This document shows positions 1 through 33,732 of a stretch of 33,732 nt of DNA, one piece after another. Numbering within the stretch: position 1 is the stretch's first letter; every line of letters starts with the position of its first letter. Position numbers and translations under genes: made by a program. The stretch is taken from NCBI GenBank assembly GCA_016190305.1, contig JACPQU010000002.1, forward strand, positions 1 through 33,732, in the 5' to 3' direction. Under the pieces are notes generated by a model that saw only the letters and a program-made list of their open reading frames with translations, did not search any database and had not been told where the DNA came from. Source of the stretch: Bacillota bacterium (GTDB lineage: Bacteria > Bacillota > JACPQU01).

Positions 1-860
1 TAGGAGATCAGCTTCTCCGCAGAATTCTTCCGGGCCGTTGTTTTTAAGATCCCGGCTCCGGCTACGTTGATCAGGGCTCCCAGATCTCCGCCCTGTGGAT
101 AGTAGTTCTTGGCGGCGAGGTTGCCTCCCTGCTGTTTCCGGACGTTGAAGAGATAGTAGTGATTCACGAAACCGGCGTCAATTTCGCCCTTGGCGGCGGC
201 TTCGACGATGGGAGTGTTCTTTGGATAGACACGGGGGTTGTTTGCTTGGATCCCCTTCAACCATTGCATGGTCGCTTCTTCTCCCAGTTTGACCCGCATC
301 CCGGTGATGAAGGCCTGGAAAGAAGCGTTGGTGGGTGCCCAGCCCAGACGGTCCTTCCACTTGGGGTCGGTGAACCCAAGGATAGACGCGGGCAAATCAG
401 ACTCTTTCAGCTTCTCCGTGTTATAAACCACCACGCGGGCCCGACCGGAGATACCGACCCAAAGGCTGTCAGGTGAACGGAATCGAGTTTCAACCTTATC
501 CAGGATCCCGGATGGGAGCTTGGTCAGGAAGCCCTTGCCGGCCACCGCACCGAGGGCTCCGGAGTCTTGCGCAAAAAAGACATCCGCGGGGCTGTTCTTG
601 CCTTCCTCCAGGATCGTTGCCGCCAGTTCAGCGGAGTCCCCGTAACGAACCTGAACCTTGATTCCGGTGTCCTTTTCAAAACTCTTCAGAATGGGTGCGA
701 CCAGCGACTCGCTTCGTCCGGAGTAGACGGTTACCGTGCCATCGTCCTTCCCCTTGGAACCGGTGCTGCAGGCGCTCAAGGCCAGGGCCAGGGCCAGCAA
801 CAGGATTATCCCGGTTTGGATGAGGCGACGGCCGGTCAGGGTGGAACACCTTTCTTGCAT
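1..860 (-). CDS. Iron(III) ABC transporter substrate-binding lipoprotein (3' end outside window)
   Basis: This gene is absent from the ORF track because it runs off the left edge; 286 codons are present and about 50 are probably missing. The product should bind ferric iron outside the membrane and hand it to an FbpBC/FutBC-type permease. The N-terminus is a lipoprotein signal ending in LALSAC, and the mature part begins TVTVYSGRSESL, the hallmark of FbpA/FutA-family binding proteins. Family segments such as YYPQGGDLGALINVAGAG lie near the cut end. The ATG at 860 is preceded by GAAAGGCGGG. A consensus promoter overlaid by a Fur box lies about 200 nt upstream, which supports iron as ligand and iron-repressed expression. 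The permease and ATPase genes are presumably just outside the window. Confidence 0.88.
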   Translation of the reverse strand, partial: MQERCSTLTGRRLIQTGIILLLALALALSACSTGSKGKDDGTVTVYSGRSESLVAPILKSFEKDTGIKVQVRYGDSAELAATILEEGKNSPADVFFAQDSGALGAVAGKGFLTKLPSGILDKVETRFRSPDSLWVGISGRARVVVYNTEKLKESDLPASILGFTDPKWKDRLGWAPTNASFQAFITGMRVKLGEEATMQWLKGIQANNPRVYPKNTPIVEAAAKGEIDAGFVNHYYLFNVRKQQGGNLAAKNYYPQGGDLGALINVAGAGILKTTARKNSAEKLIS

Positions 861-1036
861 TGATCGTTTCCCGCCTTTCTTCATCGAGGATATAATCTTC
901 AAAGCTTAAGGATTGCATTGTACACGTTCATTTTCCTAATAAACCGATTCACCCGACTGCCGGTATGACTTAGTTCCCAGGGCAAGCTCCTTTTAAGGGA
1001 TAACCCCGTTACGGTCAATGGGTAAAACCGGGGATA

Positions 1037-1057
1037 TGAGAATGAATATCACTCTCA
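1037..1057 (-). promoter_or_regulatory. Fur box
   Basis: A 21-bp imperfect palindrome with halves TGAGAATGA and TCACTCTCA matches the classical Fur consensus (TGATAATGATTATCATTATCA) at 17 of 21 positions. It lies immediately downstream of the -10 element, where bound Fur would block transcription. Its target encodes a ferric-iron binding protein, which is the expected regulon member. Confidence 0.78.
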
Positions 1058-1063
1058 ACCTCT

Positions 1064-1092
1064 ATTTAATAATAAGTCTTTCGAAGTGTCAA
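1064..1092 (-). promoter_or_regulatory. Sigma-A promoter for the iron-binding protein gene
   Basis: On the minus strand a perfect TTGACA (1087-1092) is followed after exactly 17 nt by TTAAAT (1064-1069), matching four of six -10 bases. It points at the iron-binding lipoprotein gene and its predicted start site falls inside the Fur box. The rest of the 861-1252 gap holds the roughly 200-nt 5' leader, in which I see no recognisable riboswitch or small ORF with a good ribosome site. Confidence 0.72.
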
Positions 1093-1227
1093 TAGGCATT
1101 CTCGGTTTTTCATGCTTGGTGTTGAAAAGACATGGAAGATGAAATCGGAAACGTGGATTAATAAAACGACTCTAACGCTGACGCTGGTTGATAATCCCCT
1201 GCAGATCAAACTTCGCTTTACAGGATA

Positions 1228-1254
1228 GAGCCAAGGTCAGAACGACCCTGGCTC
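1228..1254 (-). terminator. Hairpin at the 3' end of ndk
   Basis: GAGCCAGGGTC and GACCTTGGCTC (minus strand) form an 11-bp stem with one G-U-type mismatch and a 5-nt loop. The stem overlaps the ndk stop codon. No U-tract follows, so it may stabilise the 3' end rather than terminate alone. Confidence 0.45.
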
Positions 1255-1708
1255 AAACCTTGGGGTAAATCCAGGTCTCGATAGAACGGCTATACTCCAC
1301 ACACTCGTTTTCGCTGAAAAAGATCCGCATTTCGATCTCTGCCCGGCCCGGTGAGTCCGAAGCATGGATGACGTTTCGATCCACGGCGATTCCCAGATCT
1401 CCCCGGATGGTCCCCGGCGCGGCTTCCTTGGGGTTGGTGGCGCCGTTCATAGCCCGAACCAGGGAAACCGCACCCTGCCCTTCCAAGACCATGGCCACGA
1501 CCGGTCCGGAGGTGATGTAGGAAAGAAGCGGCTCGTAGAAAGGCTTACCGACATGTTCCGCATATAAGTTCTCGGCGGTCGCGGCTTCGATCTTGATCAG
1601 CTTCAAGGCCACGATCTTCAGACCGCGATCCTCAAATCGTGAAATAATCCGGCCGACCAGACCCCGCTGCACGGAATCAGGTTTGATCATTACGAATGTT
1701 CGCTCCAA
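1253..1708 (-). CDS. ndk: Nucleoside diphosphate kinase
   Basis: The enzyme transfers the gamma-phosphate of ATP to other (d)NDPs through a phosphohistidine. The 151-residue protein has the standard family length. ERTFVMIKPDSVQRGLVG is at the N-terminus, the catalytic histidine is H115 in NVIHASDS, and FSENE lies near the C-terminus. The ORF track begins far upstream. I place the start at a TTG at 1708 because GGAGG lies 7 nt before it and the protein then starts at the usual position (MERTF-like). It follows speD in the same direction, separated by 154 nt that contain a strong hairpin, so the two may be uncoupled. Confidence 0.95.
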   Translation of the reverse strand: MERTFVMIKPDSVQRGLVGRIISRFEDRGLKIVALKLIKIEAATAENLYAEHVGKPFYEPLLSYITSGPVVAMVLEGQGAVSLVRAMNGATNPKEAAPGTIRGDLGIAVDRNVIHASDSPGRAEIEMRIFFSENECVEYSRSIETWIYPKV

Positions 1709-1779
1709 GTATCGGCCTCCTCCGGCAAAGTAGGTAAGACTGTTGAACCCTTTGAGAATTGGAGCCATCCGAATGGTTC

Positions 1780-1823
1780 GGCCCCCGGATTGCCGACTGT
1801 GTCGGCCGGGATATCCGGGGGCC
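1780..1823 (-). terminator. Nested hairpin between speD and ndk
   Basis: Perfect 11-bp arms (GGCCCCCGGAT at 1780-1790, ATCCGGGGGCC at 1813-1823) enclose a second 6-bp stem, GCCGAC/GTCGGC (1792-1797 and 1801-1806). The structure lies in the speD-ndk gap. No U-run follows on the minus strand, so it could be a weak terminator, a processing site or an mRNA-stability element. Confidence 0.5.
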
Positions 1824-1862
1824 GGTGTGAAACCCACATAATAACCGAGTCGATGGCCGGGT

Positions 1863-2240
1863 TCAGGCCGTGACGGCTTGAGCGACAATCGACTCCACGA
1901 GGCCTCGTTTCACCTCTTGGGCGGACATCTCCTCGGACATGAATCTCTCGGCCACGTAACGGCATGCTTTCCAAGGATCCACTTTTTCCCCGCACGTAAA
2001 AACATCCAGGGCCGCATATCTTAACTCGGGCCAGGTATGGATGGCCAGGTGCGATTCAGAGATTACCACTACACCGCTGACACCATGCGGACTGAATCGG
2101 TGGAAGACAACTTCCCGGACCTCCGCACCTGCTTCCAGAGCGGCATTCACCATAATCCGTTTGATGCTCTCGATATCATCGAGAATGGGCGCTTGGCAGC
2201 GGTAAATCTCCGCCAGAATCTGACGGCCCAGTGCCTGCAT
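1863..2240 (-). CDS. speD: S-adenosylmethionine decarboxylase proenzyme (class 1B)
   Basis: The enzyme makes decarboxylated SAM, the aminopropyl donor for spermidine. The 125-residue proenzyme is the short Thermotoga/Bacillus form. Autocleavage is expected between E62 and S63 in VVISESHLAIHTWPE, leaving a pyruvoyl group on S63. H68 and C83 fall at the positions of the known catalytic residues of this class. ATG at 2240 is preceded by AAGGAGG at 8 nt, with a consensus promoter just beyond. No spermidine synthase gene is in the window, but a PatA-like putrescine aminotransferase lies 0.7 kb upstream, so polyamine metabolism is a shared theme. Confidence 0.96.
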   Translation of the reverse strand: MQALGRQILAEIYRCQAPILDDIESIKRIMVNAALEAGAEVREVVFHRFSPHGVSGVVVISESHLAIHTWPELRYAALDVFTCGEKVDPWKACRYVAERFMSEEMSAQEVKRGLVESIVAQAVTA

Positions 2241-2283
2241 TTATCATTCCTCCTTCTGGAAACCCCCAAAAAATCACAATGAC

Positions 2284-2311
2284 ATTGTAACAGAAAGGGT
2301 CTTGATGTCAA
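2284..2311 (-). promoter_or_regulatory. Sigma-A promoter for speD
   Basis: TTGACA (2306-2311, overlapping the stop codon of the upstream gene) is followed by 16 nt and TACAAT (2284-2289) on the minus strand. The predicted transcript has a leader of about 35-40 nt before the speD ATG. Confidence 0.68.
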
Positions 2312-2742
2312 TTCTCGATCTGACCCCGGATGGCTTCCAGCATGGCTTCGCTGTTTTCTTTTACCTTCTTCTTGAGGATGGGATGGAGCAGCGGCGCGAG
2401 CATCGGAACCCCGAACTCGAAGTCGACGGTAAGGGTTACCCGGACCGTCTCTCCCTCGGGTTCGATGCGCCAAAATCCTTCGAACTTCTTCAAATCACCG
2501 GAGAGCAGGCGGTACTGGATCACCCGTTCACCGTCATTGAATTCATCCCGTTCGGTCCACTTGATTTTCCGGCCGTCGATGCTGGTCAACCAGTCGGTGA
2601 CGGTCCAGCCTTCTCCCGAATCAGTGATCCGGACACTTACGACGTCCTTCATGAACTTGGGATAGCTCTCCATATCCCTGACCGTGGCGTAGATGCGGTC
2701 CGGGTCACCCTTCATCAGCGTGGAAACCTCGACGTACGGCAT
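2308..2742 (-). CDS. SRPBCC (START/polyketide-cyclase-like) family protein
   Basis: This 144-residue protein has the helix-grip pattern of the aromatase/cyclase/COQ10/RatA group. MPYVEVSTLMKGDPDRIYA opens the first strand and helix, DMESYPKFMKDVVSV follows, and a long C-terminal amphipathic helix begins near PMLAPLLHPILKKKV. Family members bind hydrophobic ligands or act on ribosomes, and the ligand cannot be deduced here. The track's first ATG adds ten residues. The ATG at 2742 is preferred because AAAGGGGG stands about 8 nt upstream and the domain begins at once. Two long direct repeats lie in its upstream region. A separate speD promoter begins at its stop codon. Confidence 0.8.
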   Translation of the reverse strand: MPYVEVSTLMKGDPDRIYATVRDMESYPKFMKDVVSVRITDSGEGWTVTDWLTSIDGRKIKWTERDEFNDGERVIQYRLLSGDLKKFEGFWRIEPEGETVRVTLTVDFEFGVPMLAPLLHPILKKKVKENSEAMLEAIRGQIEN

Positions 2743-2770
2743 CGGACTTACCCCCTTTATCAGGCTGTAC

Positions 2771-2807
2771 AATAAACGAAATCCAGATAAATAAACGAAA
2801 TACCAGA
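2771..2807. repeat. Two near-identical 17/18-bp direct repeats upstream of the SRPBCC gene
   Basis: AATAAACGAAATCCAGA (2771-2787) recurs as AATAAACGAAATACCAGA (2790-2807), differing by one inserted A. Start-to-start spacing is 19 bp, and the first copy lies 29 bp upstream of the ATG at 2742. The placement fits a transcription-factor operator, but the regulator is unknown. No other feature was seen in the 2743-2938 gap. Confidence 0.6.
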
Positions 2808-2938
2808 CTTTGTTCGTGTATCTTCTGACTGTATATCTTTACATTGCATAACTTCAAATTTCAACGCTTCCCAGGCCTCGGCCCGTTTCCAAGCGCAGTT
2901 CGGTATCTTGACCCGCCATTCCCGGGTTCCACTCGTTC

Positions 2939-4213
2939 CTACAACTCGTCGATTACCTCCGCGGTGGAAGCGACCGCCTCGGAGAAAACCTCTATTGCCC
3001 TGGAGAGCTGCTCCCTGGTGATGACCAGTGGCGGTTCCAACCTGATGACCGTGGGATTGTTCAGGGTGTAAAAGGCCAGCACACGACGGCCAATGACCTC
3101 GGCGATGATCATTCCGCCAGCACCCGCTTTGGTTACCTCGAGCCCCACCAGGAGCCCGCGGCCGCGAACTTCTTTAATGACGGACGGATAGCGGGCCTGA
3201 AGGGCACGCAGTTCGTCCAGGAGGATCTTTCCGAGCTCCGCGGACCGTTCGGAAAGCCCTTCTTCAAGCACCACCTGGATGGCGGCAATCCCCGCAGTAC
3301 AAGCGAGGGGGTTCCCACCGAAGGTGGAAGTGTGGAGCAACGGAGCGGAAATAAATTTCTCCCATAGGGATGGCCTTGCGATGAAGGCCCCGACCGGCAT
3401 CACACCACCGCCCAAGGTCTTGCCGAGACACATGATATCCGGAGTCACACCGTAATGATCGCAAGCGAAGAGGCTCCCGGTCCGTCCGAAACCGGTCTGG
3501 ATCTCATCGGCGATCAAGAGGGCTCCCCTCTCATCGCATCGTTCACGCAGTCCAGGCAGGTAGTCATCCGGAGGGATGAAGACGCCTCCCTCGGCTTGGA
3601 TAGGCTCGATGATTACCGCTGCCGTGTCTGAACCGACGGCTTTTTCGGCCGCTTCCAGATCTCCGAAGGGGACATGGGTGAAACCCGGCAGGAGGGGTTC
3701 GAAGGGCTCCTTATAGACCTCCCTCCCGCTGGCGCTAAGGGCTCCAAGGGTCTTGCCGTGGAAGGCCCCGATCGTGGAGACAAAACCCTTTCTTCCGGTC
3801 GCCAGTCGAGCCAGCTTGAGGGCGCCTTCAACCGCCTCGGCCCCGCTGTTGCAGATGAAGGAGTATTGCAAGTCACCAGGCGTGATCCGTGCCAGGAGTT
3901 CGGAGAGATCAGCCATGGGCCTGGAAAACATGGCTCGGGAGGAAAGGGGCATCCGCTCCAGTTGCTCCCTCACCGCCTGGATCACCTTGGGATGAGCGTG
4001 TCCAGTTCCGAAAGCCCCCATGAGCCCCAGGCAATCAAGGTATTCCTCGCCCCGCACGTCGCGGACGATGCAGCCGTGGGCCTCCCATTCCGCTGTTTCG
4101 AGGCCCATGATCCGGAGAAGCCTCGCCATGGCAGGATTAACATACTTCTCGTACTTGGCCACCGTCTCCGCAATAAATTCGTCCACAGATAACCCAGTAC
4201 TGCCGGATTCCAT
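2939..4213 (-). CDS. patA: Class III aminotransferase, putrescine aminotransferase-like
   Basis: This PLP enzyme probably moves an amino group from putrescine (or a similar omega-amine) to 2-oxoglutarate. The 424-residue length fits the family. Motifs in order are CNSGAEAVEGALKLAR (about 121-136), GAFHGKTLGALS (149-160), the metal- and PLP-contacting ADEIQTGFGRTG (235-246) and the Schiff-base lysine K265 in CLGKTLGGGVMP. TLNNPTVIRLEPPLVIT near the C-terminus resembles E. coli YgjG/PatA more than ArgD or GabT. The ORF track extends to 4507. I chose the ATG at 4213 because the upstream extension overlaps the next gene and lacks family similarity; the ribosome site there (GGGGGGCGGG) is weak. 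Substrate assignment is an inference, supported by the nearby speD. Confidence 0.82.
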   Translation of the reverse strand: MESGSTGLSVDEFIAETVAKYEKYVNPAMARLLRIMGLETAEWEAHGCIVRDVRGEEYLDCLGLMGAFGTGHAHPKVIQAVREQLERMPLSSRAMFSRPMADLSELLARITPGDLQYSFICNSGAEAVEGALKLARLATGRKGFVSTIGAFHGKTLGALSASGREVYKEPFEPLLPGFTHVPFGDLEAAEKAVGSDTAAVIIEPIQAEGGVFIPPDDYLPGLRERCDERGALLIADEIQTGFGRTGSLFACDHYGVTPDIMCLGKTLGGGVMPVGAFIARPSLWEKFISAPLLHTSTFGGNPLACTAGIAAIQVVLEEGLSERSAELGKILLDELRALQARYPSVIKEVRGRGLLVGLEVTKAGAGGMIIAEVIGRRVLAFYTLNNPTVIRLEPPLVITREQLSRAIEVFSEAVASTAEVIDEL

Positions 4214-4430
4214 AGCCCGCCCCCCGGGACAAGATTTTCTCGAGACTCCTGAACGAATGAACATCCTTGAACGAATGGATATCTTGGCATGAAAACGCGG
4301 CGCTTTATTCTCCACCCGCGCTGGAAATCCCTTGCTTAGCCGGCCAGGGCGGATCCGGGCGACCATGCCGAAAGTCCTGCGGATCGGATAGCAGTAGATT
4401 AAAAATGGATGATTCTCTTCTGAAGGCACC

Positions 4431-4988
4431 CTATCGGTTTCGGGGACGGATGGAGGTCGAACCCTCAACCGGGAGCAATCCGCCTCGCTCCACGGCAAGG
4501 GAGACATTCAAGATCCCGGATGGTCCGAAGTCGGCATGGAAAGCCGAAGCCGACTCCAGCAGGGGCACACCGCCGGAGGGCATCACTGAAAGGGAACCTC
4601 CTCCGTCGGGCTCCACCCTCCGAAAGATTGAAGATCCGATTCTATAATAGGTGACCACTTTTCCCGCGGACCGGAAGGCCAACCCTTGTTCAGCCAAGGC
4701 CACCTCCGAAGCGATTCTCAGCCCAGGGATGGCATCGGCTGTACCGATTCGGGAACCGTCGATCATCTCCGCGAGTAACTGGCGAACTTCCCTGGAGCTT
4801 TCGTTCTCCAGCCGTCCTTGCTTTTCTAGCCTGTTTCCATCTCTCATAAAAGAAATAACCAAACCGAAAACCGAAATGGTCAACGCTGCAGCGATGAGCA
4901 GTTCCAGCACGGACATTCCCCGTTGGCCAACGAACCCGTGGGCCGGCTCGTGGGGTTCAACGGAGGGTACTTCCCCTATTCGGCCCAA
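4431..4988 (-). CDS. PilW-type minor prepilin
   Basis: This 185-residue protein is processed by prepilin peptidase. The class III signal GQRG|MSVLELLIAAALTISV has the conserved glycine, an E at mature position +5 and one transmembrane helix. Minor pilins of this type prime type IV pilus or type II secretion pseudopilus assembly. The track start (TTG at 5048) overlaps the upstream gene and has no ribosome site. The TTG at 4988 has GGGAGG about 9 nt upstream and gives a 24-residue leader, so it is preferred. It is the last of three co-directional prepilin genes. The 217 nt between it and the aminotransferase hold no ORF. Confidence 0.8.
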   Translation of the reverse strand: MGRIGEVPSVEPHEPAHGFVGQRGMSVLELLIAAALTISVFGLVISFMRDGNRLEKQGRLENESSREVRQLLAEMIDGSRIGTADAIPGLRIASEVALAEQGLAFRSAGKVVTYYRIGSSIFRRVEPDGGGSLSVMPSGGVPLLESASAFHADFGPSGILNVSLAVERGGLLPVEGSTSIRPRNR

Positions 4989-5031
4989 ATCCTTCCGCCT
5001 CCCTGCCGAATGTTGCTCGACCAAACCAACG

Positions 5032-5463
5032 TTACGGCCCGTTTTCAAAAATCAGGAACGAACTTTCCGCCAGCGGTTTACCTCCGCTTCGACCAGCGGG
5101 ATAGATCCGTACCTCCACTCGTTTCACCCTTGGTTGGCCGTATTGATCGGGCATCTCCGCCAACAGGGTGACCTCCTGTTTCATTTCAAAACCGGGATGG
5201 TAAGACGGTGATGAGGATACACCCGGGGCCAGGGAGTCGTAGGGGGCCGCCTTGGCCTCCTCGGCAGCCCTTCGCCATAGGTTTGCTGCCTGCATCACCC
5301 TTCTCGCCGTTACGGTCCCATGCAGGCCTGCCTTAATTGCGTCAAAGGTAGGGAAAAGGACGGCTGCGATGACGGCGACGGCGATCAGCACCTCTACGAG
5401 GGCCGTTCCGTTTTGTCTGTTATTCCGGTTTTGCCTGCCCATCTCAGTCCACTCAGGTGTCAT
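5032..5463 (-). CDS. PilV/GspI-type minor prepilin
   Basis: This 143-residue protein carries an N-terminal prepilin signal RQNG|TALVEVLIAVAVIAAV, cleaved after G19, with E at +5. A transmembrane helix follows and then a short globular domain. It would be inserted in the inner membrane and built into a pilus or pseudopilus. GGGAG stands 6-7 nt before the ATG at 5463. Only three nucleotides separate it from the stop of the PilX-type gene, so the two are almost certainly co-transcribed and translationally coupled. Confidence 0.82.
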   Translation of the reverse strand: MTPEWTEMGRQNRNNRQNGTALVEVLIAVAVIAAVLFPTFDAIKAGLHGTVTARRVMQAANLWRRAAEEAKAAPYDSLAPGVSSSPSYHPGFEMKQEVTLLAEMPDQYGQPRVKRVEVRIYPAGRSGGKPLAESSFLIFENGP

Positions 5464-5466
5464 GCG

Positions 5467-6429
5467 TTACTCCCAACTCCCCGGGTTCGCGATCCAGTCG
5501 AGTTCGGTTCCGGGAGGGTAACCGACTAAGGCAAGATCTGAATCGTAGGTGACCGAGGCGCCACCAGAAAGATTCACCGAAGAGCCGACCAGCGAACCGG
5601 TGACCGTTTGGCTCCCAACCACATCGATGTCGGCGCTGGGCGCATAGATGCCGCCGTAGAAAGCCCCGCCTCCCCGCAGATCGATCTCTACATCGGTATT
5701 ATCAGTAGGCACGAAGATGATCAGGTTCTCAGCCTGGAGGGTTGTGTTGATGATCCCAGTCCCCGTAATCTTGATATCACCCGCGATGTAAAGAGTTGTC
5801 CGCCCGGTCAGGATCAGGTTTCCGTTACCTGCCGAATCGATCTGATCATATAGGTAGGTTCCAGGTGTGATGGTTACATCCGTATCCCTGATCAGGAGTT
5901 GGCCGCTGCTCGCCAAGCCGGTGGGAAGGATGATGCGAGGATCGATAACCCCGCCGGACTCCACAAGGGCGCCCGGGAAAGGCAGCCCTTCTTCGGGTGA
6001 ACTGGTGATCTTCACCCTGCGGGTGGATCTGCCCACGGTGCCCTCAGAAACCAGGTGCTTCAGGTTTTCATTTCCGGGTTCATCCCAGACCCAGACCCGA
6101 TAACCGGCCGAGTCTCCAAGAAGCCCAGTGACACTGTTGAACGAAGGATCCTCGCCTGGATGAGTCCGCCCGGGTATCTGCTCGGAAGATCGGTATTTTA
6201 ATCGATACAGGGCTTCGGACAGCCCGGATTCGGCGGCATAAACGGCCGTTACCCGATCCCGCACCGTATTCTGAACCCGAAGAGAAGCGCCGCCGAGGGA
6301 TACGGCCGCCCCCGCGAGGGTCATGAGCACGAGGCCGCCCCAGAGGACAACCATTAAGACCGAGCCCGTATCCCTTCCCGCCCTGGGTCCAGCCTTCTGG
6401 ATTTGGAGGTCACCGTTCTCCATTGGCAA
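5467..6429 (-). CDS. PilX-type prepilin-like protein with a polymer-forming/beta-rich C-terminal domain
   Basis: The 320-residue product starts with a basic leader and RDTG|SVLMVVLWGGLVLMT, a PilX-like N-terminus lacking the usual E5. AVYAAESGLSEALYRLK, typical of PilX N-terminal regions, follows at about residues 63-79. The C-terminal half (about 180-300) is a repetitive beta-rich segment (LILTGRTTLYIAGDIKITG, GGAFYGGIYAPSADIDVVG) that looks like the beta-helix domain often joined to PilX proteins. The start is the TTG at 6429 or the ATG at 6423; AGGTGG fits the TTG better at 6 nt spacing. It heads the three-gene prepilin cluster. No clear promoter was seen in the 176-nt gap upstream. Confidence 0.8.
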   Translation of the reverse strand: MPMENGDLQIQKAGPRAGRDTGSVLMVVLWGGLVLMTLAGAAVSLGGASLRVQNTVRDRVTAVYAAESGLSEALYRLKYRSSEQIPGRTHPGEDPSFNSVTGLLGDSAGYRVWVWDEPGNENLKHLVSEGTVGRSTRRVKITSSPEEGLPFPGALVESGGVIDPRIILPTGLASSGQLLIRDTDVTITPGTYLYDQIDSAGNGNLILTGRTTLYIAGDIKITGTGIINTTLQAENLIIFVPTDNTDVEIDLRGGGAFYGGIYAPSADIDVVGSQTVTGSLVGSSVNLSGGASVTYDSDLALVGYPPGTELDWIANPGSWE

Positions 6430-6605
6430 ATTTCACCACCTTAGATTATTCGCAGTCACCATCCGCAGCATGACCGAACACCGGCCAGATCTGGATCAAA
6501 ACAAACCCTTCTTGGAGAACAGACCGAAGGAGCCATTGGTGAAAGAGGGTGCAAACGGGCGGTGTTCAACAGCCGAAATTAGAACCTGGCGTCCGGCGCC
6601 TTGGA

Positions 6606-7403
6606 TCAGTCTTCTTCGGACTCGGATTCGGACTCGGATTCCAACCTTCGAAGCCGGGCTCGCGCCGCCACGGTTGAGACCACGATGCTGATCTCATACA
6701 GGATCCAGAGGGGTAAACCCATAACCAGTTGGGAGAAGACATCGGGCGGGGTGATCGCCGCTGCTACCACGGCGATGATCAGCAAGGCAAAACGACGTTG
6801 ACGGCGCAGGAGACCGGGTTCGATGATCCCGGCACGGGTAAGGCCCCAGGAGACCATGGGAAGCTGGAAGACAAGACCGAAAGGCACCGTCAGGGAGATC
6901 AGGAAGGAAAGGTAGTTGGCCACCGTGATCATGGGCTGGAGATCAGCGGCGGCGAAGCGGATAAAGAAATTATAGGTGACCGGGAGGGCTACCACGAACC
7001 CGAAGGTTACGCCTGCGGCGAACAGAAACGGTGCAAAGAAGAAAACGGTTGTGAGCAGCCTGCGTTCCGGTCCGCGTAAGCCCGGCCAGACGAAGACGGC
7101 GGTTTGGTGCAGGATCAAGGGAGAAGTCAGAAAAAGAGCCACCATCAGGGAAAGCTTGAGCTGGGTCATAAAGGCCTCCGCGGGAGCGGTAAAGATGAGC
7201 TTCCCCGCCGGGGCGGTGACAAAGGCCAGGATGTCGTCGGCATAACCGAAGGAGACCAGCGCCACCGCCACAATCCCGATGAGGATGACGATGATCCGTT
7301 TGCGGAGTTCTTCCAGGTGTCCGAACAAGCTCATTGGCCTGTCCGCCGGTTCACCTGTCGGGAGAACATCAGCTTTGTCCGCATTTCTTCGTTTCCAGAA
7401 CAT
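6606..7403 (-). CDS. tatC: Sec-independent protein translocase TatC
   Basis: TatC is the multi-spanning membrane receptor for twin-arginine signal peptides. The 265-residue protein has the conserved FGHLEELRKRI at about 27-37, six hydrophobic spans and the FVWPGLRGPERR loop around 103-114. The tail ends in an acidic SESESESEED run encoded by two 12-bp repeats at 6619-6642. The ATG at 7403 has GAGG 8 nt upstream. It lies 32 nt downstream of ahbC and is probably the last gene of the heme operon. TatA/B genes are not in the window. Confidence 0.94.
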   Translation of the reverse strand: MFWKRRNADKADVLPTGEPADRPMSLFGHLEELRKRIIVILIGIVAVALVSFGYADDILAFVTAPAGKLIFTAPAEAFMTQLKLSLMVALFLTSPLILHQTAVFVWPGLRGPERRLLTTVFFFAPFLFAAGVTFGFVVALPVTYNFFIRFAAADLQPMITVANYLSFLISLTVPFGLVFQLPMVSWGLTRAGIIEPGLLRRQRRFALLIIAVVAAAITPPDVFSQLVMGLPLWILYEISIVVSTVAARARLRRLESESESESEED

Positions 7404-7435
7404 AGGCTTGACCTCGTCCCCCCCCCTCCCACGGT

Positions 7436-8659
7436 TTACGTGGCTGCCATGCCCGGCTTACCTTGGCTGAATCGTCCCTGGACTTGTACCTCGCTGATTT
7501 CCGGATCGGTCAAGTAGCATGCCGGATCGGAAGCCCAGAAATCCCCTGTGAGCGCCTCCGCCCTGGTCCGCAGGTTGCCGTTGCAAGCCCACAGCCACGC
7601 ACAGTCCCGGCAGCGTCCCGTCAATAAGAAACGGCGGTTTCGAAGGTTCCTGAGCAGGTTATTCGACTCATCGCTCCAGATCTCCCCGAAACTGCGTTCC
7701 CGCACACAGCCCACCGGGAACCTGCGAGAAAACTGATCGGGGTATAAGTACCCATTTGGCCCGATAGAGGCGATGGCGATCCCCGAGCGGTTTCCACCGT
7801 TCCTCGCCAGGAGAGCGGTGATGGCATCCACGCGCTCTTCGGCCAGTTCCCGGGCCCGCAAAAGGATGTACGGGCCGTCGGCATGGTTGTCCACAGTGAG
7901 GACCTCCCGGAGCGTCCCACCCGGTTCAGATTCCAGAACCCACCTGATAATCTGCTCCATGACCCCTCTGGTTTCCTCCGGGAGCAGCCGGGCGGAGTGG
8001 TGATCACGCCCCCTGCCGGAAGGGACCAAATGATAAAAGCAGACTCGGGATACCCCTTCCCCGTCCGCAATTTTGAAAATGTCCTCGATTTGTTCCTTAT
8101 TGCTGGCCTGAATCGTGAAACGAACTCCCACTTTGAGTCCCGCCTTCACGCAGTTTCCAAGGCCATGCAAGGTCTCCTGAAAAGCCCCTTGACGGCCGCG
8201 GAAACGGTCGTGGCTCTCCTCAGTCCCATCCAGGCTGATGCCGACATAGGAGACGCCCTCCTCCTTCAGCTTTTCAGCCATCTTTTCGCTTAACGTGGTT
8301 CCATTGGTCGAGACGACCACCCTGATCCCGCGCCTGACAGCCCGCGAGATCAACCGGGGCAGATCAGGCCGCAGGAGCGGCTCCCCCCCGGAAAAGAGAA
8401 CCACGGGTACCCGGAAGTCGGCCAGTTGATCAACCACCCGCAGGGCTTCCCGGGTGTCCAGTTCCCCCTCCGTGGCACGGGGGACGGCTTCGGCGTAGCA
8501 ATGAACACAGGCCAGGTTGCAGGCTTCGGTCGTGTTCCAGACCACCACCGGACCCCGTTCCCCTGTAGAACCGCCAAGATCCGTCACCGGGCCGGAAGCG
8601 TATCTCAGTGAATCCCCAAAACTTTCATCGCCGCGCAGCAGCTTGGTCATGGACAGCAT
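7436..8659 (-). CDS. ahbC: Radical SAM/SPASM protein AhbC (12,18-didecarboxysiroheme deacetylase)
   Basis: In the siroheme-dependent heme pathway AhbC removes the acetate side chains of 12,18-didecarboxysiroheme to give Fe-coproporphyrin III. The 407-residue protein opens with SMTKLLRG, typical of AhbC. The radical-SAM cluster site is CNLACVHC (about residues 46-53) and the SAM-contacting motif is FSGGEPLLRPDL. SPASM-type cysteines follow in VGCVRERSFGEIW, CRDCAWLWAC and DPACYL. The ATG at 8659 overlaps the ahbAB stop as TGATG and has GGAGG 7 nt upstream. NirJ of heme d1 synthesis is the main alternative, but the adjoining ahbD and ahbAB favour heme b. Confidence 0.9.
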   Translation of the reverse strand: MLSMTKLLRGDESFGDSLRYASGPVTDLGGSTGERGPVVVWNTTEACNLACVHCYAEAVPRATEGELDTREALRVVDQLADFRVPVVLFSGGEPLLRPDLPRLISRAVRRGIRVVVSTNGTTLSEKMAEKLKEEGVSYVGISLDGTEESHDRFRGRQGAFQETLHGLGNCVKAGLKVGVRFTIQASNKEQIEDIFKIADGEGVSRVCFYHLVPSGRGRDHHSARLLPEETRGVMEQIIRWVLESEPGGTLREVLTVDNHADGPYILLRARELAEERVDAITALLARNGGNRSGIAIASIGPNGYLYPDQFSRRFPVGCVRERSFGEIWSDESNNLLRNLRNRRFLLTGRCRDCAWLWACNGNLRTRAEALTGDFWASDPACYLTDPEISEVQVQGRFSQGKPGMAAT

Positions 8660-9870
8660 CACCCTACCTCCTCCCGGCTTTGCGACTTAAGTTTTCCGAT
8701 CTCAGCCGGTTCGGGAAAGAAATGCATGCTGGTCTTCTTGAACTCCCTGGTGCTGTAGAGCATCACGTATGAGTCAAGTCCAGTGTGCTCCGCAAATCGG
8801 GATGCCGCCTCCTCGCAGATCTCCCGGCGTTTCCCGTGAATCATGGCGTACAGGTTGTAAGGAAAATCCGGAAAGGGGGCCCTTTCATAGCAATGACTGA
8901 CCTGGGGGAAAGTTGCCAGCAGCATCCCGGCCTCTTCGATTCGATCCGGCGGAACCTCCCAGACAGTCATGGCGTTGGCTGAGAATCCCGCCTGGCGGTG
9001 CCTGATCACGGCCGCCACTCTCCGAAGCCAGCCCTTCTCCTTGTAATCCTGAAGGGCGTCGATAAAATCGCGCCCTTCGATCCCAATGGTTTCCGCAAAA
9101 AGATGGTATGGCTCCGGGACAAGCGGGATGTCCCCCTGCATCGCGCCGATGATCTTCTGGTCGAGAGGCGTGAAAATCGGGATCGGACGCTGTGTCAGGG
9201 CGGCATCAACAGGCCTTTGTTCATGCGGAATCCCTGATTTTGGATCAGGACATGGTTGTGGATTACGCCCCGTTTTAGGAAGGAACCTCGGTTTTGGAAG
9301 CATCCCCGGTTCGGCTGGACGCGAAACAGACGGTCCCGGTCTCTGATCCGGTCCCACTTCCGAGACCAAGTCGAACTTGGCCTCCAGCTTGAACCGGCGC
9401 AAGGAGGGCACCGGGTAAAGATCTTCAACCCCGGTCTTTTCCTTGATCTCTTCCATCAGCTTTTCGAGGGCGGACTCCCCCCCCGCGGCGAGGGTGAACC
9501 AGAGGTTGTACTTATGAGTACGCTCGTAGTTATGGGTTATCCCGGGATAAGCATTCAGGAGGGAAGCCGTTTCCTCCAACCGTGCGGGATCGACCCGGGC
9601 GGCTGCCAGAACGGTGGTAAAACCCAGGGCCCTCGTGTCGAAGATCCCTCCTAGGCGCCGGATGAACCCTTTTTCTTTCAAGCAGCCGATCCTTGCCAGG
9701 ACATCGGCGGCTTCCAGTTCCAGAACCCCGGCAATTTCCTCGAAGGGCTGTCGTACCAGGGACAACCCGTTTTGAATAAGGTTCAACAAGCACTGATCCA
9801 CCGGTGCAACGGGATTTTGCACATCGGGATAGATGTTGAGCCGCTGCGGATGTTCACGGCTGGTAGACAC
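8659..9870 (-). CDS. ahbAB: Siroheme decarboxylase, AhbA and AhbB fused in one chain
   Basis: AhbA and AhbB together decarboxylate siroheme at C12 and C18. Here they form one 403-residue chain. An AhbA-like half at about 22-175 (KGFIRRLGGIFDTRALGF, ITHNYERTHKYNLWFT) and an AhbB-like half at about 233-395 (KGWLRRVAAVIRHRQAGF, SHCYERAPFPDFPYNLYA) are joined by a roughly 57-residue Pro- and basic-rich linker. Each half has an AsnC/Lrp-like winged helix followed by an alpha/beta domain. The track start at 10188 lies inside ahbD. The GTG at 9870 is preferred because GGAGGAGG precedes it and the protein then begins just before the domain. It overlaps ahbD by 17 nt and ahbC by one base. Most characterised AhbA and AhbB are separate subunits. 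Confidence 0.92.
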   Translation of the reverse strand: MSTSREHPQRLNIYPDVQNPVAPVDQCLLNLIQNGLSLVRQPFEEIAGVLELEAADVLARIGCLKEKGFIRRLGGIFDTRALGFTTVLAAARVDPARLEETASLLNAYPGITHNYERTHKYNLWFTLAAGGESALEKLMEEIKEKTGVEDLYPVPSLRRFKLEAKFDLVSEVGPDQRPGPSVSRPAEPGMLPKPRFLPKTGRNPQPCPDPKSGIPHEQRPVDAALTQRPIPIFTPLDQKIIGAMQGDIPLVPEPYHLFAETIGIEGRDFIDALQDYKEKGWLRRVAAVIRHRQAGFSANAMTVWEVPPDRIEEAGMLLATFPQVSHCYERAPFPDFPYNLYAMIHGKRREICEEAASRFAEHTGLDSYVMLYSTREFKKTSMHFFPEPAEIGKLKSQSREEVG

Positions 9871-10945
9871 AGAAAGGTTCCTCCTCCAGGTAGTCGCCGG
9901 TGACGGCAAAAGCCCTGGCCCTGCACCCCATGCACTTTCTCCGGTAGCCGCAACGGCCGCACTTGCCCTTGAGCAGCGAAGGATCTCTGAGTAAGGCCAG
10001 GAGTTCGGATTCACGATAGATCCTGCTGAAAGGTTGTTCGGTAATCTTTCCGGCCAGCAGCGGCAGATAACCGCAGGGGAAAACCTCGCCGATATGAGAG
10101 ACGAAGCAGAACCCATTCCCGGCCATACAACCCCGGGGGTCGTGGATGGATCCCGAGGCGGCTTCAGTTTCCTTGCGCTGATCGACAACTCGCGTGAAGT
10201 GAGGCCCGCAGGTGACCTTCACGGGGATGGGGGCTGAAACAGCCTGGTCACGGAGCCAGATCAGGGCTTCCTCGTATTCGGAGGGAGTCACCTCGTCCTC
10301 CACTCTCCCTCGCCCGGTCGGGACGAGCATGAACACGTCCCAGGCAAAAGCTTTCAGGCTGAGAGCCAGGTCGAGGATGAAAGGCAGGTCATCCAGGTTG
10401 GCCCTGGTGAGGGTCGTGTTCACCTGGCATGGGATCCCGCCGGCAACCGCTTTCTTGATACCCTTGACGGCGGCTTCGAAGGCCCCGGGCGCTTTCCGGA
10501 ACCGGTCGTGGCGCTCGGAGGTAGATCCGTCGAGACTGATGGAAATACCCCTGAGTCCGGCTTCACGCATCCGCCGGACGGTTTCTTCCTCCACCAGGGT
10601 CCCGTTGGGGGACATCACCGCCGGAAGGCCGCGCTGATTCGCATAGGCGGCGACCTCGAAGACATCTTTTCGGAGCAACGGCTCCCCGCCGCTGATGATC
10701 AAGAGGGGTTTGCAAAAAGATGCCAAATCATCGATAAAGCCCATTACCGCGCCGGTTTCGAGCTCGTCGGGATGAGCCTGGTGACAGGCCTCCGCCCGGC
10801 AGTGGACACAAGCCAGGTTGCAAGCGCGGGTCGACTCCCAAACCACGACGCGGGGCTTGAAGTCTTTCAGATCGGAAGTCTTCATCAGAGCCGGAGTCCC
10901 TATATCCGGAGTTTTTTTACCCGGAGTGTTCAGGCCCTGGTTCAC
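9854..10945 (-). CDS. ahbD: Radical SAM heme synthase AhbD
   Basis: AhbD oxidatively decarboxylates two propionates of Fe-coproporphyrin III to vinyl groups, giving heme b. The radical-SAM motif CNLACVHC is in WESTRACNLACVHCRAEA, with ISGGEPLLRKDV next. A C-terminal auxiliary cluster region follows: GCMAGNGFCFVSHIGEVFPC, CGRCGYRRKCMGC and PFCVYQP. TCGPHFTRV is also typical of AhbD. The GTG at 10945 has GGGAGGGG 6 nt upstream and is preferred over the track's GTG at 10990; an ATG at 10885 is a further alternative with a poorer ribosome site. The product is 363 residues. It is the first heme gene, 41 nt after terC. Confidence 0.9.
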   Translation of the reverse strand: MNQGLNTPGKKTPDIGTPALMKTSDLKDFKPRVVVWESTRACNLACVHCRAEACHQAHPDELETGAVMGFIDDLASFCKPLLIISGGEPLLRKDVFEVAAYANQRGLPAVMSPNGTLVEEETVRRMREAGLRGISISLDGSTSERHDRFRKAPGAFEAAVKGIKKAVAGGIPCQVNTTLTRANLDDLPFILDLALSLKAFAWDVFMLVPTGRGRVEDEVTPSEYEEALIWLRDQAVSAPIPVKVTCGPHFTRVVDQRKETEAASGSIHDPRGCMAGNGFCFVSHIGEVFPCGYLPLLAGKITEQPFSRIYRESELLALLRDPSLLKGKCGRCGYRRKCMGCRARAFAVTGDYLEEEPFCVYQP

Positions 10946-10986
10946 CCAAGACCCCTCCCGGCCCGGGGATTCCCTTGCAATCACAA

Positions 10987-11955
10987 TCACTTTAGATCGA
11001 CCCGATCTGTGAGGTGCAGGGAATCCGCCGTCTTAGTCGCGCTGCGGTCGGGAAAAACCAGGGAAGCCACGGCGGTGACAACCAAAACCATGCCGATGAT
11101 TCCCAGGGAGATCCCGATGGGAATGGGCAGGAAACCCGAGATCAGCATCTTGAATCCCACGAAACAGAGAACCACCGCCAACCCCTGCTTCAGGAAACGG
11201 AATAGCTTCAAGGTGTTGGACAGCAGGAAAAAGAGTGAGCGGAGTCCCATGATGGCGAACACATTGGAGGTATAAACGATAAAGGGGTCTCTCGTAACCC
11301 CGAAAATGGCCGGGATGGAATCCACGGCGAAGACCAGGTCCGAGCTTTCAACCACCAGGAGGACCGGAAGCAGAGGGGTGGCCAGCAGGCGGCCGCCGAC
11401 CCGGGTAAAGAAGCGCTCTCCGTGGTAATCCCCGGCCATCGGAATCAAGCGGCGGGCGACACGCAGGATTGGATTGGTTTCGGGTTCGAGCCCTTTCTCC
11501 TTTTGCAGCCCGGTCTTGAACCCGGTAAAGATCAGAAAGGCGCCGAAAACGTAGACCACCCAGTGAAAGGCCTCGAAGAGGGCGACACCGACCCCGATGA
11601 AGAAAGCGCGCATGACCAGCGCGCCGAGAATCCCCCAGAAGAGTACCCGGTGCTGGTACGCTCCAGGAACCCGGAAGTAATTGAAGATGAGCAGGAACAC
11701 GAAGAGGTTATCCACGCTGAGGGATTCCTCGATGAGGTAGCCGGCGAAAAATTCCAGGGCCTTCTCCGAGCCTCTCAAGACGTAAATACCGGCTCCGAAA
11801 GCCAGAGCCAGGGAAACCCAGAAGACGACCCAGTACGCCGCCTGGCGGGTGGTCACCTCATGGGCCTTCCGGTTGACCACCCCCAGATCGAGGGCCAAAG
11901 CCCCGATGACGACAACAGCGAAGATCAACCACATCAACTGTTCCCCGGGAATCAT
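10987..11955 (-). CDS. TerC/Alx family integral membrane protein
   Basis: The 322-residue protein has eight or nine hydrophobic segments. The two family signatures are ESLSVDNLFVFLLIF (about 77-91) and VVESSDLVFAVDSIPAIFG (about 201-219), whose aspartates are thought to bind metal. Relatives include tellurite-resistance TerC and the manganese exporter Alx/MeeF, and several work with Sec-secreted metalloenzymes. Transport of Mn2+ or another divalent metal is likely but unproved. The ATG at 11955 is preceded by AAAGGTGG at 6 nt. An extended -10 promoter lies 40 nt upstream. The heme genes follow within 41 nt, so this gene probably starts the ahb-tatC transcript. Confidence 0.88.
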   Translation of the reverse strand: MIPGEQLMWLIFAVVVIGALALDLGVVNRKAHEVTTRQAAYWVVFWVSLALAFGAGIYVLRGSEKALEFFAGYLIEESLSVDNLFVFLLIFNYFRVPGAYQHRVLFWGILGALVMRAFFIGVGVALFEAFHWVVYVFGAFLIFTGFKTGLQKEKGLEPETNPILRVARRLIPMAGDYHGERFFTRVGGRLLATPLLPVLLVVESSDLVFAVDSIPAIFGVTRDPFIVYTSNVFAIMGLRSLFFLLSNTLKLFRFLKQGLAVVLCFVGFKMLISGFLPIPIGISLGIIGMVLVVTAVASLVFPDRSATKTADSLHLTDRVDLK

Positions 11956-11995
11956 CCATGGCCACCTTTCTCAAGGCTTGTCCAATTACGGGCTG

Positions 11996-12004
11996 ATTAT
12001 AGCA
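11996..12004 (-). promoter_or_regulatory. Extended -10 promoter for terC and the ahb genes
   Basis: TGCTATAAT on the minus strand is a perfect -10 hexamer with the TGn extension. The -35 region is poor, as is common with extended -10 promoters. It predicts a leader of only about 35 nt before terC, too short for the yybP-ykoY manganese riboswitch that often precedes this family. Confidence 0.62.
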
Positions 12005-12102
12005 CAAATGGGGTTCATAACAGCGTAAAAGAGGCTTTGAAAACCGGAGCTTGAGTCGAGAAGCCGGGTGGGAAAGAGTTATCACTCATCTGAAGCCATA
12101 GG

Positions 12103-12825
12103 TCATTTGGAGAGGGCCCTCAGGTCGATGAGACGTTCCAGGGTGAACCGTGGAAGGTCGAACTCCTGTCCGGTCAGTCCGCCCACGTCGATGAGGTCGT
12201 CCTGCTTGAGGTCTACAATCGGGAGATCCACCTGCTCATCCCAAACATCGGCTTGTTCGAAAGGGAAGAAACCCAGGAGCAGGACCGTTCCGACATAGTT
12301 GCTGACCGCTTCGTAACGGACCGTGGGGTGGAGTTTGCGGGATTCCGGATCAAACCGATAGCTGATGGGGAGGTCCTTGAAGATCAGGGGGATCTGACCC
12401 TGCCCGCCTTTGGGGACGACCACCGGCGCTCCGGCTTCGCCGGAGTAGGTCCGGGTTTCTCCTTTTTCGAAAATGCCTTTCAAGGTTACGTCTTTGACCC
12501 TCACGGAGAAATTGCGGGTCCAATCGTTGATGATGTTCATATATACCGTCAGATCCACGTTGCCTTCCACCAAAAAGGGATTAAACTTGAGCGAGCGCAG
12601 GTCGGCTTTTTTGATGACCAAGGTGGTTCCGTCGTCCCACCGCTGCTCGATTTCGACCGCCAAGGTAGTGTCAATCACGGCGGAAATGGTCATCGGCTTA
12701 AGATTGATCCTGTCAATCTTGATCTCCCGCTCCATGCGGTACTGGGGATCCGCCGCGCAACCAGCCCAAAGAAAGATTGATAAGAACAGGATGACCAGCA
12801 CCGGTAACGGGCGGAGTATTACCAT
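12103..12825 (-). CDS. Uncharacterised lipoprotein
   Basis: I do not recognise the family. The 240-residue product has a lipoprotein signal (VLVILFLSIFLWAGC, lipidated Cys about residue 23) and a predominantly beta-strand soluble part. NPFLVEGNVDLTVYMNIIND in the middle is vaguely like LEA14/WHy-type beta domains, which is only an impression. I prefer the ATG at 12825 because the signal peptide then has normal length. The track's ATG at 12861 adds 12 residues and also lacks a good ribosome site. It lies upstream of terC in the same direction but is separated from it by the terC promoter. Confidence 0.7.
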   Translation of the reverse strand: MVILRPLPVLVILFLSIFLWAGCAADPQYRMEREIKIDRINLKPMTISAVIDTTLAVEIEQRWDDGTTLVIKKADLRSLKFNPFLVEGNVDLTVYMNIINDWTRNFSVRVKDVTLKGIFEKGETRTYSGEAGAPVVVPKGGQGQIPLIFKDLPISYRFDPESRKLHPTVRYEAVSNYVGTVLLLGFFPFEQADVWDEQVDLPIVDLKQDDLIDVGGLTGQEFDLPRFTLERLIDLRALSK

Positions 12826-12914
12826 GGTTGGGTTGCCGGAAAAGACAGGAAGCTTGGCCATACCTTGTGATCATATCCATTAGAACCGGGGTCGATGCTG
12901 AAAAACGTGACGGT

Positions 12915-13268
12915 TCAACCCAACTCGGCCGCCACCTGCTTCAACTCCGCCTTTTTAATCCGGTGATGAGACTCATTCCAGACTGCGCGCCCATCCTGAA
13001 CCAGGATCACCTGGGGAGATTCGTGACGAACGGTAAGCCTGGCGGCGATCTCGTTGGAAACAGGCCTGCTTTCAATGACTTTCACAAGTGAAAAGGCCAG
13101 CCCGTCTTCATTCACATGTTCCTTTATAAATTCCAGAAACTCCTGGAATGCGGCAGCACTGACGGGGCAAGAAGTGCTGTGCTTAAAAATAAGTTGAGGA
13201 ATGTTCCGGGAAGATTCCAGCACCCGGTCAAACTCAGCGAGGGTGGAAAGCTCTTTGACGAGTGTCAT
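12915..13268 (-). CDS. ytxJ: Bacilliredoxin-like YtxJ family protein (monothiol)
   Basis: The 117-residue thioredoxin-fold protein has LIFKHSTSCPVSAAAFQEF at about 27-45, the YtxJ signature with a single redox cysteine in a TxCPxS context. Relatives reverse bacillithiol-protein mixed disulfides in Firmicutes. The second half contains the cis-proline strand (RHESPQVILVQDGRAVW). The ATG at 13268 has AAAGGAG at 8 nt. Bacillithiol synthesis genes are not in the window, so whether the partner thiol is bacillithiol is inferred. Small copper and redox proteins surround it. Confidence 0.88.
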   Translation of the reverse strand: MTLVKELSTLAEFDRVLESSRNIPQLIFKHSTSCPVSAAAFQEFLEFIKEHVNEDGLAFSLVKVIESRPVSNEIAARLTVRHESPQVILVQDGRAVWNESHHRIKKAELKQVAAELG

Positions 13269-13369
13269 CTCACCCGCTCCTTTCGACCTGCTTCAGTCCC
13301 GCCACCCACACCGGCTCAAAGGTCTCTTTGTCTAGTGGAAGCTTCTGAATCCGGGCCGTAGGGCTTGAT

Positions 13370-14068
13370 CTACTCTACCACGATTTCCATGATCATTCCC
13401 AACCGGTGATGGCTGTTGACGTCACAAAGGATCGGGAAGCGCCCCGACTGATCGAATGTGTAGAGCCAACTCTTTCCCATTCCCAAGATTGGAGAGGCGA
13501 ATCCCGCCCGGCCCTTCCCCAGGTCATCGGGGGAGGCCTGTACCACCCGGTGGCTGACCGGGTCGCGGTTGGTGAAGAGAACCTGCGAACCGACCGGAAC
13601 CACCAGTCGTGAGGGTGCAAAACGGACCGCCTGCATGTTCACGACGAAGTCGTGGGTCGGAGTAGCGCCTGCGTCATCCTTGGCGGCAGAGTTACCGCCG
13701 GTATCCCCGCCGGACAGGTTACCGTCGCCTGGAGGGTTTTCCGCCGAATCTGACGGGAAGCGGCCCATCATCCCGCCCATCATCTCCGCCATCCCCCGGC
13801 TGCCCATCATCCCGCTCATCATCGAGCCAGCCGTTCCACCGCCCATCATCCCGCCCGGCCAAGGTCCCGTTCCTCCCGGTCCTTTATCCGCAAAGGGATC
13901 ATTGCTGGGATCATTACCAGGATTATTGCCGGCGGTCGAATCAACGCTCCGCCATGTTCCTGAAAAGGCCTTCATGCCGGCCTCTCTCCAGGTAAGCGAA
14001 CCTGTCAGGCCGATGACCATTAGGGTAATCCCCAGGATCATCTTGATTCTGCCGGACACCTCCAACAC
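13370..14068 (-). CDS. Membrane-anchored cupredoxin with a Met/Gly-rich linker
   Basis: The 232-residue protein has an N-terminal hydrophobic helix (MILGITLMVIGLTGSL) that probably anchors it outside the membrane. A Pro/Gly/Asn-rich spacer and a Met-rich run (GGMMGGGTAGSMMSGMMG and AEMMGGMMGRF, about 72-103) follow. The last 95 residues form a plastocyanin/azurin-like domain. The likely type 1 copper ligands are H in DPVSHRVVQ and the C, H and M of LCDVNSHHRLGM. Met-rich runs in copper proteins bind Cu(I), so copper handling or periplasmic-side electron transfer is plausible. The start is a GTG at 14068 next to AAGGGG; nearby TTG and GTG codons are alternatives. The SHOCT gene lies 44 nt upstream in the same direction. 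Confidence 0.8.
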   Translation of the reverse strand: MLEVSGRIKMILGITLMVIGLTGSLTWREAGMKAFSGTWRSVDSTAGNNPGNDPSNDPFADKGPGGTGPWPGGMMGGGTAGSMMSGMMGSRGMAEMMGGMMGRFPSDSAENPPGDGNLSGGDTGGNSAAKDDAGATPTHDFVVNMQAVRFAPSRLVVPVGSQVLFTNRDPVSHRVVQASPDDLGKGRAGFASPILGMGKSWLYTFDQSGRFPILCDVNSHHRLGMIMEIVVE

Positions 14069-14112
14069 CCCCTTGCTTGCTTGTTCGCCGTGCGTTCACG
14101 GATAACGTTGTT

Positions 14113-14322
14113 TCAACCGTGAAGCTCGTCCCGCATCCGCTGAAAATCCTCCGGAGAGATCTCACCCTTGGCATATCGTTCCCGCAGGATGCCCAGTGCC
14201 GTTTTTTCGGTTCCGGAACGGCGATCCGAATAGCCCCTGACCACCAGCACCAAACCAGCGATGATCATTCCCCAGAAGAGGAACATCATCAAGCCGGCAA
14301 AGGTTCCCGTACCCCACATCAT
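14113..14322 (-). CDS. SHOCT-domain membrane protein
   Basis: The 69-residue protein has one transmembrane helix (about 8-29, GTFAGLMMFLFWGMIIAGLV) and a C-terminal SHOCT motif, ILRERYAKGEISPEDFQRMRDEL. SHOCT is a short oligomerisation module common in small membrane proteins, often next to copper genes. The ATG at 14322 follows GGAAGGGGGG at 6 nt; the longer track ORF has no ribosome site. It is probably co-transcribed with the Met-rich cupredoxin 44 nt downstream. Nothing recognisable lies in the 14323-14587 gap apart from a 7-bp hairpin (14408-14425). Confidence 0.82.
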   Translation of the reverse strand: MMWGTGTFAGLMMFLFWGMIIAGLVLVVRGYSDRRSGTEKTALGILRERYAKGEISPEDFQRMRDELHG

Positions 14323-14587
14323 CGTGATCCCCCCTTCCAACCTTTTGGTTGGTTCCTTCCCGCTCCAAGCGGGCGGTTGATCGATCTCCCTGCAGCCCGA
14401 GCATATCAAGGAACCAGCGTTCCTTGGTGAAGGGAAGGTAAGCTTCCAGTGAATTTTCGGTGAAATATGTGAATTGGAAATATGCGATTCAATCTCGTCA
14501 GCGTGAGGAAAGGAGAAAAGCGCTTGAGGATGCCGGTTCTAAGCGGGAAACTCGATCAGGCGCCGGGGGTTATTGCATGACAACCGC

Positions 14588-14806
14588 TTAGCCCCGTTCG
14601 AGAACACGGTTCAGGTCACGGAGAAGGGCCTCCAGGTTAACCCTGTGCATACGAGCGGCGGTGCCGATCTTGACCAGTTTGGCCAGTTGCTCCCGGAAGA
14701 CCGGATTTTTCAGCGGGGCAAAGCCGTGCTTGAGAAAAACATCAAGCAATTCGGGGTGCTCTTGAAGCAAGCGTCCCACATTGGTATCAGGATTGACCTT
14801 ATCCAT
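14588..14806 (-). CDS. DUF1858-like small helical protein
   Basis: About 72 residues. NPDTNVGRLLQEHPELLDVFLKHGFAPL followed by a helix ending EALLRDLNRVLE matches the DUF1858 pattern, also found as the N-terminal part of ScdA-type and hydroxylamine-related proteins. The usual cysteines after the first helix are absent (HGFAPLKNP). I prefer the ATG at 14806, with a GGAGG about 13 nt upstream. The track ATG at 14842 adds 12 residues and is possible. Its role is unknown. Confidence 0.68.
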   Translation of the reverse strand: MDKVNPDTNVGRLLQEHPELLDVFLKHGFAPLKNPVFREQLAKLVKIGTAARMHRVNLEALLRDLNRVLERG

Positions 14807-14960
14807 GTCCTTGAAGCCACCTCCAGGTTCTCTCGGACTCATTCCGGCCGGGCCCGGCTGTGCTGCAGGGTAATGGGGCCTGGCTGACCATCAGGGCTGG
14901 TCGGTAGGGCCAAGCGGTAGAACCGGGCAGCGTGGCCGGCAACACATCCAATCGGCCAGC

Positions 14961-15000
14961 ACCTGGACCCGGCGGTGAGATCCCGCCGCCGGGTCCAGGT
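14961..15000 (-). terminator. Perfect 15-bp hairpin downstream of the first flavoprotein gene
   Basis: ACCTGGACCCGGCGG (14961-14975) and CCGCCGGGTCCAGGT (14986-15000) pair perfectly around a 10-nt loop, just after the stop at 15032. No U-tract follows in the minus direction; a short T-rich stretch follows on the plus side. It probably marks the transcript end. Confidence 0.55.
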
Positions 15001-15031
15001 GTATTTTCTGAATAAGGTCTCGTAAAATTCC

Positions 15032-16315
15032 TCAGACCGCGAAGGCGTTAAGCAGGCCGAGCTCACCTATGCGTGCCTCCACGACCTTCTCGTCCACGGT
15101 GAACAGCCCCTTCTGGATGATGTGTTCCCAGAGTCCGCCCGTTCCCAGGAAGGAGTACTTCTTGTACTTGCCTTCCTCTGTCCGGATCTGCTCCTGGATC
15201 CAGGCCAGGCCCTCTCCCAGGGCGGTCTGCCGCGGCATCTCCAGCAAGGGCTCTCCGAGGGCCGCCCGGGCCGCGTTGTTGCCGGCGAGGAGTCCCGTCA
15301 CCTTGGCATCCATGATCCCGACCAGGTGCCCGGTTTTTTCACCGCCGCAGAAGAGGTTCGGGCGTTCGGCCACCTGGAGGCGGTTGTCCCTGGGGGCCTG
15401 GGCCAGAAAACGGATCGACTGGCCCCGGCCGGCCGCCAGGGGCTCGACGAAGTGGATGTTTTCGAAGTGAGGGATCCGTCGAAGAACCTCGTTGTTCATG
15501 TACGGCCTGGACAGGAACTTGATGGTCCCCACGTCCACGCAGACCAGGTAGTCCTCGTACGCCTCCTTGGAGAGCCACTGCTGAGTGCGGATCTTACGGA
15601 AGTGCTCGTAATCCGCCACGATCCCTTCCGGGGCCGGCACCAGGACACAGCCCTGGTTCTTCTCCATTTCAGCCAGGAACTCGGGACTCATGGACTCCTT
15701 GGCCGCCATGCACGCGTTGGTCATCGCCCCGAACTTTCCATCGCCGCGCTTGGCCATGGTTTCCGTTACCCCGCTCTTGGCCGTGATGCTGACTCTCGGA
15801 CCGTAGTTCGGGCAGCGGAGCGAGCAAAGGACGCAACCCATTCCGTACTTCTTGCACATCCCCTCCGGACCGGCCCCTCCGGTGGCATCCACGAAGGCAT
15901 CGGCCTCGATGACCTCTCCCCCGGCGAGCTTTACCGCCTCGATCCGGTCGCCCCGCATCCGCACATCCGAAACCGTATCCTCGAAGATCAGGTGGACGCC
16001 CATATCTTTCAACTTCTGCTTTACCGCCGTCTCCGCCTTGAAGTTGTCGTAGAGGTAGCCGTGTTTCTGGTGGGGCAGGTCGACCCGGTACTTGATCGCC
16101 GACTCCACCGCTTCGAAGATCTCGTTCCCGCCGAGAGCTTTGGCCTCCAGCATGATCGTGTAGCGACCGTTGTAGGCGTTGAGCCCCCCGTGGAAGCCCA
16201 CCCCCAGCAGGGTGTTAGTCCGCTCCACCAGGACCACCTCCACCCCCCGCTTGCGGGCGCCCACGGCCGCTCCACAACCTGCCCATCCGCCTCCGGCGAC
16301 GACGACGCGTTTCAA
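15032..16315 (-). CDS. FAD-dependent oxidoreductase with four-cysteine motif (paralog 1)
   Basis: The 427-residue flavoprotein has an N-terminal dinucleotide fold, KRVVVAGGGWAGCGAAVGAR, and the acidic strand-2 end VVLVER, as in the FAD_oxidored/GidA-like group. After DATGGAGPE comes MCKKYGMGCVLCSLRCP, a C-x6-C-x2-C-x3-C-P motif that could hold an Fe-S cluster. GEKTGHLVGIMDAKVTGLLAGNNAAR near the C-terminus closes the FAD site. The start is a TTG at 16315 with AAGGGGGGG 9 nt upstream. It is about three-quarters identical by eye to the plus-strand gene at 20001 and clearly related to that at 22501. A terminator-like hairpin separates it from the importer genes. The substrate is unknown. Confidence 0.85.
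   Translation of the reverse strand: MKRVVVAGGGWAGCGAAVGARKRGVEVVLVERTNTLLGVGFHGGLNAYNGRYTIMLEAKALGGNEIFEAVESAIKYRVDLPHQKHGYLYDNFKAETAVKQKLKDMGVHLIFEDTVSDVRMRGDRIEAVKLAGGEVIEADAFVDATGGAGPEGMCKKYGMGCVLCSLRCPNYGPRVSITAKSGVTETMAKRGDGKFGAMTNACMAAKESMSPEFLAEMEKNQGCVLVPAPEGIVADYEHFRKIRTQQWLSKEAYEDYLVCVDVGTIKFLSRPYMNNEVLRRIPHFENIHFVEPLAAGRGQSIRFLAQAPRDNRLQVAERPNLFCGGEKTGHLVGIMDAKVTGLLAGNNAARAALGEPLLEMPRQTALGEGLAWIQEQIRTEEGKYKKYSFLGTGGLWEHIIQKGLFTVDEKVVEARIGELGLLNAFAV
16220..16260 (-). repeat. 41-bp perfect inverted repeat, left copy (inside flavoprotein gene 1)
   Basis: These 41 bases are identical to 20058-20098 in the opposite orientation. They encode the same part of the FAD-binding fold in the two paralogs. 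They are the longest exact match I found between the two genes. Confidence 0.85.
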
Positions 16316-16344
16316 AATCTGGGACCCCCCTTCGCCCCGTCAAG

Positions 16345-16401
16345 GGGCTGAATCAATAAAACCCGGTATCCCCGGCGAACTCAGGCCCGCGGGGATACCG
16401 G
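16345..16401 (-). terminator. Rho-independent terminator after the importer binding-protein gene
   Basis: Twelve-bp arms CCGGTATCCCCG (16363-16374) and CGGGGATACCGG (16390-16401) are followed on the minus strand by GGGTTTTATTGATT. This is the best intrinsic terminator in the window. It ends the permease-permease-binding protein transcript only about 30 nt before the flavoprotein start codon. Confidence 0.75.
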
Positions 16402-16449
16402 CAGGCTCAACCCAAAGATCCCTTCCCATTGCTGTCTATTGCTGCTTAT

Positions 16450-16494
16450 CCCATTGCCGGTAATCCCATTGCCGGTAATCCCATTGCCGGTAAT
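16450..16494. repeat. Three tandem copies of a 15-bp unit
   Basis: CCCATTGCCGGTAAT occurs three times in perfect tandem and is followed by a truncated fourth start (CCCACGG). It lies in the 3' untranslated gap just after the binding-protein gene. It has no spacers, so it is not a CRISPR array; slippage during replication is the simplest origin. Confidence 0.85.
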
Positions 16495-16533
16495 CCCACG
16501 GTTACTTCTGGACTGCTACCGACCGATCCATTG

Positions 16534-17571
16534 TTACTTCGTTCCGATCTCCTTCAGCACTTCATCCAGCAGGCTCCGATCGAAAAGCTGATCAGGTTTG
16601 GTTCCCTCGGGAAGTTGTTTCCCATTGACAAAGAACTCAGTGGTCTTCGCCTGTCCCTCCGGCTCCAGACCTCCGTTGACCGGGTAAAGCTCGTACTTGC
16701 GGTCCAGTTCGTGAAGGGCCTTCAAGACATCCTCTTCGGCACCCGGCAGGAACTTGGGCGCCTGCTCGACATAGTACTCGGGGTCTACGGCCATCCTGCG
16801 GTGCACTTCCAGGATCGCCTTGATCACTGCCTTCACATCCTTGGCATTGCTCTTGAGATAGTCGGTCCTGGCGAAGAACGGCACGGCCTGGAGCCAGGGA
16901 AGATCATCGGCGAAGGAGACGAGGACGTTGAACTCCCCGGGTTTGGCCATGCTGATCCGCACGATGTCGCCGAATTCCAGGGGCGTGGCGTCGATCTCAC
17001 CCCGCAACATCGCGTCGGCCCTGTTCTCGGAGCCCTGGATCAGCAGAACTTGCGGCTTGATGTTGGGGGCTTTCTGGGCGAAGACGATGTTGGTCATGGC
17101 GGTCGCCTGGGCGCCCGGGCTGTGATGGGCCAGCTTCTTCCCGTCCAGGGCCTCAAGTGTCTTGGTGGCCCCGCGCCCGGCCAGCACCCAGTTGTTCCGG
17201 TGCTGGAGGACGAACGCTTTCATAGGGGCTCCCTGAACGATGGCGGCATAGAGGGTCTGCCCCCCGGTGTTCCCGATATGAGCATCTCCCCGGAGAACCG
17301 CCTCCACGCCCAGTTCGGTCTTGGCGAAGAACTTGGGCACCACCTCGTAACCCTGCGCCCGCATGAGCTCCCAGGCAAGCAGGGACGGCACATCGCCGTT
17401 ATCCGCCACCGATGGGTACGAGACGATGATCTTCTTCAACTGGCCTTGTTTACCGGTTGTCTGTTTCTTGCACGCGGTCAGACCGACTCCGACCAAGAGT
17501 AAACCAACGATGAGCAGGATGAGCAACCTGGAACCGGTGAAACCCGATCGCTGAGCGCTTCTGCCGAACAA
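16534..17571 (-). CDS. ABC transporter substrate-binding lipoprotein, NrtA/SsuA/TauA (NMT1-like) family
   Basis: The 345-residue lipoprotein has a signal ending GVGLTAC (Cys about 34). The mature part has the family opening IIVSYPSVADNGDVPSLLAWE, then ELGVEAVLRGDAHIGNTGGQ and DGKKLAHHSPGAQATAMTN. Family members bring nitrate, sulfonates, taurine, thiamine precursors or small aromatic acids to an SsuBC-type permease, and the ligand cannot be told here. The start is a TTG at 17571 with GAGGGG about 9 nt upstream. It is the third gene after two permeases and ends at an intrinsic terminator. No ABC ATPase gene is present in the window. Confidence 0.88.
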   Translation of the reverse strand: MFGRSAQRSGFTGSRLLILLIVGLLLVGVGLTACKKQTTGKQGQLKKIIVSYPSVADNGDVPSLLAWELMRAQGYEVVPKFFAKTELGVEAVLRGDAHIGNTGGQTLYAAIVQGAPMKAFVLQHRNNWVLAGRGATKTLEALDGKKLAHHSPGAQATAMTNIVFAQKAPNIKPQVLLIQGSENRADAMLRGEIDATPLEFGDIVRISMAKPGEFNVLVSFADDLPWLQAVPFFARTDYLKSNAKDVKAVIKAILEVHRRMAVDPEYYVEQAPKFLPGAEEDVLKALHELDRKYELYPVNGGLEPEGQAKTTEFFVNGKQLPEGTKPDQLFDRSLLDEVLKEIGTK

Positions 17572-17712
17572 TCGCGATCACCCCTCAGCAGTTAGTTTCT
17601 TGCCAATCTCTTCAAGCCTGACGACGGCCGGTGATCACCACACCCCCTTTGAACCTGCTCCCTTTGCTCCCTCCAGATTCCGCTGTTCAAATTCGTTGAT
17701 CGGCGGCGCGGC

Positions 17713-18510
17713 TCACTTGTCCCACGGCGCCAGGCGGCGATGTCCGAACCTGATCAGAGATGTGAACACCAGGGCCACGACCGTGATCGTCGCGATGATG
17801 GCGAAGAGGTACTCGCCGTTGAAGGTGTTTCCGTAGTGCATGACCATCGCGCCCAGCCCGACGACGGTGATCAGCATCTCTCCGTTGACCATCCCCTTGA
17901 TCGCCCTGCCCACACCCATCCGGATTCCGGCCATGATCAAGGGAAGGGCTCCCAGAAGCCTGATCTTCCAGAAAAGCTGCCCCTCGCTGGCCCCGAATGA
18001 GACGGCCATTTCCACCAACGCGGGATCCAGGTATCGAATCCCCGTGAAGGTATTCACCACGATCACCCAGAAGGCGAAGAGAAAGGTGACGGCCACCCTG
18101 GTGGCGTCACCAAGGCCGAAGAGAATGATCAGCAACGGGATGAAGGCGAGCATGGGAGCTGACATCCCGAGGTTGATCCAGAAATCCAAGGCATCTTCAA
18201 TCAACTGGTAGCGGGCCATCAGGGCCCCCAGGAGGATTCCGACGAATACGGCCAGGAAAAATCCTGCTGCGAAATAGCCCAGGCTCACCACGATATGAGG
18301 TCCCAGCTTACCCGAAAGGATCAGGTCGAACCAGGCCTTGACCGCTCCGGAAACCGTTGGGATGATCACGGAGATCTTCAACCGGCCGAGGATCTCCCAA
18401 AGGAGCACCGCACCGCCAAGGGCCGCCAGACGCGGGCCGAAAACAGTGAGGAATCCCCGTTTCCGGGATCGCACCGCTCCCACGAGAGGACTTGCCAGAT
18501 CGCCGTTCAT
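17713..18510 (-). CDS. ABC transporter permease (SsuC/NrtB family), second copy
   Basis: The 265-residue membrane protein has about six transmembrane segments. The EAA-type loop lies around MAVSFGASEGQLFWKIRLLGALPLIMAGIRMGVGRA, where the coupling helix would touch an ATPase. VVLVFTSLIRFGHRRLAPW at the C-terminus is typical of SsuC/TauC. The ATG at 18510 has AAGGGGG 7 nt upstream. It lies 12 nt after a related permease gene, so the two could form a heterodimeric channel. The 141-nt gap to the binding-protein gene holds no ORF. Confidence 0.9.
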   Translation of the reverse strand: MNGDLASPLVGAVRSRKRGFLTVFGPRLAALGGAVLLWEILGRLKISVIIPTVSGAVKAWFDLILSGKLGPHIVVSLGYFAAGFFLAVFVGILLGALMARYQLIEDALDFWINLGMSAPMLAFIPLLIILFGLGDATRVAVTFLFAFWVIVVNTFTGIRYLDPALVEMAVSFGASEGQLFWKIRLLGALPLIMAGIRMGVGRAIKGMVNGEMLITVVGLGAMVMHYGNTFNGEYLFAIIATITVVALVFTSLIRFGHRRLAPWDK

Positions 18511-18522
18511 CAGTTCACCCCC

Positions 18523-19329
18523 TTAATCCACGACGTTGATCTGGGTCCAGGTGATCAATCTTTTCTCAACCCTTTTCATCAGGGCCATGACCACCGCCGC
18601 CAGTCCGATGACGGTGATCAGGGTGGCGAAGGTGTAATGAGGTTTGAAAAGACCTGCGTACTCCAGGAGAAGGTAACCCAGTCCAACGGCTGTGACCAGC
18701 ATTTCCCCGGCAATCATCCCCACAAACGCTCTGCCGATCCCCAGCCGGATTCCGGCGACAATCGCCGGCGAGGCCCCCGGCAGAAGCACCTTGCGGAACA
18801 ACTGTGGATTGCTGGCTCCGAAGGAACGGGCCATCAGGATCAGGTCGTTGCTCACGGTCTGCACCCCGGTGGTGACATTGACCATAATAATCACGACCGC
18901 GAAGAGAAAAACGATCACGATGCGGGAAGCGAGGTTCAAGCCCAGAACCGCGATCACCACCGGCGCAACGGCCATCATCGGCAGCACCAGGAGAATGCTG
19001 ATGTATACATCAAAAGCCTGTTCCAGCTTCCTGAACCATCCGAGGGCCAAGCCCACGGTGCAGCCAAGCAGGATGGCGATGAGCAGTCCGGAAATCAGCG
19101 AAATCCCGCTGATCAGCAAGGCCATCGGGAGCCGCCCGCTCGCCATCAGTTCCACCCAGGCGGAGGCGGTACGGGTAAAGGTCGGAATGCTGAGGCTGTC
19201 CGAGGCTCGGCCTACCATTTCCCAGATGAGGATAACGGCCGCGATCGACACCCCCCTTACGAGCCCGGGGCGACGCTTGGAACTCCGGCGTGACTTCCAT
19301 GTCGGATAGGTAAGCTCGGGTACAGGCAT
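18523..19329 (-). CDS. ABC transporter permease (SsuC/NrtB family), first copy
   Basis: The 268-residue permease has the same architecture as its downstream neighbour, with the EAA loop in MARSFGASNPQLFRKVLLPGASPAIVAGIRLGIGRAF. ALMKRVEKRLITW ends it. GGAGGG stands 6 nt before the ATG at 19329. It is the first structural gene of the importer operon, preceded by a long leader with an upstream ORF and a C-rich segment. Two different permeases without an adjacent ATPase suggest the energising subunit is encoded elsewhere or shared. Confidence 0.9.
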   Translation of the reverse strand: MPVPELTYPTWKSRRSSKRRPGLVRGVSIAAVILIWEMVGRASDSLSIPTFTRTASAWVELMASGRLPMALLISGISLISGLLIAILLGCTVGLALGWFRKLEQAFDVYISILLVLPMMAVAPVVIAVLGLNLASRIVIVFLFAVVIIMVNVTTGVQTVSNDLILMARSFGASNPQLFRKVLLPGASPAIVAGIRLGIGRAFVGMIAGEMLVTAVGLGYLLLEYAGLFKPHYTFATLITVIGLAAVVMALMKRVEKRLITWTQINVVD

Positions 19330-19653
19330 TTGAAACCCTCCTGCAGTTCGGCGCTGTCAGATGAGCGTTGCGGGTCTGGATGATTGCTTGAGCGCCCGGA
19401 TCGTCGTTTTGGAGATCAGAGATTTGAGATCAGACAATTAAGTGAAACCGGCTTTGGTTGGACGGTTACGGTCCTTGGTTTTCATTAAATGTTGGTTCGG
19501 TTGGCGGCCGGCGGTCCGTTGGGCGGTGGTTGGGTGGCTGGTGGTTGAGTGGCCGGTTGGTTGTGGTTGGTACTTGGTGGTGTGATGTGTTGATGGGTTG
19601 ATAAGTTGGGATAAGAGGATTGGTTGGTGGGCGGATGGGTGCTTCGGATAGGG
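19330..19653 (-). promoter_or_regulatory. C-rich, G-poor leader segment (candidate Rho-dependent attenuator)
   Basis: On the minus (transcript) strand, the 93 nt right after the upstream ORF (19561-19653) contain 43 C and only 4 G. The strand stays C/A-rich to about 19500. Such long, unstructured C>G stretches are the known form of Rho utilisation sites. The remaining bases to 19329 carry the permease ribosome site and nothing else I recognise. Rho regulation is an inference from composition and position. Confidence 0.5.
19555..19570 (+). other. Two-tier G-quadruplex-capable sequence
   Basis: GGTTGGTTGTGGTTGG on the plus strand differs from the thrombin-binding aptamer, a well-known two-tetrad antiparallel quadruplex, only by one extra T in the central loop. 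It sits in the G/T-rich strand opposite the C-rich leader, so it would form in DNA rather than in the operon mRNA. Confidence 0.45.
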
Positions 19654-19713
19654 TTAGTCGATTGATGTGTAGATCACAACAGTAATTTGGTGCCGTATCG
19701 GCAGCCTGGTCAT
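19654..19713 (-). CDS. 19-residue upstream ORF (putative leader peptide) of the importer operon
   Basis: This ORF is too short for the track. A perfect Shine-Dalgarno AAGGAGG stands 5 nt before an ATG at 19713, and the frame reads MTRLPIRHQITVVIYTSID then TAA. It lies in the same direction as, and about 325 nt upstream of, the first permease gene, downstream of a plausible promoter. The 93 nt after its stop are almost free of G, as expected when translation of a leader controls Rho loading. No run of one amino acid points to a particular effector. The strong ribosome site makes translation likely; the regulatory role is inferred. Confidence 0.55.
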   Translation of the reverse strand: MTRLPIRHQITVVIYTSID

Positions 19714-19827
19714 ATTACCCTCCTTCCCCTTTTTTTCCGGACCACATGTCCTCGTAAAGGTGAGTGCATACACCTTCCATTACAAAGGATGCTTCCTGGT
19801 AGACGTAGGACCGGACTGGGGGTAACA

Positions 19828-19855
19828 ACTATATCTTTAATTTAAAGACCTTCAA
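19828..19855 (-). promoter_or_regulatory. Candidate promoter for the importer operon
   Basis: TTGAAG (19850-19855), 16 nt, then TATAGT (19828-19833) on the minus strand. Transcription from here would give a leader of about 490 nt containing the upstream ORF. I saw no recognised riboswitch in it, nor a convincing plus-strand promoter for the divergent flavoprotein gene. Confidence 0.45.
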
Positions 19856-20000
19856 CGCATTTACGTATTCTCCTCCCGCTTCGGGCAATTGCGATGAAAG
19901 AGGATCGCCTCGGTTTGGAAGCGAAAACGCTAGAACTGGCTGGAATCTACCCGGCTGACTAGAAAATGGGCCGGGTTCGACGGCCCCGGGGGGTCGAAAC

Positions 20001-21284
20001 TTGAAGAGGGTCGTAGTCGTCGGCGGTGGCTGGGCAGGATGCGGAGCGTCTGTCGGAGCCCGCAAGCGGGGGGTGGAGGTGGTCCTGGTGGAGCGGACCA
20101 GCAACCTCCTGGGTGTCGGATTTCACGGGGGAATGCACGCATATAACGGCCGGCACACCATCATGCTCGAGGCCAAGGCCCTTGGCGGAACCGAGATCTT
20201 CGAGGCGGTGGAGTCGGCTTTCAAGTACCGGGTCGATCTCCCTCATCAGAAGTATGGATATCTTTATGATAACTTCAAGGCCGAGGGGGCCGTCCGGCGG
20301 ATGCTGGAGAGGATGGGGGTGCACGTCCACTTCGAACGGACCGTTACCGACGCCTTGATGCAAGGTGAAAGGATCCGGGCGGTCAAGCTCAACAACGGTG
20401 AAATCATCGAGGGGGATGCCTTCGTTGACGCCACGGGAGGCGCGGGCCCGGAACGCCTCTGCAAAGAATACGGCCGGGGATGTGTCCTTTGCATCCTCAG
20501 GTGCCCTCACTACGGCCCGAGGATCAGCCTGACCGCCAAGACCGGGGTGAAAGAAACGATGGCCCGGCGTGGAGATGGGAAATTCGGCGGGATGTCCAAC
20601 TCCTGCGCCGTGGATCGGGAGTCGGTCACCCCCGAGTTCCTGGAGGAGATGAAGAACAAAAACGGTTGTGTCCTGGTCCCGGCTCCCGAGGGCATCGCCG
20701 AGGATTACGGCTACTTCAAGAAGGTCCGCACCCAGCAGTACTATTCCCAGGACGAATACGAGACGTACCTGGTCACGGTGGATGTCGGGGCGATCAAGTT
20801 CGTCTCGCGCCCATATGTGAATTACCAGGTCCTCCGGGAAATCCCGGCTTTCCGTAACGCCCATTTCGTGGATCCGATCGTCGGCGGCCGCGGCCAGGCG
20901 ATCCGCTTCCTGGCCCAGGCTCCCAGGTTGAACACCCTTCAGGTCAAGGAACGCCCCAATCTTTTCTGCGCCGGGGAAAAGGCCGGATACCTGGTGGGGA
21001 TCATGGACGCCAAGGTTACCGGTCTCCTCGCCGGGAACAATGCGGCCCGGGTGGCCTTGGGAGACCCGGTGCTGGAACTGCCCCGGCGGACCGCCCTGGG
21101 AGAGGGTCTCGCCTGGATCAATGAGGAGATCCAAACCGAGGCGGGCCAGTACAAGAAATACTCATTCGTGGGCACGGGCGGGCTCTATCAGCACCTGATC
21201 GATCAAGGACTCTTCACCGTGGATCCCAAGGTGGTCGAGGAGCGGTTGGGAGAGCACGGTTTGCTGAACGCCTTCACGGCCTGA
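20001..21284 (+). CDS. FAD-dependent oxidoreductase with four-cysteine motif (paralog 2)
   Basis: The 427-residue flavoprotein is identical in length to the gene at 15032-16315 and about three-quarters identical in sequence. It has KRVVVVGGGWAGCGASVG at the N-terminus, DATGGAGPE, then LCKEYGRGCVLCILRCP (C-x6-C-x2-C-x3-C-P). GEKAGYLVGIMDAKVTGLL lies near the C-terminal FAD contact. The start is a TTG at 20001 with GGGGGG 7 nt upstream. It is one of only three plus-strand genes in the window and is divergent from the importer operon. It ends six bases from the convergent dihydroorotate-dehydrogenase-like gene. Function unknown; probable redox enzyme acting on the imported compound. Confidence 0.85.
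   Translation: MKRVVVVGGGWAGCGASVGARKRGVEVVLVERTSNLLGVGFHGGMHAYNGRHTIMLEAKALGGTEIFEAVESAFKYRVDLPHQKYGYLYDNFKAEGAVRRMLERMGVHVHFERTVTDALMQGERIRAVKLNNGEIIEGDAFVDATGGAGPERLCKEYGRGCVLCILRCPHYGPRISLTAKTGVKETMARRGDGKFGGMSNSCAVDRESVTPEFLEEMKNKNGCVLVPAPEGIAEDYGYFKKVRTQQYYSQDEYETYLVTVDVGAIKFVSRPYVNYQVLREIPAFRNAHFVDPIVGGRGQAIRFLAQAPRLNTLQVKERPNLFCAGEKAGYLVGIMDAKVTGLLAGNNAARVALGDPVLELPRRTALGEGLAWINEEIQTEAGQYKKYSFVGTGGLYQHLIDQGLFTVDPKVVEERLGEHGLLNAFTA
20058..20098 (+). repeat. 41-bp perfect inverted repeat, right copy (inside flavoprotein gene 2)
   Basis: Exact reverse complement of 16220-16260. The two copies face each other across the importer operon, 3.8 kb apart. Confidence 0.85.
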
Positions 21285-21290
21285 GGGAGA

Positions 21291-22370
21291 TCAGCCTCCC
21301 GACATGCGCCGTTCCGCTGGCGGGGAAAGCTGCGAACCCCTCAGCTCGGCGACGGTCACCCCCGCCCGCTCCAGGAGGGCCAGAAGTTCGCGGTTGATCT
21401 GGTATGCGACCCGCCAACCCTGGTAGACCAGGGCGGTGACCAACTCGACACAATCGGCGCCTGCGGCGATGGCCCGGAAAGCATCCCTGCCGGAAAATAT
21501 GCCTCCCAGGGACTTGATCGCCAACCGGGCGCCGGTGACCTCGTAGAGTTCCCGGATAAAAGTCAGGTTGCGCTCCATGGTCGGCCTGCCGGAGATATTC
21601 CCTTCGCCCAGAGAGATCCGTCTTTCCGCCTGCAGGAATGAACCGGGCATGGTCACCCCGGACACCCCGTGGCGAAGGCAGACCCGGGCCAGTTCGAGCC
21701 GGCTTTCCCGCTGCTCGGGAGAAGCGTAGCTCCTGATCTTGACGAAGATCCCCTTGTCTCCACGTCGTTTCCCGATTTCCCGGAGCAGGAGATCCAGGTT
21801 CGCGGGGTCGAGGAAGTTCACACCCTCTCCCCGGGTGTTTGGACAGTGCAGGCTCAACTCAATGACATCGGTCAGGGGTTCCAGAACCTCGAAGCAACGA
21901 AGATATTCCTCCACGGTCATCCCCTGGATGTTAAGAATGAGGCCGGAGAAACCGGGCTTGCGGTTGGAAACGAACCTGCTGATCCTGCCTGCGCAATCCT
22001 CGACCCCCTTGCTGGGCAATCCCAGGCAGTTGATCAGGGCCTCCTGGGACGGGTATCGAAATATTCGGGGATGCCGGTTACCCGGCCGATATCCCGGCAG
22101 GATCGAGCCGATCACCAGGTATCCGAAACCCAGCCTGGACAGTCCGGGGAGATATTCGCCGTCCTTGTCGAATCCGGCGCCCAGGCCCACCGGGTTGGCC
22201 AGCTTTAACCTTCCTATCTTCACCTCCAGCCTGGGATCGCTCACCTCCAGGCGGTTGCCGAGGGTCTTCCATGGCCGCTCCCATCCCAGCGCGGTTCCGG
22301 CCAGCCTATGAGCGCTCTCCGCCGGGAGGCGGAAGAGCGCCGGACGCAACGCGCCGCGGTACAGATTCAT
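21291..22370 (-). CDS. Dihydroorotate dehydrogenase-like flavoprotein (class 2 scaffold, altered active site)
   Basis: The 359-residue protein has the FMN-binding TIM-barrel features of class 2 PyrD. LPAESAHRLAG lies in the N-terminal helical region, then NPVGLGAGFDKDGEYLPGL (about 59-77), PGNRHPRIFRYPSQEALIN and SLGGIFSGRDAFRAIAAGAD. Changes from PyrD are clear. The catalytic-base position in LHCPNT (C176) is the class 1 Cys, not the class 2 Ser. GFNN is replaced by GLPS. The orotate-contacting NTT is replaced by MPGS (about 241-244). It may therefore oxidise or reduce a different compound. The ATG at 22370 has GGGGGG 6 nt upstream. It follows flavoprotein 3 in the same direction after 130 nt. 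Confidence 0.8.
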   Translation of the reverse strand: MNLYRGALRPALFRLPAESAHRLAGTALGWERPWKTLGNRLEVSDPRLEVKIGRLKLANPVGLGAGFDKDGEYLPGLSRLGFGYLVIGSILPGYRPGNRHPRIFRYPSQEALINCLGLPSKGVEDCAGRISRFVSNRKPGFSGLILNIQGMTVEEYLRCFEVLEPLTDVIELSLHCPNTRGEGVNFLDPANLDLLLREIGKRRGDKGIFVKIRSYASPEQRESRLELARVCLRHGVSGVTMPGSFLQAERRISLGEGNISGRPTMERNLTFIRELYEVTGARLAIKSLGGIFSGRDAFRAIAAGADCVELVTALVYQGWRVAYQINRELLALLERAGVTVAELRGSQLSPPAERRMSGG

Positions 22371-22500
22371 CCGGTTCCCCCCTTCCCGCCGATCAAGCAA
22401 TCGTGAAGACGCCAAAACAGGGTCACGCATTTCGGATCAGCATTCTATAGTCGATACGGCAGAGTTTTGTTAGCCGGTACCTTTTTAACAGATTGGATAT

Positions 22501-23787
22501 TCAGGATGCCTTATTAAAGATCCCCGCCAAGCCCAGTTCAGCGATCCGGCCGGCCACGACCTCCCGCTCGGTGGTATAAAGCCCCTTTTCCTTGAGGCGG
22601 TCCCAAACCCCTCCTGTTCCTTGCATGGAGTACTTGTGATACCAGCCTTCCTCCGTCTGCAGGCGCTCGTTGATCCACGCCAGGGATTCCCCTACCGCGG
22701 TCCGGCGGGGGAGTTCGATCGGGGGTATGGAGAGGGCGTGACGGGCGGCGTTGTGTCCGGCCAGCAGGCCGCTGACGGTCACCGTATCCACGCCGACCAG
22801 GAGGAGCTTCTCTCCGGCGCAGAAAAGATTGGGCACCCCGGTGACCTGAAGCCGGTTATCGTGAGGGGCCACGGCCAGGAAACGCACTCCGTTGCCCCTG
22901 GTTCCCACCAGCGGGTCGAAGAAAGCCGCCCGCTCGAAACCCTTGACCCGGCGCAAGGCGTCCAGGTTAATCCAGGGACGGGACATGACCTTGACCATCC
23001 CGGTGTCCACGCAGACGAGGTTATCCTCGTACTCAGGTCGGGATAGGTACTGCTGGGTGCGGATCTTGCGGAAATACTCCCGATCCCCGAGTGCATCCGG
23101 CGCCGGGATCAGGGCGACGCCGCCGCCCGCTTTGATCCGATCCAAGATCTCAGGGGAGAGAGAACCCGGGATCAAGACACAGGCGTTGCTCATGCTTCCG
23201 ATCCCGCCCCCTCTTTGCCGGGCCTGTCCCTCCTTCACCCCTGCTTTCTCCGTGATGCTAACCCTGGGACCGTAAACCGGGCAGCGCAAAAGACAAAGGG
23301 TGCAACCCCGCCCATGCTTGCGGCACATGGCCTCCGGGCCTGCTCCGCCCGTGGCGTCCACGAAAGCGTCGGCCTCCAGCACCTCGTTCCGCCCCAAGCG
23401 GATGGCCGCCAGCTTTCCATCGCCCCAGATGACGTTTGTGGCGCGGGTGTTGAACCGCACCTCCACGTTCAACCTGTCAAGGAGGCGGCGCATGTTTTGT
23501 TCGGCCTTAAAAAGGTCGTAGAGAATCGAACCTTCCAGGTGAGGAATGGGGACGTTATGATACTTGACCGCGTTGCGCGATACCTCGAAGACCTCTCCCG
23601 CACCCATCTCCTCGCATTCCATGACCCCGACCCGCTCACCGTTGATGTCGCAGATACCGGCCATGTTTCCGACCCCGAGAAGGTAATCGGACTTCTCCAC
23701 CAGAACGGTCTCCACACCCATCTTGGCAGCGGTGACGGCGGCGGCACAACCGCTGAAGCCGCCCCCCACGATCACGACCCTTGGCAA
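22501..23787 (-). CDS. FAD-dependent oxidoreductase with four-cysteine motif (paralog 3)
   Basis: The 428-residue, more distant paralog of the genes at 15032 and 20001 has PRVVIVGGGFSGCAAAVTAA at the N-terminus. DATGGAGPE and then MCRKHGRGCTLCLLRCP follow, with the identical C-x6-C-x2-C-x3-C-P spacing. GEKLLLVGVDTVTVSGLLAG is near the end. The track starts 30 residues earlier. The TTG at 23787 is preferred because AGGAGGGGG lies 8 nt upstream and the length then matches its paralogs. The maleate isomerase-like gene lies 55 nt upstream and the dihydroorotate-dehydrogenase-like gene downstream, suggesting one operon of three enzymes. Confidence 0.84.
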   Translation of the reverse strand: MPRVVIVGGGFSGCAAAVTAAKMGVETVLVEKSDYLLGVGNMAGICDINGERVGVMECEEMGAGEVFEVSRNAVKYHNVPIPHLEGSILYDLFKAEQNMRRLLDRLNVEVRFNTRATNVIWGDGKLAAIRLGRNEVLEADAFVDATGGAGPEAMCRKHGRGCTLCLLRCPVYGPRVSITEKAGVKEGQARQRGGGIGSMSNACVLIPGSLSPEILDRIKAGGGVALIPAPDALGDREYFRKIRTQQYLSRPEYEDNLVCVDTGMVKVMSRPWINLDALRRVKGFERAAFFDPLVGTRGNGVRFLAVAPHDNRLQVTGVPNLFCAGEKLLLVGVDTVTVSGLLAGHNAARHALSIPPIELPRRTAVGESLAWINERLQTEEGWYHKYSMQGTGGVWDRLKEKGLYTTEREVVAGRIAELGLAGIFNKAS

Positions 23788-23842
23788 CGATCCGACCCCC
23801 TCCTGCCCCATTTTGGAGCATCTATTTTTCTGGATATCAGCC

Positions 23843-24547
23843 TTATAACCAGAGACTTGTCTCCTCCCGGCCGGCAAGGTTCTTCCCGCAAAGCCGGAGC
23901 AGGTACCAGATCAGGGCCTGGTTGCTGCTGACCACCGGCTTTCCCAGATCACGCTCGAGATCACCGATCATCCGGATCACCGGTAGGTTGGTGCAACTGA
24001 TGAACAACCCGTCCGTTCCGGCAGGCAGTGCATGCATAGCGGCCCGCCGGACCAAAGCAGGATCCATCTCCGCCAGGGTGGGAACCCCTTCCGGTTTTGG
24101 ACAACGCCTCAACTCAACGACCTCAAGCTCCTTTTCCACCAGGAATGATCGCAGGCAGTTATTGGATTCTTCACTGTAGGGCGACACGACCACGACCCTG
24201 GCCATTCCCAGGTGACGCATCGCTTGAATCACCGCCTCCGCGGTGGTCGCCACCGGGACATCGACCAGTCCGCCCATGACCCCGCGGATCTTGTCATCGT
24301 AAGAAGACCCGCCGATGAAGCTGCCCGCCGTGCAGCCGAAGCCGATTGCATCAACGCGGGCCAGGGAAAGCTCCAGGCAAACCCTGGGAATGTCGTCGAA
24401 CATCCCTCGGAGATTAGACGGATCGCCGGTGGAAGCGCTTTCCGGATCGCCGGGCATTCTGGAAAAGTGGGCCGTGACCCATTCCGGAAGCAGGGCATAC
24501 GCATCCGGTTCGAGGGTGGTGTTGCGTGCGGGAACCGCAATCCCCAA
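23843..24547 (-). CDS. Maleate isomerase / Asp-Glu racemase superfamily enzyme
   Basis: The 234-residue enzyme has GIAVPARNTTLEPDAYALLP at the N-terminus, typical of maleate isomerase and arylmalonate decarboxylase. Both catalytic cysteines of the two-cysteine mechanism are present: C72 in GFGCTAGSFIGG and C185 in LFISCTNLPVI. That argues for isomerase or racemase chemistry rather than the one-cysteine decarboxylase. Maleate isomerases end several ring-degradation routes such as nicotinate breakdown, but no such route can be reconstructed here. The start is a TTG at 24547 behind GGGAAGGG at 5 nt. It is divergent from the exporter gene across 228 nt with no ORF. Confidence 0.86.
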   Translation of the reverse strand: MGIAVPARNTTLEPDAYALLPEWVTAHFSRMPGDPESASTGDPSNLRGMFDDIPRVCLELSLARVDAIGFGCTAGSFIGGSSYDDKIRGVMGGLVDVPVATTAEAVIQAMRHLGMARVVVVSPYSEESNNCLRSFLVEKELEVVELRRCPKPEGVPTLAEMDPALVRRAAMHALPAGTDGLFISCTNLPVIRMIGDLERDLGKPVVSSNQALIWYLLRLCGKNLAGREETSLWL

Positions 24548-24775
24548 CTTTACCCTTCCCAGGGCCGCACCTCCTTCCCCTCCACGCGATTCGGGCCCTC
24601 ATGGCTGGGTTAATAAGCAATTCGCGTGCCTCGATGGCGCGGAGGAATTCAGTCTCCCTGCTCTTCGCCAAGCGGACATCAATGGGAAGGAAAACCCTTC
24701 TTTCCGAAGAAAACCAAATCTCTGGTCGAATCGTTCCCTTCCACCGACCGATCATTCAAGAGAGAAGGCAACCTA

Positions 24776-25729
24776 TTGCCAGCCGAACTCCTTGGCTTAC
24801 TTTCCGGTGTGTTGATGGGACTTTCAAACTACACGAGCCGAGTAGGCTTGAAGGGTTCACACCCCAACGAAGGAGCCTTCTGGACACTGATCAGCGGGAC
24901 GACCTTCGTCCTACTGGTTTCCGGACTCCTGTTTATGGCGGGTTTTTCCCTTCCCTTCGATTACAGGGGAATCCCCTGGTTGGTCGTGGCCGGCTTGATG
25001 GCCGATGTGGCCGCCCGATTCGCCTTTTTTCACGCCATTCTGAAGATCGGAGTGGCCCGAACCTCCCAGTTCCGCGCCATAGACCCGGTGATCACGACCT
25101 TCATCGCTTTCTTTTGGCTCGGGGAGGTGCTCAACCTTCCGACGATGATCGGGATCCTCCTGGTCACCGTCGGGGTTTCCAACCTGGTTCTCGAGAAAGG
25201 CACCTCCGGAGCCCGGATGGAAGGTGCCGGAGGTCAGAAACCGTCGACGCCGCCGGGGCCGTCCGGAGCTTCCCCCGAAAGTGACGCTGCACGGCAGAAG
25301 TTGATCGGTATGGCCCTGGCCTTGCTCGCCGGTTTGTTCTACGTGGTCTCCAATCTTACCGCGAAGCAAGGGGTCGCCTATATCTCTCCTTACCTAGGTG
25401 TGGCCATCAGGAACACTTCCGGCCTGATCATTCTGATGGCCTATTTCCTGGTGACGAAACAGCTCTCCTCCCTGAAGATCACGTCCAGTGGATCGCTGCG
25501 TTTCTACATCTATTCCGGCGTCCTTTTAACAGCGAGTATCATGGCCTTCTTCCTGGGGATGGCCTCAGCGCCGGTTTCCACCGTCAACGCGCTGAAGAAT
25601 ACCAGCCCGCTTTGGACCACCTTCCTGGGGTTCCTTTTTCTCCGTGCCGAGGAACGGCTCACTATCCGCGTCGCGGGCAGCGCCCTGATCATCACGGCCG
25701 GAGTTTTCCTGGTGATCTCCTTCAGCTAG
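24776..25729 (+). CDS. EamA/DMT-family membrane transporter
   Basis: The 317-residue protein has about ten hydrophobic segments in two EamA repeats. The first contains SNYTSRVGLKG and ARFAFFHAILKIGVARTSQF. A charged Pro/Ser/Gly-rich loop (about 145-178) leads to the second, with SNLTAKQGVAYISPYLG and SAPVSTVNALKNTSPLWTT. The family exports or takes up amino acids, nucleosides and other metabolites; the cargo is unknown. The track ORF begins 50 codons upstream. The TTG at 24776 is preferred because GAAGG stands 7 nt before it and the first helix follows directly. It is divergent from the isomerase gene. Confidence 0.85.
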   Translation: MPAELLGLLSGVLMGLSNYTSRVGLKGSHPNEGAFWTLISGTTFVLLVSGLLFMAGFSLPFDYRGIPWLVVAGLMADVAARFAFFHAILKIGVARTSQFRAIDPVITTFIAFFWLGEVLNLPTMIGILLVTVGVSNLVLEKGTSGARMEGAGGQKPSTPPGPSGASPESDAARQKLIGMALALLAGLFYVVSNLTAKQGVAYISPYLGVAIRNTSGLIILMAYFLVTKQLSSLKITSSGSLRFYIYSGVLLTASIMAFFLGMASAPVSTVNALKNTSPLWTTFLGFLFLRAEERLTIRVAGSALIITAGVFLVISFS

Positions 25730-25822
25730 CGGTCAAGTCGGGGGGGCGGTGCGTTTTCGATAAGGGGGTTTCTTTAGCCGGAGGATTCTTCTTTAGGATC
25801 CTGGAGCCCTATGGAATTTAGG

Positions 25823-25855
25823 GCGGGCGGGCTCGTATTTCACTGGCCCGCCCGC
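25823..25855. terminator. GC-rich hairpin between convergent genes
   Basis: GCGGGCGGGC (25823-25832) and GCCCGCCCGC (25846-25855) pair perfectly around a 13-nt loop. The structure sits between the convergent exporter and cupredoxin genes and could end both transcripts. No clear U-tract is present on either side. Confidence 0.55.
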
Positions 25856-25868
25856 ATCTTGAAGGAGA

Positions 25869-26591
25869 TTATTGCACCACGAGCGTCGCTTCCATGTTGG
25901 AGTGAAGATTGCACTCGTAACTGTAATTACCGGCCTGGGTGAAGGTGCGGGTGTACGCCTGGCCCCTGGACAGCAAAGGACTGCGCCACCCGGAACCTTC
26001 GACGTCATGCTGGAACGAATCGAGGTTGATCCAAGTCACCCGTGCTCCGGCCGGAATAATTCCAGCCGAACCGAACTTGAGGTTATTGATCAAGATCACC
26101 CGGCCGATCCACGGGGCCTTGACGGTGACGGTTCGGGTCTGGCCGTTCCAGCCCACCGTGGCCCCCATTTGTTCGCTGACGAAACGGACCGGGACCAGCG
26201 TCCGGTTATTGGCATCGATAAAGGGTGCGGCGTCCAACGCAACCGTGGCGCCGTCAACCTTTGCGGTTTGCTGCCCGATCCAGAGTTCAATCCGCCGGTC
26301 TCCGGTCAGGTAAGTCACCTTCCGTTCGGTGCTGTTCCAGGTCACGTAGGCCCCCAGTTCCTCCCCGATAAAACGAAGGGGCACATAGGTTCGGCCGGTG
26401 CCGGACAGGATGGTCGGGGCGGTATCCAACGCCATATTTTTACCGTTGACAACCGCCGATGGGTTATCGATCCGGAGGGTGACCGTCGTAGAGACCGCCG
26501 CCTCGGCAGCAGCGGAAACAGCCATGGATACGATCAAGGTCGAGACCGCAATCAAGAAAAGGATGCGCACGCCTGCAGATAAACTCTTCAC
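25869..26591 (-). CDS. Secreted copper-amine-oxidase stalk domain fused to a cupredoxin
   Basis: The 240-residue exported protein has a signal peptide (GVRILFLIAVSTLIVSMAVS). It carries two copper-amine-oxidase N-terminal (stalk) repeats, the first with GRTYVPLRFIGEELGAYVTW and the second with NRTLVPVRFVSEQMGATVGW. The C-terminal cupredoxin domain of about 85 residues has candidate type 1 ligands H in DSFQHDVEG and C, H and M in ECNLHSNMEATL. The stalk repeats probably hold it in the cell envelope. The track start lies 29 residues upstream. The GTG at 26591 has AAAGGAG at 8 nt and gives a normal signal peptide. Electron transfer or copper binding outside the cell is likely. Confidence 0.88.
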   Translation of the reverse strand: MKSLSAGVRILFLIAVSTLIVSMAVSAAAEAAVSTTVTLRIDNPSAVVNGKNMALDTAPTILSGTGRTYVPLRFIGEELGAYVTWNSTERKVTYLTGDRRIELWIGQQTAKVDGATVALDAAPFIDANNRTLVPVRFVSEQMGATVGWNGQTRTVTVKAPWIGRVILINNLKFGSAGIIPAGARVTWINLDSFQHDVEGSGWRSPLLSRGQAYTRTFTQAGNYSYECNLHSNMEATLVVQ

Positions 26592-27002
26592 ATTCCTCGC
26601 TCCTTTCACTCTGCTTTTTGTCAGGCCGTCCGGCACTTGCCGCGATCCTGGCGCCACATCCCCCATTTCTGCAGTCAAGGTTCAAAATAGAATGCTAGCT
26701 ATTACTCTAGCTATTACTTATGCTTTAACGTACTTCGAAAGTTTCCTGCTCGTTGCGTCTGTAGAAGGTTATCAGTTATTACCATCACATTTAAGTTCGC
26801 TTTAATGAATCAATTGATCCCGGGGACTATGCAGATCTCCTCCAACTTTTCGCTACCGAATCACATGCACAATTGATCGGGGCGGGTCTGGTGAGTATTT
26901 TCATTTTGAATGAACGTGGCAGGAAAAGGTAAATATAGTAATGGCGTCCACTGGATCAGGATAAATTAGAACAAGCAGTCTTTCTCAAGGGAGGTTATCA
27001 GC
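26592..27002. other. 411-bp divergent intergenic region
   Basis: It lies between the minus-strand stalk/cupredoxin gene and the plus-strand HARE-HTH gene. It holds the tandem repeat at 26695-26718, two copies of CAATTGATC (26811 and 26870) and a possible plus-strand -10 (TATAGT at 26934-26939) with only a weak -35. I found no small ORF with a good ribosome site. Confidence 0.4.
26695..26718. repeat. Two perfect tandem copies of a 12-bp unit
   Basis: CTAGCTATTACT is repeated twice without a gap, about 105 bp upstream of the stalk/cupredoxin start codon. A one-and-a-bit-turn periodicity upstream of a copper protein gene would suit an operator, but no copper regulator gene is in view. Confidence 0.65.
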
Positions 27003-27428
27003 ATGCTGGACCCCGAACAGATACAGGGGCAGTTGAAAGAAATTGAGGATAGTCTATCAAGGCTGGAGCAGAAGCGTTCCGGGTTGATTACCATGAAAGA
27101 AGCGCTCGAGAACTGGCTGCAGGTTCAGAGCAATGGGAAAAGGAGTGCGGACGGACCTAAACCAAGGGAGCCGAGAAAGCCCCGAGGCACGAAAAGCGAC
27201 CGCGGCATGAGCCTGCGGAGCGCGGCCGTGCAAGTGCTCATGGATGCCCGGGGGAAGGCTTTACATGTTTCAGAGATCTGGAAAAAAGCCCAGGCCCTCG
27301 GTGCGACCACCAGTACCAAACGGCCCGGCGGCGTGATCGACTCTTCCCTGCACCTTTACCGAAAGAAGGGCGGACCCGTGGAGAAGTCAGGCCCCGCCAC
27401 CTGGAAATGGGTGGACGCCCAAGGGTAA
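27003..27428 (+). CDS. HARE-HTH winged-helix protein with N-terminal coiled coil
   Basis: In this 141-residue protein, residues 1-42 form a likely coiled coil (QLKEIEDSLSRLEQKRSGLI). A basic Pro/Lys/Arg linker follows. From about 67 to 140 there is a HARE-HTH-type winged helix (SLRSAAVQVLMDARGKALHV, SEIWKKAQALG, then SSLHLYRKKGG). HARE-HTH domains bind DNA in chromatin proteins, RNA polymerase delta-like subunits and restriction systems. The ATG at 27003 has GGGAGG at 8 nt. It stands alone between divergent and convergent neighbours, ending 11 nt from the UbiD stop. A DNA-binding role is likely but the target is unknown. Confidence 0.78.
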   Translation: MLDPEQIQGQLKEIEDSLSRLEQKRSGLITMKEALENWLQVQSNGKRSADGPKPREPRKPRGTKSDRGMSLRSAAVQVLMDARGKALHVSEIWKKAQALGATTSTKRPGGVIDSSLHLYRKKGGPVEKSGPATWKWVDAQG

Positions 27429-27439
27429 GGTACGGGGTT

Positions 27440-28822
27440 TTACTTGATCCCAACGACGGTGCCGGCCAAAGCCTTCAGGTCCGGCACCTTTTCAACCCCC
27501 GGAACCCGTGCGATTTCCGGAAAAGGTTCCTTGAAGGGCCTGGTAGCGTCGATAGCCATGCTGTCGTTGATCCCTTCCTGGGCGGAAGGATCCAGGGCCG
27601 CCAGGCAGTTATTCTCGATGATGATCACGTCCCGGCCGGGCCGGGAGCGGGTTGCTACCGCCCAGAGTACCTGGGTTTCATCGAAGACGTCCACATCCTC
27701 GTCACAAAGCACCACCATCTTGGGCTTCAGGTTGCTTCCCAGGGCGGAGGTCAGGATGCACCGACCTTGGTTCCGGTACCTGATCCCGGCCGATACGTAC
27801 GCGGTATAACGCGCGCATCCGGAAAGCGGGAGGTGAACTGCGCGCACCTCCGGGAACTGCTGCTTCAGGTCATAGTACAGCGAAGCCTCGAACGGTAACC
27901 CGCACAGGGCATGGTTTTCGGTGACGGGCGGGCCGGTGAGCCCGGCTTGCCACAAGGCGTCACGGCGCATGGTCACCGCCGTCACCTCCATTACCGGAGA
28001 CATGCTGCCGGGGCCATAGTAGCCGGAGAACTCTCCGAAAGGTCCCTCGGATTCCCGGTACCCCGGCAGGAGCCGTCCCTCGAAGACGATCTCGGCCCGG
28101 GCGGGAACCATCAGGTCCACAGTCCGAGCCTTGACCACTTCAACCGGTTCCCCGCGCAGGCCGCCCGCAATCCCCAACTCGTCGACCCCGTAGGCCGCCC
28201 GTACCTGGGAGGCCAGGAGCAGGGACGGTTCCAGACCCTGGATCACGGCTATTTCCAGGGCCTGTCCCCTGGATTCGGCCTTCTCAAACTGGATCTTGAT
28301 GTGCTTGTTGGCTGAAGACCAGAAGAACCCCAGGCGGTTTTTCCCCTTGACCTGCATCCGGTGGATGGCGGCGTTGGGAACTCCCGTGTCAGGATCCCTG
28401 GCGACCTGAACGGCCATCGTGATATAGGGCCCGCCATCCTGGGCGCAGTATGTGGGGGCGGGGAAGCGGGCCAGATCCACCTCCTCCCCTACGAGAACGA
28501 TCTCCTGGCAGGGGGCTTCGTCAATAGATACTCCCACAGGGGGAAGGGGGTTTCGGATCCCGTCCAGGAAGCGGTCCAGGGCGTTCTCCCTGGTGAAGCC
28601 CAAGGCTTCCACGACCCGATCCCGGGAATTGACCACACCGCCGACCACCGGCATCCGGTGTCCCTTGACATTCGGAAAGAGGAGGGCCGGGCCGGCGGTG
28701 TCACACGTTTTTCGAAGGTACGCGGCAATCTCGAAGACCGGGTCGATCTCGTCCTGGATGGTCAGAAGTTGACCTCTGGATTCCAGGTAAGCCAGGTAAT
28801 GACGTAAATCTCGAAATCCCAC
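27440..28822 (-). CDS. UbiD-family prenylated-FMN decarboxylase
   Basis: UbiD enzymes (de)carboxylate aromatic or unsaturated acids with prenyl-FMN. The 460-residue protein keeps the key residues: N150 and R155 in NAAIHRMQ, and the E259/E264 pair in ESEGPFGEFSGYYG. The spacing is the same as R173, E277 and E282 in fungal Fdc1. The track start is a GTG at 28840. The GTG at 28822 has GGGAGGGG at 8 nt and is preferred. It lies 22 nt after the molybdoenzyme gene, so the two are co-transcribed. No UbiX flavin prenyltransferase is in the window. A substrate shared with the molybdoenzyme, possibly an aromatic acid, is an inference. Confidence 0.92.
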   Translation of the reverse strand: MGFRDLRHYLAYLESRGQLLTIQDEIDPVFEIAAYLRKTCDTAGPALLFPNVKGHRMPVVGGVVNSRDRVVEALGFTRENALDRFLDGIRNPLPPVGVSIDEAPCQEIVLVGEEVDLARFPAPTYCAQDGGPYITMAVQVARDPDTGVPNAAIHRMQVKGKNRLGFFWSSANKHIKIQFEKAESRGQALEIAVIQGLEPSLLLASQVRAAYGVDELGIAGGLRGEPVEVVKARTVDLMVPARAEIVFEGRLLPGYRESEGPFGEFSGYYGPGSMSPVMEVTAVTMRRDALWQAGLTGPPVTENHALCGLPFEASLYYDLKQQFPEVRAVHLPLSGCARYTAYVSAGIRYRNQGRCILTSALGSNLKPKMVVLCDEDVDVFDETQVLWAVATRSRPGRDVIIIENNCLAALDPSAQEGINDSMAIDATRPFKEPFPEIARVPGVEKVPDLKALAGTVVGIK

Positions 28823-28844
28823 CTGCCCATCCCCTCCCACCTTT

Positions 28845-31421
28845 TCAACGTCCCACCTTGGCCACCCTGACCTTCACGCAGGAATCGAGAGCCCCCGAAA
28901 GCGTATCCACCCGACGGACATCCTGGTGGATGAGGGTGTTGAAGTTGATCCCCTTCCCCTTCGCCACCGGCTGGCCCGCGGCCCAGTGACCCTGGGAGCC
29001 CATCACCGCCAGCACCTCCGGATGGATGCCTTCGGTCGTCGAGAGCCTTCCATGCACCCGGTATCCCTGGGGTGTCTCCAGGGTTACTTCGTCTCCGTCC
29101 CCAAGCCCCTTGTTCCTCGCGGTCCAGGGGTTGATCAGGATGTCCCTGGCCCCGGGGATCCGATCCGTCAGGTCGCCCAGCCAGGGGTTCTCGTAGGTAT
29201 AGGAATGAGCATGGTACGGCACCTTGTAGTTGATCACCCAGAGGTCGTAGCCGTCCCTGAGGTTGAAATCAGGACAGGGCTTCCAATCGGGCAGAGGATC
29301 ATAATCCGAAGTGTCCCACTCGAATCCCACCGTCTCCGCCACGCGGGCCACGTCCTCCCCCGCTCTCTTGAAAAACTCGTAGTACAGATGCAGCTTTCCG
29401 TCGGTGAACGGCATGGGGAAGACCTCTTCCGGCTTTTTAGGGATGGTGTGGAGCCCGGCCTCCTTGAAGTGAGTGAGCCCCAGTTCTCCACCCAGTTTCG
29501 ACTTGAAGCGGCGGTCGCTGACCTCCTCCACGCTGTAACGACGGTCCTTCTCCAACTGGTGTGGTTCCTTGAGCTGCAGCAGGGTGTTCAAGGCCTGGTT
29601 ATAGCGGTCGAGGATGCCCAGCCGGCCGGCCAACTCGCTGATGACCTCGGGCCAGTGCCGCACCCCTGGGGGCGGATCCACCACCGGCTGCCTGACGGCA
29701 TAGTACCAGTCGCTGGCATTGGCCATCACCCAGGAACGCGGGGCGTTGGGCATAGCGTCGGTCCGCTCCAGGAAATGGGTATCCGGAAAAACCACATCCG
29801 CCATCTCCACGCTGGCGTCAATGGTGAAGGCGATGGAGGCGATGAAACCGATGCGCGAGAAGGCCTCCGCCATCTGGGCAGGATTGGAGGTCTGCTGCAT
29901 GTAGTTGTTCCGCCAGTGCAGCATCGCTCCGATTTCATATGGAACCCGGTACTTTTCACCGTGGAGCAGCACTTCCGGGACAATCGACCTGGCGTAAACC
30001 GCCACCGGAAAGATCTCCACCAGTTCGGCGGTCTGGGGAGCGCGCACTTTCCGGGGGGGATAGGGCAGCAAGGAGTGGGCCGAATTCAACCCCGAGGTGG
30101 GTACGAGCATCCCGTCGGGCCCCGACTCCGGCTTCCAGGTTGGACCGGCCGCGCTGACCCCCAGGTGGCCGCCGGGCACGTTGACCGCGCCGATGATCGT
30201 GTTCAGGAGTTGAATGGCCAGTCCGGTGTGCAGGGCGTGCTTGTGGGCGATCGCACCGCGGCTCCAGTCGGCGTGAGCCGGACGAAAAGGCAGTTCGACT
30301 CCGTCGATGGTGATGGTGGAGCCTACCCGGGCGGCCGCTCCATACTCCCTGGCAATCACCCGAACCTGCTCCGCCGGGATGGTGGTGATCTCCTCCACCC
30401 GTTCGGGAGTGTAGGCGCGGACGTGCTCCCGCAGAAGGGAAAATGCCGGTTTGCACGGGGTCCCATGGACCTCGAAGGTTCCCTCCAGCGCCACGTCCCC
30501 TACGAGGGTATCGAAGGTGCGGGCTGCGCCTGCCGCCGGATCCCAGACCAGCGGCTTCCCGCTCTCCGGATCCCGGGCATAATTTCCCGCTGCTGTAATC
30601 AGGTAAGGACCATTCGTCTGATGCTTGATGAATCGGGCATCGTAGATCCCCAGTTCGTTCAACAACTGGTTCACCAGGCCCAGGGCCAGGGCGGCATCCG
30701 TCCCCGGCCTGATCGGGACCCACCGGTTGGCCTTGGAGGCCGCGTAGGAGCACATGGGGTCGATGGCCACGACCTTAAGTCCCTGGCGGCGGCGCTGGGC
30801 CATCTTGCGGGTGATCCCCAGGGCGTTGAGGTGAATGGGCACCCCCTGCTGGCTTCCGAAGAGCAAAAGGTACTCGCAATTGTCCACATCCGACTCGCAA
30901 TACCAGGCCCCGTGATGCAGCCAGAGCACCGAGTGAAGTCCGTTGCCGCAGAAAACCCCGGCAGGCCCGGCCGTGGTGTTGGGGGTGCCGAAGGCGGTGG
31001 CGAATGCTTCACCGAAGGTGCTCATCAGGTGGGCATCCCAGGCGGAAATCAACAAACCCCGCGGATCCTTGTCTTTCACCTTCCGAAAGGCATCGGCGGT
31101 GAGTTCCATGGCCTCTTCCCAGGTGATCTCCACCCATCCCGGGTCCACCCCGATCCCCTTCCGGGGATTGGTCCGCTTGAGCGGGGTCCTGATCCGGTAT
31201 GGATTATAAAGGCTCATGATCCCGGCGTTGCCCTTCGCGCAGACCGCGCCGAAGTTGTGCGGGCTGGCCGGGTTCCCCTCGATCTTGACCACCACGCCGT
31301 TCACGCGGTGGACCAGGACATGGCAGGCGTTGTAGCACATGTAGCAGGTGGTCGGAATCCAGGTGTGATCCGTCTTCTCTTCAGACGCGCTTCCGGATCG
31401 CGCAGGCTCGGGCGCGGTCAA
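28845..31421 (-). CDS. Molybdopterin (bis-MGD type) oxidoreductase, cytoplasmic
   Basis: The 858-residue catalytic subunit belongs to the DMSO reductase superfamily. An N-terminal [4Fe-4S] site uses C26, C29, C33 and C61 (CYMCYNACHVLVHRVNG, AVCAKG). The region that supplies the metal ligand reads FGTPNTTAGPAGVFCGNG, making C158 the likely Mo or W ligand. The C-terminal molydop-binding domain includes INPWTARNKGLGDGDEVTL. There is no Tat signal, so it acts in the cytoplasm. The start is a TTG at 31421 with GGAGGGGG 5 nt upstream; the track ATG at 31436 has none. No ferredoxin-like or membrane subunit lies beside it. The downstream partner is a UbiD decarboxylase. The substrate is unknown; thiosulfate/polysulfide-reductase-like or hydroxylation/dehydroxylation roles are possible. 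Confidence 0.9.
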   Translation of the reverse strand: MTAPEPARSGSASEEKTDHTWIPTTCYMCYNACHVLVHRVNGVVVKIEGNPASPHNFGAVCAKGNAGIMSLYNPYRIRTPLKRTNPRKGIGVDPGWVEITWEEAMELTADAFRKVKDKDPRGLLISAWDAHLMSTFGEAFATAFGTPNTTAGPAGVFCGNGLHSVLWLHHGAWYCESDVDNCEYLLLFGSQQGVPIHLNALGITRKMAQRRRQGLKVVAIDPMCSYAASKANRWVPIRPGTDAALALGLVNQLLNELGIYDARFIKHQTNGPYLITAAGNYARDPESGKPLVWDPAAGAARTFDTLVGDVALEGTFEVHGTPCKPAFSLLREHVRAYTPERVEEITTIPAEQVRVIAREYGAAARVGSTITIDGVELPFRPAHADWSRGAIAHKHALHTGLAIQLLNTIIGAVNVPGGHLGVSAAGPTWKPESGPDGMLVPTSGLNSAHSLLPYPPRKVRAPQTAELVEIFPVAVYARSIVPEVLLHGEKYRVPYEIGAMLHWRNNYMQQTSNPAQMAEAFSRIGFIASIAFTIDASVEMADVVFPDTHFLERTDAMPNAPRSWVMANASDWYYAVRQPVVDPPPGVRHWPEVISELAGRLGILDRYNQALNTLLQLKEPHQLEKDRRYSVEEVSDRRFKSKLGGELGLTHFKEAGLHTIPKKPEEVFPMPFTDGKLHLYYEFFKRAGEDVARVAETVGFEWDTSDYDPLPDWKPCPDFNLRDGYDLWVINYKVPYHAHSYTYENPWLGDLTDRIPGARDILINPWTARNKGLGDGDEVTLETPQGYRVHGRLSTTEGIHPEVLAVMGSQGHWAAGQPVAKGKGINFNTLIHQDVRRVDTLSGALDSCVKVRVAKVGR

Positions 31422-31506
31422 AGGGACCCCCTCCATTCAGTCGGACATATTCCTTGTTGAACGACGGATGGGAGAAATCCTCCTGGAAAGCGGTTATAAG
31501 CCTTTC

Positions 31507-31728
31507 CTAATGCGGGCCTCCCGCCCGGGGCGGGAGGCTGGAGCAAAGATGCCATGCAAGGTGATGGAGCCGATCCAGGCTGTAGACCGTGAACACCTCT
31601 GCCTTACGCTCAACCAGGATCCGGTTCAATTTCCGGTACCCTTCCCCTCCCGGCATCCGGGGGGAAGCGGTTTCCTTTACCACTTCCACCAGGTCCGAGC
31701 CACGCTCGTAAGCTTTTCTCCTTTCCAT
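31507..31728 (-). CDS. Small resolvase-like ORF, probably a recombinase remnant
   Basis: The 73-residue ORF resembles part of the catalytic domain of serine recombinases: DLVEVVKETAS, then RKLNRILVERKAEVFTVYSLDRL, echoing the resolvase pattern that ends in KLDRL. The N-terminal catalytic serine region and the C-terminal DNA-binding part are missing. GGAGG stands 6 nt before the ATG at 31728, so it may still be translated. Its last codons run through an 11-bp inverted repeat (31516-31538). It sits between the cupin and molybdoenzyme genes. It is either a decayed mobile-element gene or a small reused domain. Confidence 0.5.
   Translation of the reverse strand: MERRKAYERGSDLVEVVKETASPRMPGGEGYRKLNRILVERKAEVFTVYSLDRLHHLAWHLCSSLPPRAGGPH
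31516..31538 (-). terminator. 11-bp inverted repeat at the end of the resolvase-like ORF
   Basis: GCCTCCCGCCC and GGGCGGGAGGC flank a single G, so in practice a stem of about 9 bp with a 5-nt loop. It is very GC-rich and lies about 95 nt before the molybdoenzyme start. No U-tract follows. Confidence 0.4.
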
Positions 31729-31770
31729 CCAGATCCTCCGGCATTGCCGGTATAAATTTGGCGGGGTGTG

Positions 31771-31804
31771 GGGCGGGGGCCGGCCAAAAGACCAACCCCC
31801 GCCC
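31771..31804 (-). terminator. GC-rich hairpin downstream of the cupin gene
   Basis: GGGCGGGGG (31771-31779) and CCCCCGCCC (31796-31804) pair perfectly around a 16-nt loop, 40 nt after the cupin stop on the minus strand. There is no immediate U-run. It may partly separate the JAMM-ThiS-cupin genes from the molybdoenzyme-UbiD genes. Confidence 0.5.
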
Positions 31805-31843
31805 TGACGTCGTGCCGCTTTGAAACAGCAACCTACAATCAGG

Positions 31844-32902
31844 CTACTTTCTCAGATCCCACGGGAAGAGAGGCACGTAGTCGCTGGGCGGCTCGGTGAA
31901 GTCGCCGTCATGGCGCACTTCCAGAACGTTGTGCTCCGCCAGGAATTCCTGGAGGGGAATCTGGGTGATGGCGATGTGCTGGGTGGTCGAATCCTTCTGG
32001 GGATTCCAGTGCTGGTGCCAGACGGCGGTGGGCACGAAGATGGTATCGCCCTCCTGCCACTCGTAGCGCACTCCGTCCATCAGGCTGTATCCCTTTCCCT
32101 GCAGGACGTAGATGATGGCTTCGTCATGCTTGTGGGTCTCGGTATGAGACTCGGGCGGCAACTGCTGCAGGTGCATCCGGACCACCTGGTTGGCGAAACC
32201 GTGGCCCTGGTCGGCGATCCCGACGATGAAGTCACCCTTGTGGACCGAACGCTCCAGCTGGACGTCGCGCCCGCGCATGATCGTCCGGGCATCCCGGATA
32301 TGCTGCTCCTGCCCTGCCACCCTTTCCCGCCGGCGCAACTCGACGATGCTCATCCACTTCTCTCCGCCGACCATCTCGATGGGCTTTTGCTCGTAGCCGA
32401 ACGGATGGGGCGGCACGTAGTCCTCCGGCGGGTCGCTGTAGGTATCCCCCTTGGGGACCACGGGCATAGGCTGGACGTAGTTGATCAGCGGCTCGTTGGT
32501 GGCCCAAAGGAAGTTGGCCGGCTCCTCGTCGCTGATGTTGAAGTGCTGGTTCCAGTAACCCGGCTTGATGTGCAGGGTGTCGCCGCGCTCCCACTCCACC
32601 CTCTCATCGTTGATGATGGAGTACCCGTGGCCGTTCAGGACATGCATCAGGGCCTCGGGGTTTCGCTGGGCCTCACCGTGTCCCCCGGGGGGAACGTGAA
32701 AGATGTCCAGGGACAAAATCCGGTTATCGAAGCCGATGTGACGGCGGATCACCGGAGCCACCATGAGCCCGCGGGTGGAGGAGAGCTCGAACCGGAGGTC
32801 CTCCCTTTTCGAGATTAACCTTAGATTGCGCAGGCGTTCCTTTTCGATCATCTCGTCCGCTCGCCGGGCCTTGTCGATACTTGACTGCCATTTCTCGTCC
32901 AT
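31844..32902 (-). CDS. Double-cupin (gentisate dioxygenase-like) protein
   Basis: The 352-residue protein has two similar cupin halves, each ending in a PP-DYVP motif (PPEDYVPPHPF, PPSDYVPLFPW). The second half has a full metal site: H257, H259 and E261 in HKHDEAIIYVLQGKGY and H298 in VWHQHWN. In the first half the aligned residues are Q79, N81, E83 and H120 (QRNPEALMHVLNGHGY, YWNQHFN), so both first-motif histidines are lost. Bicupins of this shape include gentisate dioxygenase, but an oxygenase is odd in an anaerobe. A binding or isomerase role is possible. The ATG at 32902 has AGGGGAG at 8 nt. It follows the ThiS-like gene by 37 nt. Confidence 0.86.
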   Translation of the reverse strand: MDEKWQSSIDKARRADEMIEKERLRNLRLISKREDLRFELSSTRGLMVAPVIRRHIGFDNRILSLDIFHVPPGGHGEAQRNPEALMHVLNGHGYSIINDERVEWERGDTLHIKPGYWNQHFNISDEEPANFLWATNEPLINYVQPMPVVPKGDTYSDPPEDYVPPHPFGYEQKPIEMVGGEKWMSIVELRRRERVAGQEQHIRDARTIMRGRDVQLERSVHKGDFIVGIADQGHGFANQVVRMHLQQLPPESHTETHKHDEAIIYVLQGKGYSLMDGVRYEWQEGDTIFVPTAVWHQHWNPQKDSTTQHIAITQIPLQEFLAEHNVLEVRHDGDFTEPPSDYVPLFPWDLRK

Positions 32903-32939
32903 GGTCAAGACTCCCCTCATGCTGAGTTAGACCTCTCCC

Positions 32940-33215
32940 CTACTTGCCGGTCGACCCTCCCTTGATCAAGGGCACCAGGGTGATCAGGTCACCATCGTGC
33001 AGCACCCGGTCGACTTCGGCCAGCTTGCCGTTGACCCGAAGCTCCATCCTGGCCGTGCTCAGGGCTGTTTGCTGCAACAACTGTCCGACGGTGGTCCCTT
33101 GGGCCACCGATTTCCGGAGCACCCCTTTGCCCAGTTGCACCAGGCGGACGCTCAGGGTTTGCCCTTGAACCTCTGCCTGATCCGAGCGCTGACCGGTACC
33201 GCTACCCTGCTTCAC
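32940..33215 (-). CDS. ThiS/MoaD-like beta-grasp protein with a tail after Gly-Gly
   Basis: The 91-residue protein has a beta-grasp core (LSVRLVQLGKG, TVGQLLQQTAL, MELRVNGKLAEVDRVLHDGDLITLVPLIKGG). ThiS and MoaD carry sulfur on a terminal Gly-Gly. Here GG (86-87) is followed by STGK, so it cannot be activated by an E1 until the tail is removed. A JAMM-type peptidase gene lies 68 nt upstream and could do this, as QbsD does for QbsE. The GTG at 33215 is preferred because AGGAGGAGG stands 6 nt upstream; the track start adds 15 basic residues. Whether it serves molybdopterin synthesis, other sulfur transfer or protein tagging is open. Confidence 0.82.
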   Translation of the reverse strand: MKQGSGTGQRSDQAEVQGQTLSVRLVQLGKGVLRKSVAQGTTVGQLLQQTALSTARMELRVNGKLAEVDRVLHDGDLITLVPLIKGGSTGK

Positions 33216-33283
33216 GTCAGTCCTCCTCCTGAGTCGCTTGATCCGAGTTGAGTTATCCAAGTTCCAAGTTGTCGAAGCAGCGT

Positions 33284-33732
33284 TTACTTGCTCTTCTGGG
33301 GCAAGCTTCTATTCACGGTTTCCACCCCGGCTTGCAGCAACCCCCTGACCTCTTTCTCCAGGCCCCCATGCCATTCCCGGTAGGAACGGGCTTCCTCCGG
33401 GAAAAGGATCTCCACCTCCACCTCGTCGCACCGCCGAGCCGGGTCATATTGGTCATAACGGGCCAGGAGGTCGCCCCACTTGTTCATGACCACCGAAAAC
33501 ATCCCGTTGTTTTGGAAGAGTTCAATCGTCTCGACGTCAGTATCGCTCCATAACACCGGCTCCAGACCGTGGCTGTGCCACCAGAACCTGATCTCCTCCG
33601 GGTTTTCACCTTTCTCCACGAGTTCCACCAGGAACCCGGCCACGGCCTCCGGGCTGAGGAAGGTGCTGTAGCGGCCGTACTCCTGGGGAAAAAGGAAGAT
33701 CTCCTCCAGGATCCACTTGCCCTGGTGATCAA
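33284..33732 (-). CDS. JAMM/MPN-domain metallopeptidase (5' end outside window)
   Basis: The frame stays open to the window edge, so the track's GTG at 33643 is not the true start. WWHSHGLEPVLWSDTD contains the zinc motif H-x-H-x7-S-x2-D of JAMM (Mov34/JAB) peptidases. The catalytic Glu, normally near the N-terminus, should lie upstream, perhaps outside the window. The visible upstream residues include KWILEEIFLFPQEYGRYSTF. Bacterial JAMM enzymes trim the C-terminus of ubiquitin-like sulfur carriers or cut isopeptide or CysO-cysteine-type bonds. The next gene encodes such a carrier with a removable tail, which makes it the probable substrate. Confidence 0.82.
   Translation of the reverse strand, partial: DHQGKWILEEIFLFPQEYGRYSTFLSPEAVAGFLVELVEKGENPEEIRFWWHSHGLEPVLWSDTDVETIELFQNNGMFSVVMNKWGDLLARYDQYDPARRCDEVEVEILFPEEARSYREWHGGLEKEVRGLLQAGVETVNRSLPQKSK

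Follow-up and report, generated by a model that had tools for sequence, protein, structure and literature searches.

Gene organization of the locus

The window, that is the whole 33,732-nt stretch of DNA analysed here, is the entire contig C197 of a 1.89-Mb bin (G000) which is 79% complete. Five genes on the minus strand form the locus at its end. In the order of transcription, they encoded the C-terminal 148 aa of a JAMM metalloprotease cut by the contig end (33284..33732; ORF 33730-33284), a ubiquitin-like beta-grasp modifier (Ubl) of ThiS/SAMP2 type with 91 aa (32940..33215; Pfam ThiS, 5.4e-7), a bicupin of 358 aa (31844..32920; Pfam Cupin_2 in two stretches), a single-subunit bis-MGD molybdo/tungsto enzyme of the DMSO reductase superfamily with 863 aa (28845..31436; Pfam Molybdop_Fe4S4, Molybdopterin and Molydop_binding) and a UbiD-family prenyl-FMN decarboxylase of 466 aa (27440..28840; Pfam UbiD_N/UbiD/UbiD_C). 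The intergenic gaps are 68, 19, 407 and 4 nt. The original prediction described a six-gene cassette running in one direction with gaps mostly under 100 nt. Its family assignments of JAMM, beta-grasp protein, bicupin, molybdoenzyme and UbiD were borne out by motif, Pfam and model matches, so five genes are real and share one strand with three short gaps, but the 407-nt gap between bicupin and bis-MGD genes interrupts the row and the sixth gene found no support.

This sixth candidate (31507-31728) is a 73-aa ORF (31728-31507) inside the 407-nt gap. It had no significant family match, and its GC3 was 0.685 compared with 0.76-0.85 in the five other cassette genes; it was rejected. The gap itself had a fold z-score of -3.9 and contains, on the minus strand, a GC hairpin with a 15-bp stem and a UUUU loop (31771..31804). 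The hairpin was absent from the terminator-like sites of our scan and no T run comes after it; it is a possible end of the first transcription unit. Because the small ORF lacks a family match and has low GC3, and the 407-nt gap carries a hairpin, we describe two transcription units instead of one six-gene cassette. Here they are called module A (ending with the bicupin) and module B (bis-MGD enzyme and UbiD).

Elsewhere in the window, a duplicated NirDL/AhbAB-type siroheme decarboxylase fusion lies between two radical SAM/SPASM proteins (7439-10990), probably an alternative heme or d1-heme pathway. Genes for an FAD oxidoreductase, a DHOD-like dehydrogenase and an arylmalonate-decarboxylase/Asp-Glu-racemase-like protein were found at 21294-24547, near an NMT1-type ABC transporter (16537-19329).

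E2-like protein and JAMM protease

When the JAMM fragment was used as a query, its first 39 residues were found, identical, at the end of contig C85. The ends of C85 and C197 share exactly 121 nt. Exact end overlaps between contigs are typical of de Bruijn assemblies, and one of the same kind (133 nt) was present between bin contigs C29 and C141. From the 121-nt join, C85 provides the N-terminal 37 aa of JAMM with the JAMM glutamate (LLAPTEISGLG; C85:4753-4980). The JAMM start is overlapped by a gene for an E2-like protein of 191 aa (C85:4199-4774), whose N-terminal part is a coiled coil and which contains the motif HPHVQNGLPCLGN. Further upstream, the same strand encodes an X-Pro/CocE-type hydrolase and an amidohydrolase. 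The order E2-like, JAMM, Ubl and bicupin for module A, beginning on C85, is well supported, and it is the C85 join alone that depends on the 121-nt overlap. Misbinning of module A was considered and set aside: it shares contig C197 with the bicupin, bis-MGD and UbiD genes, and GC3 agrees. Since the GC3 of the cassette (0.78-0.85) is similar to that of the remaining locus genes, the cassette does not appear to be a recent foreign insert.

The window JAMM carries the HSH-x7-SxxD motif, which together with the glutamate gives the E and HxH-x7-SxxD residues of the JAMM protease in a conjugation cassette. It had no Pfam match, and showed similarity with a viral JAMM (locus L266; phmmer 4e-27). An AlphaFold model of the fragment, built with viral relatives, reached pLDDT 83, and its best PDB matches were P. 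furiosus JAMM1 (5lda/5ld9, probability 1.00); Rpn11 was also matched.

The E2-like protein, direct neighbour of JAMM in both genomes that carry it (see below), has the HPH...CLG motif with a conserved cysteine. A profile of the E2-like domain with 79 members was compared with PDB, and ubiquitin-conjugating enzymes were 60 of the 60 matches listed, the best being Ube2W (E=0.0011). Pfam UQ_con was matched by 8 of the 79 members, and it is the sole Pfam family matched by more than one. The AlphaFold model of the viral homologue from L266 had pLDDT 93. Foldseek with this model found no UBC fold in PDB, and one weak 'CBASS E2' entry in BFVD. Because Foldseek of the model gave no UBC, the putative E2 identity is confined to an assignment by sequence profile and context. 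At this level, the motif with cysteine and the profile make the C85 protein the E2/UBC-like member of a conjugation cassette.

Ubiquitin-like protein

The Ubl gene has a GTG start behind AGGAGG, and the protein ends with ...VPLIKGG-STGK, in which the di-glycine is masked by 4 residues. The Ubl of a Chloroflexi genome (G412), 44% identical, terminates exactly at ...IPLIKGG, and viral Ubl tails include KGGIH, KGGR and EGGN. Set against the exact KGG in Chloroflexi and the short viral tails, the KGG-STGK end predicts trimming by JAMM. The best matches of the Ubl family profile were PF1061 and SAMP2 (1e-10 to 5e-11). The ThiS match and the alignment with cassette Ubls both indicate a beta-grasp modifier with a C-terminal di-glycine behind a short tail.

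Viral cassettes

A DNA pattern for HPH[VI]xxGxxC[LF]G, validated on C85, retrieved 31 viral-contig stretches, and a pattern one residue longer retrieved 99 further ones; after translation, 128 viral ORFs carried the E2 motif. By profile searches, 111 viral loci had E2 and JAMM, 102 of which also had E1, and 81 had all four genes; many of the E2–JAMM loci lacking E1 are short stretches, or the stretch ends nearby. The gene order is nearly always Ubl–E2–JAMM–E1. Two viral E1s were checked and matched Pfam ThiF (2.7e-20 and 1.8e-16), and viral JAMMs gave sub-threshold matches to Prok-JAB. No bicupin, UbiD or bis-MGD match was detected in the viral loci.

For the viral loci L152-L281, PHROGs assigned no known function to E1 and had scarcely any or no information on the other cassette genes; it also gave no family for the C85 E2, JAMM or Ubl. 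One locus (L219, 10543-11175) encodes a polyprotein-like viral Ubl in which the beta-grasp domain is repeated three times in tandem, every copy ending KQIKGN, beside E2-JAMM-E1. An open-access literature search, which cannot prove absence, found no paper on the viral four-gene cassette.

A second cellular copy and distribution

The JAMM profile was run on 36 other genomes having bis-MGD relatives. A strong match was obtained in MAG RH-23may17-645 (G412), annotated as Chloroflexi, whose contig C9 contains E2, JAMM, Ubl and bicupin genes arranged and oriented as in the window. The identities to the window proteins were 34, 34, 44 and 39%, respectively (E 5e-32, 4e-20, 1e-20 and 5e-77). An E1 gene (L289:10715-11377) is adjacent, divergent and upstream of the cassette. 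UbiD genes are found at distances of about 7 and 17 kb from the bicupin, and the interval contains a cyclase-like gene and an ABC transporter. No bis-MGD enzyme was present in the ~33 kb read around the cassette. The original prediction was to be refuted if the molybdoenzyme and UbiD never occurred together with JAMM, ThiS-like and cupin genes; here JAMM, Ubl and bicupin recur with UbiD 7-17 kb off, but the bis-MGD enzyme does not accompany them in the stretch read. JAMM, Ubl and bicupin as a trio, and bis-MGD with UbiD as a pair, each recur apart from the other and are seen joined in the window only. A second JAMM of the same family on another contig of this MAG (G412:C1; L290, 9107-9694) is apparently an orphan.

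In the tree of E2 and JAMM, read off an unrooted newick, the window and Chloroflexi sequences are sisters (UFBoot 98), nested among viral sequences. This E2 was absent from 398 other genomes of the phylum sample, and single-sequence searches with JAMM and E2 revealed no other credible member in the phylum. Two weak matches were dismissed, one (G381) as an apparent ribosomal-maturation locus and the other (G366) as a coiled coil. Plasmid searches with E2 and JAMM gave no match. The second cellular cassette with bicupin is a single case (n=1) from a limited search set.

The C-terminal cupin of the bicupin retains THKH and WHQH, while the N-terminal cupin lacks the HxH pair. The C-terminal half resembles gentisate 1,2-dioxygenase (3bu7, 1.7e-18). 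The bicupin query found no full-length relative in 100 same-phylum genomes, which share only the phylum with the window genome, none in GTDB contigs or in viral contigs, and on plasmids only remote cupins. The Chloroflexi bicupin stands in the equivalent position. Based on the tree, GC3, the Chloroflexi synteny and the viral loci free of bicupin, we consider module A to be related to phage-type cassettes, apparently established in the genome, and tied to the bicupin.

A defence or counter-defence module of the Bil/CBASS/Bub-like kind, placed beside catabolic genes by chance, is another candidate: relatives are common in viral contigs, Ubl/E2/JAMM/E1 sets make known defence operons (Bil, PMC11354881), and the Chloroflexi E1 matches the E1-E2 models of PADLOC (4.5e-12). 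However, PADLOC returned only coiled-coil cross-matches for E2, JAMM and Ubl, none meaningful. No other defence genes were recognised in the window, of which PADLOC covered the cassette proteins. In two MAGs the cassette stays linked to a bicupin of metabolic type and to loci rich in UbiD, which also argues against this reading. We regard this explanation as unlikely.

E1 and the state of the cassette

A search for E1 (PF00899) gave 0 matches in the window's own bin, so the window set is filed as an E1-less variant and not as a full member of the conjugation cassettes. Because the bin is 79% complete, E1 may be unsampled. With E1 kept in 102 of the 111 viral E2-JAMM loci and not found here, the module could be the decayed remnant of a phage cassette, no longer functional after the loss of E1. 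Yet the three ORFs are intact and tightly packed with every motif residue present, and the other MAG preserves the gene order, bicupin included, at 34-44% identity, all of which makes decay rather unlikely.

The E1 result also bears on a sulfur-transfer system of quinolobactin/PDTC type, in which a thiocarboxylated Ubl would give its sulfur to a small molecule. JAMM, a ThiS-like protein and metabolic genes together are indeed the layout of the sulfur operons described by Iyer et al. 2006 (PMC1779556). In them, E1 is accompanied by rhodanese or SirA, and an E2 does not figure in their description (PMC1779556), whereas in both genomes studied here JAMM is directly flanked by an E2-like protein whose cysteine is conserved. 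An E1 with a rhodanese domain, as in ThiS-JAB-E1 operons, was found neither in the bin search nor in the gene lists; indeed the bin gave no E1, and no sulfur-donor gene occurs among the annotated neighbours. We therefore give sulfur transfer a low probability.

The bis-MGD enzyme and UbiD

The bis-MGD enzyme has Fe4S4, molybdopterin and dinucleotide-binding domains, invariant C31/C34/C38/C66 and a candidate metal ligand, C163. Its nearest solved structures are thiosulfate reductase (2vpw) and ArrA (6cz7). FeS and NrfD partner subunits are absent from the cassette, while most bis-MGD relatives have them (for example L068, L070 and L073). The best solved relative of UbiD is 6h6x/6h6v (E=1e-107), which we take to be HmfF; the catalytic motifs SEGPFGEF and IHR align, and the three UbiD domains are present with the catalytic Arg and Glu motifs. 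Paralogs on C158 and C124 are 69-71% identical to it.

That the two genes form a catabolic pair, as originally proposed, was supported by their distance of 4 nt and by recurrence: bis-MGD and UbiD genes are also close on C189 and C6 of the same genome, and in other phyla (L067, L068, L074, L076, L089). Adjacent pairs in the bin were 2 compared with 0.18 expected (P ~0.014, by a rough one-gene-per-kb model), and pairs within 3 kb were 3 compared with 0.88 expected (P ~0.06); this excess in the own bin is suggestive only. Locus L068 has bis-MGD, FeS, NrfD, MoaD-like, UbiD and a remote bicupin (26% identity) together, and no JAMM. The pair probably acts on an aromatic or heteroaromatic acid, and it is best read as a separate catabolic unit beyond the 407-nt gap with its strong hairpin. 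Module B may be a neighbour of module A rather than part of it.

The window bin has about 14 close paralogs of the bis-MGD enzyme (48-60% identity), and 12 UbiD loci plus genes of XDH-type hydroxylases. For a partial bin of 1.9 Mb, this number of bis-MGD paralogs and UbiD loci is an unusual expansion, and it suggests an aromatic or heteroaromatic specialist. One paralog (G000:C15:14062-16587) showed an in-frame TAG in the genome search, yet an open frame of 850 aa in L041.

Beside bis-MGD relatives in L066, L068, L069, L075, L077, L078 and L096, and beside paralogs of the own bin on C15 (L041, 8697-8993), C29 (L043, 9818-10120) and C78 (L046, 2672-3037), there is a MoaD-like beta-grasp protein which has GG at its C-terminus or close to it. 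Relatives with such a neighbour belong to Deltaproteobacteria, Betaproteobacteria, Burkholderiales, Chloroflexi and Acidimicrobiia. The MoaD-like protein appears to be a carrier or small subunit dedicated to this bis-MGD family. These neighbours, and the Pfam ThiS match of the window protein, speak for the suggestion of the original prediction that the ThiS-like protein is a sulfur donor to the molybdoenzyme, as a MoaD/ThiS-type carrier for assembling the cofactor. Nevertheless, BLASTP gave no significant match of the window Ubl to the MoaD-like partners on C15, C29, C78 and L068, and its best MoaD-like match, to a MoaD elsewhere in the genome, was E=0.017 over 16 residues, in contrast with 44% (E=1e-20) to a cassette Ubl. 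Its GG is not terminal, the protein finishing with GGSTGK. It sits in an E2-JAMM-Ubl run, with the bicupin and 407 nt before the bis-MGD gene, and the Chloroflexi copy has no nearby bis-MGD gene. As cassette neighbours are common in viruses and synteny is kept in Chloroflexi, we consider this 'ThiS' to be the Ubl of an E2–JAMM module, and a carrier role for the adjacent enzyme is very improbable. The idea of a dedicated beta-grasp carrier holds for the bis-MGD paralogs with MoaD-like neighbours, not for the window Ubl.

Proposed function of module A

From the gene content, the motifs, the homology and the four-gene synteny in the second MAG, the explanation that we favour as fairly probable is that a ubiquitin-like module of phage type has been domesticated within a catabolic locus, and that the bicupin acts as its target or ligand sensor. 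We propose the bicupin for the role of dedicated target or ligand-sensing partner since it alone accompanies E2–JAMM–Ubl in both genomes. In the predicted conjugation, JAMM would trim the Ubl after the di-glycine (KGG/STGK), and activation would fall to an E1 whose gene lies elsewhere or is lacking in the bin. The cysteine of the E2-like protein would then hand the Ubl on; the most likely recipient is the bicupin, or else a protein that the bicupin recognises with a catabolic ligand bound, and JAMM could later take the Ubl off the target. Regulation may follow: bicupin-specified tagging by a phage-type E2–JAMM–Ubl cassette might switch the catabolism of aromatic or heteroaromatic acids on and off, an extension that we offer tentatively and hold to be less likely than not.

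If the favoured explanation is true, a eukaryotic-type protein tagging system would seem to have been recruited for bacterial metabolic control, on the basis of E2–JAMM–Ubl with a cupin in UbiD-rich loci of two unrelated MAGs. The cassette names four small proteins suited to in vitro reconstitution. The viral Ubl–E2–JAMM–E1 cassettes are a large and little-annotated set for tracing the origin of E2.

Comparison with known systems

An E2–JAMM–Ubl–bicupin module with no local E1 in a catabolic locus is not described in the literature surveyed. According to Iyer et al. 2006 (PMC1779556), the ThiS–JAB–E1 sulfur operons are tied to metabolism, while E1–E2–JAB–Ubl operons (rows 6a-6e) show no major connection with metabolic enzymes. 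The latter operons, and the Bil operons reviewed in PMC11354881, group E2, JAB and Ubl as the window does, with a predicted conjugation/deconjugation pair, but they have E1 and the window set does not. In row 6d, the conserved histidine of E2 is absent (PMC1779556), whereas the C85 E2-like protein has HPH.

With the viral Ubl-E2-JAMM-E1 cassettes (IMG/VR L153, L266, L213, L225), the window and C85 share the E2-like type (coiled coil and HPH..CLG), the JAMM type (GEISGLG, HxHx7SxxD) and a Ubl with GG near the C-terminus. They differ in that the Ubl comes after JAMM, E1 is missing and the bicupin is next. Archaeal sampylation is also similar: SAMP2/PF1061 is the nearest match of the Ubl profile, and the nearest structure to the JAMM model is PfJAMM1, which was solved with SAMP2. 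As differences, the window Ubl has a tail past GG, and SAMP systems are not known to include an E2.

In module B, the window UbiD is, by sequence, a full-length homologue of HmfF (furandicarboxylate decarboxylase of Pelotomaculum; 6h6x/6h6v), but stands behind a bis-MGD enzyme. MoaD beside AOR tungsten enzymes (Iyer et al. 2006) is likewise a beta-grasp protein near a pterin enzyme. This arrangement differs from the situation of the window Ubl, and its true parallel is found in the bis-MGD paralogs on C15, C29 and C78.
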